A model generated the notes under the pieces. It had not been told where the DNA came from. It saw only the letters and a program-made list of their open reading frames with translations, and did not search any database. From NCBI RefSeq assembly GCF_022662195.1, contig NZ_JAKMCS010000001.1:1-64000 (forward strand): a stretch of 64,000 nucleotides of DNA. The letters run 5' to 3'. This document shows, piece after piece, positions 1-64,000 of this stretch; position 1 is the stretch's first letter, and the number at the start of each line of letters is the position of its first letter. The DNA comes from Aestuariivivens insulae. Its GTDB lineage: Bacteria; Bacteroidota; Bacteroidia; Flavobacteriales; Flavobacteriaceae. The translations under genes and the position numbers were made by a program.

Positions 1-176
1 CTTAAAGCGGACACTTCATAGGCCGTTAATTTAAAGGCTTTAAAAAAGCTAATGTATTTGCTCACGGTATTGCGCGATATGCCTAGCTGTGTGCTTATCT
101 GCCGTTTACTGATGCCTTGGGAATGTAACTTGAATAAGGTTTTTACTTTTCGCATGTCTATTTGTTTGTTTGCCAT
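1..176 (-). CDS. istA: IstA-type IS21 transposase, N-terminal fragment (runs off the window)
   Basis: Reverse-strand reading from the ATG at 174-176 gives about 58 residues beginning MANKQIDMRKVKTLFKLHSQ. A helix-turn-helix follows (GISKRQISTQLGISRNTVSKY, residues about 21-41 by eye). This is the typical DNA-binding start of IS21 IstA transposases. The gene is open at the window edge, so the DDE catalytic core cannot be judged. It sits just inside the repeated IS terminus. The HTH and the terminal repeats support each other, so the family call is fairly secure. Confidence 0.82.
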   Translation of the reverse strand, partial: MANKQIDMRKVKTLFKLHSQGISKRQISTQLGISRNTVSKYISFFKAFKLTAYEVSAL

Positions 177-230
177 AATCTTTTCCTGTAAAAGAAAGAT
201 TATTTGTAAACTCAAATAGAAACGATTCTT

Positions 231-324
231 AGTGGCTCACTTTCGTCCGGCAAGCTATGCTCAATTTAGACCGGCAAGGGTGGCTCACTTTGCTCCGAAG
301 TTAGTGGTATACTTTGTCCGAATT
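231..324. repeat. IS21 terminal repeats
   Basis: Four related units lie in tandem: 231-254, 256-279, 280-300 and 304-324. Three share the core GTGG(C/T)(T/A)(C/T)ACTTT followed by a TCCG motif; the second unit is more diverged. Such spaced repeats at the tip are the transposase-binding sites of IS21 elements. The outermost unit supplies the last codons and the TAA stop (301-303) of the truncated host ORF. Confidence 0.75.
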
Positions 325-1233
325 TTGCAACATATCAAAGGAAATCTCCAAGATATAGCCGTTGCTTTCCAAAAGAATTCCGTTTTCTGGCACGATCATT
401 TCAAAGGACCATGCATAGTTGGGTACGTTTTCGGGTAGACCTTCAAATCTATTTTTCATCCATTGTCCGCCCCAGACACCTGGCTCAAACCAGGGCCTTA
501 CCCTAAAGTAACTTTGGGACATGGCGTTTAAAGTAGCACGCAGGGCTGAACCAGAGGTCCATGTGGGTTGATTAGGTCGCTGTTGGTCTACAATAATCTG
601 GATATCGGGCAACAGTCTTTTTTTTTCTTTATTGAGTACGACCCAATCGACAAAATAGAAATGTTTGTAGGCTTCTTTGGGAGGTTTATAACATGAGTGG
701 CCCAAATTACTGATGTTGTGGGAACGCATTCGGTATTGAAGTTCGTTCTTTGGCAAATCAAAATAGATTAAAAAACCTTCAATATTGCACTGGCTTGCCC
801 CAGTTCCATATACTAGTGTGATATCAACATCTGCGTTGATTTGTAAGTTTTCCAATTTTTCTAGGTCAAAATAATCACCTAGTAAGAGATCTGCCCTTTG
901 TCCAAAAATGGAGTCATAGTCACCTAAATAGGGTTGTACCATTTCTATTATCTCTTTTTCCTGCTTTAGGTAATCAACAATGTTGATCAAGTCGACGGAA
1001 AGTCCTTCTTTTCGAAGTTTGTTACTTATGGCATTGCTTACTTCATCCCAATCAACGCCAATATACCCATCTAGGATAACAATCCTGTTGGTGGATATTT
1101 CGTTGACCAAACTGCTGTAACCAGATTTTATATGGCCTTCTTTCAAAGGAAAGGTCGGATAGATATCATAACCCTCTATGGTATCTAGGTCTTTTTCAAG
1201 GGGTAATAGATGTTGTGATGTGTTTCTGGACAT
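301..1233 (-). pseudogene. Truncated two-domain mannose-6-phosphate isomerase-like gene
   Basis: About 310 residues remain. The first two thirds look like a nucleoside/uridine-kinase-like domain without a classical P-loop lysine (IVILDGYIGVDWDEV). The end has the WFEPGVWGGQWMKNRFEGLP stretch, which I associate with Bacteroidetes class I mannose-6-phosphate isomerase proteins of roughly 600 residues. The last nine codons (LQNSDKVYH) come from the IS21 tip, so the metal-binding cupin half is missing and the product should be inactive as an isomerase. I place the start at 1233 rather than the upstream ATG at 1293, because a TATATTTG promoter box (1267-1274) lies between them. Family assignment is from motif memory and is moderate; the truncation is seen directly. 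Confidence 0.6.
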
Positions 1234-1266
1234 TATGGATAAGGCTACTGTTATTATAAAGTAAAA

Positions 1267-1314
1267 CAAATATATGTACAAATGTACGTACATATCAAAA
1301 AAAAATTATATTTG
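1267..1314. promoter_or_regulatory. Divergent promoters around a TGTAC dyad
   Basis: Two Bacteroidetes-like -7 boxes face apart: TATATTTG on the minus strand at 1267-1274 and TATATTTG on the plus strand at 1307-1314. Between and overlapping them is an inverted repeat ATATGTAC (1272-1279) / GTACATAT (1288-1295), with a perfect 12-bp palindrome ATGTACGTACAT at 1282-1293. This suits a dimeric repressor, for example GntR type, controlling both the isomerase-like gene and the GH92 operon. The -33 boxes are weak. Confidence 0.5.
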
Positions 1315-1446
1315 TTGTTCATGGATAAAATCAATAATAATTTAAGATATTGATTTATAAGTATTTATGTTATTTTCCCTGTTTTTTTGGGATATAGTTC
1401 TGGTTTTAATGTGAAGTTGAAAATCGCTTTCGAAACCATTTTTAAA

Positions 1447-4194
1447 ATGAAAATAATTATTGTATCGATGAATATCACTAAACTTTATGTTACTTTTTAC
1501 GTCTTTCTATTTGTTTATTCGATTGGATTTGCCGGTCCGTTGAGTATTGCGTCCTCGGCAACTGTAACTTCCTCCTCCGACCAGAGTAACAAGTTTCATC
1601 ACAATAACATCAACGATGGCATTATGTCAGTTCATGGTAAGGGAAATTGGATGGCTGCCGATAAAAATGGTTGGATTAAGCTATCATGGGATAAGAAGCA
1701 GTCGGTGGATAAAATTGTTATCTATAACTATCCAACGGAGATGGGTCGTGTTCTTAGCGGGACTCTTGAGTTTAGTGATGGGAGTAGCATTAAAGTGAAT
1801 ATGCCTATGGATGGTACTGCCCATGCCATCTCGTTTAAATCAAAGGATACAAAATTTGTCCGTTTTGTGGTCGGCGATAGTATAGGTTCCCGAGCAGGGC
1901 TATCTGAAATTGAAGTCTTTCCTTCCTATCATCAATATATGGAAGTGGTGGATTGGGTCGACCCCTATATTGAAACCAATAGAGGTCGGTTCTTCCTTTT
2001 TATAACGGGACAACGACCCTATGGATTGGTCAGTGCCGCACCCATGACCAAAAATTGGAACAATAGTGGAGGTGGCTATGCCTATTTTTCAGATGAGATA
2101 TTGGGTTTTCCCCAGATACATGCATGGACCTTATCTGGATTGAACCTAATGCCAACTTTGGAAGATGTAGATCCTACCTTGGGAGAAGATGCCTGGAAAT
2201 CAAAGTTCAAACATGATGATGAAATTGTCAGACCTGGCTACCATCGTGTTTTTTTACCGGATAGTAAGGTTTGGGTAGAGCAAACCGCAACCGAAAGAGT
2301 GAGTTTTTATAAGTTTCGATGGACCCAAGATGCTAAGGCACAATTACTTTTATCGCTCCATGGTCTTTTGGGCAATAGTAAAATGACCAATGCAACTGTG
2401 GAAAAGGTCACTGATTATGAATATGAAGGTTCCGTGAGTTCAGTCGAACGCGCCTATAACGTCGGTCCCAAGGATGTCAAAATTTATTTTATTGTACAAG
2501 TGGATAAAAAATGGGACGCTTTTAATGGGTGGAACGATTATGAAAGATTCAAGCAAGTCAAAACACTTCAGGGTGATAGTCTTGGGGTATCTCTGGCCTA
2601 TAAGGTGAAGGCGGGTGAAGAGGTACAAATGAAAATTGGGCTTTCTTATACAAGTATAGAGAACGCTAGGAAGAATTTATTGGTAGAATGTGACACATGG
2701 GATTTCGAATCGGTAAGACGTGAAAGTAGGAGTATTTGGAACGATTGGCTGGAAAAAATCAAGATAGATGGAGGAACTTCGTCTCAACGTACTAAGTTTT
2801 ACACCGACTTATGGCACGTACTTTTAGGTCGTCATCGTATAAATGATGTAAATGGTGATTATCCTGACAGGACCACTGGTCAAAAATCAAATACAGGTAA
2901 CTTGACCGATGGTTTTATGACCGATGCCAACTTTTTAATCAAAAACCCTGGTAAAGACAATGAAGGGCGACCACTTCATAATATGTATAATTCTGATGCT
3001 TTTTGGCTTACCCAATGGAATTTAAATACACTTTGGGGTTTGGCATGGCCTGAAATTCAAGATGATATGGCAGCTTCAATGGTCGCATATTCGAACAATG
3101 GTGGTTTGTTGCCCAGAGGGCCATCGGGTGGCGGGTACTCTTTTATTATGACGGGATGTCCCGCTACAAATCTGGTGGTCAGCACTTTTATGAAGGGTAT
3201 CCTTACCAAAACAGATGCCGAAAATGCATTTGAGCAGATAAAAAAGAACCACTTTCCAGGAGGTATGATGGGTGGTGGTGATTTCTTTGCCAAGGACTTG
3301 GAGTTCTATGATAAAAATGGGTGGTGGCCCAATAACGCAGGTATTAATATTGAGGCTGCATTTCAAGATTGGGGGGCAGCCCAAATGGCTAAAAAATTGG
3401 GTAAAATGGAGGATTACCATTATTTTCTAAAGCGTTCCGAATCGTGGAAAAACTGTTTTGAACCCAATAAAAAATTACTGTTCCCCAAAGACCGTGATGG
3501 TAATTTTAGCACGACCGATCCTTTGGAGAATTGGGGTTATGTTGAAGCCAATGCATGGCAAGCTACTTGGGGTATATCCCATGATATAAAAGGGCTTTCA
3601 AAATTGATGGGAGGAGATGATGTGTTGATTGAAAAGCTCAATTATGCTTTTGAACAAGAGGTGGAAAATAATTTTGTGCACAGTTATGGGTCTGGTCATA
3701 TCAGTTATGCCAACCAACCGGGATGCTCCAATGCACACGTCTTCAGCTATGCCAATGCACCATGGCTTACGCAATATTGGGTACGACAAGTAAATGAAAA
3801 AGCTTATGGAGGGACAACACCCGACCTAGGTTGGGGAGGGCATGATGAAGACCAAGGACAGATGGGTGGGGTAAGCGCGTTGATGTCAATTGGATTGTTC
3901 AATATTGTTGGTACAGAATCACAACGACCTTATTATGAGATTACGGCTCCAGTATTTGATGAGATAACCATTACACTGGATAAAAAGTATTATCAGGGGG
4001 ATGAGTTCGTAATTAAAACCTATAATAATTCAAAAACCAATTGCTATATACAAAAGGTGAAATTGAACGGAGAAGTTTTGGACAACTTTTGGTTTTACCA
4101 TGAGGATTTTGCGAATGGTGGTCATCTGGAGATTTGGTTGGGGGATAAACCAAACAAAAACTGGGGCATTGAGGAGGCCCCACCCGTAGATTAA
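1447..4194 (+). CDS. GH92 alpha-mannosidase with N-terminal discoidin-like domain
   Basis: Secreted exo-alpha-mannosidase of glycoside hydrolase family 92, a Ca2+-dependent inverting family. The ORF is open from a TTG at 1387, but the ATG at 1447 (or 1468) fits a signal peptide ending near YSIGFAG. A beta-sandwich of about 140 residues follows, resembling F5/8 type C domains. The GH92 module begins at WVDPYIETNRG and runs to the C-terminus, with the family's late acidic motif as GGHDEDQGQMGGVSALMSIG about 110 residues from the end. Most family members read GNEDxGxMSAWY here, so this is a divergent branch. It is the first gene of a three-gene cluster. Linkage specificity cannot be read from sequence. 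Confidence 0.82.
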   Translation: MKIIIVSMNITKLYVTFYVFLFVYSIGFAGPLSIASSATVTSSSDQSNKFHHNNINDGIMSVHGKGNWMAADKNGWIKLSWDKKQSVDKIVIYNYPTEMGRVLSGTLEFSDGSSIKVNMPMDGTAHAISFKSKDTKFVRFVVGDSIGSRAGLSEIEVFPSYHQYMEVVDWVDPYIETNRGRFFLFITGQRPYGLVSAAPMTKNWNNSGGGYAYFSDEILGFPQIHAWTLSGLNLMPTLEDVDPTLGEDAWKSKFKHDDEIVRPGYHRVFLPDSKVWVEQTATERVSFYKFRWTQDAKAQLLLSLHGLLGNSKMTNATVEKVTDYEYEGSVSSVERAYNVGPKDVKIYFIVQVDKKWDAFNGWNDYERFKQVKTLQGDSLGVSLAYKVKAGEEVQMKIGLSYTSIENARKNLLVECDTWDFESVRRESRSIWNDWLEKIKIDGGTSSQRTKFYTDLWHVLLGRHRINDVNGDYPDRTTGQKSNTGNLTDGFMTDANFLIKNPGKDNEGRPLHNMYNSDAFWLTQWNLNTLWGLAWPEIQDDMAASMVAYSNNGGLLPRGPSGGGYSFIMTGCPATNLVVSTFMKGILTKTDAENAFEQIKKNHFPGGMMGGGDFFAKDLEFYDKNGWWPNNAGINIEAAFQDWGAAQMAKKLGKMEDYHYFLKRSESWKNCFEPNKKLLFPKDRDGNFSTTDPLENWGYVEANAWQATWGISHDIKGLSKLMGGDDVLIEKLNYAFEQEVENNFVHSYGSGHISYANQPGCSNAHVFSYANAPWLTQYWVRQVNEKAYGGTTPDLGWGGHDEDQGQMGGVSALMSIGLFNIVGTESQRPYYEITAPVFDEITITLDKKYYQGDEFVIKTYNNSKTNCYIQKVKLNGEVLDNFWFYHEDFANGGHLEIWLGDKPNKNWGIEEAPPVD

Positions 4195-4285
4195 TGGAAT
4201 TTTGAATAGGAACAGGAACGAAAGATAAGTCGTATTAGAGATGCAACACATGGATTATTCCAATCAAATCAGGTCAGTAGTATTT

Positions 4286-5515
4286 ATGAAGAACAGAAAA
4301 AGGAACATACAATTGATTTTCGCTATGCTGTTTTTGATATTTTTCGATCTCAGTGAATTGAGTGGTCAACTTCACAAAGGAAAAAATAAAAGTGAAACTA
4401 CTAGCAATATCGCTGCAGGATCCGAAGCATGGGATATGCTTTTTGTTAGAAACGAGGGTTGGTTTGGTGGAGATGGAATTTTTGGTATCCCTTTGGATGG
4501 AAAAGAATTTTTGCCCGCTTCAGATGATACGGTCACCCTATTCACTTTTGGGGATACCATGGTTGGCACTCATGATGGCAAGAAATTGGCAAATGCAGAT
4601 TATAGGATGATCAATAACTCTATTGGACTTTTAAAAGGCGGTCAGTCCAATAGCCATCAAATTTCATTTCATTATAATCTTGATGACCATGGTGGCCCCA
4701 AATCCCTTTTTATTCCCAAAACAGAACATTCTAAAGAAGGAGATTATTACTGGCTGGGTGATGGATTTGTGAACAATGAGGGGGATGGGAACCTGTATAT
4801 CTTTGCTTATCCAATTCAACCAAAGGACACTACTGGAATTGGCGGGTTTGGTTTTGAGCAGATAGGGGTGCATATTTTAAAAGTACCCCTTGAAGGAGAT
4901 GTTCCAAACTTTGATAAAACAGAGCAAATTGAGACGCCACATTTCAATATCGAAAACCAGACCTCTTTTGGCAGTGCTATCTATGTGAATACAAAGTCGG
5001 CAGGAGCCCCCGACCCAGATGGATATATATACATCTACGGGGTTTCCAACCAAAACGAGCGAAAGGGTCTTTTAGTGGCAAGGGTGCTTTCGTCTGATTT
5101 TCTTTACTTTGACAAATGGCGTTTTTGGGATGGCCATCAGTGGTTGCCCCATGTAAAGGATGCAGCATTTATCACTTGGGATGTCTCCAATGAAATGAGC
5201 GTCTCACCACTACCCAATGGTAAGATTCTATTGGTCTATCAATATTTTACGATGAGTGATGAGGTTTCCACTCAAATAGGAACATCTTTGAAAGGTCCCT
5301 TCAATGAAAGAAAGACCATTTATCATGTTCCCAAGGAAACCTGGAGAGAACACTATTTTCCCTATAATTCCAAGGCGTACCCGCATCTATCAACACAAGA
5401 TTCCATCTTGATCAGCTATAATGTCAATTCCTTTGATTTTTTCAATGATATCTTAAACGATCCAAATTTATACAGACCCAGGTTTATTAATGTAGCGGTT
5501 AGGGATGTGGAATAA
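4286..5515 (+). CDS. Secreted DUF5005-like beta-propeller protein
   Basis: About 410 residues after choosing the ATG at 4286, which gives a clean signal peptide (MKNRKRNIQLIFAMLFLIFF, then cleavage near SGQ). The start of the mature domain has GWFGGDGIFGIPLDG followed by FGDTMVG. This resembles DUF5005/DUF4185-type five-bladed propellers, which are related to furanosidase folds. Later strands carry repeated aromatic-rich motifs (YWLGDGF, FRFW-like, HYFPYNSKAYPH). It lies 91 bp after GH92 and overlaps or abuts the lectin gene, so it probably acts on the same glycan outside the cytoplasm. No catalytic assignment can be made from sequence alone. Confidence 0.6.
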   Translation: MKNRKRNIQLIFAMLFLIFFDLSELSGQLHKGKNKSETTSNIAAGSEAWDMLFVRNEGWFGGDGIFGIPLDGKEFLPASDDTVTLFTFGDTMVGTHDGKKLANADYRMINNSIGLLKGGQSNSHQISFHYNLDDHGGPKSLFIPKTEHSKEGDYYWLGDGFVNNEGDGNLYIFAYPIQPKDTTGIGGFGFEQIGVHILKVPLEGDVPNFDKTEQIETPHFNIENQTSFGSAIYVNTKSAGAPDPDGYIYIYGVSNQNERKGLLVARVLSSDFLYFDKWRFWDGHQWLPHVKDAAFITWDVSNEMSVSPLPNGKILLVYQYFTMSDEVSTQIGTSLKGPFNERKTIYHVPKETWREHYFPYNSKAYPHLSTQDSILISYNVNSFDFFNDILNDPNLYRPRFINVAVRDVE

Positions 5516-5540
5516 TCAAAAAGCCTTGTATACGTTTCAC

Positions 5541-7400
5541 ATGGCCTTTCATAACGTCGAATCTGAGGTTAGGGGACATTTTACGGGTATTGTCGTTATC
5601 TTTCTATTGCTATCCACGATTTTGAATCCAGTAAGTCTTAATGCTCAACTACAGTCAAATTTGATTGGCGATGCCTCTGATATAGGGAATAATTGCTTTT
5701 TGATAACAGTTGATAATTTCAATCAAAGAGGGGGTGTTTGGTATAACAACCCCATAGATTTTTCAAATGACTTTATCATTTCGTTTCAGGGCAATTTTGG
5801 AAATAAAGATACTAACGGGGCTGATGGAATGGCGTTGGTATTCAAGGGTAATCCCATTCCGGAACTTGGCAATGCGGGTGCCGGTATTGGTTACCAGGGA
5901 ATTTCTCCCTCTCTGGCCGTTGAATTTGACACATGGCAAAACGAGATATTTGGTGATCCCATTTGGGATCATCTGGCTGTTGTTGGTAACGGTGTTCCAG
6001 ACCATAACAGTATAAACAATTTGGCAGGGCCCGTACAGGCGAGTGCTACATCGGAAGATGTAGAGGATGGTCTTGTTCATGAAATAAAGATTGAATGGAG
6101 TGCTACTAGCACTATATTTCGTGTTTACTTCGACTGTGAAGTCAGGATTGAATTAAATCTTGATATAATGAACCGTATTTTTTCAGGGGATAATTCAGTG
6201 TATTTTGGGTTTGTGGCTTCCACCGGAAGCTTTGCAAACCTACATCAGGTATGTTTTAACAGTGTTTCTTTTGTGGATGACCTAAAGTTGAAGGATGAGG
6301 TGATATGTGCCGGAGACTCCATAGGAATTGATGCAACAATCGCTAGTGGTGTCTCCTACAATTGGTCTCCTATTGAGGGTGTTAGTGATCCAACGGTGGC
6401 CAATCCAGTTTTTTCACCAATGGTTTCAACGGATTATACCGTTATCATTGCAGATGTGTGCGGTGATGTTACAGAAGAGAAGGTAAGAATTTCAGTCAAT
6501 CCGATTGAGTCGACCTTTTTTGACCCCATAGATCCAATATGTGAGGGTGATACTTCCTTTGAATTGCCCATGACCTCTTTGAATGGTATCGAAGGGGTTT
6601 GGACACCTACATTTGATAATACCTTGACCCAGACCTACACTTTTTTGCCCACTTCAAATCCCTGTGCCGAACAGGTCAGTATTGAGGTTGAAGTAATCCC
6701 TTTGGTAAAACCGACTTTTACCCAGATTGAAACTATTTGCGCAGGAGATAGTTTACCCATACTGCCAAATACATCCAGAAATGGTATAGTGGGCACTTGG
6801 AGCCCCGCTCCCAACAGTTTACAGACCACAACCTATGCTTTTACACCAGAGGCAGGACAATGCGTTGCTACAGCAATTATGACCATAGAAGTCCTACCGA
6901 TCAGGACCCTTTCTTTAGAGGCAGTGGTGATTTCAGATTTTTTTGATGACAATCAAAAAGTGCTGGCGGTTGTGGAAGGGGGGACTGGCGACTATGAATA
7001 TCAACTGGATGACGGTCCGTGGCAACTTGAGGCTGTCTTTGAACATATTGAAGGATGTGGACCGCATATGCTACGAGCTAGGGAAACATCGGGTTGCAGC
7101 AATGAGGTAGTTGACGAATTTTTGGTTCTTGAATTCCCGAAATTCTTTACCCCTAATGGGGATGGCACTAATGATTTCTGGAATATTGTCTGTTTGAGGG
7201 AGCAAAAAACGGATGCCATCATTACTATTTTTGACAGGTATGGAAATCTATTGAAAACGATTGGGCCCAGTGCAATTGGTTGGAACGGTACTTATCAAGG
7301 GAGAAATCTGCCTTCATCGGATTATTGGTTCACCGTGAACTATTGCACCGAGTTTGGAAATCAAGGTACATTTTCATCACACTTTTCCCTTAAGAGATGA
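5541..7400 (+). CDS. L-type lectin protein with T9SS type B sorting domain
   Basis: Secreted or surface carbohydrate-binding protein. After a signal peptide ending near SLNAQ comes a ~210-residue legume-lectin-like sandwich (DGMALVFKGNP, LAVEFDTWQN, DHLAVVGNG). Three Ig-like/PKD-like repeats follow, each with a CAGDS or CEGD motif. The last ~85 residues match the T9SS type B sorting domain (FFTPNGDGTNDFWNI ... TIFDRYGNLLKTI ... WNGTYQGRNLPSSDYWF). The ORF can also start at 5505, which would overlap the upstream stop by 11 nt and suggest translational coupling. It likely anchors the cell to the glycan cut by GH92. The domain order is clear; the ligand is unknown. Confidence 0.8.
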   Translation: MAFHNVESEVRGHFTGIVVIFLLLSTILNPVSLNAQLQSNLIGDASDIGNNCFLITVDNFNQRGGVWYNNPIDFSNDFIISFQGNFGNKDTNGADGMALVFKGNPIPELGNAGAGIGYQGISPSLAVEFDTWQNEIFGDPIWDHLAVVGNGVPDHNSINNLAGPVQASATSEDVEDGLVHEIKIEWSATSTIFRVYFDCEVRIELNLDIMNRIFSGDNSVYFGFVASTGSFANLHQVCFNSVSFVDDLKLKDEVICAGDSIGIDATIASGVSYNWSPIEGVSDPTVANPVFSPMVSTDYTVIIADVCGDVTEEKVRISVNPIESTFFDPIDPICEGDTSFELPMTSLNGIEGVWTPTFDNTLTQTYTFLPTSNPCAEQVSIEVEVIPLVKPTFTQIETICAGDSLPILPNTSRNGIVGTWSPAPNSLQTTTYAFTPEAGQCVATAIMTIEVLPIRTLSLEAVVISDFFDDNQKVLAVVEGGTGDYEYQLDDGPWQLEAVFEHIEGCGPHMLRARETSGCSNEVVDEFLVLEFPKFFTPNGDGTNDFWNIVCLREQKTDAIITIFDRYGNLLKTIGPSAIGWNGTYQGRNLPSSDYWFTVNYCTEFGNQGTFSSHFSLKR

Positions 7401-7582
7401 AAATCTGCCCACCAAATTGCCATTCAAGTAGATTTGTGAATACAACTATGTTCAAGTTTAAATTACAATACCATTATAATATAAGACAAACTGTTGATGG
7501 GATTCTGGAGCACGAGTGTCATTAGTGGCACAAAATATCAGTATTCTCAGAATTTAATGTCTTGATACAAGCTTTTTAAAGG

Positions 7583-7599
7583 GATAAGAATAACTTATC
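7583..7599. terminator. Possible terminator between convergent genes
   Basis: GATAAG (7583-7588) pairs with CTTATC (7594-7599) and is followed by TTTTT on the plus strand. It sits between the convergent lectin and enolase genes and overlaps the enolase stop codon. The stem is only 6 bp, so the call is weak. Confidence 0.35.
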
Positions 7600-8881
7600 T
7601 TTTTAAAATACGATCATAAATTCCACTCCCGATAAAAGTTGATTTACCCTTCAATTGGCGTTTTATTCTAAGGATTTCGTTCCACTTGACCATTCGTTCA
7701 CTCCGTGAAAATGACCCTACTTTTAATTGTCCGGCATTTGTTCCCACTGCTAAATGAGATATGAAAGCATCTTCGGTTTCACCGGACCTTGCCGATATTA
7801 CGGGAAGCCAACCCGCATTTTGTGTAAGTCGTATGGCCTCCATGGTTTCGGTAACGGTACCTATCTGATTCAATTTAATTAGTACGGCATTGGCCAACCC
7901 TTGATCAATACCTACTTGTATACGATTTTTATTAGTTGTAAATAGGTCGTCTCCAATGATTTGTAATTTATCGCCAAATTCAGCCGTAAATCGTTTCCAA
8001 TTAGTGACATCTGTATCAGCAAATGGGTCTTCAATTGAAATTATGGGATATTTTTCACACCAAGATTTCAATAATGCATAGAACTGATCTGGGGTAAAAC
8101 TTTTATGATCCAAGGGTAAATGATACTTGTCTTCTCTATAAAGGTCACTTGCGGCAATGTCCAATGATATCGAAACATCTTTACCAGGGATATATCCAGC
8201 TCTTTCGGTAGCGTCCAAAAACACTTGAAAAGGCTCTTCATTGGACGTGTAATTAGGCCACCATCCTCCTTCATCTGCAACACCTACACATTTCCCCCTT
8301 TCTTTCATTATTTCTCCTGCACTATGGTAGATATTATGAATAATTTCAAGACTTTCTTCGTAGCTCTTGGCTCCAATGGCAATAGCCAGAAAGTCCTGAA
8401 TATCGTTGGACCAACCCGCATGCGCACCACCACCGAGTATTTGAATTTCATTGAGTGGCAGCAAATTTCCTGTTCCTGAGCCCAAATATTCATACAAGGG
8501 GACATCCTTCGTTTCAGCGGCGGCACTTGCCACCGCCATAGAAGTTCCCAATATTGCATTGGCACCAAGTCTTGACTTATTTTTGGTTCCATCCAGTTTT
8601 ATCATGGTTTGGTCGATATCTTCTTGATCAAAAACAGATTTTCCTGCCAAGGCACCCGATATTTCTGTTTTTACATTGAGAATAGCCTTTCCAACTGACT
8701 TTCCCTTGAACCTTGTTTCATCTCCATCCCGGAGTTCATGCGCCTCAAACTGTCCTGTTGAAGCTCCAGAGGGCACCATTCCCTGTCCCTTAATCCCGTT
8801 GCTCAGGGTTACCTCTACCTCAAGGGTTGGATATCCTCTGGAATCATAAATTTGAAAAGCATCTATATCTGTTATTTTCAT
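7595..8881 (-). CDS. Divergent enolase-family protein (active-site His replaced)
   Basis: 428 residues, normal enolase length, aligning end to end with phosphopyruvate hydratase. Retained: the PSGASTG loop (37-43), H154 (GGAHA), E204 (VADEGG), metal ligands D241, E284 and D311, K336 and K387. Two positions are abnormal. The usual SHRSGETED reads SARSGETED, so the active-site His is Ala364. The usual QEF Glu is Asp163 (IQDF). The NGGSHAD and VDFQEF regions are also altered. It is the last gene of a catabolic operon, 12 bp after a kinase, whereas housekeeping eno is normally elsewhere. I infer a specialised role: 2-phosphoglycerate to PEP with altered kinetics, or a related 2-phospho-aldonate as substrate. 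Confidence 0.85.
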   Translation of the reverse strand: MKITDIDAFQIYDSRGYPTLEVEVTLSNGIKGQGMVPSGASTGQFEAHELRDGDETRFKGKSVGKAILNVKTEISGALAGKSVFDQEDIDQTMIKLDGTKNKSRLGANAILGTSMAVASAAAETKDVPLYEYLGSGTGNLLPLNEIQILGGGAHAGWSNDIQDFLAIAIGAKSYEESLEIIHNIYHSAGEIMKERGKCVGVADEGGWWPNYTSNEEPFQVFLDATERAGYIPGKDVSISLDIAASDLYREDKYHLPLDHKSFTPDQFYALLKSWCEKYPIISIEDPFADTDVTNWKRFTAEFGDKLQIIGDDLFTTNKNRIQVGIDQGLANAVLIKLNQIGTVTETMEAIRLTQNAGWLPVISARSGETEDAFISHLAVGTNAGQLKVGSFSRSERMVKWNEILRIKRQLKGKSTFIGSGIYDRILKR

Positions 8882-8893
8882 GTTTAAATTTAA

Positions 8894-9889
8894 TTATTGT
8901 TTTATCGAGATCATGTCTTTCCATGTCCTTATAAAATCCTTAAAGCTTGTTGTACCATTGGCCAATTCCAGATAAACAAAATCCCTAACAATTTGTTGTT
9001 GATCATTTTGCAAATATTCTAAGGGGGACTTACCATCCACTCTTGCCAACATCAGTAATAAGAGAAGGTGAATTAATTGGCTTTCAAACCGTTCTTCTCG
9101 GGCATGGTTTGACAATTCGGAGTAAGTTGCATAGGTTTCTTGGGCCAGAGCTATCAACTGAGCTGCCTTATCGGGGATATGCACAGCTTTGAGAATAAAA
9201 TGATTCAACAGGAAGGCCAGATCAAATATGGGGTCGCCATACCATGCGACTTCGCAATCCAGTAGGACGAAACGATCTTTGGACACCAAAATGTTTTTGG
9301 GACTGAAGTCTCCATGGACAAGGCATTTTTGGACTGACGCCAATCGCTTGGCTTCGGCATGAAAATAGGACTCTAACTTTGGGTGGGCTTCGGCCGTATA
9401 CAAAAGGTATGGCTCGATGCGCAACTCCTTAAAATTCTGCAAGGTGTCAAAAGTCTTCTTTGCTTCGATGTCTGCCGCGGAATAATTATGAATGGTGGCC
9501 ATAATTTTACCAGCCATTTGCCCGAATGATTTATTGATTTTTCCTTTCAATAGTAGATGCTTCCAATTGGAAAGACCACCTTCCAACATTTCCATGCAAA
9601 AAAAGTGATGTTGGTCATCACTAAAAAATACTTGAGGTACGGCTTCCGGCAGAATCTTTGCAACATATTTGAGGTACCGCAGTTCTATTTGGTTTCTTTT
9701 GACATCGGCGAACCAATCATCCTTGACCTTCAATTTTGGCAAAGCTCTTTTGACCACAAACTTGTTACTCCCGTCATCAATAAGAAGTAACTCACTTGAA
9801 ATTCCGCCACTAAGTGAACTTACTTTGACTGACGTGGAGTGTATTAGTTCTTTCTTTACCAAATAATTAATGAGTTGATTATGTTTCAT
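8894..9889 (-). CDS. APH/choline-kinase-fold small-molecule kinase
   Basis: 331 residues with the aminoglycoside-phosphotransferase fold. It has a possible ATP-binding lysine in FVVKRA (K47), the catalytic HGDFSPKNILV (H192-D194, N199) and the metal-binding DCEVAWYGDPIFDLAF (D211). APH-fold enzymes phosphorylate hydroxyls of many small molecules, so the fold alone gives no substrate. It sits between the FAH hydrolase and the divergent enolase in one transcription unit, so a glycerate or sugar-acid kinase is a better guess than antibiotic resistance. A glycerate 2-kinase role would feed the enolase directly. Function is inferred from context only. Confidence 0.75.
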   Translation of the reverse strand: MKHNQLINYLVKKELIHSTSVKVSSLSGGISSELLLIDDGSNKFVVKRALPKLKVKDDWFADVKRNQIELRYLKYVAKILPEAVPQVFFSDDQHHFFCMEMLEGGLSNWKHLLLKGKINKSFGQMAGKIMATIHNYSAADIEAKKTFDTLQNFKELRIEPYLLYTAEAHPKLESYFHAEAKRLASVQKCLVHGDFSPKNILVSKDRFVLLDCEVAWYGDPIFDLAFLLNHFILKAVHIPDKAAQLIALAQETYATYSELSNHAREERFESQLIHLLLLLMLARVDGKSPLEYLQNDQQQIVRDFVYLELANGTTSFKDFIRTWKDMISIKQ

Positions 9890-9941
9890 TGGTTTTATTC
9901 CCTGAATTTTGGTTGTTAAATCGATCTTTGGTTTCGTTCGA

Positions 9942-10787
9942 TTAAATGAACGTCTGTCTTTGATTGCCCAATCGTTCTATTTCCACTTCTACAATGTCAC
10001 CAGCTTTCAGATAGGTAGGAGGAGTTTTGCCAAAACCTACACCTGGAGGGGTTCCTGTGGTTATTATATCCCCTGCTTCCAATTTCATGAATTGTGAAAT
10101 ATAGTGTACTAAAAAAGCAGGCTTGAATATCATTGTTTTGGTATTGCCATTTTGCATGACCTCTCCATTAACTTTTAAAACCATTTTCAGGTCCAGTACA
10201 TCGGGGATGGAATCTGAAGTAACCAAATAGGGTCCAACGGGGCTAAATCCCGGACATGATTTACCTTTGACCCATTGACCTTGTCTTTCAACTTGGAATT
10301 CTCTTTCCGAAACATCATGCATAATGCAATAACCTGCAATTGCCTCCAAGGCTTCCTGCTCATTTTCTAGGTACAGCACATCTTTTTTCAACACTATGCC
10401 AAGTTCCACCTCCCAATCTGTCTTAGTACTATTTTTTGGTATTTGTACATTATCGTTTGGACCGTTCAAGGTATTTGTTGCTTTCATAAAAAGTATGGGT
10501 TCCGTCGGGATGGCCAAACCAGCTTCTTTGGCATGGTCAGTATAATTTAGCCCTACACATATAATCATATTTGGTCTTGCTATACAGGCTCCCCAACGTA
10601 TGTTTTTATCGACTTTCGGAAAAGCATTTGGGTTGTCCTTTAACATTGCTGTCAATTTGTTTAGACCATTACTGGCAAAAAAATTATGGTTCCAATCTTC
10701 AAAGTGCTCTGAACAATCTCTTCTATCTCCATTTATGAATACTCCAGGTTTTTCCTGTTCTTTTTCTCCAAATCGTATTAAATGCAT
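9942..10787 (-). CDS. FAH-family hydrolase (2,4-diketo-3-deoxy sugar acid type)
   Basis: 281 residues of the fumarylacetoacetate hydrolase family. Conserved marks are VGLNYTDHA (H85), the metal ligands in WEVELGIV (E126, E128) and D158 in MHDVSERE, and the TGTPPGVG loop near the end. Close relatives hydrolyse 2,4-diketo-3-deoxy-L-fuconate or -rhamnonate to pyruvate plus a hydroxy acid, and are typically encoded beside an SDR that makes the diketo acid. That is the arrangement here: it follows the SDR by 10 bp. The carbon skeleton of the substrate cannot be told from sequence. With a hexonate the second product would be glycerate. Confidence 0.8.
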   Translation of the reverse strand: MHLIRFGEKEQEKPGVFINGDRRDCSEHFEDWNHNFFASNGLNKLTAMLKDNPNAFPKVDKNIRWGACIARPNMIICVGLNYTDHAKEAGLAIPTEPILFMKATNTLNGPNDNVQIPKNSTKTDWEVELGIVLKKDVLYLENEQEALEAIAGYCIMHDVSEREFQVERQGQWVKGKSCPGFSPVGPYLVTSDSIPDVLDLKMVLKVNGEVMQNGNTKTMIFKPAFLVHYISQFMKLEAGDIITTGTPPGVGFGKTPPTYLKAGDIVEVEIERLGNQRQTFI

Positions 10788-10797
10788 ACTGTATAAT

Positions 10798-11586
10798 TTA
10801 AGTGTTAAGTGTTACAAATCCACCATCGATGGGATAATTGCTGCCTGTCATAAATGAGGCCTCATCACTACATAGATAGAGGACAAGATTGGCAATCTCC
10901 AAAGGTTTCCCCATTCTGCCTATCGGCTGGGTGTTTGAAAGCTTTTCAAACATTTCCGATTCTTGACCAGGGTAATATTTTGCCAAATAGCCGTCCACAA
11001 AGGGAGTGTGCACACGACCAGGGGATAAGCAATTGCACCGAATATTGTCCTGTACAAAATCCCTAGCGATGGAATAGGTCATGGTGGTGATGGCACCTTT
11101 ACTCGCTGAATAGGCAAATCTATTGGGAAGGCCAACTACGGTAGCAGCTGAAGCCATATTTACAATACAGCCTTTCTTCTGTTTTTTCATATACGGGATA
11201 CATGCAAAAACACAATTGTAAACTCCTTTGACATTGATTTTCATGATTTGGTCAAAATCATGTTCCTTGGTATCCTCCGCTGTTCCAATATGAGCTATAC
11301 CTGCGTTGTTAATCAATATATCAATACTTCCATTCTGATCATAAATTTTGTTTACAATAGATAAAACTTGTTTTTGGTCAGACACATCACAGGTCCAAAA
11401 ATGGCAATTACCGCCATCAGCTACTATTTCTATCGTGGAGGCCTCTCCTTTTTCTTGATTAATGTCCAAGATGTGTACAACAGCACCTTGTTCTGACAGT
11501 TTTTTGGATATAGCTAGGCCTATGCCATCGGCACCTCCTGTCACCAAGGCTATTTTGTTTGTCAAATCAAACATTTTATTTTTCAT
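10798..11586 (-). CDS. SDR-family dehydrogenase (sugar-acid type)
   Basis: 262-residue classical short-chain dehydrogenase. It has the nucleotide-binding TGGADGIG (16-23), NNAG (93-96), Ser146, and the catalytic Tyr159 and Lys163 in YSASK. An Asp after strand 2 (HILDIN, D41) favours NAD+ over NADP+. In related operons such an SDR oxidises C4 of a 2-keto-3-deoxy aldonate before FAH-type cleavage. The 10-bp gap to the FAH gene supports that pairing. It could instead act as an aldose dehydrogenase feeding the lactonase next door. The start may be the second Met (residue 5). Confidence 0.82.
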   Translation of the reverse strand: MKNKMFDLTNKIALVTGGADGIGLAISKKLSEQGAVVHILDINQEKGEASTIEIVADGGNCHFWTCDVSDQKQVLSIVNKIYDQNGSIDILINNAGIAHIGTAEDTKEHDFDQIMKINVKGVYNCVFACIPYMKKQKKGCIVNMASAATVVGLPNRFAYSASKGAITTMTYSIARDFVQDNIRCNCLSPGRVHTPFVDGYLAKYYPGQESEMFEKLSNTQPIGRMGKPLEIANLVLYLCSDEASFMTGSNYPIDGGFVTLNT

Positions 11587-11610
11587 AGTAATTATGTTAT
11601 TATGAATAGG

Positions 11611-12675
11611 TTAAAAGATGACGCAAACCGGTGTACCACAAGCTTCAATGGCTTGATTGTCATGTTTTGGGAGGCCAGTTTGTCTGTCCAGTTCAAAACT
11701 TGTCAAAGTATCCGAATTTTGATTAGCACAAATCAACCATTTCCCACTGGGGTCAATATTGAAATCCCTTGGTTCGTCTCCTTCTGTATTAAATCGTGAT
11801 TCAAAAAATAATTTTCCTGATTTTTGATCAATGGAGAAAACCGAAATACTGTTATGGATTCTATTTGAGATGTAGAGGGTTTTTCCATTGGGATGCAACC
11901 TTATGGCGGATGCTGAAGGCAGACCCGTATAATCTTTTGGAAGTGTTGGAATATCATCTATAAGTTCTAATATACCTGTTTTCTCATTATAGCGTAATGT
12001 AAGTACATGGGCGTTCAATTCGCAAATAAGATATACCAATGGATGTTTTTCCGAAAAAACCAGATGCCTCGGGCCATATCCCGGTGGCAATATGATTTTG
12101 CGAAGATCTGACTCTTCACCAGTCAGATTTTTTAAGTCCAGTAACCATATGGCATCACTGCCCAGGTCACAAACGTAGAGCCATCTTCCACTCGGGGAAA
12201 CTATGGCACAGTGCGCATGTGAATCTTCTTGCCTATCCTTATTGGGACCATTTCCCTGGAATTCATAGATGAAGTGTGCTGGCATCAAATTGCCATCGCA
12301 TATTTCGTATATAGAGAGTTTGCTGTCCAAGTAAGAGGTGGCAAATACCATAGGAGAAGCCCCATTCATTGTGCTTACATGACAGGTCGCTGTCCCTAAA
12401 GTGCTTTGGGACGAAAGTTTTAGCAAGGAAATGCCTTTTTCAATGCGATAAGCAAGAATATTGCCCGGATCAAAATATTCATCCGATGCGATCAAGAGTA
12501 GGTCTTCGCCTAGTTTGGTCATATAGGTGGAATTGACAATATTTTCATGTGTAACCAGTTTTCTCATCTGGCCTGAATTTATATCCAGGGACCAAACCGT
12601 CAATCCTTCACCGTTGATTTTAGGGAAGTATCCACCTTTTTTGGTATAAGAACCTACATAAAATAATTGATTCAC
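11611..12675 (-). CDS. Lactonase-family seven-bladed propeller (sugar lactonase)
   Basis: 354 residues of the lactonase/YbhE (6-phosphogluconolactonase) propeller family. Typical features are the start FYVGSYT, repeated blades ending in SIYE / WLLDL / ISVFSID, DSHAHCAIVSPSGRWLYVCDLGSD, the SASAIRLHPNGKTLYISNR blade and EPRDFNIDPSGKWLICANQ. There is no signal peptide, so it is cytoplasmic. Since neighbours act on free sugar acids, the likely role is opening an aldonolactone made by a dehydrogenase. It is separated by 24 bp from the SDR and by 173 bp from the UxuA-type gene. Confidence 0.8.
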   Translation of the reverse strand: MNQLFYVGSYTKKGGYFPKINGEGLTVWSLDINSGQMRKLVTHENIVNSTYMTKLGEDLLLIASDEYFDPGNILAYRIEKGISLLKLSSQSTLGTATCHVSTMNGASPMVFATSYLDSKLSIYEICDGNLMPAHFIYEFQGNGPNKDRQEDSHAHCAIVSPSGRWLYVCDLGSDAIWLLDLKNLTGEESDLRKIILPPGYGPRHLVFSEKHPLVYLICELNAHVLTLRYNEKTGILELIDDIPTLPKDYTGLPSASAIRLHPNGKTLYISNRIHNSISVFSIDQKSGKLFFESRFNTEGDEPRDFNIDPSGKWLICANQNSDTLTSFELDRQTGLPKHDNQAIEACGTPVCVIF

Positions 12676-12848
12676 TTTGCTTAGATTTGTATAATTTTCT
12701 AATTATCAACCTATTGGTTGCTTTGTGCCTATTACGATAACCCCTAAATCACATCATGCCAAAATGTTAACGTGTCCTCCCAAAGGCATTTTTGATGTTT
12801 TCTCAAATTTCCAAGTAATACGTAATCGAGTTAATCGTACTGGAGAAC

Positions 12849-13937
12849 TTAATTAGCCTTGATTTCTTTTTTGCTGGAATCCATCATTGCTTTAATATAT
12901 CCCATGGCAAATGCCATGCCTGTCACCCAAGGTGTTTGTGTACTCACTTGAGGAGCATGGTCCGGAATGATTACACCTTGAAAATCATTTTTTTTCAAAA
13001 TTTCCATGATTCGTTCAACGTCCATATCACCTTCGTCAATAAATGATTCTTTATAAGTTGGAACCTTGCCTTTTACATTTCGCAAATGGATATACCCTAT
13101 TTTATTATTTTTTGCAAAGTAATCAAGGGCTTCATAGACATTCGAATCTTCCATTTCACTTAACGTCCCCAAGCATAATTCCATTCGATGATTTGGGCTA
13201 TTGTAGAACTGCATGACATCTTTATAATGGTCAGGGTGATACCCCATTCTAGGTTGTTTTCTCATTTCTTTAATTGGTGGATCATCAGGGTGAAGGGCCA
13301 GGATAACACCGGCCTCCTCGGCAATAGGCAACAATTGAGACAGGAACTCTTTATATCTATTCACCAATTCATCATGGGTGATGGTTTCCAAAAAGCCCCC
13401 TGTCGCATTTTCGTCATAAACCATGTTCCATACCATTCCCTTGGGTATTGGGGCTTTAACCGCCTCTGATATACCTTCCATGCCAACAGAGATAGCTCCT
13501 CCTCTAGCGTATGGCCCAATGGTTCTTGCAGCAACACCGGCCAATGAAAAATTATATCCCATAATGGGAATACCGGCCTTTCCCATATTGCGTATCAGGA
13601 TTTTCAGGTTTTCGAACTGTTCTTTTTTCTTAGGTCCATCCAATAGGATATCATACCAAAATGCGGGACTGAAATTCTCCAAGGCCTCTAGTTCGAGATC
13701 GAATTTGGCCATCTCATCTTTAAGTGAGATAAGCTGTTCGTAAGACCAAACACTTGTTTCCTTTGCTATTCCCCATCCTTTGTCAATAGTGCCCAACGGT
13801 TGGTCATCCGAACCGGTGTCACTTTTGTGAAAATAATCCGTTAAATGGGCCACAATATGGGTTGCTCCCAATTGCCTGGCCATCTTATAATGCTCATCAT
13901 TCAGCATGTGGCTATATAGTCCAAAACCTAATTTCAT
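12849..13937 (-). CDS. UxuA-family mannonate dehydratase
   Basis: 362-residue TIM-barrel enzyme of the UxuA family, which dehydrates D-mannonate to 2-keto-3-deoxy-gluconate. Family marks are LALHPDDPP, a Cys in ELCLGTLSEM, the His of YIHLRNVKG, and IIPDHAPQ with D326-H327. From memory of characterised UxuA structures, these correspond to the Mn2+ ligands and catalytic His. This copy therefore looks catalytically complete. It is the first gene of the six-gene minus-strand operon, divergent from the DUF5054 operon across 366 bp. UxuA together with mannosidases suggests mannose as the starting sugar. Related family members have other aldonate substrates, so exact specificity is open. Confidence 0.78.
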   Translation of the reverse strand: MKLGFGLYSHMLNDEHYKMARQLGATHIVAHLTDYFHKSDTGSDDQPLGTIDKGWGIAKETSVWSYEQLISLKDEMAKFDLELEALENFSPAFWYDILLDGPKKKEQFENLKILIRNMGKAGIPIMGYNFSLAGVAARTIGPYARGGAISVGMEGISEAVKAPIPKGMVWNMVYDENATGGFLETITHDELVNRYKEFLSQLLPIAEEAGVILALHPDDPPIKEMRKQPRMGYHPDHYKDVMQFYNSPNHRMELCLGTLSEMEDSNVYEALDYFAKNNKIGYIHLRNVKGKVPTYKESFIDEGDMDVERIMEILKKNDFQGVIIPDHAPQVSTQTPWVTGMAFAMGYIKAMMDSSKKEIKAN

Positions 13938-14303
13938 TCGAATTTCTGTCTTAAATTTTAATAAAAGATTTAGCGCCTGTCAATCAAACAACCCCGATTT
14001 CTGATCTTTTAAAAAAGTTTTTGTGAACCAGGCAGCCCTTTTTTTGTAGGGTAAAATTATCGGTTTATTCCGCCAGCCTATTCTTTGGTTTTATCTTTTT
14101 TTGAATGAATATTAACCATCTTTTCTAATTCAGTAATAAATTTTATAGAATTAGTTTGTTGGCACACACCCATGTTAAAATACATTCAAAATGCGCAAAT
14201 TTCAAATCATCCGTCCGTATCTATAAATCATATATTTGATGATCACTTTTGAGACTGTTTGTTCTTAAAGTGGTGATTAAAATTTAAAGTTGTTTAGGAG
14301 TTT
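13938..14303. promoter_or_regulatory. Divergent intergenic region between two catabolic operons
   Basis: 366 bp without a convincing ORF, separating the minus-strand UxuA-led operon from the plus-strand DUF5054-led operon. A plus-strand TATATTTG box lies at 14231-14238, 65 bp before the ATG, and fits a Bacteroidetes -7 element. I see no clear -33 partner. No copy of the LacI operator found at 49,352-50,909 is present. Confidence 0.45.
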
Positions 14304-17018
14304 ATGAGATTTATAGTTTTTGCTTTAGGAAAATTGCGGGTTCACTTATTGGTGACATTGCTATTGGTTGTTGTCAAGTTAAATGCTCAATTTGAAGCTG
14401 TAGATATTGATGGGGGGTCCAATGAGAGCCAGGTTACAGATATTATTGTGGTTTTTAAGATGCATGTGGATGTGGGGTATACCGATTGGGGAGAGGGAGT
14501 GCTTCAAAAATACACTGGTTCTATGTTGGATGAAACCCTCAGGTCGTTGGAGGTCACTGCTGATTTACCAAAAGAGGAACAATTTGTTTGGACGATTCCA
14601 GGTTGGCCACTGAAATATATCATGGAAAACAGTCCAGAAAACAAAGGTGATGCGCTGGGTCGAGCGATCCAAAATGGGAGAGTGGTACCCCATGCTTTCG
14701 CCTTCAATGTACAGACCGAAGCTAGCGACCTGGAAAGCATGGTGCGTGGGTTTTCCTATACTTCTGATTTGAATAGGGGTTTTGGGTTGCCAGAGGCACG
14801 AGATGCGAAATTTACAGATGTCCCAAGTCATTCTTGGGCATTACCTACATTGCTAAGCAATGCAGGGGTGGATCTGCTCCACATAGGTTGTAACCCGGGC
14901 TCCGCTTCTCCCAAAGTTCCTACACTTTTTTGGTGGAAAGGACCGGATGGCTCCAAGTTGATGACATTCTATTGGTCAGAGTACTATGGTTCAGGGATTT
15001 TGCCTCCGAAAAATTGGCCCTATAAAACATGGTTGGCGATGATACATACACATGAAAATACAGGTTCGCCATCACCTGAAGATGTAGCTAAATTACTAAA
15101 GGAGACCAAAAAAAAACTGCCCAATGTGAATATCAAGATGGGTAGGTTATCTGATTTCTATGACAAGATTATGGAAGAAGGTCCTGATTTGCCCGTGGTT
15201 GAAGGGGATATGCCAGACACGTGGATTCATGGTTATATGTCCAATCCTATTGAAACCAAATTAAGTAAAAAACTTCAGCGCAAAACCTTCCATGTGGAAA
15301 CGTTGGGCACCATGATGAAGCAGTGGGGGGTTACGTCAAATTCAGAGGGAGAGCTCTTGCAACCTGCGATAGAAAACATGCTGTTGTATGATGAGCATAC
15401 ATTTGGGGCAGCCTTGTCACATGGGAACCAACATAAATGGACATATAACGATGAATTTAAAGTAAATAAGGCATTGGGTCATTACGATTATCTTGAAGCC
15501 ACATGGGTTGAAAAAAGAAACCGAATACGAAAGGCACAAAAAATTGTTGAGGCCATATTGAATCGCAAATTAAAAAAACTAGCTTCATCGGTCAACGTTG
15601 ATGGGAAAAGGATAGTAGTTTACAATCCCTCGGCTTGGGAGCGGGGTGGCAGGGTTAACATGTTTGCTGGGGTGTATGCCAAAGATTTCCATATTTACGG
15701 CCTTAAAGACCTTAGCACTGGTAAAATTACAAGAGTTTATGATGATAAAAACCTGCTAACATTTGATGTAGAAGCTATACCCGCGCAGGGCTATAAAACA
15801 TATATTCCCATTTTGGAACCAATTGCCGATAACCAGTCCATTGTAATGGACAAAACTACCAACATTATTGAGAATAAGTACTTTAAACTTCAAATTGACA
15901 AAGAAAAAGGTACGATTAAAACATTAGTCGACAAGCAAAATGGACGTGAGCTGGTAAATAGGGAAAGTGAGTACGGATTTGGAGCGTATTTTCTAGAACG
16001 CCCTGGGCAAAGAGTAATTGACCTTTACAATAAAAATTACATAAAACCAGGAGCGGAGAATTGGGCAAAACCTGAAATGATTCGCTCGTCAGTACCCTAT
16101 AAAGAGACTAAAATCTTTAAAGGCGGTTGTAATAAAATCACCTATTTAGATATGGGCAATGCGGTACGGGCCACTGTTTGGTGCAAACTTGGCGACAAAG
16201 ATGAGCAGTCCTATTTGATGAGCTATACGCTCTACGAAAATCAACCCTATGTTGAAATTAATTGGGGAGTTGATGGTAAAAAACCAAACGCCTTGCCCGA
16301 GGCAGGATGGATTTCATTTTCTTTTAATGTTGACAGTCCCGATTATAGGCTATACCGTACTGGTGGGATCGTAAATCCAAAAACGGATTTATTGGAAAAT
16401 TCCAATACTGATTATCATTTCTTAAATACATCGATGACACTTTTTGATGCAGATGGGAATGGAATTGGTCTGAATTCACCCGAGTCACCTGCCGTTAGTA
16501 TCGATGCGCCGGGACTATTTCAATTTACAGGGGACAAAAAACCAAAAACCGCCAACGTTTTTGTCAACCTTTTCAATAATCAATGGGGCACTAATTTTTC
16601 TGAATGGATTGAAGGCTCATTTTCTTCAAAAATGTACCTATGGAGTTATAAGGAATATGATTCGGAAAAAAGCTTCATCACGCCATCCGAAGAGACCAGG
16701 GTGCCGTTACAAGGGGTTTATTACGACGGAAAAGCTGGTGTACACCCTACTTCACAGAATGGAATAGGAATTAGCAAAAAAGGTGTTTTGGTCACTGCTT
16801 TTTACAAAAGCAAAGAGGGTACGATCTTAAGGCTTTGGGAACAGGCAGGAAAAGATGGGGCCTGTACTGTAAAGTTGACAAACGGCGGCAGTTTCGAAAG
16901 GGCATATAGATGTGATTTAAGAAATAATGTCATAGATAGCATAGGAGTTGAAATTGTTGACGATTCCTTTAGCTATGACCTTAAAAAGAATCAACCTGTA
17001 ACTTTTATTTTAAAATGA
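14304..17018 (+). CDS. GH38-like DUF5054 family secreted glycosidase
   Basis: 904 residues with a signal peptide ending near VKLNAQ. The N-terminal barrel starts DIIVVFKMHVDVGYTDW (H and D about residues 53 and 55), the DUF5054 version of the GH38 HxDxG metal site. At about residue 171 it has TDVPSHSW where GH38 enzymes have their nucleophile Asp. A late beta-rich region (residues about 520-900) matches the GH38 C-terminal sandwich. The family is distantly related to alpha-mannosidases, but its activity is not something I can state. The gene overlaps the next ORF by 4 nt (ATGA), so the two were co-translated before the next one decayed. Confidence 0.7.
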   Translation: MRFIVFALGKLRVHLLVTLLLVVVKLNAQFEAVDIDGGSNESQVTDIIVVFKMHVDVGYTDWGEGVLQKYTGSMLDETLRSLEVTADLPKEEQFVWTIPGWPLKYIMENSPENKGDALGRAIQNGRVVPHAFAFNVQTEASDLESMVRGFSYTSDLNRGFGLPEARDAKFTDVPSHSWALPTLLSNAGVDLLHIGCNPGSASPKVPTLFWWKGPDGSKLMTFYWSEYYGSGILPPKNWPYKTWLAMIHTHENTGSPSPEDVAKLLKETKKKLPNVNIKMGRLSDFYDKIMEEGPDLPVVEGDMPDTWIHGYMSNPIETKLSKKLQRKTFHVETLGTMMKQWGVTSNSEGELLQPAIENMLLYDEHTFGAALSHGNQHKWTYNDEFKVNKALGHYDYLEATWVEKRNRIRKAQKIVEAILNRKLKKLASSVNVDGKRIVVYNPSAWERGGRVNMFAGVYAKDFHIYGLKDLSTGKITRVYDDKNLLTFDVEAIPAQGYKTYIPILEPIADNQSIVMDKTTNIIENKYFKLQIDKEKGTIKTLVDKQNGRELVNRESEYGFGAYFLERPGQRVIDLYNKNYIKPGAENWAKPEMIRSSVPYKETKIFKGGCNKITYLDMGNAVRATVWCKLGDKDEQSYLMSYTLYENQPYVEINWGVDGKKPNALPEAGWISFSFNVDSPDYRLYRTGGIVNPKTDLLENSNTDYHFLNTSMTLFDADGNGIGLNSPESPAVSIDAPGLFQFTGDKKPKTANVFVNLFNNQWGTNFSEWIEGSFSSKMYLWSYKEYDSEKSFITPSEETRVPLQGVYYDGKAGVHPTSQNGIGISKKGVLVTAFYKSKEGTILRLWEQAGKDGACTVKLTNGGSFERAYRCDLRNNVIDSIGVEIVDDSFSYDLKKNQPVTFILK

Positions 17019-18262
17019 TGAGATCAATAAAGTTTTCTAAAATAAGAGTTAAAATAATCGTTCTTTCTCTATGTGCTGTATCAGCTTTTGAGCCATTAAC
17101 GGCCCAACAACCAACAATTTCAGCAATTAGCCCAACCCCTTTCTTTCCTGGACAAGAATCTGATAAAACCCTAAAGCAAATTGCAAAAATTAAGGTTGAG
17201 AATCGTGGCACTACAACTTCTTTACGTCTTAAGCTTGAATTAGCAGACTATGAAACCTTCATTACCGATTTTGGTGTAGTTGACTCTGGTAGTCATATTT
17301 TCAATGTTTTGGTTCCAGATGTTAAATCAGCCACAGATATGACCTTTACATTGCTCAATAAAGAAGGCCGATTATTGGATGGGAAACATATGACATGGCA
17401 GCCGCAAAAGAAATGGAAGATATATTATGCAGCCATCTCTCACCATGTTCTTGGCTTTATAACCTATTACCAAAATATAAGGAGAGGAGTACGGGAAGAA
17501 GGAATCGATCTAGCTCTTGAATATTATGAAGAAACTGATTCTTGGAGCGAAAATGACCAATTCAGGTGGAATATCGGAACCAGTGAGCCACTTTTTCGCT
17601 GGATGTCAAAACAAAAACCTGAGAAAATAAAAGAGCTAGAACGCAGAATACATAATACTGGAAGGAAGAATAGGGTTTTCAATAAAGAAGTGGGAAGCAT
17701 GGTATTAGATGAGATAAAGCATCATCTTGATTTTCTTCATCCGGAATCCATACAATGGAATCCCATCCAAGTTCTTGATAAAATGGGAAATGGGGAAGAC
17801 ATACTCTACTGTCCGCATTTGTTTGGTTATACCAACTATTCCCGAGAAGGATATACGAAATACGTTGTACATTTTACCCATAGTCCAGTTGGTAAACAAA
17901 AAAATATTTCAACACTACTTGGAGGCGTTGGGTTGGCGGTTTCTTCGAAATCCAATTATCCGTATATAGCGACCAATTTTGTGGAATCTGAAATACAAGA
18001 AGGTGTATTTACATTAAATGATGGACAACCAGGAAACATGATAGCTTGGCAGAATGAGAATAACAACGCTTTGTGCGGTAATTTCTTCAAAGACACCCTT
18101 TCAACCATAGAAAAAGCATACGTTAGACCAAAGCATACTGGGTGGAACGAATTTCAGGATCAAGGATGCGTTTTATTGCATGAGCGCATCCTAAAAAATA
18201 GGCCTCCGTCTAAAATCATGAATGATTTGAACGAACTATACAAATCAATCTATTGCCTGTAG
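17015..18262 (+). pseudogene. Chimeric ORF: GH38 N-terminus fused to solute-binding-protein C-terminus
   Basis: Residues 1-217 align with the start of a GH38 protein: signal peptide ending LTAQQ, a pre-domain, KKWKIYYAAISHHVLGF, and FRWNIGTSEPLFRWMSKQ as in the GH38 at 25009-28470 (KKWKVNFVQHSHTDIGY, FRWTCEASW). From about residue 218 (nt ~17,665) the sequence switches to something resembling the last ~195 residues of family 1 sugar-binding ABC proteins (LFGYTNYSREGY, LLGGVGLAVSSKS, GQPGNMIAW, VRPKHTGW). The metal-binding HxD reads HHV, so the Asp is lost and the catalytic domain ends early. The best explanation is an in-frame deletion joining two former neighbours. The joined frame is open, so a protein may still be made. 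Confidence 0.65.
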
Positions 18263-18283
18263 GCCGAAGTAGAAATCCAATGG

Positions 18284-18327
18284 AAAATTTATGTTTAGAA
18301 CACTTTAACAACTTGCACATAAATTTT
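18284..18327. repeat. 11-bp perfect inverted repeat before the six-hairpin glycosidase
   Basis: AAAATTTATGT (18284-18294) and ACATAAATTTT (18317-18327) are exact reverse complements with a 22-bp loop. TTTAGAACA also occurs twice as a direct repeat across it. It sits in the 108-bp gap between the chimeric pseudogene and the next gene. It could be an operator or an RNA hairpin. There is no U-run, so it is not an obvious terminator. Confidence 0.4.
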
Positions 18328-18370
18328 AGAACAACTCATAGAAAAATAAATATTAAAGACTCTTAATGAT

Positions 18371-20554
18371 ATGAAAAAACGCAAATTGTCAATATTAGCT
18401 TTAATTGCTTTGATTTGCGCAAATCAACAGGTATCAGCACAGACTATACCAACTCCTGCTGAGCCAGAATACTACGCAATGAACAGCCAGCAAATGGCCT
18501 TTGATGACTACCAAACCTTGCTCATCAACTATCGCGGTTTTGTAAGTCCAAGACAGTACAGCGTCACCCAGTTCACGAATGTCAACTTCTTGCCCATTCA
18601 ATCCGAGTTCTACCATTTTAACCTAAACTTTCACGACAAGGCTACCGGACGTATAATCGAGGATGATGTTCCTATCAAGTGGAAATCATGGATAGATGAT
18701 CGCGGTAGTTATGATCCCCTTGGTTCCAACTTCAGACCAAATTCTCCTTCCATCGTGGTTACACAAGACGAAAATTGGCAGCCCAATTCCAGTCACAGGA
18801 AAGGTACATTTCACAAAGAATACGACCAGAAATGGGTTAGTTTCTCGTTGGAAAGTTGGACAAATGTCTCTTACCATGACGATGAGGTATTTATTAAACT
18901 GATTCTGACCAACAGAAATTCCAAGGATTTGAACATGACCCTCGAGCCCAACCAGGTTGCCGAGCAAATAGTGGTCAGTGGCAAAGAGACTGCAATTGAA
19001 GTCAACAAAATCGACAATTTTACCCTTGGCAGCCAAGGGGCACGTGCCCGTGTGTCATCCACTATTGAAACCGTCAGCGATAAAGGGTTTGAAATAAACA
19101 TAAAGCCCGGCGAATCTAAAACCTACTATTTCGCCATTAAATTTTACCAAACGGGCCAACCCGATCCCGCAATAATACAGCCTGACATTCCCCAACGTAT
19201 GGCGGCCGCGGATAAAAAGACCCGTGAAATGCTGGCTTGGGCCTACGATAGGCTCCCACAGCTTACAAGTTCTAATAAGCAATTGGAAGAATATTACTAC
19301 AGGTGTATGCTGTCGGTTTTAATGAGCCGATATGAAAACCCTAATTACATATCAGATGTGTTTTGGGCCGTAGGCACATGGCCTTTTACTATAAGTTGGG
19401 ACACCTCCTATGCTTCCGATGTTATTGCCATGCTAGATCCCGAAAGTTTAAAAGGTGCCATCCTCACGGATTTTGAGCATGTAAAAATGAATAGAACCTA
19501 TGTGGGTTGGAATGGTGCGCAATGGGACAATCTATATATTCAGGAACCTTTTGCACTTCAGTTAATGATAGAAGCTTATTTGAAGCACACAGGCGATTAT
19601 TCCCTATTTGATGAAAAAGTTGCCGGCAATTCTGTATGGGAATGGATGCAACGCTGGGTAACCGAACTCCAAACCAATTATACCAACGAGCTTGGCCTAA
19701 TCGATGTGGGCTATAATACCGAAAAGATTATTGAAATACGTACAGATGGATACAATCATGCCGTACCTATAACCAATACCTTGACAATTGACCTTTTGCA
19801 CACCATGGCCGATTGGGCGCAAATGAGAAATGAAAAAAGCTTGGAGAAGACCTATGCTAAAGAGGCAGAAAAACTAACTTCCTTAGTCAACAAATATTTG
19901 TGGAACGAGAAAGAAGGTTGGTTTGACAACCTCTACCCCGATGGCACCAAAGGTACCATCTGGACGTTTCATCTTTTTGATCTCTTAGGTGCAGATTATT
20001 TGCCTTCCCATCAAGTAAATAAATTAGTGAGCCATCTTCAAGAAGGTATATTTTTAGGGAAATTTGGTGTGTATTCCATAGCTCCGAAAGACAAAGTCCA
20101 TTGGGATATGATCGACTCTGATTGGGGCGGTGGTGGCCAATATTTAGGATTGCCCGGTAGAGCTTCAAAATACCTTTATCAACAAGGGTTTGCCGGAAAG
20201 GGCTGGGATGTCCTCAAAAGACACATAAGGTCTATTGATCATTTCCCTTATTTACCTCAAAACGCACGTACCGATAGGCCTGAACAAGATCGTTCTTCCA
20301 TGCCCTTGGAGATTTCGGCAGGTGCCGGAATGGAAGCTATTATATTCGGAACCTTCGGTGTAAAAATGGAAGGCAATACTATAACGTTTCAACCTATCAA
20401 TAATGAGGACATAGGTACAGCTCAAATGAAAAACATTATGTACCGAGGAAAAAACTACGGGGTCAAACTTGAAAAAAAGACTTTTTCGGTTTACGAGAAT
20501 GACACCCTTATTGAAACTAAATTCTACGGGGAATCGGTAATCATAATTCAATAA
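18371..20554 (+). CDS. Secreted (alpha/alpha)6-barrel glycosidase
   Basis: 727 residues with a signal peptide ending QQVSAQ. An N-terminal beta-sandwich (~20-270) is followed by an (alpha/alpha)6 toroid rich in aromatic and acidic motifs: VFWAVGTWPFTISWDTSYASDV, WNGAQWDNLYIQEPFALQLMIEAY, and a late DSDWGGGGQYLGLPGRA. A short C-terminal sandwich closes it. This layout fits the six-hairpin clans (GH63/GH78/GH127/MGH-like). I do not recognise the exact family. It is the first intact gene after the chimeric ORF and lies 40 bp before the UxuA-like gene, so it probably releases a sugar used by these enzymes. Confidence 0.65.
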   Translation: MKKRKLSILALIALICANQQVSAQTIPTPAEPEYYAMNSQQMAFDDYQTLLINYRGFVSPRQYSVTQFTNVNFLPIQSEFYHFNLNFHDKATGRIIEDDVPIKWKSWIDDRGSYDPLGSNFRPNSPSIVVTQDENWQPNSSHRKGTFHKEYDQKWVSFSLESWTNVSYHDDEVFIKLILTNRNSKDLNMTLEPNQVAEQIVVSGKETAIEVNKIDNFTLGSQGARARVSSTIETVSDKGFEINIKPGESKTYYFAIKFYQTGQPDPAIIQPDIPQRMAAADKKTREMLAWAYDRLPQLTSSNKQLEEYYYRCMLSVLMSRYENPNYISDVFWAVGTWPFTISWDTSYASDVIAMLDPESLKGAILTDFEHVKMNRTYVGWNGAQWDNLYIQEPFALQLMIEAYLKHTGDYSLFDEKVAGNSVWEWMQRWVTELQTNYTNELGLIDVGYNTEKIIEIRTDGYNHAVPITNTLTIDLLHTMADWAQMRNEKSLEKTYAKEAEKLTSLVNKYLWNEKEGWFDNLYPDGTKGTIWTFHLFDLLGADYLPSHQVNKLVSHLQEGIFLGKFGVYSIAPKDKVHWDMIDSDWGGGGQYLGLPGRASKYLYQQGFAGKGWDVLKRHIRSIDHFPYLPQNARTDRPEQDRSSMPLEISAGAGMEAIIFGTFGVKMEGNTITFQPINNEDIGTAQMKNIMYRGKNYGVKLEKKTFSVYENDTLIETKFYGESVIIIQ

Positions 20555-20594
20555 ACACTAGTACTTAACCTTTACAACAACAATACAAACAACT

Positions 20595-21632
20595 ATGAAA
20601 AGACTACTAAAATCAGAAAAATGGGCCAATCTCCCAATGCGCCCTGGTTTTGGCTCATTTATGCACCCTACCGAAGAGAAACTTACCCTTATTAAGCAAT
20701 TAGGCGTGGACGATATCATTTTAAACATGTACAGGAATAACCTTATTGACACCAACTTTGATTCCTTACCCCTACCCGGGGACTATCAATGGGAATATAA
20801 AGATATGCTCATGCTCCGCAATACAGTGGAAAATGCAGGTATAAGATTACTCGCGTTAGAAAATATGCCTTGGACCTTCTATGATAAAATCATGACAGGT
20901 CAACCAGGTAGGGAAGAACAATTGAAACACGTTCAGGAAACCATTTCAAACATGGGCAGTGCTGGGATTCCGGTTTTGGGTTATGCATGGACACCAACAG
21001 GCGTATGGCGATCATCCACTACATATAGAATTAGGGGTGGGGCTCAAGCCATGAGTGTGAACCTTAATGATTTTAAGAATGCTCCCCTTTCTCATGGCCG
21101 TGTTTTTTCAGAAGAAGAAATGTGGGATTATTATCAGTATTTTCTAGAAGGTGTATTGCCTGTTGCAGAAAAGGCCGGTGTCACCTTGGCACTACACCCA
21201 AACGATCCACCGGTACCAAGTTTGGCTGGAGTACCCCAGTTGTTCAGGAGTTTTGAGGCGTATAAAAAGGCTATGGAATTGGTAAAAAGTGATAATCACG
21301 GCCTGCAATACTGTTTAGGCAATTTTTCTGAAATGGGAGAGGATATTAACGCAGTAACAGAATATTTTGCAAAGCAGGACAAGTTAATATATGTACATTT
21401 TCAAACAGTTTCCAATTCTCTGGTCAATAACCATAAATTTAACGAGGTCTTCGTTGATATGCCAGGGTATTATGATCCTGTATCTGTGCTGAAGAAGTTC
21501 AAGGAAGTTGGTTTCAAAGGTATGATAATGCCCGGTCATGTACCTAAAATTATAGGTGACGGGTCTTGGGAAGAAAGAGGTAGGTCTTTCACTATTGGTT
21601 ATATCAAGGGTATTATGGCGGCTCTGGATTAA
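20595..21632 (+). CDS. UxuA-family paralogue with altered metal site
   Basis: 345 residues, clearly homologous to the protein at 12849-13937: LALHPNDPP, QYCLGNFSEMG, LIYVHFQTV, then MIMPGHVPK. Here the Asp of the IIPDH motif is Gly (G314-H315), and the HPDDPP loop reads HPNDPP. If the Asp is a metal ligand as in characterised UxuA enzymes, the metal site is changed and the substrate or reaction may differ. It is followed by a sugar MFS transporter and an SDR. A dehydratase for another aldonate, or a sugar isomerase-like role, are the two readings I consider likely. Confidence 0.72.
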   Translation: MKRLLKSEKWANLPMRPGFGSFMHPTEEKLTLIKQLGVDDIILNMYRNNLIDTNFDSLPLPGDYQWEYKDMLMLRNTVENAGIRLLALENMPWTFYDKIMTGQPGREEQLKHVQETISNMGSAGIPVLGYAWTPTGVWRSSTTYRIRGGAQAMSVNLNDFKNAPLSHGRVFSEEEMWDYYQYFLEGVLPVAEKAGVTLALHPNDPPVPSLAGVPQLFRSFEAYKKAMELVKSDNHGLQYCLGNFSEMGEDINAVTEYFAKQDKLIYVHFQTVSNSLVNNHKFNEVFVDMPGYYDPVSVLKKFKEVGFKGMIMPGHVPKIIGDGSWEERGRSFTIGYIKGIMAALD

Positions 21633-21726
21633 GATTGAGAATAAGCCAAATTAGGTAAACGAAAACCATTTAGAGTATTAGATGATACTTCAAACAAGAA
21701 TCAAGCTCAACAAATAAACCGTTAAA

Positions 21727-23103
21727 ATGAAAAATAAAGTTACTTTTTTAGCCATGATCGCCGCCCTGGGGGGATTTTTGTTCGGGTATGATACGGCCAT
21801 TATTTCAGGAACAATTGGTTTTGTGAAATCACAATTCGACCTCAATACGGTCATGGAAGGATGGTATGTAAGCTCCGCACTTGTGGGTACAATTCTTGGG
21901 GTCGTTGTGGCAGGTTTACTGAGTGATAGATATGGACGAAAAAATATGTTGTTGATGTCTGCCATATTATTTGCTTTGTCCGCCGTTGGTTGCGTAATTT
22001 CAGTTTCCTTCAAAGGTCTAGTCATTTATCGGCTTATCGGGGGTATTGGTGTAGGTGTGGCCTCCATGATATCTCCATTGTACATATCCGAGGTAGCTCC
22101 TGCCAAGAGTCGAGGTAGGTTAGTATCCTTATATCAGCTGGCCATAACATTGGGCATTTTGACCGCTTATTTTGTAAATGCCTATTTACTATCACTATCT
22201 ACATCGGAATATTTGGAATCAAGAACCATGGCTATAAAAAAAATATTCATCGATGAAGTCTGGAGGGCTATGCTTGGAAGCGAGACCATACCAGCATTTA
22301 TATTTCTATTGTTACTGTTCGGCATTCCGAAAAGTCCCAGATGGTTAGCGATGAAAGGTAGGCATGCAGAGGCAAAAAATATTATGGTTCGCTTTCTCAC
22401 ATCAATGGAAGCTGATCGTGAAATACGCAACATCGAAGAAATTTTGTCCAAAAAATCTAATGGTTTTAAGTCCCTCTCGTCCGGTCCTTTCTCACTTGCA
22501 ATGATCATTGGAATATCATTGGCATTATTGAGCCAGGTTAGTGGAATCAATGCCATTATTTATTATGGGCCTAAGATTTTGGAAGAAGGTGGCTTTGAAT
22601 TAAGCGAGGCTCTCGGAAGTCAAGTTCTCATTGGGTTTGTCAATGTAATATTCACTTTTTTGGCCCTATGGAAAATTGACGCTATGGGTCGAAAGCCCTT
22701 ATTGATATATGGAATATTAGGCATGATGGTATCATTGATTTTCGTTGGTTCTTTGTTTTTCTTGCAGGTCAATAATAATTATTTGCTTATGATATTCATA
22801 CTTACCTTTCTCGCTTGTTTTTCATTTTCCTTTGGACCGGTTCTATGGGTCCTATTGTCAGAAATCTACCCCCTAAAGGTACGTGGGGCAGCCATGTCCA
22901 TAGCAACAATGGCCGTATGGGTAGGAGCGACCTTTGTTGGACAAATGACACCCTGGTTATTGGAGAACCTAAAACCCTATGGAACATTTTGGCTTTTTGC
23001 TGCCTTTTTGGTTCCTGCAATTTTTATTTCTGCGAAATTATTGCCAGAAACAAAGGGGAAAACTTTGGAGAATATCGAAAAATATTGGTTAAATAGAAAT
23101 TGA
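21727..23103 (+). CDS. Sugar:H+ symporter, MFS sugar porter family
   Basis: 458 residues with twelve predicted membrane helices. It has the sugar-porter signatures GGFLFGYDTAIISG at the N-terminus, DRYGRKN in loop 2-3, PLYISEVAPAKSRGRLVS after helix 4, QVSGINAIIYYGP in helix 7, DAMGRKPLL in loop 8-9, and LPETKGKTLENIE at the end. The closest characterised relatives are XylE/AraE-type proton symporters. It imports a monosaccharide across the inner membrane, in line with catabolism starting from free sugar rather than a PTS product. It precedes the SDR gene by 1 bp. Confidence 0.88.
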   Translation: MKNKVTFLAMIAALGGFLFGYDTAIISGTIGFVKSQFDLNTVMEGWYVSSALVGTILGVVVAGLLSDRYGRKNMLLMSAILFALSAVGCVISVSFKGLVIYRLIGGIGVGVASMISPLYISEVAPAKSRGRLVSLYQLAITLGILTAYFVNAYLLSLSTSEYLESRTMAIKKIFIDEVWRAMLGSETIPAFIFLLLLFGIPKSPRWLAMKGRHAEAKNIMVRFLTSMEADREIRNIEEILSKKSNGFKSLSSGPFSLAMIIGISLALLSQVSGINAIIYYGPKILEEGGFELSEALGSQVLIGFVNVIFTFLALWKIDAMGRKPLLIYGILGMMVSLIFVGSLFFLQVNNNYLLMIFILTFLACFSFSFGPVLWVLLSEIYPLKVRGAAMSIATMAVWVGATFVGQMTPWLLENLKPYGTFWLFAAFLVPAIFISAKLLPETKGKTLENIEKYWLNRN

Positions 23104-23104
23104 A

Positions 23105-23875
23105 ATGGATAGATTAAAAAATAAAGTGAGCATTGTTACAGGTGCTGCTGACGGAATTGGCCTTGCGATAAGCCAGTCATTTGCAAAAGAAGGAGCTATT
23201 GTGGTGATGGCGGACATCAATAATGAAAAATGTAGTAGGGAAGCAAAAAAAATCGTAAAAGAAGGGCATCAAGCGGTTGCTTTGGCTTGTGATGTTGGCA
23301 AGATGAACTCAGTAAATCAAACGGTGGATTATTGCTTAGATAAATATGGAAGGGTTGATGTGCTGGTGAACAACGCGGCAGTGTCCATTTCAGGTAATAT
23401 TATGGAGATGTCGGAGGAGGATTGGGATTATTTGATGAACATTAATCTCAAGGGTGTCTTCAGATGTATCAAGGCCTGTTTGCCCTCCATGATTTCCAAC
23501 AGAAATGGCAGTGTGATTAATATAGCATCCGGTCAAGCCCACAGGAGTTGGAATGACTGGACTGCCTATGCTACTGCAAAAGGAGGTATGATTTCAATGA
23601 CGACCCAATTGGCAGGACAGTTTGGAGATATGAATATACGTTTTAACACGATATCTCCTGGTGCCATTTTAACACCTATGGCAGAGGAAAGAATAAAAAC
23701 TGAAGGAGAGGATTACGTGAAGGGCTCTGAATTTCAAGCCTCAATGTTACGTTTTGGAGAACCAATTGAAGTAGCACTGACTGCTGTATTTTTGGCATCG
23801 GATGAGTCAAGTTTTATAACTGGTGATGACTTGAAAGTAGATGGAGGACTTACCTCTCTTCCACGATACATGTGA
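23105..23875 (+). CDS. SDR-family dehydrogenase, second copy
   Basis: 256-residue classical SDR with TGAADGIG (12-19), the catalytic triad Ser142, Tyr155 and Lys159 (YATAK), and Asp37 after strand 2 (MADIN), suggesting NAD+. It is separate from, but similar in length to, the SDR at 10798-11586. Its start is almost joined to the transporter stop, so the two genes are translated together. A sugar 1-dehydrogenase that makes an aldonolactone would complete the pathway begun by the transporter. A role on the 2-keto-3-deoxy acid is equally possible. Last gene of the plus-strand operon. Confidence 0.8.
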   Translation: MDRLKNKVSIVTGAADGIGLAISQSFAKEGAIVVMADINNEKCSREAKKIVKEGHQAVALACDVGKMNSVNQTVDYCLDKYGRVDVLVNNAAVSISGNIMEMSEEDWDYLMNINLKGVFRCIKACLPSMISNRNGSVINIASGQAHRSWNDWTAYATAKGGMISMTTQLAGQFGDMNIRFNTISPGAILTPMAEERIKTEGEDYVKGSEFQASMLRFGEPIEVALTAVFLASDESSFITGDDLKVDGGLTSLPRYM

Positions 23876-24382
23876 TTACACAAAAAGTAGGTTGATAATT
23901 TACAAATAATTGAAGTAATGAATCAAAACTTTGTAACCTTAAGCGGCAGCCGGTGCGTAATTTAGGCCTAGGCGGGCATTATTTTGGATGTAGGTTTTCA
24001 GATAAGGATGTGAACCAATCATATTTTATATTCATAAAATAAATACATATTATTCTCATAATTTTTTATTTTATCTTGATTATAGGGATTTTAATATGGA
24101 AGACCGGAATAGGGACACCAACCTCTACTTAGGTAGTTTATTTAGATTCAGAGGGATTATAGAGAACGTAAAGGCGTCTAAAACTGTTTGGGGGTGATTT
24201 TTGCTCAGTTTTAAAACGGTATCCTGCTTAAAATATGTTGTTCCTTTTATATTTCTTCGTAATGATAAGAAGGGCAATTATTTCACGCAAAGCCTCGCAG
24301 TTGATGGATTGGAATAATTTAAGAAAAGGTGTAAAAGAGAGAACACATCAAGTAAGTATAATTTTGGCTAATTACACCATTG
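23876..24382. other. 507 bp with no recognised gene
   Basis: Follows the SDR operon and precedes, in convergent orientation, the cupin gene. A short plus-strand frame at 24235-24432 has no signal peptide, family motif or consistent codon pattern. I see no strong hairpin. It may hold a decayed gene or 3' untranslated sequence. Confidence 0.4.
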
Positions 24383-24823
24383 TTATTTTACCTTACTGGC
24401 AAGTGAGTCTTTACTTTTCCAAACAGATTTGATTAGTTTTTTCAATTCTTTCTGTTCTGGTCTACTAAGTTGGTAAAAATCAAAGTCTCCCAGATGTGTA
24501 TTGGCATTTTCGGTAATTGAAATTTCAGCGTCTTCGGAAAGTGCTATATTGTGCCAACATCCTTTTGGGATATTATACAAAACCTTTGGTTCCATGTTTA
24601 CAACTGTAAATTGCACTTTGTTTTGGTGGATTTCAGCTCCAATCAAAACTGCTTGGCCAGCCATTAATAAAAAAGTCTCATCGGTTTTGTGGTGAACATC
24701 GATTTTAGTGATGGCATCGGGTGAAAGTTCAGGCATGTAATTGAGTTGTGCTACCTGCCATCGTGGGCCAATTAAATAAGGTTCATATCCTTGACCTCGG
24801 TGTCTGTATTCTTCAATAGGCAT
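24383..24823 (-). CDS. Small cupin-domain protein
   Basis: 146 residues from the ATG at 24823; an upstream in-frame ATG at 24877 would add 18 residues. I prefer 24823 because an A-rich leader typical of this phylum lies just before it. The single cupin fold shows KIDVHHKTDETFLLMAGQAVL and YNIPKGCWHNIALSEDAEI, with His residues in HH and W-H-N positions that can bind a metal. No catalytic family is evident. Sugar-isomerase-like or sensing cupins are common in such loci. It lies 132 bp after the large GH38, beyond a strong hairpin. Confidence 0.7.
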   Translation of the reverse strand: MPIEEYRHRGQGYEPYLIGPRWQVAQLNYMPELSPDAITKIDVHHKTDETFLLMAGQAVLIGAEIHQNKVQFTVVNMEPKVLYNIPKGCWHNIALSEDAEISITENANTHLGDFDFYQLSRPEQKELKKLIKSVWKSKDSLASKVK

Positions 24824-24949
24824 AATATATTCTTGTTGTTTATTTTGCTTTGTCCCATGAGCCAACTCTATGGACATAAGGGCCTTTTGCAGAAGTTGAA
24901 CTCACATTTTTTTGATATTGATAACTTGTGGCTGAACACTAAATGAAGA

Positions 24950-24987
24950 CAAACCTGAAAAGCCTTACAACGGACTTTTCAGGTTTG
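24950..24987. terminator. Strong hairpin after the large GH38 gene
   Basis: CAAACCTGAAAAG (24950-24962) and CTTTTCAGGTTTG (24975-24987) form a perfect 13-bp stem with a 12-nt loop. It lies 22 bp beyond the GH38 stop on the minus strand. There is no long U-run, but its position suits a transcript end or 3' stabilising structure. Confidence 0.6.
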
Positions 24988-25008
24988 CATTCTCTATTTC
25001 TTATAAGC

Positions 25009-28000
25009 TTACTCCCAAGTAATATGATAAAACTTGCTTTCAAGGCCTTCTAGTTCAATATTAGATACCTTTTTTAGTTTTTCACCAACAACATTGGCTT
25101 CATAATATTCCACTGATTTATTGGATAGAATCTTTGGTAAGAAGGAGCTTCTTTTTCCGGTCAATTCTCTTAAATGGATTAGTATTCCTCGTTCCTTTTC
25201 TAAGGGTCTTGCGTTGATTAGAAGCACATTGTCTGGTATATTCGAAAGTACTGACAAGGAATTTATCGCTTTCTTTTCTATTGGACTTCCAGGTATTACC
25301 CTGGATAAAAATGGAACACGACTACCCCAACCAAATTTCGCTGCTTCTTTATCACTGTTTTTATCCATACTTGTCAATTGATAAGTCCAGGTATACATGC
25401 CTCTCTGATCGGCATTGAAATTGGTAGTCCAGTAGTTGTTCATCGGCCAACTAAAAAGATTATTGCTTTGAGGTACTCCCTTATATTCGAAACGACCAGT
25501 ATTGATTGCTCCAAATTGCATAATGGGTGCTTCAGGTGAGACCAGTACAATTTGTTCATCATTATTTTTTATTTGGATGAAGTTCTGCACCGTATTCCAA
25601 TCGTTTGCCGATCCTGGAACCTGATCAACTCCAGCTTCCATGGCTCCCCCTGATATTTCAAAGTGAATTTTTCCTTTATCCAATTCAAAAGGGAATGAAA
25701 TGTAGAAACTTTCAGGATCTGTAATCGGCTTTTTCTTTAGCTCATAAGCGAAGTCAATTCTTTTGGTCGTTTTAAAAAGTCGGATTTCAAATAGAAATGC
25801 ATCATTATGGTCATACGCCGTCTCTGTTTTGCCTCTAAATTTTATGGTATTCCAAATCTCACCTTCCTTGATCTCTGAAAGCCAGACACTGTCAAGCGAC
25901 TGTCTAGTATAATTGGTTAATGGGCCATAACTTTCTCCATTTATGGTTCTTTTACTGAAGAGTTGATCACGGTCTCCCAGCTTTTCAAGAATAAATTCAC
26001 CGATGCTGTACTTTGAATCTTCATCAACAATGTTTTTGGCAATATCTTTATCATATATTTGATTTATTACTCCTTGTTTTTTGTTGATTTGTATAGAATA
26101 CCACGGGTTATCCAATTGAAGAATATCTCCTTTATCCTCATAATTCATTCCATTGTCATGTGTGTGGTCTGCACCTATACCGTGGGAATGCGAATGTTCT
26201 TCCTGATAAACATCTAGCTCAAATTTTCTATATCCGAACGGAGGGATATCATCAACCCATGCCACCCAGTAGGTACCACCGTGCCATGGTTTAAGAACCT
26301 GAGCAGGGTAGACTTTCCCATTTTCATCTTTTAACCTTATTTTTTTTCCGGGAGGTACTTGTTGGTGATCAATAAAAATCTGCACTAACCCTTCTCGCTG
26401 CCAGTTTAGGGTGTTGAAGACAGCCAAGGATGGATTATTGGTTTTACCAATATATTCACTCAACAGCCCAATTGCTTCCTCACTTATCATACTTGCTCTT
26501 CGTGAGGCTTCCCACGCATAGGATTCTTTTATCTCTCTTTGTTCCATAGTTGCCTTGCTATAAGGTTGGCTTACACTTTCCTGTGCTCCAAAGGTGTGCT
26601 CACCGTAGAAGAGCAGGGCTTTATTGGCTTCAAAAATTCGTTGATCTAAACCCTGTGGCATTTTAGACCCTAATAGTTTGGCCATCGCAAGTCCACCCTG
26701 TCCTGAAATAAGGTCAACATGTGCATTTCTTGTGGCAGCAACCTCTCTGGCACCGGATGCAAAACCATCGGTCCACCAATCCGGCCAATGCGCTTGTACT
26801 TCTTGAAGTTGATCACCGTTCTTCAATTCAAATTCTTCAAAAAAATCACTTGCTACAGCCGTTTTGATTTTTGGCCAATCGTATTTTTCATTCCATTCTT
26901 TGATCAGGGCACTGGCTTTCATTGATGGAGGTGAATTGTCGGTCATGAAACCGGAATGCTGTATGGCAGTTATATCATAGGGATAACCTCTTTCCTCCAA
27001 CTTTATTAAATAGTTCAGTAACCCCTTTTCAAACCCTTGAAAATCATCTGTATGTATACCAAAGGTATTTCCGTGCATGTAATGTTCTGCCCTGAAGGTT
27101 AACATCTTCTTTCCGGAAGGCGATACCCACCAAAAAGCCAATGGTGTATCAAAGGATATCAGTGCTTTGTGACCATGGGTTCCCATGGTCAAATATTTTA
27201 TGTCCAATGAATTAAAATAATCGTTCATGCACCATGCAATGCCATTTACGTCATTTTGCATTGCAGACGTTATTTTAATTCCTTTATCAGAAATGTTTTT
27301 TATGGGTTCCAGAGAGGCGGCCAAAGATTGTTCGTCTGGAAGCTCATTAAAGTTGAAATACATCCCTGTGACTTCAATCCTACCTTCCTGAATTCTTTTT
27401 TTCAGCCTGTCAATTTGTTTCTGGGACCTACTGTTCAAAAATTCATCTACCGCCCATGATGCTTCGCATGTCCATCTAAATTTTGATGCTTCTGGAAAAT
27501 CATCTGTGGCATCACAATAATCGAGTGCATAATCAATGTACCTGGGGTGTTCGGCCAAAATTTCCGTTTGGGACCTGGTGTAACCAATATCTGTATGTGA
27601 ATGTTGGACAAAGTTTACTTTCCATTTTTTGACAGGTTTTAGCGTAACGGTTTGAGATAATTTCTTGGAATCTATATCCAAGGTCACCTTTATCCGTTTG
27701 TTTTTTTTGCTTACGGGAAGAGCAACTTCAACAGTTTGTATCCCAGGTTTAAGATCAAAAGTTTTTTTAGTGGTGCCGTCGATGCTCAATTTTGCTGTTA
27801 CAGGTTTTCTTAGATAGGTGATTTCAACCGATACCAATTGATTTCTTTGATTGTTTTTCGACAATATTGCCGGTAGCGGAGTGACATCGATACCTTCCGT
27901 CAAATTACGCTTAAAAACCATAAACCACGTTGATGTATTTTGTCTAGTCCCGGTAATTCCTAGTTTCAAGGATGCTCCTTTTTCCAAATTTATGTTCGGG

Positions 28001-28470
28001 ACGGAATAATAAAGGTATCCATAGCGATCTCCGTTTCCATCAGTGTATGATTTAATGAACTCCAAACTCTCACCTCCATTCAATGGAACCCGCCAATTAT
28101 CTTTATCGGACTTCGGAAGCACTATCTGTCCTTTTTTATGGTCATTAACATAGAAATCAAAAGTGGTTCCAGGCCTTCCATTGCCATAACCTATGTAATG
28201 AACAAATGTGGTTGAGCCACTTGTTGTGTTTTTTGAGATCTCAACAGTTCTCCATTGGATTTCCTTGTCTCCGGTAGAGGCCCGTGTCAAAAGTGCTTTT
28301 TGGACTCCCTCGATTCCCGAGGGGTATTGTATTTCATCTCCTTTTATTTTTTCGAAATATCCAGAAAGAAATGCTTCTCCGTAAGACAAGTTTCTTTGGG
28401 CGTGAATATTGACTCCATTGCAAAGAGACAAAAACAAAATAATTGATGCGAGTGAACGAGTAAAATTCAT
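25009..28470 (-). CDS. Large secreted GH38-type alpha-mannosidase
   Basis: 1153 residues with a signal peptide ending NIHAQ. Residues about 20-190 form a beta-rich domain also found at the start of the GH38 at 58998-62588 (YPSGIEGVQKALLTRAS; TRATNGNM in the other). After linker domains, the catalytic barrel starts KKWKVNFVQHSHTDIGYT (about residues 283-300), with HxD metal ligands, and has the nucleophile Asp in MQNDVNGIAW (about 405). A His-rich insertion (EEHSHSHGIGADHTHDNG) near the middle is unusual and may bind metal. It is followed by a hairpin and sits beside the AraC regulator, in the same direction. Probably periplasmic or surface-exposed. Confidence 0.8.
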   Translation of the reverse strand: MNFTRSLASIILFLSLCNGVNIHAQRNLSYGEAFLSGYFEKIKGDEIQYPSGIEGVQKALLTRASTGDKEIQWRTVEISKNTTSGSTTFVHYIGYGNGRPGTTFDFYVNDHKKGQIVLPKSDKDNWRVPLNGGESLEFIKSYTDGNGDRYGYLYYSVPNINLEKGASLKLGITGTRQNTSTWFMVFKRNLTEGIDVTPLPAILSKNNQRNQLVSVEITYLRKPVTAKLSIDGTTKKTFDLKPGIQTVEVALPVSKKNKRIKVTLDIDSKKLSQTVTLKPVKKWKVNFVQHSHTDIGYTRSQTEILAEHPRYIDYALDYCDATDDFPEASKFRWTCEASWAVDEFLNSRSQKQIDRLKKRIQEGRIEVTGMYFNFNELPDEQSLAASLEPIKNISDKGIKITSAMQNDVNGIAWCMNDYFNSLDIKYLTMGTHGHKALISFDTPLAFWWVSPSGKKMLTFRAEHYMHGNTFGIHTDDFQGFEKGLLNYLIKLEERGYPYDITAIQHSGFMTDNSPPSMKASALIKEWNEKYDWPKIKTAVASDFFEEFELKNGDQLQEVQAHWPDWWTDGFASGAREVAATRNAHVDLISGQGGLAMAKLLGSKMPQGLDQRIFEANKALLFYGEHTFGAQESVSQPYSKATMEQREIKESYAWEASRRASMISEEAIGLLSEYIGKTNNPSLAVFNTLNWQREGLVQIFIDHQQVPPGKKIRLKDENGKVYPAQVLKPWHGGTYWVAWVDDIPPFGYRKFELDVYQEEHSHSHGIGADHTHDNGMNYEDKGDILQLDNPWYSIQINKKQGVINQIYDKDIAKNIVDEDSKYSIGEFILEKLGDRDQLFSKRTINGESYGPLTNYTRQSLDSVWLSEIKEGEIWNTIKFRGKTETAYDHNDAFLFEIRLFKTTKRIDFAYELKKKPITDPESFYISFPFELDKGKIHFEISGGAMEAGVDQVPGSANDWNTVQNFIQIKNNDEQIVLVSPEAPIMQFGAINTGRFEYKGVPQSNNLFSWPMNNYWTTNFNADQRGMYTWTYQLTSMDKNSDKEAAKFGWGSRVPFLSRVIPGSPIEKKAINSLSVLSNIPDNVLLINARPLEKERGILIHLRELTGKRSSFLPKILSNKSVEYYEANVVGEKLKKVSNIELEGLESKFYHITWE

Positions 28471-28681
28471 AATTTAATATAGTTTATCTTTAAATGAACT
28501 GACAGATAATTCCCTTCACTTTTGGGATACATTAATAGATGAATCTGAAGATTGAGGAAATTAACATTACTAGCAGATAAAAGTAAAGCTTAAACAACCT
28601 CTATTGTTAACTGATATTGTCGATTTATTAATGGATATTAACTCTCTATAAAAGTGTTCTTAATCTAAGGGGTAACCTATT

Positions 28682-29569
28682 TCAAAGATTTGTTTTTGTT
28701 TCGACTTCATGGTGATTTTTAACGAATTTTGAAGGTGTTAGGCCATTATTGAGCTCCTTAAACTTTGAATTGAAATGTTGTACGCTTGGAAACCCAGATT
28801 TCAAAGCAACTACGTTAATTGAAGGATATTTACTCTCCAATAATAGTCTTTTGGCGTGATTGATACGGTACTCATTCAGAAATGTAACGAAAGACTTTCC
28901 TGTTTTTTGTTTAAAAAAACGGCAGAAAGAATGTTTGGTCAAGTAAGCAAGGTCAGCCATTTCCTGAAGGGTGATTTTAGAATCAATATTGTCCCTCACG
29001 TATTTAAAGATTTTATTCATGAGATCAAAGTCTTGACTGGTTATTTGCGGAACATAACCGGTGCTTGCCAATAATTTATAATCTTTGACTTCAGCGAGTT
29101 GGGCCATTAGGGTGAATACAGCAGCCCATTTGCGCAGTCCTGTTTTCTCATGTATTTCCTTAAATAAAGGTGTGATTGCTTTACTTGTATTACGGGAAAA
29201 AGAAATCCCTCGATCCGCATTTTTGAAAAGTTCGATAATGGGCTCCAAGCCATTTAAGCTCTTAAAAACACTGGAAAAAAAATCAGGTTGAATCTGAAGT
29301 ACTAATGCCCTGCTTCTTGAGGTGTGGTCTTCGCCGGGCTTGCTGTTTTGCCATAGATGGGGTACGTTGGGTCCTAGAAGAATTAGGTCTCCTGCTTTGA
29401 ACCTGGAGGTATTGTCTCCGACATATCGAATTCCGCTGCTCTCCAATATTAGTGTAAGTTCCATTTCTGGATGAAAATGCCATGGGTGGTCAAATTGGGG
29501 TAAGTCAAGATAAGAACAATAAAATTGACTCTGCTTTTCCGCTGCAATCTTAATATATGAGGCTTTCAT
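28682..29569 (-). CDS. AraC-family regulator with cupin sensor domain
   Basis: 295 residues. The N-terminal ~100 are a sugar-binding cupin (HFHPEMELTLI, GDLILLGPNVPHLW). The last ~100 hold the double helix-turn-helix of AraC proteins (ITLQEMADLAYLTKHSFCRFFKQKTGKSF and the second HTH with SGFPSVQHFNSKFK). This is a cytoplasmic activator that probably senses a released mono- or oligosaccharide. It lies 212 bp upstream of the large GH38 in the same direction and diverges from the SusCD operon at 29912, so either or both are likely targets. Confidence 0.85.
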   Translation of the reverse strand: MKASYIKIAAEKQSQFYCSYLDLPQFDHPWHFHPEMELTLILESSGIRYVGDNTSRFKAGDLILLGPNVPHLWQNSKPGEDHTSRSRALVLQIQPDFFSSVFKSLNGLEPIIELFKNADRGISFSRNTSKAITPLFKEIHEKTGLRKWAAVFTLMAQLAEVKDYKLLASTGYVPQITSQDFDLMNKIFKYVRDNIDSKITLQEMADLAYLTKHSFCRFFKQKTGKSFVTFLNEYRINHAKRLLLESKYPSINVVALKSGFPSVQHFNSKFKELNNGLTPSKFVKNHHEVETKTNL

Positions 29570-29745
29570 ATTATAGTTCTTGTGTAATCAAAATGACTTT
29601 CGATAGATAAAATTAAAGATAATTTCCAATTTAATAAAAAATAAAGAGTCTAATTGTTAATATTCATTCAAAAGAGGTTAAAAAAACAGAAAATGACAAG
29701 GTGTACATAATTTAACTTGCACCCAGAAACAATTACTTGCGGTGG

Positions 29746-29775
29746 TTGTGCTGGACAGTGCACTTATTATAGTTG
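29746..29775 (+). promoter_or_regulatory. Promoter of the first SusCD operon
   Basis: TTG (29746-29748) and TATAGTTG (29768-29775) are separated by 19 bp, close to the Bacteroidetes TTTG-N19-TAnnTTTG consensus. It lies 136 bp before the SusC start, leaving a long leader. The rest of the 342-bp gap to the AraC gene shows no ORF. Confidence 0.5.
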
Positions 29776-29911
29776 TATAGTTTATAATGTCTCATTTTGA
29801 CATCGCACAAAAGTCTTTTGAGTTGTAATTCATTCTTAATTAGGCTTTTACCTTCAGCAGTAATGGTTTTTTTTGACTAACAAACATTTAAATAACTAAC
29901 AACTGAAAATT

Positions 29912-32900
29912 ATGGGAACAACCTTTAATTATTTATTCAACAAAAAAGTACTTGATGGATTATTCTTGGTGCTTTTTGTTTTGACCAGTATCGGTGTTTT
30001 TGCAAATGGGGGCCATTCAATGGCAACTATGGGTTCCGATGCTGAAACGAGCGCCATCAATTCTTTTGAACTCAAAAACGTGGTCTTTCAGAATCAAATA
30101 AGTGGCACGGTTACGGACGCTGAGGGTGTTCCGCTACCTGGTGCATCTGTTGTTGAGAAAGGGACGACCAATGGTACCCAAACCGATTTTGATGGCAATT
30201 ATGCCCTCAATGTTTCACAAGGTGCGACTCTGGTGATATCGTATATCGGTTTTGCGTCCGCGGAAGTGTTGGTTGGAAGCGCAACAACCATTGATGTTAA
30301 ACTTGAAGAGGATATTGCATCTTTGGATGAGGTCGTTGTCATTGGTTACGGGACGCAGACCAGAGCTGAAGTTACCAATGCCATTACACAACTTGAAGGG
30401 CCTGTATTGAAGCAAACCCCTGCCATTTCAACCTCGAATGCTTTGCAGGGGCAAATCCCAGGTCTTTTTGTGCAGCAGTCAGGAGCTGCTCCTGGATTCG
30501 ATGATTCAGAATTGAGAGTGCGCGGTTCGAGTACGTTCAATGGTAACGTACCGGTATTAATTGTAATTGATGGGGTAGCAAATAGGGATCCGGATGGTTT
30601 GAACAGAATTGATGGTGGTGATATAGAGAGTATTTCGGTCTTAAAGGATGCTTCTGCCGCTATTTATGGTGCACAGGCTGCTGGTGGTGTAATTTTGGTG
30701 ACGACCAAACGTGGTAGGGTTGGGAAGGCCAAATTTAATTACAGTTTTGATCAAGGTTTCTCTAGGCCCATTGGTAAGCCAGGGGTTGCCAACGCATTGC
30801 AATTTATGAGAATAAACAATACTGCTGATGCATTGGATGGCAGGAATCCCTCTTTTCCACAGGAATTGATTGAGGACTTTCAAGATGGTACCAGGGAATC
30901 TACTGATTGGTGGAATGATATTGTTGGAGGTAGGACATTATTGCAAAGTAGGCATTCCCTTAATGTGACTGGTGGTTCCGAGAGGGTCAAGTATTTTGCT
31001 TCCTTTGGACATGCGCGGCAAGGTGCCTTGGCTGTCAATGACGATAAAACACAATTGAGGCAATTCAACCTTCGCTCAAATCTTGATGTAGATGTTTCTG
31101 ATAATCTTAATTTGCAGTTTGATGTTCAAGCTAGGCGTAAATTTACCCAAAGGCCACAGGGGGATACGGGTGGAGTTGGAAGCCAATTGGCTGTAACAAG
31201 TCCTTTATTGCCGGCCTTTATCAACGGAGATCCCAGTACACCGGCATCTGGTTTTTCGGAATTTAATCCCGCTGCCCGGGTGACAAGCCCAGGTTACGGA
31301 AGGTTTACCAATGATGTTTTTAATGCCAAAATAAATTGGGACTGGAAATTACCTTGGCTTTTGGATGGAATGTCTGCAAAGGGTTTTGCCGCCTATGATC
31401 ATTCCTATTGGATTGATAGAACATTTGATTTTACTTGGTTTTGGTATGAGTTTGATGAGAATGGTGAAGTAGCTAGAAGACAGTCTAGAACGATTGAACC
31501 TCCTGGTCTCATTCAAACATTTAGGCAGTCCAATCAGTTAACGTTGAATTTTCGGCTGGAATATGAAAAGCGATTTGGTAAAGATCATGATTTAAAAGCA
31601 TTTGTGGCTTTTGAGCAAAATGAAGGCAAGGGAAATTTCTTTCGAGCTGGAAGACTTAATTTTGATTCAGCGGCAATAGATGAATTGTTTGCTGGTAGCC
31701 TTAATCAAGACGATTGGGTTACCGATGGATCGGCTTCTGAAACTTCTCGACAAAATTATTTTGGCAGGGTTTCTTATTCTGCTTTTTCCAAATATTTGTT
31801 CCAGTTTAATTTTAGATATGACGGTTCCAGTATATTCCCCAAGGGAAAACGATTTGGATTCTTCCCAGGGGCGTCCGCAGGATGGCGTCTTTCTGAAGAA
31901 TCTTTCATTCCTGAGGTTTTTAGTGATTTAAAACTGAGGGCATCTTGGGGCATCTTGGGTAACGATAGGGTCGATCCGTTTCAATTTTTACAATCCTTTA
32001 GTTTCCCATCTGGTTTTGGTGATAATTCAGGCGGCTACGTAATTGGTGGTCAAGATGTGCAGACACTAGTTCCAGACGTTGCTCCAAACCGCAATATTAC
32101 TTGGGAAAAAACAGAGAATTTTGATATTGGATTGGAAGGTTCCTTATTTAATGGAAAATTAGGCTTTGCTTTTGATTATTTCAAGCAAAACACTACCGAT
32201 ATTTTGGCGGCAAGAAATTCATCGATACCAAATGTTTTTGGTATCATACCTCCTAGTGAGAACATTGGGGAATTCGCTAATGAAGGCTTTGATGGGCAAG
32301 TGACTTACAGTATTAAAAACAATGATGATTTCTCTCTTAGCTTTACTGGAAATTTCACCTTTGCTAGAAATAAGGTGAAATTCTTTGATGAAGTTCCCCC
32401 TGCGGAAGGGTCGGAATTCCAAAAACTCGAAGGTAATCCGCTTAATTCAAGTCTATTGTATAAGGCAATCGGTATTTATAGAACTCAAGAAGATTTGGAC
32501 AACAATGTAAATTATCCAGGGGCTGGACTCGGGAATTTAATTTTTGCTGATTTAAATGGTGACGGAACTATTAATGGAGATGATAGGTATAGGTTTGATA
32601 CCAAGTTGTTTCCTGAAATCCAATACGGATTGAATATTGTAGCTCGCTTTAAAAACTTTGATATGAGTATGCTTTTACAAGGTGCGGGCAGGTTTAAAAA
32701 GCAAATCAATAATGAGTTTAACGCCAGTGGTGGCGGAAATAATTTGTCTTATTACGTTGATAGAACATATAGTCCAGATAATATAGATGCGGAGTTTCCA
32801 AGAATCTTCAGAACAGGTTTAGATGCTGGCGCAAGTAGTGACTTTTGGTGGAGAAATGCTGATTATCTAAGGTTGAAACAGGCATCCTTAGGGTACAGTA

Positions 32901-33085
32901 TTCCTGACAGCGTATTAGATAAAATGAACACTTTTGATAGTTTTAGAATTTATTTAAGCGCCACTAACATTTTTACAATTTTCGACGCTTTGGGCGAATT
33001 TGATCGGGGTGATCCAGAGTTTACCAACAGATTTGATTTTCCACAATTGAGTACTATCAATTTAGGTTTTAACGTAGGATTCTAA
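29912..33085 (+). CDS. SusC/RagA-type TonB-dependent outer-membrane transporter
   Basis: 1057 residues. A signal region is followed by a carboxypeptidase-D-like domain (SGTVTDAEGVPLPGASVV at about 62, through GNYALNVSQGATLVISYIGF), a TonB box region (LDEVVVIGYGTQTR), a plug (VRGSSTFNGNVPVLIVIDG, ASAAIYGAQAAGGVILVTTKRG) and a long C-terminal barrel. It ends in hydrophobic FPQLSTINLGFNVGF, as barrels usually do. It imports oligosaccharides across the outer membrane with its SusD partner, which starts 11 bp later. Unlike the second SusC of this window, it is intact. Confidence 0.93.
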   Translation: MGTTFNYLFNKKVLDGLFLVLFVLTSIGVFANGGHSMATMGSDAETSAINSFELKNVVFQNQISGTVTDAEGVPLPGASVVEKGTTNGTQTDFDGNYALNVSQGATLVISYIGFASAEVLVGSATTIDVKLEEDIASLDEVVVIGYGTQTRAEVTNAITQLEGPVLKQTPAISTSNALQGQIPGLFVQQSGAAPGFDDSELRVRGSSTFNGNVPVLIVIDGVANRDPDGLNRIDGGDIESISVLKDASAAIYGAQAAGGVILVTTKRGRVGKAKFNYSFDQGFSRPIGKPGVANALQFMRINNTADALDGRNPSFPQELIEDFQDGTRESTDWWNDIVGGRTLLQSRHSLNVTGGSERVKYFASFGHARQGALAVNDDKTQLRQFNLRSNLDVDVSDNLNLQFDVQARRKFTQRPQGDTGGVGSQLAVTSPLLPAFINGDPSTPASGFSEFNPAARVTSPGYGRFTNDVFNAKINWDWKLPWLLDGMSAKGFAAYDHSYWIDRTFDFTWFWYEFDENGEVARRQSRTIEPPGLIQTFRQSNQLTLNFRLEYEKRFGKDHDLKAFVAFEQNEGKGNFFRAGRLNFDSAAIDELFAGSLNQDDWVTDGSASETSRQNYFGRVSYSAFSKYLFQFNFRYDGSSIFPKGKRFGFFPGASAGWRLSEESFIPEVFSDLKLRASWGILGNDRVDPFQFLQSFSFPSGFGDNSGGYVIGGQDVQTLVPDVAPNRNITWEKTENFDIGLEGSLFNGKLGFAFDYFKQNTTDILAARNSSIPNVFGIIPPSENIGEFANEGFDGQVTYSIKNNDDFSLSFTGNFTFARNKVKFFDEVPPAEGSEFQKLEGNPLNSSLLYKAIGIYRTQEDLDNNVNYPGAGLGNLIFADLNGDGTINGDDRYRFDTKLFPEIQYGLNIVARFKNFDMSMLLQGAGRFKKQINNEFNASGGGNNLSYYVDRTYSPDNIDAEFPRIFRTGLDAGASSDFWWRNADYLRLKQASLGYSIPDSVLDKMNTFDSFRIYLSATNIFTIFDALGEFDRGDPEFTNRFDFPQLSTINLGFNVGF

Positions 33086-33096
33086 AAAAAATAGAC

Positions 33097-34938
33097 ATGA
33101 AAAATATTATTAATAAAACAGAGAAGCTTATCATGCCTATTATGTTAGGTATAGTAGTATTATGTTTAAATTCTTGCTCGGAAGACGTTTTGGAATTGAC
33201 CCCATTGGATCGAATAAGTGAAGATGCTGTTTTCACCGATGAAGTATTTTTGACGAATTATGTAAATGGAAACTATCGAGGAATACGGCAGCATTTTAAC
33301 CCAGATGCAGGAGGGTATATAGGGTTGACAGATATAGGCACATTTCAAGATCAAACTTTGATTTATAATGCCTCTGCGATTCAATATCGAGAAGGGAACC
33401 TAACACCTGATTTGGCCGAAAATTTCACACAAATACAAAGTGAAGGCGGACATCTATGGTCTCATTCCTATAATTACCTAAGAAGAATAAATGTTTTCTT
33501 TGAAAAGACAGCTGAAGCCGATTTGGATACTGATCGATTAAGAGTGCTGACTGGTGAATCAGCCTTTCAAAGAGCTTATATCTATTTTGAACTACTGCGA
33601 CATCATGGAGGTGTTCCTTTATTGACAAACTCAGTTGGTTTAGGTGAAGCGGATGACACTCCTGTAACCCGTGCCACTTATGATGAAGTTGCACAATTTA
33701 TTTTGGATGAGCTGGATAGAAGTGCCGAATTATTGGCTGGGGAGGATATGGAGACTGGAAGAGCCAGCCAAGGAGCGGCTCTAGCATTGAAAGCAAGATT
33801 GTTATTATATATGGCAAGCCCATTGAACAATCCTTCCAATGATATTTCAAAATGGCAGGCTGCCGAAGCAGCTCATGAAGCGGTTTTTGCTCTTGGATAT
33901 AGTTTGCATCCGAATCATGTAGAAGTACAGCGAGAACCTATAAAACAAGATGAGGTCATCTTCGGTCGTGAGTTCACTATACAAAATGGTACTGAATCAA
34001 GGGCTTTTGGATTAGCTTGGGGATACAATTATGATTTTTGGCCAGCAGGGTTTGATGCACAGCAGAAACAGGTCCCCACTCAAAAATTTGTGAATATGCA
34101 CCAAATGACCAATGGAGAATATCCTTATTTGGATGAGAATTTCACATTAAATCCAGCTTCAGGATACAATACGCAAAATCCATTTGTGAATCGGGACCCA
34201 AGATTTTATTTGAACATATTATATCCTGATGCTCCAGTAAACCTCATAGATGGAGGAAGGTCTACAACAAGGACCTATGAGTATTGGGAGGATGCAAATC
34301 CGGATATACCCAATGAAAACCCAACAGCGGTAGATCCCATAAATGGTCAGGTCCTATTCGATTTTGGTCGTGATTCTAGGACATACTGGGTAGAGGGCCG
34401 TACTCCTTTTCACTGGAATATACAGACAGGGTATATTTTCAATAAACTATTGGATTTTACCGGTCCAAGAGCTGATTTTCAGCATGATTATAATAACGTT
34501 ACCACTTTCATCAGATTGGCAGAGATGTATCTCAACTATGCAGAAATACAAATTGCCCTTGGAAATGAAGAGGAGGCCAGAGCTTATATAAATATGGTCA
34601 GGGCAAGACCATCTGTGGATATGCCGCCGGTAACGGCTAGCGGTGATGAGCTCGTTCAAGTGTATCGAAATGAAAGGGCAGTGGAACTGGCCTTGGAAGA
34701 CCATAGATTTTGGGATTTGCTCCGATGGAAAGCAGGGCCTGGTAATATAGATCAGAATCCTGTAAATGGTTTGACATCGGTGACAAAGGATTGGTCAGAT
34801 GGTGGTACCCTTACCTTTGAATATGGACCAGTGGTGGAGCAACGTACTCCTTGGCCAGGTGATTTTTACTATCTATTGCCAATTCCTAGGGATGAAATAA
34901 ACAGGACTGGAATTGAACAAAATCCAGGATATGATTAG
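33097..34938 (+). CDS. SusD/RagB-family glycan-binding lipoprotein
   Basis: 613 residues with a lipoprotein signal whose lipobox Cys is C27 (LNSCSEDVLELTP). SusD marks include the tetratricopeptide helices (GESAFQRAYIYFELLRHHGGVPLL), the TRATYDEVAQFILDEL turn and the C-terminal RNERAVELALEDHRFWDLLRWK, then YYLLPIPRDEINRT. It captures glycan at the surface and lids the SusC pore. Genes are 11 bp apart. Ligand cannot be predicted. Confidence 0.93.
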   Translation: MKNIINKTEKLIMPIMLGIVVLCLNSCSEDVLELTPLDRISEDAVFTDEVFLTNYVNGNYRGIRQHFNPDAGGYIGLTDIGTFQDQTLIYNASAIQYREGNLTPDLAENFTQIQSEGGHLWSHSYNYLRRINVFFEKTAEADLDTDRLRVLTGESAFQRAYIYFELLRHHGGVPLLTNSVGLGEADDTPVTRATYDEVAQFILDELDRSAELLAGEDMETGRASQGAALALKARLLLYMASPLNNPSNDISKWQAAEAAHEAVFALGYSLHPNHVEVQREPIKQDEVIFGREFTIQNGTESRAFGLAWGYNYDFWPAGFDAQQKQVPTQKFVNMHQMTNGEYPYLDENFTLNPASGYNTQNPFVNRDPRFYLNILYPDAPVNLIDGGRSTTRTYEYWEDANPDIPNENPTAVDPINGQVLFDFGRDSRTYWVEGRTPFHWNIQTGYIFNKLLDFTGPRADFQHDYNNVTTFIRLAEMYLNYAEIQIALGNEEEARAYINMVRARPSVDMPPVTASGDELVQVYRNERAVELALEDHRFWDLLRWKAGPGNIDQNPVNGLTSVTKDWSDGGTLTFEYGPVVEQRTPWPGDFYYLLPIPRDEINRTGIEQNPGYD

Positions 34939-34981
34939 AATCTGAAGTTTGAGTTAGTTTAGTTTTTTTAATCCCAGATAC

Positions 34982-35006
34982 CCACCTACATAGTACAAGT
35001 AGGTGG
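34982..35006 (+). terminator. Hairpin between susD and the VCBS gene
   Basis: CCACCTAC (34982-34989) pairs perfectly with GTAGGTGG (34999-35006). It lies 43 bp after the SusD stop and 60 bp before the next start. It probably attenuates read-through so the VCBS protein is made at lower level. Confidence 0.55.
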
Positions 35007-35066
35007 TTCTGTGGTTCTTAACAACTCATTAAATGTGACTTTACAATGTCTTAAATAGAAATTATT

Positions 35067-38000
35067 GTGGTTGATAGAATATTAAAGTGTATAGGTGTGC
35101 TTATTGGTTTCTTGTTATTGACCAATTGTGGGCGAACTGACAAGGAAAAGTTAATAACACAAAGATTATTTACTAAGGTTTTATCCAAACAATCTGGGAT
35201 TGATTTTACCAACACGCTACAGGAAAACGATTCGGTTAATTACTTTGAATACATTCAAATCTATATGGGTGGAGGTGTCGCCATTGGTGATATTAATAAT
35301 GACGGCCTGCAAGACATCTATTTCACCGGTAACATGGTTGAAAACAAGTTATACCTAAACAAGGGCAACTTTGAATTTGAGGATATTACTCTTAAAGCAG
35401 GTGTTGGTTCCGATGACCGTTGGGTAACCGGGGTGACCATGGGTGATGCCAATCAAGACGGATGGCTTGATATATATGTTAGCGTTTCAGGAAAATGGAA
35501 AACCACAAAAAACCTCCTTTACATTAACGATGCCAATAAAGAAGGTGTGCCAACTTTTACCGAAATGGCGGAAAAGTTCGGGGTTGCTGACGAGGGTAAT
35601 AGTACACAGGCCGTTTTCTTTGATTATGACAGGGACGGGGACCAAGACCTTTATGTGCTTAATTATCCGATTAACACAGCGGGGCAGAACATGCAAAAAT
35701 TTAAGTATTACCAACAAAACAATGTACCTTATAAAGATAGTGATAGACTATATAAAAATACAGGCAATGGTTTTGTCGATGTTACGGAAGAAGCAAATTT
35801 GTCTAAATACGGCCTTTCATTGGGAGTATCTGTTGGAGACTACAACCAAGATGGCTGGCAGGACCTTTATGTCTCCAATGATTTTGTTACTCCAGATTAT
35901 TTTCTCATCAACAATCAAGACGGCACCTTTACCGACTATAATCTTGAGTTGACCAAACATACTGCCTATTTTGGGATGGGAACCGATGTTGCTGATTTCA
36001 ATAACGATGGATATCTGGATTTGTTCCAGGCCGATATGCTTCCGGGCGATAACAGAAGGTCAAAGGCCAATATGGATAGTATGGACCCCGATAGGTTTCA
36101 TCGCATTGTTGAGAACAATATGCATCATCAATATTCGGCCAATATGTTGCAATTGAACATGGGGTTAAATGAACAGGGACTTCCGTTATTTTCAGATATA
36201 GCACGCCTGTCGCAAGTTCATTCAACAGACTGGAGCTGGGGACCGCTTTTCGCCGATTTTGACTTTGATGGTAACAAAGACTTGGTGGTGACCAATGGAA
36301 TACGCTATGAAATCAACAACAAAGATTTTTTTATCAATTTAGAGGATATTGATTTGGGTACGGCAGATAAGGTTGCCTTGAACGCCCAAATGCCTTCGGA
36401 AAAAATCCCCAATTTGATTTATAAGAATTCGGGAGACCTTACTTTTAATGAAGTGTCGGAAGCATGGGGCATTTACGAGAAAGGCTTTTCAAATGGGGTC
36501 GCCTATGCCGATCTCGATAATGATGGTGATTTGGACCTTGTTATCAGTAATCTAAATGATATAGCTAGTGTGTTCAAGAATCAAGCGGTTGAAAATGCTT
36601 TGGGCAATTATATCAAGTTTCGTTTTAAGGGCCCTGAAAACAATCCATTTGGTATTGGCGCCAAAGTTTGGGTAACCAATGATTCAATTACCCAGTACCA
36701 AGAACTTACAATGACAAGAGGGTTTCAATCTTCTGTTCCGGCAGAATTGATTTTTGGGTTAGGTAACAGTACTGGTATTAAAAGCATAAAAGTGGAATGG
36801 CCGGACGGAAACACCTACTTGCTTGAAAACGTTAAAGTAAACCAAACAAAGGTGTTGGATTATGAACTTGCTTCTGCAATTACAGAAACAGAAAAGGAAC
36901 AAAAGAAAAATAAGGGACTTTTTGAAGATGTTACCCAAAAAGTTGGTCTCCATCACAAACACACCGAAAATGCATTTGATGATTATAGATATCAAGTACT
37001 GTTACCACATAATATTTCTGAATATGGACCTGCATTATCGGTAAGTGATATCAATAACGATGGACTTGATGACTTTTTTATAGGGGCTTCATACGGCGAT
37101 GTTGGAAAACTTTATGTACAACAGTTGGACGGCACATTTATTTCACTGAAAAACATGCCTTGGGAGAATGCTAAATTTCAAGAGGATACTGCTGCACTAT
37201 TTTTCGATGTCAATGGAGATGGACTTAAAGATTTGTACGTGGTTAGTGGTGGAAATGAGTATCCAAAGAATCATAAAGGCTATCAGGATAGGCTTTATCT
37301 TAATAGCGGCGAAGGAAGGTTCACAGATATTACTTCTGACACAATGCCAAAGATGACCGAAAGCGGCGGCTATGTAACTTCTGCAGATTATGATGGCGAC
37401 GGTGATTTAGACTTGTTCGTTGCTGGAAGGGTAGTGCCCCGGGAATATCCCAAAGCTCCGAGAAGTACAATTTTAAGAAACGACAGCAAGAATGGAAAAA
37501 TAAAATTCACCGATGTCACCAATATTATCGCACCAGTTTTGGATAGCTTGGGGATGGTTACCAAAGCAAAATGGATAGATATTGACAAAGACGATGCCTT
37601 AGATCTTCTGCTCATTGGTGAATGGATGCCGATTACTTTTTTAATGAACACTGATGGAAAATTTGTTGATAATAAACAAGAGGTTAATCTAGATAAGACT
37701 CAAGGATGGTGGTATGGTATGGTCAATGGTGACTTTGATGGAGACGGAGATATGGATTTTATTATGGGCAACCTGGGATACAATTACAAGTACAAAGCTA
37801 AAAAAGGTGAGCCATTTTCACTGTACGCATATGATTATGATGGCAATAATAAAGAAGACCTAGTTTTATCTTACTATAACAACGGGGTGCAGTACCCTGT
37901 AAGGGGCAGGGAGTGTTCTTCTCAGCAAATTCCAGCTATAAAAAAGAAATTCAAGGATTATAATTCGTTTGCCGAAGCCAATCTTATTGAAGTCTATTCA

Positions 38001-38423
38001 AAAGAACATATAGAAAAAGCAACTCAGTACCAAGTGGAGGATTTTGGTAGTGCCTATATGGAGAATTTGAGTGATGGCACTTTTAAACTCAAAAGATTGG
38101 GACTGCTGGCCCAGCTTTCCTCAATGAATGATTTTGAAACAGGTGATTTCAATGGTGATGGAATACTTGATGTTTTAGCAGCAGGGAATCTTTATGGTTC
38201 CGAAGTTGAAACACCAAGAAATGATGCCAGTTATGGTATCGTGCTATTGGGCAAAGGAAATGGAGATTTTGAGATACTCATGCCTTACGAGATTGGAATC
38301 CATATATCTGGGGAGGTTAAATCAATAAATGTCATTCACCTAGCGGATGGGAGCAAAGCTTTTTTATTGGCAAAAAATGATGATTACCTACAGTTGTTAA
38401 AGGTCAAGGGTAACAATTTATAA
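35067..38423 (+). CDS. VCBS/FG-GAP repeat lipoprotein (CRTAC1/UnbV type)
   Basis: 1118 residues starting at a GTG. The lipobox Cys is C21 (FLLLTNCGR). The body is two seven-bladed-like sets of FG-GAP/VCBS calcium loops (DINNDGLQDIYF, DYNQDGWQDLYVS, DFDFDGNKDLVV, DLDNDGDLDLVI, DINNDGLDDFFI, DFDGDGDMDFIM), with an ASPIC/UnbV stretch between them (NPFGIGAKVWV ... SSVPAELIFGLG). Such proteins are common beside SusCD pairs, where they probably assist glycan capture outside the cell. It belongs to the SusCD transcription unit and ends at a strong terminator. Confidence 0.85.
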   Translation: MVDRILKCIGVLIGFLLLTNCGRTDKEKLITQRLFTKVLSKQSGIDFTNTLQENDSVNYFEYIQIYMGGGVAIGDINNDGLQDIYFTGNMVENKLYLNKGNFEFEDITLKAGVGSDDRWVTGVTMGDANQDGWLDIYVSVSGKWKTTKNLLYINDANKEGVPTFTEMAEKFGVADEGNSTQAVFFDYDRDGDQDLYVLNYPINTAGQNMQKFKYYQQNNVPYKDSDRLYKNTGNGFVDVTEEANLSKYGLSLGVSVGDYNQDGWQDLYVSNDFVTPDYFLINNQDGTFTDYNLELTKHTAYFGMGTDVADFNNDGYLDLFQADMLPGDNRRSKANMDSMDPDRFHRIVENNMHHQYSANMLQLNMGLNEQGLPLFSDIARLSQVHSTDWSWGPLFADFDFDGNKDLVVTNGIRYEINNKDFFINLEDIDLGTADKVALNAQMPSEKIPNLIYKNSGDLTFNEVSEAWGIYEKGFSNGVAYADLDNDGDLDLVISNLNDIASVFKNQAVENALGNYIKFRFKGPENNPFGIGAKVWVTNDSITQYQELTMTRGFQSSVPAELIFGLGNSTGIKSIKVEWPDGNTYLLENVKVNQTKVLDYELASAITETEKEQKKNKGLFEDVTQKVGLHHKHTENAFDDYRYQVLLPHNISEYGPALSVSDINNDGLDDFFIGASYGDVGKLYVQQLDGTFISLKNMPWENAKFQEDTAALFFDVNGDGLKDLYVVSGGNEYPKNHKGYQDRLYLNSGEGRFTDITSDTMPKMTESGGYVTSADYDGDGDLDLFVAGRVVPREYPKAPRSTILRNDSKNGKIKFTDVTNIIAPVLDSLGMVTKAKWIDIDKDDALDLLLIGEWMPITFLMNTDGKFVDNKQEVNLDKTQGWWYGMVNGDFDGDGDMDFIMGNLGYNYKYKAKKGEPFSLYAYDYDGNNKEDLVLSYYNNGVQYPVRGRECSSQQIPAIKKKFKDYNSFAEANLIEVYSKEHIEKATQYQVEDFGSAYMENLSDGTFKLKRLGLLAQLSSMNDFETGDFNGDGILDVLAAGNLYGSEVETPRNDASYGIVLLGKGNGDFEILMPYEIGIHISGEVKSINVIHLADGSKAFLLAKNDDYLQLLKVKGNNL

Positions 38424-38497
38424 CAGCATGCGGGAATAGTTATTGGAAACATCCTGTTGTTTTTAAACGGCATGTGGTCGAGTTGGTTTAGTTAGTT

Positions 38498-38517
38498 AGG
38501 ACCCAGTTATGGGTCCT
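38498..38517 (+). terminator. Rho-independent-like terminator
   Basis: AGGACCC (38498-38504) and GGGTCCT (38511-38517) form a perfect GC-rich 7-bp stem followed by TTC and a TA-rich stretch. It closes the first SusCD operon 75 bp after the VCBS gene. Confidence 0.65.
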
Positions 38518-38867
38518 TTCTAATTGATATAATTTAACGGTCTAATTATTGTGTGAATTGATTCCAAAGTTCATAATCTTAGGATACCCCCAGTTGCATT
38601 TAAGATGATTTGGGCACGATTTCTAGAAAAGAAGATCCTGGAACAGTTCTGGGAATGGGTAATCCTCCCGTATTGATGAAAGCAAAACTTACCCTTATGT
38701 TTTGGATAGATAGGAACATTGTCCATCCACTTATTTTCAATAGGATGATAACTTTACACCTGATGCTTCAATGCGTCAGGCTCAATACTTGTAAAAGCAA
38801 CCAAGCATTTTGATTTCTCCAAAGACAAGGCATCTAGTCAGGCACCTTTTTTTGATGTTTTTCAAGC
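38518..38867. other. 350 bp intergenic, possibly decayed coding sequence
   Basis: No intact gene. Fragments on the plus strand look protein-like but shift frame: GTISRKEDPGTVLGMGNPPV (about 38610-38675), DDNFTPDASMRQAQYL (about 38743-38790) and KHFDFSKDKASSQAPFFDVF (about 38800-38860). This may be the eroded end of a former gene. A hairpin lies at 38759-38780. I cannot name the family. Confidence 0.3.
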
Positions 38868-39887
38868 TCAAGAAATGCTATCAATTTTCGTGGTTGCAGC
38901 TTTAGCTTTATTTTTCAAATACACTTCTCTAATGACTTTAGATGTTTTGTGGTCACCGGTGTGACTCCAACCCGGTGGCATAAAAATGTACAAGATTTTA
39001 TCTTTTAGTGTAGGTGCATTGAAAACATCTTGATATAAGGCAATAAACTCTCCAAAATATACGTCAATAAAGTTACCTGAATTCATTTCTCGGGTTATTC
39101 CATATTCTATGGGAATATCACCCTGTTCCTCTTGATAGGTCCTAAAAATTCGATCCCATATATTTAAGAGGTTGCAAAAATTCATATCCATGTACAGGGG
39201 ATTTTTAGCATGATGAACCCGATGATGAGATGGGGTAAGAATAAATTTACTCAAAGCACCGAATTGAGGTTTTTTTATGAGATTTTCTCCAACGTGGATG
39301 AAGGCACCATATGTTCCATCTACAAACATTATTAAAAAAAGCATTTCTGGCTGTACGCCCATAAGGATACAAATGGTAGTCCTGATGGTATCTGCATAAG
39401 GAGCCTCCAAAAAAAAATGTGCATAGGATACGGACAGGTTCATACTTTCTGGTGCATGGTGTGTTGAGTGTAGGCACCACAAAAGACGAACCTTATGCCC
39501 CCAATAATGATATAGAAAGTGTGCAAATTCCCAAATGATGTATCCATAAATAAACCAATACCAGGTCATGTGTGTTTGAAACAATGCATATTCTTGAAAG
39601 AGTCCAATACATAAAGTGACCATTGCTATGGCAATAAACCTGCTGATGAACCTGTTGAATATGTAAATCAGAAAATTGACCTTATATACCTTAGTGTTCG
39701 GCTTTTTGTAAATAATACCCAATATAAACTCCAGAACCAATAACAATGGGATTATAGGGTAAACCAGTGCTATTATACCATCAAAAGTTTGAAATGTACC
39801 ATATTCACCCGTTTGTAGAATCTCCAAGGCTTTTGATATACCTGAAAACCTAATAATCTCATTGATAAATGTGTCTAAGAACCCCAT
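38868..39887 (-). CDS. Sterol desaturase/fatty-acid hydroxylase family membrane protein
   Basis: 339 residues with several membrane helices. It has the di-iron histidine boxes HFLYHYWGH, HSTHH, and later HHRVHH (LTPSHHRVHHAKNP). Family members hydroxylate or desaturate lipids or carotenoids in the membrane. The place in this sugar locus is not explained by the family. It lies 152 bp after the DUF1080 gene in the same direction and may be the last gene of the minus-strand operon. A role in the same oxidative chemistry as PhyH and DUF1080 is speculative. Confidence 0.82.
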   Translation of the reverse strand: MGFLDTFINEIIRFSGISKALEILQTGEYGTFQTFDGIIALVYPIIPLLLVLEFILGIIYKKPNTKVYKVNFLIYIFNRFISRFIAIAMVTLCIGLFQEYALFQTHMTWYWFIYGYIIWEFAHFLYHYWGHKVRLLWCLHSTHHAPESMNLSVSYAHFFLEAPYADTIRTTICILMGVQPEMLFLIMFVDGTYGAFIHVGENLIKKPQFGALSKFILTPSHHRVHHAKNPLYMDMNFCNLLNIWDRIFRTYQEEQGDIPIEYGITREMNSGNFIDVYFGEFIALYQDVFNAPTLKDKILYIFMPPGWSHTGDHKTSKVIREVYLKNKAKAATTKIDSIS

Positions 39888-40039
39888 GGTCGTTGTACTT
39901 TCTTTTTAGTTAAAATGATACATGTAACGCTCATCGTGTAATTTTTTTGGTATGCGTAAAAGCCATTATTATGGTATTCAAAACCTCATATTTTCTAGTT
40001 ACACTTATTTTACGATTTGAAATATGGTTAGCTCCAATT

Positions 40040-40972
40040 TCATTTTTCCGATTTCATTGGCATAACGATGATGTTTCTAAACTCAATGGGGTGGTGGTCG
40101 CCTTGAAGAACAAAAGGACCTGGTTTTGCTTCTTGGCTATCGAGTGCTCCTCCAGTAATACCGGGGATGCTCTGATTGTCGATAATTACTATACCGTTTG
40201 CCTCAACAGTGACCCTACGGCCTATCAATGTAATATCGAATGTTTGCCAAGAGTCTGGATTTTTGGCTACTACTTGAAGGGGCTCAAGAAAACCAAAAAT
40301 ACTTCCGAGAACATCATAATCCGTACCTTTACCTTTGCTATCGTCAATTTGAACTTCATATCTTCCTCGCAAATACACACCACTATTGCCATGTTCGGGG
40401 TACCTGAACTCTATATGCAATTTAAAATTCATGAATTTAACATCACTTATCAAGTTTGAACCTGGTTTGGGACTCATTAAAACCCCATTTTTGGCAATCC
40501 ATTGATTAGGTCCTGTGGTGTGCCAACCCTCAAGATTTTGTCCATTGAAGAGGTTTATTGGAGCATCCCATGTAGGGCTACTCTCATAAGCTAATTCTGG
40601 AGCCCTATCAGCGGTCCATAGGTAAGATTTTCCATCGGGATAATATATGGTGCCATTTAAATGCCTTCCTTTAAGAGTTCCACGTACTTTTAGCTTTCTA
40701 TTTTCAGAATTCCAAGGAACGCTAAATTCAAAATTATTATTCTCGACATTGATGGTCGACAAGGGTCTGGGATACCCTCCCGTATGCAAAAATCTACCTA
40801 CCTTGGTAAACCCCCAAGGCTTTATTTCCAACCAAGATGATGCAGGGTTGCCGTTATGGTCTATGGTTATGTTCCAACGGCCCTCAATAGGATTTTTCTT
40901 GTGTTGGCCAATACTATTGAACATCGTGAGAATTACTATAACAAAAACGGCTGGAGATTGTATCTTTCGCAT
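40040..40972 (-). CDS. DUF1080 (3-keto-disaccharide hydrolase) secreted protein
   Basis: 310 residues with a signal peptide ending NSIGQ. Residues about 30-125 form a small beta domain (WNITIDHNGNPASSWLEI). The DUF1080 jelly-roll follows (LFNGQNLEGWHTTG, FKLHIEFRYPEHGNSGVYLRGRYEVQI, ending PIEFRNIIVMPM). Members of this family are linked to cleavage or lyase reactions on 3-keto-glycosides. It lies 29 bp after the PhyH gene. This supports an oxidise-then-cleave strategy in the operon, but the substrate is unknown. Confidence 0.82.
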   Translation of the reverse strand: MRKIQSPAVFVIVILTMFNSIGQHKKNPIEGRWNITIDHNGNPASSWLEIKPWGFTKVGRFLHTGGYPRPLSTINVENNNFEFSVPWNSENRKLKVRGTLKGRHLNGTIYYPDGKSYLWTADRAPELAYESSPTWDAPINLFNGQNLEGWHTTGPNQWIAKNGVLMSPKPGSNLISDVKFMNFKLHIEFRYPEHGNSGVYLRGRYEVQIDDSKGKGTDYDVLGSIFGFLEPLQVVAKNPDSWQTFDITLIGRRVTVEANGIVIIDNQSIPGITGGALDSQEAKPGPFVLQGDHHPIEFRNIIVMPMKSEK

Positions 40973-41001
40973 TTTACATGTTTATATTTTATTGGAGAGC
41001 A

Positions 41002-41811
41002 CTATTTTTCAAATAATATTGGATTGATTGGGGAGTTTGCAATTCCTCCTATCTTAACTCCTGGACACCACGTTTTCCAATCATTATCCTGACCTTTGTT
41101 CTCTGGTTTTTTAATACGTATATCCTTATCCATATAGATTACTGTCATTACCTTCCGAGATTGATTGGTTTGGTTGGCACCTGCCCTATGAAATACCCAA
41201 CCTGAATGAAAGCTGATTTCACCTATGTCAAAAGCTTCAATGATATGTGGAAAATCGGTCACTTTCAGATTTTCGCTGATTTTACGCTCGCTCTCATCTC
41301 CAATAGCGAGTTCTCTTCCAGAAACAATATGTTGGCTCCCAGCACTGAATTCAAGAGGTCCCATTTCCAATGGGGTAGACTGAAGTGGAATCCAAACTGT
41401 TATGGTTTTATCCGATGATAATGGCCAATAGTACTGGTCCGCGTGCCATGGGGTTATTCCACCCCCAGCTTCCTTAAATAATGCCTGGTCGTGATAGATT
41501 CTTACACCATCCACTTCCATGAGTTCGGTGGCAATCTGGGCCAATCTGGAACTAAATACGAATTTTTGAATTTCTTCATTCGTAGTCCAAAGATTGAACA
41601 ACTGCAAAAAGGCCTTTCCATATGTATCCTTTTGGTGCAAAGGCGTGTCTTCTTTGTTTAATTCGGATACTTTTTTGGAAATAATGTCATTATAATGATG
41701 AATTATTTCTGGGGATAACACTTTTTTTAATTTAATAAAGGCATGTTCTTTATAGAATGCTATTTGAGTTGGTGTCAAGCTAAAGGGTTTGTCTAATATT
41801 GTTACATCCAT
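41002..41811 (-). CDS. Phytanoyl-CoA dioxygenase (PhyH) family oxygenase
   Basis: 269 residues of the Fe(II)/2-oxoglutarate PhyH family. It carries HADQYYWPL (H-x-D iron ligands), the distal His in VFHRAGAN, and the 2-oxoglutarate-binding Arg nearby (RKVMTVIYMD). No signal peptide, so cytoplasmic. Such small PhyH proteins often oxidise sugars or sugar-derived compounds in Bacteroidetes loci, but no substrate is evident. The gap of 257 bp to the NHL gene upstream is the largest of the operon and could contain its own promoter. Confidence 0.78.
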   Translation of the reverse strand: MDVTILDKPFSLTPTQIAFYKEHAFIKLKKVLSPEIIHHYNDIISKKVSELNKEDTPLHQKDTYGKAFLQLFNLWTTNEEIQKFVFSSRLAQIATELMEVDGVRIYHDQALFKEAGGGITPWHADQYYWPLSSDKTITVWIPLQSTPLEMGPLEFSAGSQHIVSGRELAIGDESERKISENLKVTDFPHIIEAFDIGEISFHSGWVFHRAGANQTNQSRKVMTVIYMDKDIRIKKPENKGQDNDWKTWCPGVKIGGIANSPINPILFEK

Positions 41812-42067
41812 ATTTCCGAGTTAAATATTTCATTACTTTCAATTATTTGCTTTTTGACTTAGGGATCCTGGTTCTCGATGTAGTCATCTTTAAAAATCGA
41901 TTTGATAAAGAGAGTATCAATTATTTATAACACTATGCAATACTATAAACGAATAAGCCCCATTTACAATCGATTGTTGTGTATCACATTTCATAAAATT
42001 ATTTTACAACATGCTTTTCAGAAAACTAGAGTGAATTTGATAGGTGTTTGTTAAGGGTTACCCGAAA

Positions 42068-43162
42068 TCAGCTTTTAATACGTTCCAATAAATAGGGGTA
42101 GGTCCTTCCTGACATCCATTGTGGGACATAGATATTACCGTCATCATCTATACAAACATCGTGCGGGTTCAGAAAAGAGAAATCATCATATTGAGGTTCT
42201 TTTAAGACCCCATTTTCATAAATTGGAGCATCAGCACCTGGAAGTGAAACTACCCTGTTGTTCTTGTCCAAAACGGCAATACAACCATCATAGGCGCCCC
42301 AAGTTTTTGTCACGAGGACCGCGAAGTATAGATTTTCCCCATGTATTACTGGCCTACATATCCAACAACCGGGCATTGGAATGGTTTCCAAATGCTGGCC
42401 GTCTAAAGTAAACCGTTTAAATTCTTGTTTTGATCTGGAGGTAATCAATAAAATGGGATTGTCTTTGTCCCTATCATCCAATGTAATACCGTGGCAACAA
42501 TCAAAATTACCGTCTTCTTCACCTTTTCCGCCCCAAAATCTAATAAACTCACCTTTTGAGCTGTACTGGATAATATAGTCCAGACCGTACCCGTCGGCAA
42601 CATAGATATCCCCATTGGGACCTATGGCAGTTTCGGTGGGAACATATTTTTCCGCGGACTCATATTTTCCGGTTTCTTTTGGATAACCAAGCTCCAAAAG
42701 AATCTTCCCTTTCAAATCTGTTTTGAAAACCTTATGGTCCGTGGTTGAAGCAATATATAGAAACTCTTCCCCACCTTCATCCGAAATCGTGAGCCCATGG
42801 GCTCCGTTTAAACCAAGTGTCCAGGTATCCAAAACTTTGCCCGACCTATCGTAAATGATCATATTGTTTTTGGGGTGATTAGTTAAGAGCAATAAACGAC
42901 CTGCCTTATCCTGCACCATTTCATGGCAATCCATTACAGGGTACTCACTAAGGTTCTGTGTTCCCCACTTTTTGTTTATCCTATATTTAAAATCTCCGTG
43001 TCCAATAATTCTTCCATCATCCCTGTTTGAACGAATGTCACTTTTTGTATTCTTTTCTTGATGGGCATTGCCGAATATTGGGGCCATAACAGTACCAGTT
43101 GCTATTAAAGTTGATGATTTTAAGAATTTACGACGATTATTGTTTTTGTTTGCCATTGACAT
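42068..43162 (-). CDS. NHL-repeat six-bladed propeller with Tat-like signal
   Basis: 364 residues. The start NNRRKFLKSSTLIATGTVMA is a twin-arginine-like signal (RRKFLKSS), so it is exported folded. Blades show EFLYIASTTDHKVFKTDLKGKI, GPNGDIYVADGYGLDYIIQYS, and DPNPHDVCIDDDGNIYVPQW-type repeats typical of NHL/peptidyl-alpha-hydroxyglycine-lyase-like propellers. It lies 10 bp after the haem-LRR gene. It may be an extracytoplasmic lyase or sensor. Reaction unknown. Confidence 0.75.
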   Translation of the reverse strand: MSMANKNNNRRKFLKSSTLIATGTVMAPIFGNAHQEKNTKSDIRSNRDDGRIIGHGDFKYRINKKWGTQNLSEYPVMDCHEMVQDKAGRLLLLTNHPKNNMIIYDRSGKVLDTWTLGLNGAHGLTISDEGGEEFLYIASTTDHKVFKTDLKGKILLELGYPKETGKYESAEKYVPTETAIGPNGDIYVADGYGLDYIIQYSSKGEFIRFWGGKGEEDGNFDCCHGITLDDRDKDNPILLITSRSKQEFKRFTLDGQHLETIPMPGCWICRPVIHGENLYFAVLVTKTWGAYDGCIAVLDKNNRVVSLPGADAPIYENGVLKEPQYDDFSFLNPHDVCIDDDGNIYVPQWMSGRTYPYLLERIKS

Positions 43163-43172
43163 GATATTTTAG

Positions 43173-44498
43173 TTATAGGATTACTTGTATCTCAGGAAAG
43201 CTTTCACGTATTCTATCCACACTGTCAGGGTTGGTTTTTGTTTGCCAGAGATAGACTCGTTTGAGTGAGGTCAGAGGTTTGGCCCAATCCAAGTTTTCAG
43301 ATTGTATGGGATTATTGGCAAGGTTCAGGCTCTCCAGGTGCTTTAACGAAGAAAGTGAAACCAATCCATTCTCTGTAATGCCGTTATCGCCCAATTGAAG
43401 TTTGGTAAGGTTCTTGAATTTGGAAATAATGCCAATATCAGCATCCTCTAGAGCGAGTCCGGAGAGGTCCAGCCAAGTAATATTGTCCTTGATTTTTGCC
43501 AAAACAGATAAGTCTTTTTTTGAAAGCAAGTTTTTGTTCTTAGGGGAAACTTCCAAAAAATTGTTGCCTTCAGCAATTTGGTTGATTTCCCACCCCAGAT
43601 GAGTAAGTGAATCCAATATGGAGGCATTTACCGAAGGTGCCTGAACCCGTTCGACAAAGGTTTTTGGACTTGTATCTATTTTGTAATTGGAGGCCAAAAT
43701 ATGCTTGACTGTTTTATTAGGTTCCATCTCCGTTATGGTTTTTAGGGAATCTGAACCTTGTTCAATCCACCATTTCAAAAGACTGATTTCATTGTAATTT
43801 AAAGGGGCTCCTTTTGGCGGCATATATTTTTCATTGGTTTTGGGCAAGGTCACCCTTAGAATCAATTCGCTTGACCAAGGGTCGTTAGTTACGACTTTTC
43901 CGTGGTCCCCCCCTTCAAGTAGCTTTGCATACGAGTCCATGTTCAAGCCCCCCATGTCCTTTTCTGAATTGTGGCAGTCATAGCATTTACGTTCCAACAT
44001 GGGCTGTATAAAACTAGTGTAGACTATGATCGAGTCGGGGTTGCGGATTTCGAAGAGGTCAAAATTGTTTTCGGAAACTGTTCCCTTGAGTGGCTGTATC
44101 AAATAATCTGAACCATGGGTCAATGAGCCTCCATAATGCCCAGTGCCCACAAGCAGCAATCCAATGGAGATAAGGGTAACGCGGTAGAGTTGTTTTTTTG
44201 AAAAATATTTGGCTATTGGTGCTATGATGGCCAAAATACCAATTGCGGTACCTAACCAACGGTGCCATGACAATAGACTGGTTTCGTAATCCCCGTCCAT
44301 GGCCAATAACCATCCACAAACTATTGCTACTACTGAAGAAAGCGCTCCTAAAATGAGAATAAAAAGTACAATTCTTGTAGAAGAATTGGATTTACCCTTT
44401 CCTATGAACCATTCCACCAACAACGCCAAAAAAAGAAATCCAATAGGTAGATGGACCACAAGTGGGTGCAACCTTCCTATAAAATTCATTATATCCAT
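43173..44498 (-). CDS. Membrane haem-binding protein with leucine-rich repeats
   Basis: 441 residues. N-terminal four-helix membrane part (FIGRLHPLVVHLPIGFLFL, a DUF2231-like start), then a c-type haem motif CYDCHNSEKDMGG (about residues 170-182) as in planctomycete cytochrome C domains, and a C-terminal leucine-rich-repeat arc (LTKLQLGDNGITENGLVSLS, LESLNLANNPI). It lies 20 bp after DUF1501. The haem and membrane anchor suggest electron transfer from an extracytoplasmic oxidation. Confidence 0.8.
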   Translation of the reverse strand: MDIMNFIGRLHPLVVHLPIGFLFLALLVEWFIGKGKSNSSTRIVLFILILGALSSVVAIVCGWLLAMDGDYETSLLSWHRWLGTAIGILAIIAPIAKYFSKKQLYRVTLISIGLLLVGTGHYGGSLTHGSDYLIQPLKGTVSENNFDLFEIRNPDSIIVYTSFIQPMLERKCYDCHNSEKDMGGLNMDSYAKLLEGGDHGKVVTNDPWSSELILRVTLPKTNEKYMPPKGAPLNYNEISLLKWWIEQGSDSLKTITEMEPNKTVKHILASNYKIDTSPKTFVERVQAPSVNASILDSLTHLGWEINQIAEGNNFLEVSPKNKNLLSKKDLSVLAKIKDNITWLDLSGLALEDADIGIISKFKNLTKLQLGDNGITENGLVSLSSLKHLESLNLANNPIQSENLDWAKPLTSLKRVYLWQTKTNPDSVDRIRESFPEIQVIL

Positions 44499-44518
44499 AG
44501 GTCTCTATTCAATTTGCA

Positions 44519-45979
44519 TTATGCCAAAATATCCTTGACAATGTGCCCATGTACATCAGTCAATCTAAACCTTCTGCCTTGAAACTTATAGGTGAGCCGC
44601 TCATGGTCTATGCCGAGCAAGTACATTAAAGTAGCTTGGAAATCATGTACGTGGACCGGATTTTCAGTGATGTTATATCCAAAATCGTCTGTTTGTCCAT
44701 GTATGTACCCTGGTTTTACCCCAGCTCCTGCCATCCACATGGTAAAGCACCTGGGATGGTGGTCTCTTCCGTAATTGTCCTTGGTCAGTCTGCCTTGACT
44801 ATAGCTTGTCCTTCCAAACTCACCGCCCCAAATTACCAAGGTATCTTCAAGAAGCCCCCTTTGTTTTAAGTCCATGACCAAGGCCGCGGAGGGTTGGTCG
44901 GTACTCTTGCACTGTTTTTGAATATCCGAGGGCAGATTGCCATGCTGGTCCCAGCCTTGGTGATACAGTTGTACAAACTTAACATCCCTTTCCACAAGTC
45001 TGCGTGCCAAAACACAATTGTAGGCATAAGTGCCCGGAATTTTTGCTTCAGGACCGTACATATCCAGAATATAGTCAGGTTCCTTGGAGATGCTCATGGC
45101 TTCAGGTACTGAAGTTTGCATTCGATAGGCCATTTCATATTGACTGATCTTACTGTTTAGCTCTTGGGATCCCAACACATCTTCATTTATGGTATGCAGC
45201 TCTTCCAAAGTATTCAAAGCATTTCTTCTGGATTTTCCTGTTATGCCATGCGGATTACTCAAATAAAGAACAGGATCTTTTCCCGATCTAAATTGAACCC
45301 CTTGATGCTGTGATGGCAGAAAGCCGTTCCCCCAGAGGCGCGAATACAAGGGTTGTCCAAACGGGTGGGATCTTGATAGCAAAACGGAAAATGCTGGCAG
45401 GTTTTCGTTGTCACTTCCAAGACCGTAGCTTAACCAAGAACCTATAGAGGGGCGACCTGGTTGCTGCGAGCCAGTTTGGAAAAAGGTTATTGCCGGATCA
45501 TGGTTTATGGCCTCGGTGTACATGGATTTAATAAAACAAAGTTCATCCACAATTTTGGCGGTATGGGGCAATAGATCGCTTACCCACATGCCATTTTTGC
45601 CGTATTGTTTAAAATTAAAATGGCTTCCTGCCAACGGCAATGAGTTTTGGAAAGCGCTCATTCCCGTTAGTCTCTGGCCTTGTCTTACACTACCGGGAAG
45701 TTCCTGTCCATTAAGTTCTCTAAGAAGTGGCTTATAATCAAAAAGATCTTGTTGTGCAGGTCCTCCACTTTGAAATAGATATATCACTCTTTTTGCCTTG
45801 GGAACATAGTGGGGAATTTTTATAGTTCCCCCGTTTCCAGAGATACCGGTTCCCGCTAGAACATCCACTGGATTTAGAAGGGACCAAAGTGCCACTGAGC
45901 CAAGCCCCATTCCCATTTTTCCTAAAAAATCCCGCCTTCCCAATCCTTTCAGTATAGATTCTTTATGTGCCATATTCAT
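44519..45979 (-). CDS. DUF1501 family exported protein
   Basis: 486 residues. The start LGRRDFLGKMGMGLGSVA is a Tat signal. The body has family marks: HYVPKAKRVIYLFQSGGPAQQDLFDYKP, MYTEAINHDPAITFFQTGSQ, VIWGGEFGRTSYSQG, and DHHPRCFTMWMAGAGVKPG. Structurally DUF1501 proteins are alkaline-phosphatase/sulfatase-like but their activity is unassigned. The start overlaps the stop of the DUF1553 gene by one base (TAATG). These two genes almost always occur together, which suggests one system. Confidence 0.88.
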   Translation of the reverse strand: MNMAHKESILKGLGRRDFLGKMGMGLGSVALWSLLNPVDVLAGTGISGNGGTIKIPHYVPKAKRVIYLFQSGGPAQQDLFDYKPLLRELNGQELPGSVRQGQRLTGMSAFQNSLPLAGSHFNFKQYGKNGMWVSDLLPHTAKIVDELCFIKSMYTEAINHDPAITFFQTGSQQPGRPSIGSWLSYGLGSDNENLPAFSVLLSRSHPFGQPLYSRLWGNGFLPSQHQGVQFRSGKDPVLYLSNPHGITGKSRRNALNTLEELHTINEDVLGSQELNSKISQYEMAYRMQTSVPEAMSISKEPDYILDMYGPEAKIPGTYAYNCVLARRLVERDVKFVQLYHQGWDQHGNLPSDIQKQCKSTDQPSAALVMDLKQRGLLEDTLVIWGGEFGRTSYSQGRLTKDNYGRDHHPRCFTMWMAGAGVKPGYIHGQTDDFGYNITENPVHVHDFQATLMYLLGIDHERLTYKFQGRRFRLTDVHGHIVKDILA

Positions 45980-48900
45980 TAATATTTTGTGTAAACTGGA
46001 TCAAAATTCATAATAATGTTATTTACCACAGTCAATGCTGCAATACTTTCATTCATCATTGCGGGACTTAGTTTATATTCTCCTATGTTAAGTATATGTG
46101 CCATATTTTCCGGTTCGTCTTTAAAACGTTTTTTCTCATTTAAATAGAGTTCCTTAAGTGTGCTAAGTTCCCCTTCATTGGGAAACCTACTTGTCAATAA
46201 TCTAAAGGCCATGGTAATTTGGGTTTCCGCTTCCTCTTTTTCTGAGCGAACTACCCTTTCTGCCAAGACTTTTGCTGCTTCCATGTACTGGGGGTCATTC
46301 AGCATGACCAAGGGTTGGAGCGGTGTGGTAGTGGATTGTCGTTTGACTGTGCACAAATTCCTATCCGGCACGTCAAAGGTAATCATGGATGGAGGAGGTA
46401 TGGTCCGTCTCCAATAGGTATATAGACTCCTGCGATAGAGGTCGTCGCCTGTGCCTTGTTTATATTTGTTTTCTCCAATAAAGGTGGCTTTTTCTTGCCA
46501 TAGCCCTTCAGGTTGATACGGTTTAACGCTTGGCCCACCAACTTTTTTAACCAAGAGTCCGCTTGCCGCCAAAATATTGTCCCTGATCATTTCGGCAGAA
46601 AGCCTATATCTGGGTCCTCTTGCCAAAAACTCATTGTTGGGATCCTTTTCAAGCAATTCCGGGCTGGCTTGTGAAGACTGTTGGTAAGTTCTTGACATGA
46701 CCATCAGCTTCATCAATTTTTTTACGTTCCAACCAGATTCGGTAAACTGCACCGACAACCAATCCAAAAGCTCTGGGTGCGTTGGAAGGCTGCCCTGTCT
46801 GCCAAAATCGTTGGAAGTTTCAACCAGTCCCCGTCCAAAGAGACTTTGCCAAAAACGATTTACAATTACACGGGCGGTAAGTGGATTTTCTTTGCTGACC
46901 AACCATTCGGCCAATTCCATACGTGTTTTGGGTTGTTCATCTGGAGAGGGGATAAGGGCTTTGGGGAGTCCAGGACCAACTTCTTCACCATGTGAATCAT
47001 AGTTCCCACGCTCAAGGACATAAGTTTTTCGTATACTATCCTGGATATCCTTCATGACCATAACCTCTGGAATGGTTGTGATGGTGTCATTTAGGATTTT
47101 CCGTGTCTTGGCCAACTGTTTTCGTCGTTCTTGTGCTTTACTATTTTTTCTTAGGAAATAGAATTCGTTTAGGTATTTGTTATCTAAAAGCTCTTCCTTG
47201 GAAAGTTTCAGGACGTTTTCCACAAAAGCGGTATTTTTAGCCAACAGATTTATTTCCAGTTCGGAAAGTTCTTTGTCATAGATCTCAAATTCGTCCAAAG
47301 CACCATCTGGGAAACCTTGGGCATTGCCCTGAAAACCAAATACTATTCCAAAGGTGTCATTACTATTTTCGTGATGATAGGGAATGATTGATTTGTAGAG
47401 ATTATCTCTCAAAACCAAGGTTTTTTGAGGTGTTCCATCAAGAAAAATTCGAACCCCCGCTGCTTTGCTGGAACCATCATAGGTAATGCCTACGTGTACC
47501 CATTGATTCTCCTCAACCGTTTCAGTGGTTTGGACCCTTATGGCATTATTGGGAAACATGTGCGACATTCTAAACTCAAGCTTATTGTCCACCAATTGCA
47601 TTTCAATCCCTCTAAATCCGCCATATTCACCTGTGGAATGGGTGAAAAAATTAAGTGCTCCATTTGGCGCCGGAGCCTTAATATAAAATGAATATGAAAA
47701 TGGCGAAGAACGCTCAAAATTTGTTTTTCCTGGAAAGTAAAGTCCGCTGCCACCATCAAATTGAACGGCCTTTCCTTTAATGCCAGGTACTGATTTAAAC
47801 TCTTTGGGATTTTCAAAAGAATAATGGTCCATTGGCTTGGGGGCAATGGAGCTTAGCATGTTTTTGAGGTTAACGCTGTTTACCCATTGTTCATAGTCTT
47901 TGGAGGAATTGACCAAAAGGTCTTCCATTTCTTTTTTTGCTTTTTGGGTCTGCTTTTCCAGAAACAACAAGATTTTTTCCTCTTCTTCTGTGGTCATTAA
48001 TATGGAAGGGGGTTGTGCTTGACCAAAATCTCGCTGTCCTTGACCCACTTCATCAACACTGTTGAAAAAGTAGGACGTTTCAAAATATTCTTTTTGCGAA
48101 ATGGCATCATATTTATGGTCATGGCAGCGTGCACACTCAAAACTAAGGCCTAAAAAAGCTTTGCCAAACGTATTTGTTCTGTCCAGAACATATTCTACGC
48201 GGTATTCTTCTGCTATGATTCCGCCTTCCACATTAATAAGGTGGTTTCTGTTAAAACCTGTGGCTATCATCTGCTCCATGGTGGGGTTGGGGTATTTGTC
48301 CCCCGCCAATTGCCATTTTATAAATTGATCATAAGGCATGTTTTCATTATACGCATTGATTACCCAATCCCGCCAAGGCCACATTCTTCTGGGGCCGTCC
48401 GATTGGTATCCATGCGTATCGGCGTAGCGGGCTAAATCTAACCATTCTGTGGCCATCTTTTCGCCATAGGATGAAGAGGCCAAGTAATGATCGACCATTT
48501 CACCATATGTTTTTTTTCCGGATATAAACCTATCCAATTCTTCAAGTGAGGGGGGCAGGCCGGTAAGATCAAAGGAGAGTCGTCTCAACAAGGTTTCTTT
48601 GTCCGCCATGGGACTGAATTCATATCCGTTTGCCGTAAGTTTCTTTTGCACATAATAGTCAATTCCATTTTCGCCACTTCCATTCTCATCGTTTTTTACA
48701 GGACCTGAATAGTTGGGAAACTGAAATGCCCAGTGATCTTCATACTCAGCGCCTTGATCTATCCACCTTGCAATAATTGCTTTTTCCTCATTGGTTAATG
48801 TTAAATGAGATTCAATGGGCGGCATTACCGTTTCTGGGTCAGTGGACATCATCCGTTGAAAGGCCACGCTTTTGCCCGGGCTTCCGGGAACAATGGCATG

Positions 48901-49155
48901 TTCTCCAGGGGTTTGGTTCAGCTCTTTGGTTGCACCTTCCCAGGTATCCAACCGAAGACCTGCTTCTTGCTTTGCCTTGTCGGGACCATGACAAGCAAAA
49001 CATTTGTCGGATAATATGGGACGGACATGAAAATTGTAATCAATCTTTTTTGGAATTGCCTTTTCGGCCAATACCAACTCTTCCGTTTTGTAGTCATTGC
49101 AGGCAACCGCAAAAAGTATAGAAAAAAACAAAAGAACAGCAGCATTAACTTTCAT
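45979..49155 (-). CDS. DUF1549/DUF1553 cytochrome-type lipoprotein (PSD1 family)
   Basis: 1058 residues. Lipobox Cys C19 (FAVACNDY). Domains in order: planctomycete cytochrome C with haem motif CFACH (C52-H56), DUF1549 (YGEMVDHYLASSSYGEKMATEWLDLARYADTHGYQSD), a LamG-like sandwich in the middle (PFSYSFYIKAPAPNGALNFF ... DEFEIYDKEL), and DUF1553 (NPLTARVIVNRFWQSLFGRGLV, LSAEMIRDNILAASGLL). Predicted outer-surface or periplasmic redox protein; the LamG may bind glycan. First gene of the operon, with a LacI operator 197 bp upstream and the 40-bp repeat in between. Confidence 0.9.
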   Translation of the reverse strand: MKVNAAVLLFFSILFAVACNDYKTEELVLAEKAIPKKIDYNFHVRPILSDKCFACHGPDKAKQEAGLRLDTWEGATKELNQTPGEHAIVPGSPGKSVAFQRMMSTDPETVMPPIESHLTLTNEEKAIIARWIDQGAEYEDHWAFQFPNYSGPVKNDENGSGENGIDYYVQKKLTANGYEFSPMADKETLLRRLSFDLTGLPPSLEELDRFISGKKTYGEMVDHYLASSSYGEKMATEWLDLARYADTHGYQSDGPRRMWPWRDWVINAYNENMPYDQFIKWQLAGDKYPNPTMEQMIATGFNRNHLINVEGGIIAEEYRVEYVLDRTNTFGKAFLGLSFECARCHDHKYDAISQKEYFETSYFFNSVDEVGQGQRDFGQAQPPSILMTTEEEEKILLFLEKQTQKAKKEMEDLLVNSSKDYEQWVNSVNLKNMLSSIAPKPMDHYSFENPKEFKSVPGIKGKAVQFDGGSGLYFPGKTNFERSSPFSYSFYIKAPAPNGALNFFTHSTGEYGGFRGIEMQLVDNKLEFRMSHMFPNNAIRVQTTETVEENQWVHVGITYDGSSKAAGVRIFLDGTPQKTLVLRDNLYKSIIPYHHENSNDTFGIVFGFQGNAQGFPDGALDEFEIYDKELSELEINLLAKNTAFVENVLKLSKEELLDNKYLNEFYFLRKNSKAQERRKQLAKTRKILNDTITTIPEVMVMKDIQDSIRKTYVLERGNYDSHGEEVGPGLPKALIPSPDEQPKTRMELAEWLVSKENPLTARVIVNRFWQSLFGRGLVETSNDFGRQGSLPTHPELLDWLSVQFTESGWNVKKLMKLMVMSRTYQQSSQASPELLEKDPNNEFLARGPRYRLSAEMIRDNILAASGLLVKKVGGPSVKPYQPEGLWQEKATFIGENKYKQGTGDDLYRRSLYTYWRRTIPPPSMITFDVPDRNLCTVKRQSTTTPLQPLVMLNDPQYMEAAKVLAERVVRSEKEEAETQITMAFRLLTSRFPNEGELSTLKELYLNEKKRFKDEPENMAHILNIGEYKLSPAMMNESIAALTVVNNIIMNFDPVYTKY

Positions 49156-49238
49156 AGCAATATTTTAAAAACTCACACCAGATAAAACTCAATTCACGAA
49201 AATTTTTCAAGACGTAAGCTAATTAAATTGACTTTCTC

Positions 49239-49278
49239 GATTTTCATTGATTTTTGCCAATTGTGAATCATTTTTATC
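49239..49278 (-). repeat. 40-bp repeat, left copy (inverse of 55922-55961)
   Basis: This 40-bp stretch is the reverse complement of 55922-55961 with a single mismatch. Weaker similarity continues on both sides. It lies 84 bp before the DUF1553 start; the other copy lies 97 bp before the GH38 start at 56058, in the same orientation relative to the gene. This suggests a shared upstream control element or a duplicated promoter region. Confidence 0.85.
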
Positions 49279-49351
49279 ATTTATGGCAGCTTTTGATCCC
49301 ATATGAGGATAAAAGAGAAACAATTTGATTTGATGTAAAAAAATAACAATA

Positions 49352-49369
49352 AACTAAATCGGTTTAGTT
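49352..49369. promoter_or_regulatory. LacI-type operator O1
   Basis: AACTAAATCGGTTTAGTT is a near-perfect 18-bp palindrome with the central CG expected of LacI-family sites. It lies upstream of the minus-strand DUF1553 operon, 416 bp before the lacI-type gene on the plus strand. It is the mirror of the other three operators. Confidence 0.85.
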
Positions 49370-49479
49370 GTCAAATATACAAAATATTGGTAAAATTGTA
49401 GGGGATTTTGCAATTGACAGGGGGAAATTTTAGTGTTATTAAGATTTTTAAATAAAATTAATGAATGGATTTTACCTGT

Positions 49480-49668
49480 ATTTTATGGTGGTTTCGTTAT
49501 TGGCATTAGCTGCAGAAGCTGTCCTCTAAAAATCTTAATGGTGAATTCAGCAACAATTTCTCCTACACCCAAGAGACACTTCAGGAAGTGCTTGACTATC
49601 CACACACCGGTCTTGATAGGTGTTTTACATGCTGAAATCAGGATACTTTACTTTTACCACCATAAAAT
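49480..49668. repeat. Inverted-repeat-bounded intergenic segment
   Basis: ATTTTATGGTGGT (49480-49492) and ACCACCATAAAAT (49656-49668) are perfect 13-bp inverted repeats bounding 189 bp. Smaller hairpins lie inside (CACTTCAGGAAGTG and ACACC/GGTGT). It may be a small non-autonomous mobile element or a structured leader. The overlapping frame at 49433-49675 shows no gene signature. Confidence 0.45.
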
Positions 49669-49754
49669 TGAATAATCATCAAAAATAATCATCAAAAAAT
49701 TTGGATAATAAAAAAAAGAAGTACTTTTAACGAAAATTTAGTTGTTGAAATTTT

Positions 49755-49772
49755 AACTAAACCGATTTAGTT
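49755..49772. promoter_or_regulatory. LacI-type operator O2 (autoregulatory)
   Basis: AACTAAACCGATTTAGTT, centre CG, ending 12 bp before the ATG of the LacI-type gene. The position is that of an autorepression site. Confidence 0.9.
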
Positions 49773-49784
49773 TTATTCGTTACC

Positions 49785-50816
49785 ATGAGCAAGGTATATT
49801 TAAAGGACATAGCAAAGAATCTTAATTTATCCAAAACTGCGGTGTCTTTGGTTTTGAACAATAAAGGCGACGAAAATAAAATAAGTCAAGAAACTCAACG
49901 TCGTATAATCGCCTATGCGAAGGAGCACAATTATGTTCCCAATCAACTGGCGCGAAGTCTAAGCCGAGGAAAATCCGAGACCATAGGTTTAATTGTTCCC
50001 AACATATCTGATAGCTTTTACGCCAAAATAGCCGGTCGTATAGAAGAACGGGCGAAACAAATGGGCTACACGGTGCTGTTCAGTAGTTCAAATGAAAACC
50101 CAGTAAAAGAGTCCTGGTTGATACAGGCAATGCAGAATCGTCAGGTTGACGGTCTTATTATTGCCTCAACACAAAAAAATCATGACGATATTGAAATGCT
50201 CAAACAGATTGAATTTCCTTTTGTGCTCATTGATAGGCATTACCCTGAGATAGAGACAAATTATGTAATAGTGGATAATTACGGGGGTATAAAATCAGTG
50301 ACAGAGCACTTATTCGCGATGGGCAGAAAAAGAATTGGGTTCATTACCATTGTTTCCGACCTTGAAGCGATGAGGCAGAGGTTAAAAGGTTATCAAGATA
50401 CGGTGGAACAAGGGGGTAGTCCACAAGATCAAGTGTTTGTTGAATGTTTGGCGCAAGATCAATATCAACAACGAATGGAAGGTGTAATACGTACCATGGT
50501 CAAATCTCCAAATAAGGTGGATGCTTTAATTTTTGCCACCCATTATTTGGCGCATGAAGGTCTTAGAGCACTCAAAAAATTACGTGTTAAAATACCTGAA
50601 GAAGTTGCTGTAATGAGTTTTTCCGAAATGTCAGCCTTCGATTTGGTGGATCCACCAATTTCATCGGTTATGCTGCCCATGCAGGAAATTGGAAATGCAG
50701 CAGTTGATATTTTGGTGGATGAAATGGATGGAACCCATGCCGTACAGGCTCATGAAAAAAGAAGAATACTAGATACAGAGTTGCTGGTTCGGCAATCTTG
50801 TGGAAATACCACCTAA
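49785..50816 (+). CDS. LacI-family transcriptional regulator
   Basis: 343 residues. The N-terminal helix-turn-helix and hinge read VYLKDIAKNLNLSKTAVSLV, then LARSLSRGKSETIGLIVPNI. The remaining periplasmic-binding-like domain has the ligand-pocket marks SFYAKIAGRIEERA, VDGLIIAST, FVLIDRHYPE and VAVMSFSEMSAFDLVDPPISSV. It is probably a repressor released by a sugar. Four sites matching AACTAAAYCGRTTTAGTT surround it: one upstream of its own start, one before the divergent DUF1553 operon, and two before the second SusCD operon. That makes the target genes unusually clear. Confidence 0.93.
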   Translation: MSKVYLKDIAKNLNLSKTAVSLVLNNKGDENKISQETQRRIIAYAKEHNYVPNQLARSLSRGKSETIGLIVPNISDSFYAKIAGRIEERAKQMGYTVLFSSSNENPVKESWLIQAMQNRQVDGLIIASTQKNHDDIEMLKQIEFPFVLIDRHYPEIETNYVIVDNYGGIKSVTEHLFAMGRKRIGFITIVSDLEAMRQRLKGYQDTVEQGGSPQDQVFVECLAQDQYQQRMEGVIRTMVKSPNKVDALIFATHYLAHEGLRALKKLRVKIPEEVAVMSFSEMSAFDLVDPPISSVMLPMQEIGNAAVDILVDEMDGTHAVQAHEKRRILDTELLVRQSCGNTT

Positions 50817-50829
50817 TCGTTTAATATGG

Positions 50830-50847
50830 AGCTAAACCGATTTAGTG
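50830..50847. promoter_or_regulatory. LacI-type operator O3
   Basis: AGCTAAACCGATTTAGTG keeps the 14-bp core CTAAACCGATTTAG. It starts 14 bp after the lacI-type stop and its centre is 62 bp, about six helical turns, from O4. That spacing would let two repressor dimers sit on the same DNA face. Confidence 0.85.
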
Positions 50848-50891
50848 AATATGTATTTATAAGTCATCCCAAATTTTCTATTTTGGTTTAT

Positions 50892-50909
50892 AACTAAACC
50901 GATTTAGTT
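50892..50909. promoter_or_regulatory. LacI-type operator O4
   Basis: AACTAAACCGATTTAGTT, identical to O2, 58 bp before the second SusC start. A weak -7-like box TATTTTGG (50879-50886) lies just upstream, so the bound repressor would block the promoter. Confidence 0.9.
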
Positions 50910-50967
50910 ACTTATGCATGGTGTACATTAAAAATATCTTATAAACAAACAACAAAAGTTAGATTTT

Positions 50968-53900
50968 ATGAAAAGCAAACTAATCTACCAAAGAATTTGG
51001 CCTTGCCGTTTCATGGCAATGGTCTTCTTGCTTGTGTTTCAAGGAACACAGGCAAATGGCACTCTAACAGATTTGAAAAACAACAATGACCTTGAAACGT
51101 ATAGACGGAATATGGTTGCAATGCGGGATTTCCAAACTACCATTACGGGAAGTGTCTCTGATTCCGACGGAACACCGTTGCCTGGTGCAACAGTGATTGA
51201 AAAAGGCACAACCAATGGAGTTCAGACCGATTTTGATGGAAATTTTTCCATAGATGTCTCGCAAACAAACGCAATTTTGATGATTTCCTATATTGGTTTT
51301 GCTTCTCAAGAGGTTTCCATTGGAAATCAAACTTTCGTTACCATTACTCTTCAGGAAGATACCGCAAAACTGGATGAAGTTGTTGTTGTCGGTTATGGAG
51401 CACAAAAAAAGTCTGACCTTACGGGTTCTGTTGGAACTTTAGATGCCGAAAAAATTCAGAAGCGGATTACCATAAATCCTTTGGACAACCTTCAGGGGCA
51501 AGTGGCAGGAGTCAATGTTTTTAACAGCTCAGGACGTCCAGGAGGAGGTTTTAGAGTAACCATTAGGGGTAAGGGTTCTTTAAATGCGAACAATGAACCA
51601 CTATATGTAGTTGATGGAATCATTGGAGTAGATATTGATCTGATAAACCCCAATGATATAGAGTCTTTTACCGTTTTAAAAGATGCATCTGCAACGGCTA
51701 TTTACGGTGCCCGGGGCGCCAATGGTGTTATCTTGATCACCACCAAACGAGGTAAATCTGGAAAATTCACGGTGGATATTGTTTCCAATCTCCAAATTGG
51801 AAGAGCCGCAAACAAGCCCGAAGTACTCAATAGTGATGAATATTGGAACGATCTCAAGGTACGCTTAGATGCCGATCAACGGGCTTTGGGCGTTGGAGAT
51901 GCATCTTTCGTGAATGATTATCCGATTACCCTCAATTGTTCACAGCTGATGGTACAAGGGCTGGAGAACCAATCTACGATACGGACTGGTTTGACGAAAC
52001 CACCAGAACAAGTTTTTCCCAACAATACTTTGCGAATGTACGTGGTGGTGGAGAAAACTATAACATATCATTTTCAGCAGGAACACAAGATGATGAAGGT
52101 ATTTTGCTGAATACGTTCTTTAAAAAGAACACGATGCGGTTTAATGGAGATTTTCAAATCAACGATTGGCTTAAAATTGGTGGTAGTTTGGCCTATAGTG
52201 ATACTGAAACAAACATAGTCGATGACTATAGGTTGGGTGCAGACGGTCTTACCTATGCAATGTTGTTTTATTTGCCTATATATCCAACCCGCTATCCTGA
52301 TGGTTCCGTGGTTAACGCGGATGATTTGGTAAATGCCAACGGTACTTGGGATGTCTGGTATGGAGCAACTCCAAAAGATAGGCTTCAATTGCTCGATAGG
52401 ATTACAAAAACAAGACAGATAGTCCAAAATATATTTACGGAAATCGACTTTACCAAGAGCTTAAAATTAAGGACTTCTTACTCCGTCCAAAATAATCTAA
52501 TTATGGGCAACACTTTTGTGGCCCGTCGTCTAGACACATTTATTAATCAAAACTCTGCGACCATAGGAAACACGGATGGTGAGCAAATAATCTTTGAAAA
52601 TACACTGAGCTACAACCCTACCATTTCTGATGATCATACCTTAAGTGCGGTAGTCGGGGCAACCCGTCAGGAAAGTGAATCTTTTACTTCAAGTCTCCAA
52701 GCTCAGGATTTTGACGATTTCTTTGGATTTTATAATGTAGGGCAAGGCACAGCGGACCCTGTGGTAGCAAGCGGCTTTGGCAGGTATACAATAGACTCTT
52801 ATTTCGGAAGAATTGATTATGGATATCAAAACAAATACCTTCTTACCATAACCGGTAGATATGATGGTTCTTCCCGTTTTGGGGAGAACAACAAGTACTC
52901 ATTCTTTCCTTCTGTGGCGGCTGCATGGAGAATTTCCAATGAATCATTTATGGAAGACTCCAACACATTTACCAATTTAAAACTAAGGGCAAGTTATGGT
53001 GAAACCGGTAATGATGCCATTGGCAACTATGCCCGAATAGCAAGTCCAGGTGTACAAACCGTTGTTTTCAATAACCAAAGGGCCATTGGTTCTTCCCAAG
53101 GGTCTATCGGTAATGATAATCTTAAATGGGAGACAACAGAAGAAGTCAATCTTGGTTTGGACATAGGACTTTTCAATCGTGTAAATATCACCGCCGACTA
53201 TTATAGAAGGACAACCAAAGATTTGTTGTTTAATGTTCCAATCGCACGATTTACAGGGTATTCATCGATTCTCTCCAACGCTGGTTCGATACGTAACAGC
53301 GGAATTGAGCTGTTGGTAAACAGTCTAAACGTTCAGACGAATGATTTTTCATGGAGAAGCTCGGTTAATTTCACAATGAACGAAAACGAAATTCTATCAT
53401 TGGGAACCGAGGATGCCGATATTTTCACTGCACCAATATGGTGGAATCAACAAATATTCCGTGTCGGTGAGGTGGCCGGTTCTTTTTGGGGCTACAACCG
53501 ATTGGGAACGTGGGGTACTGATGAAGTGGATGAGGCCGCAAGATACGGTAGAAGGCCCGGAGACATTAAATTGGAGGATAAGAACAATGATGGCCTGCTC
53601 AATTTTGACGACCAGCAAATCATTGGAAATGGTCTACCGGATTTTACAATGAACATTGGGAACACATTTTCATACAAGAATTGGGATTTGAGTATTGATA
53701 TCCTTATCAATCAAGGCAATGATATTTTAGATCATTCCATCATTCTTAATGTTGATAGGGTGGGTTATGGTAACACTTACAAAAAATTCTTTGACCAAAT
53801 GTGGACCCCTGAAAATCAAAATACACAATATCCAAGAGTTCGTAAGAATATCTTGAAGTTTGATGGCGCGGATTCCGGGCAGGTATTTGATGGTAGCTTC

Positions 53901-54134
53901 ATACGAGGTCAAAATTTGAATCTGGCGTACAATTTCAATAAGTCGCTTATGGAGAAATTGGGGATTCAGTCAGCAAAAATTTATATGAACCTTCAAAACT
54001 TTTTCCTGATTACCGATTATCATGGTTATGATCCAGAGGTCAGTTCCTTTGGCGGGCAGTTTACTGAAGGCATTGAGCTAAATGGCTATCCAAGGCCAAT
54101 GAATATGAATTTAGGATTTATGTTAACTCTCTAA
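50968..54134 (+). pseudogene. SusC/RagA-type TonB-dependent transporter, frameshifted
   Basis: Two overlapping frames together make one SusC of about 1055 residues. The first (50968-52110) carries the signal peptide, carboxypeptidase-D-like domain (SGSVSDSDGTPLPGATVI), TonB box (LDEVVVVGYGAQKK) and plug (IYGARGANGVILITTKRG), and runs correctly up to VGDASFVNDYP. The barrel then continues in another frame as DYPQLFTADGTRAGEPIYDTDWF through to the stop at 54134. The shift lies at about 51,920, where TATCCGATTAC reads as though one C of CCC were lost. Both halves are otherwise undamaged, so this is a recent mutation, a reversible slip or a sequencing error. As written, no full transporter is made. 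Confidence 0.82.
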
Positions 54135-54148
54135 TTAGTAAAGAAGTC

Positions 54149-55624
54149 ATGAAAAAAGTTATAGTAATATTTATAGTTTGTTTAATCGGAATTTCCTGTG
54201 AGGACTTTTTGGACGAAGTGCCACGTAGTGAAAAGACTACAGTGGGGACTTCCCTTCTGGATGCACAAGAGTCAGTTAATGGTATATATGCTTTTTTAAG
54301 AGCGCCTTATAACAGGACAGGTTTTGCAAAAATGGGATTTTCCATATTGGAGGTGAGCAATGGAACGCTTATGCCCGCAGTAGGAACCCAGGATACAGAT
54401 ATGGAGGATGCCTATGTTCTCAATTATAGTGCCAATAATGGTAATGCAGCTACTTTTTGGAACACCTATTATGGTGGTATCGAAGCCGCCAACATTGCCA
54501 TAAATTCAATACCGGGCATTGAAGACCCCGATTTGACAACTGCCATTGAAAATCGTCTACTTGGTGAGGCACATTTTTTAAGAGCATACTATTATTTTCA
54601 ATTGGTACAGATTTTTGGTGAAATACCACTGAACCTTATCCCTTCCTCCTCGCTCGATGACGGCCAGTTACCAAAATCATCAATAGCTGAGGTATATGAG
54701 ACAGTTATAGTTCCTGATTTGTTAATAGCAGAAAGTTCCGGTCTCCCTAATACAGATTCCAGTGGCAGGGTTACCAACGGTGCCGTAAAATCACTGTTGG
54801 CAAAAGTGTACTTGACCATGGCCGGTAATCCTTTGAACCAAACAGATAAGTTTGCGATGGCTAGAGACAAGGCAAGTGAGGTCATTAATGCGGGTTGGTA
54901 CAGCTTATTCCAATCCGATGCAGAGCTTACTTGGTTCGATAAGCTTAGTAGTCCTTCATTTGACAATATCGGTGAGAATATATTTATGGTTCAATATGAT
55001 AACCAAGCTGTTACGTCTACCATTACAAGTTATTTTACTCCTATTGGAGGTGAGGCCATTAGCCCATTGAGCCTGCATTTTGGGGGAATGGAACCGGAAC
55101 AGGCATTTATTGATTCTTATGATCCTTTAGACCTTAGAGGACAGAACCAAGGCTTTTTCTTCAATGAGTTGGATGGGTTTACCTTTAATAATTCGGTATA
55201 CAAATATTTTTATGATGATTACAGGACCGGAAATGGTCTTTCTGGTAAAAATATTCCCTTACTACGTTACGCAGATGTATTGTTGACCTTTGCTGAAGCT
55301 CAAAATGAAGTGGGTTCCGCAAATGGCGCTGCCTATGATGCTTTAAACGCAATTCGCGCAAGGGCTGGTTTGGGAGATATTTCAAGTCTAAGTCAGGCTG
55401 AATTTAGACAAGAAGTCTGGAGACAACGGGTGTGGGAGTTTCCTGCAGAGGCAGGCCTTACTTGGTTTGATATTAGAAGAACTGGTGTTGTCTTTGACAA
55501 CAATGGAGGATTTAATGACTTTGTCGGTCATACCTTACCCAATGGAAGTACATTTTCCGAGGGTAACCGATTTTTCCCGATTCCCCAAAGTGAAGTAATT
55601 CTGAATCCAAATTTAGCAGACTAG
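54149..55624 (+). CDS. SusD/RagB-family glycan-binding lipoprotein, second copy
   Basis: 491 residues with lipobox Cys C17 (CLIGISCEDFLDEVP). It has GEAHFLRAYYYFQLVQIFGEIPL, the SSSIAEVYETVIVPDL turn, LLRYADVLLTFAEAQNEVG, and the C-terminal VWEFPAEAGLTWFDIRRTG and FFPIPQSEVILNP. It starts 14 bp after the frameshifted SusC and would be its partner. Ends before a hairpin. It is shorter than the first SusD of the window and belongs to a different branch, so the two systems probably take different oligosaccharides. Confidence 0.92.
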   Translation: MKKVIVIFIVCLIGISCEDFLDEVPRSEKTTVGTSLLDAQESVNGIYAFLRAPYNRTGFAKMGFSILEVSNGTLMPAVGTQDTDMEDAYVLNYSANNGNAATFWNTYYGGIEAANIAINSIPGIEDPDLTTAIENRLLGEAHFLRAYYYFQLVQIFGEIPLNLIPSSSLDDGQLPKSSIAEVYETVIVPDLLIAESSGLPNTDSSGRVTNGAVKSLLAKVYLTMAGNPLNQTDKFAMARDKASEVINAGWYSLFQSDAELTWFDKLSSPSFDNIGENIFMVQYDNQAVTSTITSYFTPIGGEAISPLSLHFGGMEPEQAFIDSYDPLDLRGQNQGFFFNELDGFTFNNSVYKYFYDDYRTGNGLSGKNIPLLRYADVLLTFAEAQNEVGSANGAAYDALNAIRARAGLGDISSLSQAEFRQEVWRQRVWEFPAEAGLTWFDIRRTGVVFDNNGGFNDFVGHTLPNGSTFSEGNRFFPIPQSEVILNPNLAD

Positions 55625-55663
55625 GAAAATAATATGATATTTTGTTTGAGTTAGTTTTATTTC

Positions 55664-55693
55664 AGCAAGGGCGGCCTTGATGTCGTCCTTGCT
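55664..55693 (+). terminator. Hairpin after second SusD
   Basis: AGCAAGG (55664-55670) and CCTTGCT (55687-55693) form a 7-bp stem about 40 bp after the SusD stop. Probably the end of the LacI-controlled operon. Confidence 0.5.
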
Positions 55694-55921
55694 ATTATGC
55701 CAAGACGGAATGCGATTGTACCAAATAGCATCGGAGTTGATATTAAGAGGGAGGTTCACCTTATGAAACCTACCATTGGTTTGCCTCGAAATCCCATTGA
55801 TGAACCTTTCAAAATTTGGTATATGCAATAATTGGACCCATATAGTTGGTGATGAAGTATTGTTCAATAGAATGGGGTTCTATTTCTTTTCTGCCGTATT
55901 GGATTACAAGACCTTAAATGG

Positions 55922-55961
55922 GATAAAAATCATTCACAATTGGCAAAAATCAATGAAAATC
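55922..55961 (+). repeat. 40-bp repeat, right copy (inverse of 49239-49278)
   Basis: Matches the reverse complement of 49239-49278 at 39 of 40 positions. It lies in the 430-bp gap after SusD and 97 bp before the GH38 start at 56058. Flanking bases also align weakly on both sides. Apart from the hairpin at 55664-55693, this gap shows no convincing gene. Confidence 0.85.
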
Positions 55962-56057
55962 CGGAAAACTAATTTTAGTAGATTAAGTGACCATTAAAAT
56001 ACAGTATTGTTCAGCTAGAACTTGTCTTTAGACACTTATAATTTTTTAAAATACACT

Positions 56058-58946
56058 ATGAAAAAAGTAATTATTTTTTTTATTCCTTTTATCCTATTGG
56101 GCCCAATTATGGTAATGGCCCAGAGCACAGGTACTGTAAAATTTGAATACCCGAGACCCTATGAATATGTTTTTTCTGATAATAGAATTATGGTAAAGGG
56201 ACAGCTTTCTGATGATTCCGGCGTTCGTTACAGGGAGATAGCGTTTAGTGATGGAAATAGAGCGAAGATTGAACAACAAAATGGAAAATCATGGGTATGG
56301 CTCCCGGTAATGGGCGAGCCGGAAATGATTCAAATTATCGCCAATGGAAAAACAAATAGCAAGACACAGCTTTTTACGCCATTGGTTACCTCTGATTGGG
56401 GCTATTTTGAAGAAGGTACTTTTCATATTATTTCTTCCTCCCATCAAGATATTGCTTGGATGGACACGCCCCAAGCCTGCAGGCATGATAGAATCTACGA
56501 AATCATTGGCCCTGCATTGGATATCATGAAAAAAGATAAAGTATATCATTTTGGAATGGAACAAGCTCTAAACTTGAAGGAGTTTATTGAAGAGCATCCT
56601 GACCGTAAACAAGAAGTTATTCAGCGTTACAAGGAAGGCAGGTTTGTTTATGGAGCGACCTACAACCAACCGTATGAAGGAATGCAGATGGGAGAACAGT
56701 TGATTCGTGAAATGTACTTTGGCAAATTATGGATTGAAAAGAACTTTGACGGGATTCAGGAAAATACGGCCTATAACACGGATGTGCCTGGAAGGACTTT
56801 ACAGTTTCCACAAATTCTAGCAAAGTCGGGTACAGAGAATCTGTTCGTTTCAAGAATGCGCGAGGGGTTTTATGATTGGCATTCACCGGATGGATCCTCA
56901 GTATTGACCTATACTCCCGGCAATTACGGATGGGCTGCGATGTTCTATAAAATATTTGATGATGATGCCATTGAGGCATTACGAAAGATTCAGAACCGGG
57001 TGAAAATGTGGTCAGATTATTATAGGCAACACAACTTGCCCCCACATTTCGCCATTGTAATCAGTAATGATGCTTCGGGGCCCGTTGACTATGGCAAGGT
57101 AGTCAAAGAATGGAATGAGATCCGAAAAAATTCAAAAGTGAAAATCCCAGAGTTAAGGCATTCGACCGTACCGGGATTTCTTGAAAACATAAAAGAAGGT
57201 AATCCCCAATTTGAAAATTTGGAAGGTGACCGCCCAAACATATGGGCATACATTCACGGCCCTGGACATCATAAAGCAATTACCGCCTCAAGAGCATCAG
57301 GAAGAATGTTGCCTTCAGCAGAAATCTTCAATACCGTGGATGCCCTGTTAAATTCAAATTTTGAGAACTATCCGGAGGCGAGATTGACAAAAGCCTTTGA
57401 AGAATCCATTTATCCAGACCATGGATGGGGGGGGTTAAATGGACACATTACCGACAGTATATTTAGGGCCAAGTTGGAATTTGCAGCGAGTGAAGCAAAT
57501 GAAATGTTCGAGTCTTCCATAAATTCCATAGCAACAAAGATCAATACAAAACGTAATGACGCGGTTGTGGTTTTCAATGATTTGTCTTGGAAACGAAACG
57601 GAATAGCAACGGCATCAGTTCCCAGTAACGCCAAGGGGTATTATTTGGTTGATGAAAAAGGGGACATAGTACCTTCGCAACCGAGCCTTACCGACCCAAA
57701 ATTATTACAGTTTTATGCTAGTGAAGTACCATCTCTTGGGTATAAAACCTATTACCTGAAAAAAGGGAAAAAGTCTATAAAACTGGATGCCCAAGTAAGT
57801 CCAAATGCCTTGACCAATTCTTACTACACTTTACATTTAGGAGTGGGTGGTATTACCTATTTGTTTGATCACGATTTGGGAAAAGAGATTTTGAATACCA
57901 CACGATTTTCGGGAGGGGATGTCCTTTCCATGGGGTATGATGGAAATGGCGCAGGTGAATTTACACAAATGACCGAGCCAAACATGGTTGATTATGACCA
58001 ATTGAGCAATCACGATTCACATTGGAAGATTGTTGAGAATGGAGTCGTTTTTAGTGAGTTTGAGAACCGGGCCAAGTTTAAGCATACGGAAGTGGTTCAA
58101 AAAATACGGGTATATCATCAAGAGAAAAAAATTGATTTTTATATTGATTTACTAAACTGGGATGGAACACATAACAGGGAGTTTAGGTTTGCCGTTCCCC
58201 TGGATATGGATAATGCCCGTATTAAATACGAAGTTCCCTTGGCCATAGCTGAGGTAGGCAAGACAGAGATGAAACAAGCACCTGGTGGCTGGGCTTGGGG
58301 TGGCACATATGATCAAAAACCTGAAACCATCCATCCTCGTGAGGTATTGAATTTTATTTCCGCGGAAACGGATGATTTTGCAGTTACCTTGGCCACAGAT
58401 GTGGCTTTGGCGGATTGGATTGACCCAACAAGAGAGGCCGTGGATTATACCGTGTTACAAGGAATTTTGATGGCTTCCCATAAAAGTTGCCACGGTGAGG
58501 GAAACTGGTACCATCAGACCGGAGATCATCATTTTAAATTTTCAATTAGCTCCCACAAACCAAGTACAACGGAATCCTATCAATTTGGTACGGCATCCAA
58601 CCATATGTTCAAAACGGTCTTTGACCCCTCAAGAAACAGTTCAGAACCATTGCCTGAAACCCATAGTTTTTTCAGTGTATCAGACCCTATGGTTCGAATC
58701 AGTACGGTAAAAAAGAGCGAGGAAGGTTCAGATGTCATTGTACGTCTCGTAGAAATGGAAGGCAAGGATAAAAGTCCTACCGTAAAGGTGCCAGTTCCAT
58801 TTGATAAATTGATACATACCAATCTAATTGAAAAGGAAAAGATGAAGATGGAGAATGGAGGACAGGATCTTAATATCAACATCGGCCATAATGCCATTGA
58901 AACTTATAAATTGATTTTTCCAAAACCCGGTGACGTCAATCAATAG
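56058..58946 (+). CDS. GH38 alpha-mannosidase, first of a tandem pair
   Basis: 962 residues from the ATG at 56058, which begins a clean signal peptide ending MVMAQS. The GH38 site is complete. Metal ligands lie in SSSHQDIAWMD (about 126-136). The nucleophile Asp is in NTDVPGRTLQFPQIL (about 240). The late His is in GPGHHKAITASRASG (about 404). A C-terminal beta-sandwich starts near residue 590. It is 51 bp before a paralogue of similar barrel sequence. The 40-bp repeat lies upstream. It likely works in the periplasm on imported mannosides. Confidence 0.87.
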   Translation: MKKVIIFFIPFILLGPIMVMAQSTGTVKFEYPRPYEYVFSDNRIMVKGQLSDDSGVRYREIAFSDGNRAKIEQQNGKSWVWLPVMGEPEMIQIIANGKTNSKTQLFTPLVTSDWGYFEEGTFHIISSSHQDIAWMDTPQACRHDRIYEIIGPALDIMKKDKVYHFGMEQALNLKEFIEEHPDRKQEVIQRYKEGRFVYGATYNQPYEGMQMGEQLIREMYFGKLWIEKNFDGIQENTAYNTDVPGRTLQFPQILAKSGTENLFVSRMREGFYDWHSPDGSSVLTYTPGNYGWAAMFYKIFDDDAIEALRKIQNRVKMWSDYYRQHNLPPHFAIVISNDASGPVDYGKVVKEWNEIRKNSKVKIPELRHSTVPGFLENIKEGNPQFENLEGDRPNIWAYIHGPGHHKAITASRASGRMLPSAEIFNTVDALLNSNFENYPEARLTKAFEESIYPDHGWGGLNGHITDSIFRAKLEFAASEANEMFESSINSIATKINTKRNDAVVVFNDLSWKRNGIATASVPSNAKGYYLVDEKGDIVPSQPSLTDPKLLQFYASEVPSLGYKTYYLKKGKKSIKLDAQVSPNALTNSYYTLHLGVGGITYLFDHDLGKEILNTTRFSGGDVLSMGYDGNGAGEFTQMTEPNMVDYDQLSNHDSHWKIVENGVVFSEFENRAKFKHTEVVQKIRVYHQEKKIDFYIDLLNWDGTHNREFRFAVPLDMDNARIKYEVPLAIAEVGKTEMKQAPGGWAWGGTYDQKPETIHPREVLNFISAETDDFAVTLATDVALADWIDPTREAVDYTVLQGILMASHKSCHGEGNWYHQTGDHHFKFSISSHKPSTTESYQFGTASNHMFKTVFDPSRNSSEPLPETHSFFSVSDPMVRISTVKKSEEGSDVIVRLVEMEGKDKSPTVKVPVPFDKLIHTNLIEKEKMKMENGGQDLNINIGHNAIETYKLIFPKPGDVNQ

Positions 58947-58997
58947 AATCTTACACAACTTGTTTAAAACGGAATATATAGGTGAAATTGTTTTTTT

Positions 58998-61900
58998 ATG
59001 ATGTTTAAAGTATTTGTCAGAAGGGTAGCGTTAATCCTAGGAATTTGTTTTTTAAAGGTTCATGGGTATGCCTACAACACGGACACCAAAGAGTCACTTC
59101 CAGAAGAATTTCACGAAGGTACGGGCAACGCACACATACAAGAGTTAAATGTGAATCATCGCTTGTTCAACCTGGCTAAAACAGATATTGAAGGATACAA
59201 GGAGATGTTATCCGGATCGGAATTTTTTTCCTACCCTTCCATTCGGGAAGATGTTGGGACTTCAATGATCACCAGGGCAACCAATGGGAATATGGCCATA
59301 GAATTTCTTACTGGTGAAGTGCCAAAGGATCATAAGGGAAATTCAGTTACCTTTTTGATGTTAAGTGATATGGATCTCAACCTCAATGAACCTTTTGACG
59401 TAGAAATAAATGATAAGCAACTTTTAACGTTTCACACCAATATGGACGGTTCGCTTACGATTTCCAATAATCAAAATGGGGGACATGCCGAATTCGTAAT
59501 GGTTAGAAGAGATGCCAATGGTGACGGCATTGGTGTGTTTAGACTTACAGTGCCCATAGACTTTCTTAAAAAAGGTGAGAGTGCAAAGGTTACCATTACA
59601 GGTCAACGCAAAAACTCCAATTGCTGGTTAATGATATTCAAGGCTACGGATGCCGTGGAACGTCTTAAAAAATCATCGACTTCAGAATTGGCCTTTGTAA
59701 TAAAAGAAAGTAATGGCCTGCTCTATGTGGATGCCCCGAAACACTTCAGTGGAAATTCTGCTTATCTGATATCGGATGGACAAAAAAGCAATGTAATGGT
59801 TTTCAAGGAACAAGGGGAGCTGGCCAAAACATCATTTGTGATCTCACCACCAAAAAAAGAGTTTGCTATTGTGTACAATGGGGTAGAGCTGGCGCTTGAA
59901 TTTGATAAGGGTGACGGTACCATGAATAATACCGACATTAAAGGCGCATACCTTTTCCATCATCAAACGTATTACAAAAATGGGTGGTTTGCTTCTTTAT
60001 CTAAGTTGTACAAGCCTCAGTTTTATGGGACTTTTGATGATTTCTTCAATACCAAATATGAAAAGGGAACAGTTTCTATAATGAACTCAAGCCATCAGGA
60101 TATTGCCTGGGTTGATCGTCCTGAGGTATGTATCATATTACGGGATACCCTTTTGCTGACTCCGGTAATCAAGGACGCATTTATCCGGGATGACTACGGT
60201 TTTGATATAGAAGATGGGCTCATGTTGAGGGAGTACCTGGAAAGACACCCAGAGTCCAAAGAAAAATTGACCACATTGTTGAACCAAAAGCTTTTATCCG
60301 TAGGGGCAAGTTACAATTGCCCTTATGAGGATATGTACGATGCTGAAGACCAAGTCCGCCAATTGTATCTTGGTAAAAAATGGGTCAAGAAGACCTTTGG
60401 AGGCTATGATTCCAAAGTTTATTGGAATGTTGATGTTCCAGGTAGATCTCTTCAAACACCTCAAATTTTAAAAAAAGCTGGTGTCGATTATATGGTCATA
60501 AGCAGGCATGAAAAAGGGATGTTCCATTGGGCAAGCCCTGATGGAAGCTCTGTATTTACCTACACCCCAGGTCATTATGGTTACGATTTAATACATCTTT
60601 CCAGAGATATGAACCACAAGTTGAAATATGGGGCGGACCAAATAAAATTTTGGGAGGAAAGTTTCAAAGGAAGCGAGATTCAAACACCATTATTATCAAG
60701 TCAGGATATGCTGCCCGCAATAGATTATTCAGAGTTTATTGAGAATTGGAACACGTTTGACGAGCTTAAGGATGAAGAGGAAGTGAAGCACGAAGTATTT
60801 CTTCCAAAAATGGAGCTTCGGACCATGGATGAATTTATGCCCATGGCGGAAAAAAACGCTTCTCAAATTGATACCATTATGGGAGAACGCCCCAACGTTT
60901 GGGTGTATATTCACGGGCCAAGCCACCATGATGCACTTACAGCAAGTCGCAAAGCTTCCAAGTTGCTTCCTGCAGCTGAAAAGTTCTTGACGATAGCCAA
61001 TAGAATTGATGCCAAAAAAATACAATATCCCTTTGAGGAATTTGACGAAGCTTGGCAATCAAAAATATATCCCGACCATGGATGGGGTGGTCATGATGGC
61101 GATGTTACGGACAACCTATTTGAATCAAATCTTGTGAAGTCACAGACCATGGGAGAAAACTTATTAAATAGGGGTGTGGACTTTATTGCCAGAAGAATTG
61201 AAAAAAACAAACGGTACGGAATGCCTATCGTACTCTTCAACAGTCTCTCTTGGAAGAGAACAGACCCTGTGACAGCATCGGTTAATTTTGCCCCAGGGCA
61301 TTTTCGGGGCATCAAGATTGTTTCAAGGGAAAACAAAATCGTTCCTTCCCAATGCCATGACAAAGTATATTATGAAGATGGTAGCCTGAAAAGTGCACAA
61401 GTTTCTTTTGTGGCCGAAGATATTCCTTCTATTGGATATGCCACTTTTTATATCCAAGAAGGGAAGGAAGATGCTGTAAATACCGCAAGTTCGGAGACCT
61501 ATGAAAATGCATTTTATCGAGTTGATTTTGAAAAAGGGGGTATTAAACAAGTTTATGACAAAGAGCTGAAGAAGAACCTTTTTTCCAATGACGGGTTTAA
61601 GGTGGGTGATGTTTTTACAATGGAATCCATTGGGAACGGAGCAGGAGAGTTTGGGGACGTACAACAACCTACCATGGTAGACTACGATCAAGTGGGTATG
61701 CATAAGGCCAATTGGGAGGTCATTGAAAATGGTCCGGTATTCACAAAATATCGACTGGAGCAAGAAGTACTGCATGCCATAGTGCGGCAAGAAGTCACAT
61801 TGTACCATAAGCTGAAGCGTATGTATTTTAATACCAGTCTTCGTAATTGGTCAGGTGAGCTGTATAGAGAGTTCAGAACAGCTTTTCCAGTGGATATGGA

Positions 61901-62588
61901 GAACGCCAAGATTAGCTATGAAGTTCCCTTTGGCAGTGTGCAAGTCGGCAAAGATGAAATCAAAGCAGCAGGCGATATGTATACGGCTTTGTCCAAAGAT
62001 GTGCATCCAAGAGGAATTATTGATTGGATATCCGCTTCCAATGATGAACTTTCCATAACCCTTAGTTCTTCGGTAGCTGCCGCTGATTGGATAGATCCGA
62101 CCAAAGACAATTCAGACAAACCGGTACTGCAACATTTATTGTTGGCTAGCCGAACGTCTTGTCATTGGGAGGGCAATGAATACTCACAAGGTGGAAATCA
62201 TTATTACAACAACGTGCTCACCTCAACAAGGAAAGGCAGTCTGCTTGGACAAAAAATAGCGAAGCAAAAAAATGAACCGTTGATTGTAGTTGTAAATCCA
62301 GATACTGCAATTGATGCTTCTTTGCCGGAATCCACCAGTTTTTTTGCAATAGACAATGAAAATGTGCTGATATCGACCATAAAGGAGGCCGAGGATTCTC
62401 AGAATCTGATTGCACGGATGTATAATCTTACTAGTGGGGAGGAAAAAGTGAATATGTCCTCTTACTTTGACATCGATGCTTATTTCAAGACCAATATCAT
62501 AGAGGAATATCCTACACCTATACCTTCAGCACTGAAACTCGGTAAATATGCCATTGAGACTTTCGGTCTTCAAATTGAAAAACAATAA
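58998..62588 (+). CDS. GH38 alpha-mannosidase, second of the pair, with N-terminal domain
   Basis: 1196 residues with a signal peptide ending KVHGYA. An extra N-terminal module of about 340 residues resembles that of the GH38 at 25009-28470 (YPSIREDVGTSMITRATNGNM). The barrel then aligns with the preceding gene: NSSHQDIAWVD (about 363), NVDVPGRSLQTPQILKKAG (about 476) and GPSHHDALTASRKASKLL (about 642). All metal and nucleophile residues are present. The pair probably arose by duplication, with the second copy gaining, or the first losing, the N-terminal module. Followed 16 bp later by the RraA gene. Confidence 0.87.
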   Translation: MMFKVFVRRVALILGICFLKVHGYAYNTDTKESLPEEFHEGTGNAHIQELNVNHRLFNLAKTDIEGYKEMLSGSEFFSYPSIREDVGTSMITRATNGNMAIEFLTGEVPKDHKGNSVTFLMLSDMDLNLNEPFDVEINDKQLLTFHTNMDGSLTISNNQNGGHAEFVMVRRDANGDGIGVFRLTVPIDFLKKGESAKVTITGQRKNSNCWLMIFKATDAVERLKKSSTSELAFVIKESNGLLYVDAPKHFSGNSAYLISDGQKSNVMVFKEQGELAKTSFVISPPKKEFAIVYNGVELALEFDKGDGTMNNTDIKGAYLFHHQTYYKNGWFASLSKLYKPQFYGTFDDFFNTKYEKGTVSIMNSSHQDIAWVDRPEVCIILRDTLLLTPVIKDAFIRDDYGFDIEDGLMLREYLERHPESKEKLTTLLNQKLLSVGASYNCPYEDMYDAEDQVRQLYLGKKWVKKTFGGYDSKVYWNVDVPGRSLQTPQILKKAGVDYMVISRHEKGMFHWASPDGSSVFTYTPGHYGYDLIHLSRDMNHKLKYGADQIKFWEESFKGSEIQTPLLSSQDMLPAIDYSEFIENWNTFDELKDEEEVKHEVFLPKMELRTMDEFMPMAEKNASQIDTIMGERPNVWVYIHGPSHHDALTASRKASKLLPAAEKFLTIANRIDAKKIQYPFEEFDEAWQSKIYPDHGWGGHDGDVTDNLFESNLVKSQTMGENLLNRGVDFIARRIEKNKRYGMPIVLFNSLSWKRTDPVTASVNFAPGHFRGIKIVSRENKIVPSQCHDKVYYEDGSLKSAQVSFVAEDIPSIGYATFYIQEGKEDAVNTASSETYENAFYRVDFEKGGIKQVYDKELKKNLFSNDGFKVGDVFTMESIGNGAGEFGDVQQPTMVDYDQVGMHKANWEVIENGPVFTKYRLEQEVLHAIVRQEVTLYHKLKRMYFNTSLRNWSGELYREFRTAFPVDMENAKISYEVPFGSVQVGKDEIKAAGDMYTALSKDVHPRGIIDWISASNDELSITLSSSVAAADWIDPTKDNSDKPVLQHLLLASRTSCHWEGNEYSQGGNHYYNNVLTSTRKGSLLGQKIAKQKNEPLIVVVNPDTAIDASLPESTSFFAIDNENVLISTIKEAEDSQNLIARMYNLTSGEEKVNMSSYFDIDAYFKTNIIEEYPTPIPSALKLGKYAIETFGLQIEKQ

Positions 62589-62604
62589 TAGAAAGATATA
62601 ATCA

Positions 62605-63300
62605 ATGAATAAACTTTGGAAAAATGATGCGGAGCTGTATAGTATAGCAAAACGTGAGCTTTTTGTTGCCCTAGTTGGGGATATTCTGGATAAGATGGGG
62701 TATCGACATCAATTTTTACAGCCTCAGATAAAACCTTTGAACCATGATTTTGTGGTCATAGGAAGAGCCATGCCCGTTTTGGAGGCAGATGTGTTTGAGG
62801 AAGTGTCCCAGAACACCAACAATCCGCTGATGAAAAAGCCATTCGGACTGATGTTCGAGGCTTTGGACAGTTTAAAGGCGGGTGAAGTATACATTTGCTC
62901 GGGATCTTCCCCAGAATATGCCCTATGGGGAGGGTTAATGAGTACTAGGGCCATTAAACTTGGAGCGGCAGGAGCAGTAGTAAATGGCTGGTCGAGGGAC
63001 ACCAAAGAAATCCTGGATTTAAACTTTCCTACCTTTTCATTAGGTGGCTATGCCCAAGATCAAGGTCCGCGAGGTAAGGTAATTGATTATAACGTGCCGA
63101 TTGAATTTAATGGTGTTGGAATCAATCCTGGCGATATGGTCTATGGGGACCGAGATGGTGTCTTGATTATTCCAGATAAAGCAGTTGATCAAGCGTTTAC
63201 CGGTGCAATTGAAAAGGCAAGAGGGGAACAATTGGTAAAAAAGGCATTGGAAGAAGGAATGAGCACAGTGGATGCGTTCAACAAATTTGGAATTATGTAG
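62605..63300 (+). CDS. RraA/HMG-aldolase family protein
   Basis: 231 residues of the RraA-like family, which includes 4-hydroxy-4-methyl-2-oxoglutarate/oxaloacetate aldolases and RNase E inhibitors. Marks are VALVGDILDKMG near the start, the GGLMSTRAIKLGAAGAVVNGWSRDTKEI block (G-x-x-x-x-x-A, R and D), and GDMVYGDRDGVLIIP. In catabolic loci these proteins usually act as aldolases on a 2-keto acid. Here it could cleave a keto-deoxy sugar acid as an alternative to the FAH route. It sits between the GH38 pair and a sugar transporter. Confidence 0.8.
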   Translation: MNKLWKNDAELYSIAKRELFVALVGDILDKMGYRHQFLQPQIKPLNHDFVVIGRAMPVLEADVFEEVSQNTNNPLMKKPFGLMFEALDSLKAGEVYICSGSSPEYALWGGLMSTRAIKLGAAGAVVNGWSRDTKEILDLNFPTFSLGGYAQDQGPRGKVIDYNVPIEFNGVGINPGDMVYGDRDGVLIIPDKAVDQAFTGAIEKARGEQLVKKALEEGMSTVDAFNKFGIM

Positions 63301-63341
63301 TTCCATTTCGTCATGACACTGATAAAAACCCTAATACAATC

Positions 63342-64000
63342 ATGAACACAAATAAATCCAACTATTTACTTCTTGTCAGTTTTGTTTCCACCATTGGGGG
63401 TTTTCTCTTCGGTTATGATACGGCTATCATATCCGGGTGCAACTCATTTTTGGAGCAACATTTCACTTTGTCCGCGGCAGAACTAGGGTGGATTGTATCT
63501 TCCGCTTTGTTGGGAACCATCTTTGGGTGTCTTTTAGCTGGGGGCATTACAGATCGGCTGGGTAGAAAAAAAAGTTTGATTGTGGCGGCCCTTTGTTTGA
63601 CCCTTTCCGCCTTGGGATCTATGCTTCCACCGCAATTCATAGGGGATTTGGAGCATCCTTTTTGGATAACAGCAAAAATAGATGCGGCTTTTCACTTTCT
63701 TATCATAGTGCGAATCATTGGTGGTATTGGAGTTGGAATTACTTCTGTTGTGGCTCCAATATATATCTCTGAACTCTCCCTGCCGGAATCAAGGGGAAGA
63801 ATGGTGTCGCTGTATCAGTTGTCTATTACCCTTGGGATATTATTGGCTTTTATGGTCGACTGGATCGTGTTGAGCAATGCAGGAGATGCTGCTGGAATTA
63901 TATCGGAACAGAGAACCACTTTTTTTGAGTGGATATTTGTCCAGGAACTCTGGCGAGGCATGTTTGGCACAGAAGTTCCCATTGCTATCATGTTTTTGAC
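63342..64000 (+). CDS. Sugar MFS symporter, 5' part (runs off the window)
   Basis: About 219 residues are visible from the ATG at 63342. It begins with the same motif as the transporter at 21727 (GGFLFGYDTAIISG), then DRLGRKKS, APIYISELSLPESRGRMVS and helices 5-6. It belongs to the sugar porter family of the major facilitator superfamily. It starts 42 bp after the RraA stop, so the GH38 pair, RraA and this symporter likely form one operon. The C-terminal half is outside the window. Confidence 0.85.
   Translation, partial: MNTNKSNYLLLVSFVSTIGGFLFGYDTAIISGCNSFLEQHFTLSAAELGWIVSSALLGTIFGCLLAGGITDRLGRKKSLIVAALCLTLSALGSMLPPQFIGDLEHPFWITAKIDAAFHFLIIVRIIGGIGVGITSVVAPIYISELSLPESRGRMVSLYQLSITLGILLAFMVDWIVLSNAGDAAGIISEQRTTFFEWIFVQELWRGMFGTEVPIAIMFL

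Follow-up and report, generated by a model that had tools for sequence, protein, structure and literature searches.

The window, a stretch of 64,000 nucleotides from Aestuariivivens insulae, carries a run of six genes at positions 7595-13937. The sequence-only reading placed them in a single minus-strand run, and this was borne out by the open reading frame calls and by Pfam and NCBIfam matches: all six frames were recovered, every one on the minus strand. Families were assigned from profile scores judged against curated cut-offs. Counted from the UxuA-like end, the intergenic gaps measure 173, 24, 10, 52 and 12 bases. These genes, together with two plus-strand genes of the same window, are as follows:

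12849-13937, minus strand: UxuA-like TIM-barrel dehydratase (362 aa; PF03786, 143 bits)
11611-12675, minus strand: 7-bladed beta-propeller lactonase (354 aa, GTG start; PF10282, 308 bits)
10798-11586, minus strand: SDR1, probable 2-keto-3-deoxy-sugar-acid 4-dehydrogenase (262 aa; adh_short/adh_short_C2, 192/213 bits)
9942-10787, minus strand: predicted FAH-family 2,4-diketo-3-deoxy acid hydrolase (281 aa; FAA_hydrolase PF01557, 237 bits)
8894-9889, minus strand: APH-fold kinase, putatively of a C3 hydroxy acid (331 aa; APH PF01636, 67 bits)
7595-8881, minus strand: divergent enolase, partner of the kinase (428 aa; Enolase_C/N, 301/182 bits)
20595-21632, plus strand: second UxuA-like protein, a neighbour of the run (PF03786, 167 bits)
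23105-23875, plus strand: second SDR, candidate aldose 1-dehydrogenase, without the 4-dehydrogenase residue pattern

The mannosidase genes around the run, which the same reading had mentioned, belong to GH92 and GH38, and the protein encoded at 18371-20554 matches PF22422 (mannosylglycerate hydrolase MGH1-like) with 37 bits against a cut-off of 27. The region C11:64001-84000 holds a paralogue of the UxuA-like gene, a KDG-kinase-like gene (under its cut-off) and an aldolase gene (over its cut-off), and the classical mannonate route, which consists of UxuA, KDG kinase and KDPG aldolase, is probably encoded there, next door to the run. A Bacteroidota-type promoter pattern was matched twice in the window, against 4.7 matches expected by chance, and not at all inside the six-gene run.

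The UxuA-like protein falls below the cut-offs of both mannonate dehydratase models (120.8 against 191 bits for NF003027, and 71.8 against 199.55 bits for TIGR00695). Its H-C-H-D positions, which we take to be the metal ligands of mannonate dehydratase, align with those of the mannonate dehydratases 3ban and 1tz9. It is 71% identical to its counterpart at locus L037 and 47% identical to that of L125; the second UxuA-like protein of the window is about 30% identical to both. By homology, the protein of the run would convert an aldonate to a 2-keto-3-deoxy acid. The place of the lactonase is taken in L048 and L125 by an SMP30-like gene (identified by eye), the two products being 36% identical to each other.

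SDR1 has an arginine at Y-3 and at Y+32, a tyrosine at Y+41 (assigned by eye) and a threonine before QP, and thus shows residues of the kind with which related SDRs bind the C1 carboxyl group of a 2-keto-3-deoxy acid. This R-R-Y-T combination lies near types 3 and 4 as given in the accessible part of PMC11199699, with a third residue that differs from both types. It is common to SDR1 and its relatives at L037 and L048, that is, to all three Bacteroidota loci having an SDR1 relative, and is missing from the seven other SDRs compared. A related pattern, R-T-R-R, occurs in one SDR each of L125, L126, L113 and L114, four alphaproteobacterial loci with FAH; in L114, from Paracoccus, the SDR adjoining FAH is without the pattern and the next SDR has it. 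In L045 and L087 the SDR that immediately precedes the kinase is without the 4-dehydrogenase pattern. Since SDR1 resembles the 2-keto-3-deoxy-sugar-acid 4-dehydrogenases described in PMC11199699, it is probably the enzyme that oxidises C4 and so prepares the substrate of FAH. The sequence-only reading had made this SDR an aldose dehydrogenase; the residue pattern fits instead C4 oxidation, a step absent from that scheme. Given the pattern, the aldose dehydrogenase role is not our first choice for SDR1, although overall identity leans the opposite way (38% to the aldose dehydrogenase candidate of L125 against 32% to its R-T-R-R SDR). The aldose dehydrogenase would then be encoded outside the run, and the second SDR may be a candidate. 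It is 37% identical to the aldose-dehydrogenase-like SDR of L048, SDR1 being nearly equal at 35%, and only 32% identical to the L125 candidate.

The closest NCBIfam model to FAH is NF053535 (2,4-didehydro-3-deoxy-L-rhamnonate hydrolase), with a score below its cut-off (336 against 500), and the closest solved structure is 8gsr, an L-2,4-diketo-3-deoxyrhamnonate hydrolase (258 bits). The catalytic HxxE motif was found at residues 85-88 (H85, E88), together with EVELG. FAH would accordingly be expected to cleave a 2,4-diketo acid, with pyruvate and a C3 2-hydroxy acid as its products.

We judge it probable, with some reserve, that the run encodes an oxidative, non-phosphorylating sugar-acid pathway of the 'Route III' type with a dedicated kinase-enolase ending. 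An aldose dehydrogenase encoded elsewhere would form a lactone and the lactonase of the run would open it; the UxuA-like protein would dehydrate the aldonate to a 2-keto-3-deoxy acid, SDR1 would oxidise the latter at C4, and FAH would split the resulting 2,4-diketo acid, releasing pyruvate together with a C3 2-hydroxy acid. O2 of this hydroxy acid would then be phosphorylated by the APH-fold kinase, after which the partner enolase would eliminate the C3 substituent to give PEP. Because mannosidase genes surround the run, the sugar would be a mannose-type hexose, and the acid would be glycerate or a close derivative. The pathway drawn earlier stands in part: a near-complete set recurs in Sinorhizobium, and the role of the SDR and the reading of the enolase have been corrected. 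As far as the accessible text of the literature behind these comparisons goes (PMC11199699 and PMC6336799), known Route III pathways share an aldonate dehydratase, an SDR 4-dehydrogenase and an FAH-type hydrolase that yields pyruvate and a hydroxy acid; whereas they end at that acid, lactate or glycolate, the present set begins with a UxuA-like dehydratase and continues with a kinase and a divergent enolase. The classical mannonate route also has a UxuA-type dehydratase, but the run is without KDG kinase or aldolase and has a 4-dehydrogenase-type SDR and FAH instead.

The AlphaFold2 model of the kinase has a pLDDT of 92.7. Its best fold matches are methylthioribose kinases (TM 0.76-0.85 on the query), followed by PsiK (0.74-0.76). 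The protein matches neither of the canonical glycerate kinase families (PF02595 and PF13660); it matches PF01636 APH only, plus Fructosamin_kin below the cut-off. Elsewhere, the host carries a canonical PF02595 glycerate kinase and a housekeeping enolase, and a canonical glycerate kinase is present in 21 of the 26 kinase-bearing genomes tested for both classes. The earlier argument, by which glycerate accounts for a kinase beside an enolase, is therefore less strong than it looks, and while a conversion of plain D-glycerate to PEP is possible, it would be redundant in a host that has an ordinary enolase and glycerate kinase.

The kinase and the enolase are a conserved pair. A partner enolase accompanied the kinase in all 31 genomes, with some genes in pieces, and no kinase without an enolase was seen among the loci examined. 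An enolase homologue lies within about 6 kb of the kinase in each of the 18 plasmid regions examined (of 41), with varying order and spacing; FAH is present in nine of these 18, at 44-51% identity in five of the nine. Moreover, kinase and enolase distances co-vary (r = 0.925, n = 28, reached in 0 of 9999 permutations). The pair is not tied to the proposed sugar route, since 27 of the 31 genomes gave no match to FAH or UxuA within the stretch seen, which reached at most about 10 kb to either side. Upstream of the pair in other taxa there are aldehyde dehydrogenases (tested in L038, with homologues in L089, L090 and L112) and 2-hydroxyacid dehydrogenases of the GhrB/CtBP type, the latter below their cut-offs; either kind of neighbour could supply a C3 2-hydroxy acid. 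In two Rhizobium plasmids the PEP carboxylase gene (ppc) is directly upstream of a dehydrogenase-kinase pair, a location that fits PEP as the product of the pathway.

Near-complete sets occur in other taxa, built of partly non-homologous parts. The Sinorhizobium chiapasense locus L125 has a UxuA-like dehydratase, a lactonase, two SDRs, FAH, kinase and enolase, all in the same direction (its lactonase, epimerase-like, GntR-like and ABC genes being named by eye or through homology to genes so named). The Rhizobium locus L126 has the same genes, but the UxuA-like gene and the enolase, perhaps also the kinase, are in pieces. In the Balneolaceae locus L048 there are an SDR, FAH, an aldose-dehydrogenase-like SDR, the kinase and the enolase, with an IlvD-type dehydratase on the opposite strand and a mutarotase-like gene, identified by eye like the SMP30-like one; L037 has the set without FAH within the 21 kb seen. 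The six-gene order, which the earlier reading proposed to look for in related genomes, was not seen in the organism's own family, where the kinase occurs in two other genomes of 397, both without a UxuA, lactonase or FAH match within about 20 kb. The grouping exceeds chance, as none of the genomes examined lacked the pair and another phylum has a near-complete set.

A further account, which we regard as improbable, makes the kinase and enolase mere neighbours of the other genes: the SDR and FAH would serve a 6-deoxy sugar degraded to lactate, and the pair would use glycerate released from mannosylglycerate by the MGH1-like protein. In line with the PF22422 match, distant homologues of that protein (21-24% identity) flank the kinase and enolase on one or both sides in L068-L070; on the contrary, the two of these homologues tested match no Pfam family, and kinase, enolase, FAH and SDR are grouped in Sinorhizobium, Rhizobium, Roseibium and Paracoccus, where no mannosidase was annotated or matched in the stretches seen.

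The enolase of the run exceeds the TIGR01060 cut-off (524.7 against 300 bits) and has the enolase fold (TM 0.94 to 1iyx). The earlier remark that its active-site motifs are altered holds: SHRSGETED and IQEF of ordinary enolases are SARSGETED and IQDF in this protein. The changes, numbered by eye after the yeast enzyme, are E168D, H373A, A215W, G209A, N152Q and N155G, and the other catalytic positions compared are unchanged. H373, like E168, lies at the end where the C3 hydroxyl leaves, and the enolase of the run has D and A in place of the glutamate and histidine there. According to the accessible text of PMC10619443, E168 sits at the departing C3 hydroxyl. E168D, A215W, N152Q and N155G occur in all 26 partner enolases and G209A in 25; H373 is replaced in every one (by A in 25 and by G in one). 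The combination of E168D, A215W and H373A/G is found in 26/26 partner enolases and in 0/32 housekeeping or paralogous enolases. For this comparison, 28 stretches for ordinary enolases gave 26 sequences, with two moved out as a second subtype, and 10 stretches for paralogues gave eight; the counts leave aside L055, L056 and L069 (too broken or cut), and the plasmid enolase table L126 (pieces of less than 300 aa). Partner and housekeeping enolases share the fold and the catalytic metal and lysine positions, and H159, R374 and S375 are likewise unchanged; additional fixed differences were also found. Judging from the motifs, from PMC10619443 and from what is known of the enzyme, the fixed changes appear to lie near the active site. 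Partner enolases form one group in the tree (support 99/96 and 100/98), with members in Bacteroidota, Verrucomicrobiota, Bacillota and Pseudomonadota; a related subtype occurs in Bacteroidota, Pseudomonadota, Actinomycetota and haloarchaea. Viral contigs, scanned once with this enolase as query, gave no relative. There is also a fixed D-to-H change at position 376 of the window enolase. Sulfonate was considered as a leaving group because genes resembling sulfolactate breakdown (by annotation) lie near the Paracoccus locus and a sulfatase near the Roseibium locus; it is not favoured, as the motifs, read by eye, hold no consistent new positive charge apart from that at 376.

These features bear on which C3 acid is used. 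Tentatively, and at somewhat less than an even chance, we propose that kinase and enolase make up a module of two enzymes, so far unrecognised, which would act not on D-glycerate but on a 2-hydroxy acid beyond the reach of the ordinary glycerate kinase and enolase, namely L-glycerate or a 3-O-substituted glycerate (e.g. 3-O-methylglycerate), and would convert it to PEP. Both acids are live alternatives. Quite conceivable, if doubtful, is that the acid is D-glycerate after all; the kinase would then be a D-glycerate 2-kinase of the APH type, and its partner a drifted catabolic enolase of 2-phospho-D-glycerate. D-glycerate is the expected product of D-mannose-type acids, the retained lysines, metal ligands, H159, R374 and S375 suit it, and the GhrB/CtBP families that adjoin the pair in other taxa mostly make D-2-hydroxy acids. 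The canonical glycerate kinases and the housekeeping enolase of the host argue against it, as does the constant company of kinase and enolase. So does the replacement of E168 and H373 throughout the partner enolases, since alanine mutants at the Mycobacterium tuberculosis equivalents, including Glu163, were non-functional except one, as reported in the accessible text of PMC10619443.

Of the two acids proposed for the module, L-glycerate is by itself rather unlikely. It would derive from a sugar acid with the opposite configuration at C5, such as L-gulonate (which differs from D-mannonate at C5) or L-galactonate, and be handled by an L-specific kinase and enolase; the need for these beside the canonical glycerate kinase and enolase would thereby be explained. 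L-KDF is a substrate of characterised SDR1 relatives, according to the accessible part of PMC11199699, and the closest solved FAH acts on an L-rhamnonate derivative; but the GH92 and GH38 genes around the run, the D-acids expected from GhrB/CtBP neighbours, and unchanged phosphate and base residues, ill-suited to an inverted C2, speak against it. A 3-O-substituted D-glycerate is unlikely too. Here 3-O-methylglycerate, for example, would come from 6-O-methyl hexoses, and the enolase would eliminate methanol rather than water to give PEP. The residues for the leaving hydroxyl (E168, H373) are the ones changed while those for phosphate, metal and base are kept, and a sugar acid blocked at O6 would be barred from the neighbouring KDG-kinase route, which would explain two parallel routes. 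No gene for methylated sugars or methanol came to notice, however, and no precedent was found among the matches listed in a literature search of open-licence papers. If this were true, the altered enolase would expel an alcohol, and blocked sugars could be used without a P450 demethylase.

The archaeal non-phosphorylative Entner-Doudoroff branch likewise passes on to enolase, and some of the present loci line up an aldehyde dehydrogenase, a kinase and an enolase in the same manner. Its glycerate is phosphorylated, as the accessible text of PMC2063504 has it; in contrast, the kinase here has the APH fold, not PF02595 or PF13660, and the enolase belongs to a separate group. The earlier remark that no described pathway with the full gene set was known agrees with the same search: among the matches listed, no paper dealt with the six genes together or with the pairing of an APH-type kinase and an enolase.

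Few enzymes are as conserved as enolase, and eno genes are usually annotated as glycolytic. The kinase and altered enolase may turn a small acid into PEP in a manner unlike that of the ordinary enzymes, and the divergent group is one of eno genes tied to a kinase, and partly to sugar-acid catabolism, in which two residues of the leaving-group site are gone. Should these enolases act on something other than 2-phosphoglycerate, the reaction would have been turned to a different leaving group or a different isomer; even with the ordinary substrate, the gene set defines one pathway. Plasmid annotations call its members 'aminoglycoside phosphotransferase family protein', 'phosphopyruvate hydratase', 'fumarylacetoacetate hydrolase family protein' and 'SDR family oxidoreductase', so that the pathway is scattered in those records over four separate names.

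The six minus-strand ORFs of the run (7595-13937) were confirmed where the sequence-only reading had placed them, separated by short gaps, and matched the Pfam families UxuA, Lactonase, adh_short, FAA_hydrolase, APH and Enolase. The new element in this set is its kinase-enolase module. A scan of 84,980 species genomes with an alignment of the kinase, restricted to two peptide patterns, yielded 20 loci (L-numbers denote loci from other genomes or plasmids), and an enolase homologue followed the kinase in all 20, being in pieces in L055 and ended by a contig edge in L056. In further searches (threshold E 1e-40 to 1e-45, the centre genome included in each count), the kinase was present in 3 of 397 genomes of its own family, 1/4 of the genus, 1/345 of the class, 6/92 in the family of a Rhodohalobacter genome and 5/321 in the order of a Flammeovirga genome; its distribution is rare and patchy. 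Thirty-one genomes, each counted once, were assembled from the window, 27 found via the kinase and three (L068-L070) found via the enolase and picked by motifs. Kinase and enolase occur together in all 31, the kinase of L069 being matched as a fragment at the contig start and its enolase listed as alone in the pair table. In most genomes the two ORFs, with starts assigned mechanically, overlap or almost touch. The stretch seen yielded no FAH or UxuA homologue in 27 of the 31, the exceptions being the window, L037, L048 and L049. The pair lies near an L-rhamnose isomerase-like gene in L066 (by eye) and L067 (by profile, below cut-off), and in both near Lut-type lactate oxidation genes, LutB being above its cut-off in L066.

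The partner enolases form a separate group. By yeast numbering (positions set by eye from motifs) all 26 compared carry E168D, A215W, N152Q and N155G; G209A is found in 25 (one has C) and H373A in 25 (one has G). H373 is located at the terminal-carbon end of the enolase site. D168, A373 and W215 are all absent from 32 ordinary enolases, comprising 24 housekeeping ones and 8 from the paralogue set, every genome belonging to the same phylum. Further fixed differences are found elsewhere, and S39, H159, E211, D246, E295, D320, K345, R374, S375 and K396 are kept. PMC10619443 locates the counterparts of E168 and E211 at the terminal carbon. A second subtype (L068, L070) has E168D, G209A and H373A in common with the W type (that with A215W) and is without W215. 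The W type makes up one side of a branch with support of 99/96 (26 rows) and 100/98 (35 rows); in the 35-row tree ordinary enolases grouped at 100/100 and the second subtype weakly, at 87/39, some long branches being flagged in both runs. Kinase and enolase distances are correlated (r = 0.925, n = 28, 0/9999 permutations), which shared ancestry alone would also yield. An AlphaFold2 model of the run's enolase (pLDDT 87.7) has a plain enolase fold (TM 0.94), and the second enolase of the genome, at C11:578198 (C11 denotes coordinates elsewhere in the same genome), has ordinary motifs and 45% identity to it.

The genome itself contains a PF02595 glycerate kinase, and no PF13660 glycerate kinase was found in it. 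PF02595 is present in 14 of 26 kinase genomes searched and PF13660 in 7 others of the same 26 (30 searched, 7 matches), so 21 of 26 already hold a canonical glycerate kinase. Of the 26, 21 are Bacteroidota, and 9 of these have PF02595, versus a background of 82/375 in the phylum; thus nothing suggests that the APH kinase stands in for it. This redundancy, the constant partner and the fixed enolase changes together argue that the product of the APH kinase is not merely handed to an ordinary enolase. The favoured reading is that kinase and enolase convert a C3 2-hydroxy acid into PEP, and the sugar-acid scheme as a whole is moderately probable. D-glycerate is the single most likely C3 acid, if only tentatively so, and some other substrate is in sum about as likely; since D-glycerate, L-glycerate and a 3-O-substituted glycerate are variants of the same best explanation, their odds overlap.

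The outline of the sequence-only reading (mannose to pyruvate and glycerate, then glycerate to PEP) survives, with the SDR of the run (SDR1) reassigned from aldose dehydrogenase to probable 4-dehydrogenase. SDR1 carries R-R-Y-T (third residue by eye) at positions which, in PMC11199699, class 2-keto-3-deoxyfuconate 4-dehydrogenases. The pattern recurs in the SDR1 relatives of L037 and L048 and is absent from 7 other SDRs compared, including the ones immediately preceding the kinase in L045 and L087. The SDR after FAH shows the type 1 pattern, R-T-R-R, in Sinorhizobium (L125), Rhizobium (L126) and Roseibium (L113). Paracoccus (L114) differs: there the pattern is missing from the SDR that immediately follows FAH and present in the next one. 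Five other SDRs of these four loci lack R-T-R-R, in a comparison that leaves out two L113 SDRs, one of them 17468. The FAH protein carries HxxE, and its closest solved relative is L-2,4-diketo-3-deoxyrhamnonate hydrolase. From these patterns and this kinship, the run probably encodes the C4 oxidation required by such an FAH. The role of aldose dehydrogenase must then fall to a different gene, perhaps SDR2 (23105-23875).

Among the genes scanned in the window, Pfam identified one GH92 and three GH38 mannosidase genes. Further features are:

58998-62588, further GH38 candidate, by eye
C11:64001-84000, right of the window, UxuA paralogue
C11:64001-84000, KDG-kinase-like PfkB, below its cut-offs
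C11:64001-84000, KDPG aldolase, above its cut-off

From the last three, the run probably has the classical route as a neighbour, and one may ask why the genome keeps a second. One answer would be a sugar acid not open to phosphorylation at O6, or one with the opposite C5 configuration. In the same neighbouring stretch, CaiB-type CoA-transferase and enoyl-CoA hydratase-like genes flank a lactonase paralogue and precede the UxuA paralogue, within a mannosidase cluster. A homologue (49%) of the 17015-18262 product, itself with no Pfam match, lies at C11:66053-67237; the 301-1293 product had no match in Pfam or NCBIfam. A SusC-like gene (by eye) at 50968-54134 is split between two ORFs, 50968-52110 and 51936-54134, that overlap in different frames, reflecting either a frameshift or a sequencing error.

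Much of the set recurs in Sinorhizobium chiapasense (L125), where GntR-like, ABC, SDR, UxuA-like (47%), SMP30-like and epimerase-like genes are followed in the same direction by kinase, enolase, FAH (51%) and SDR; that part of the record is unannotated, and GntR, ABC and epimerase were named by eye. The UxuA-like protein of L125 resembles the paralogue at C11:64001-84000 (54%) more than it does the run's own. Rhizobium L126 has the same genes, with the UxuA-like gene and enolase, and perhaps the kinase, broken in pieces. In Roseibium L113 and Paracoccus L114, kinase, enolase, FAH and SDR are accompanied by a sugar ABC importer, and the stretches seen carry no UxuA annotation. In Balneolaceae L048 the dehydratase is instead of the IlvD type and lies on the opposite strand, and Paraflavisolibacter L037 has the set without FAH and with one extra SDR.

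Forty-one plasmid records match the kinase, nine of them weakly (56-60 bits; three of these nine annotated mtnK). In all 18 regions examined out of the 41, an enolase homologue lies within about 6 kb of the kinase, adjoining it in 15 and 4 to 6 kb off in L109, L120 and L122; it precedes the kinase in L110, L111 and L123 and is on the opposite strand in L118. FAH homologues are found in 9/18 regions and UxuA homologues in two (L125, L126). Plasmid-borne partner enolases have D, A and A at 168, 209 and 373 in 16 of 17 compared, the exception being L118 (Enterobacter), with D, C and G and with K at the E211 position. At position 38 of the window enolase, 9/17 show, as aligned, A for the expected metal-binding Ser39. 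On two Rhizobium plasmids a PEP carboxylase gene lies directly upstream of dehydrogenase and kinase.

A second locus type (L109, L110, L117, L120, L122, L123) combines a CtBP-/GhrB-like 2-hydroxyacid dehydrogenase with kinase and enolase, with FAH in L110, L117, L120 and L123 and, by annotation, VOC or extradiol dioxygenase, cupin and alcohol dehydrogenase genes in most; in L109, the sole locus examined with HpaD, that profile scored below cut-off. In these loci the module may serve as the last stage of an aromatic-type pathway. On haloarchaeal plasmids (L115, L116) the pair occurs with several mandelate-racemase-type genes, ilvC-annotated genes, cupins and SDRs. In L118 (NZ_CP097174.1, 7145-16600) a distant kinase homologue (30%) next to a divergent enolase-like gene (33%) adjoins U32 peptidase, aminotransferase and MFS genes; the pair may have been re-used there for biosynthesis. 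At a distance of roughly 10 kb or more from the kinase-enolase operon of Paracoccus, L129 (NZ_CP067132.1, 3035-10666) contains a UxaA-family pair, a hydroxyacid dehydrogenase, an Ldh-family oxidoreductase and a putative sulfate exporter, which by annotation resemble a sulfolactate breakdown set.
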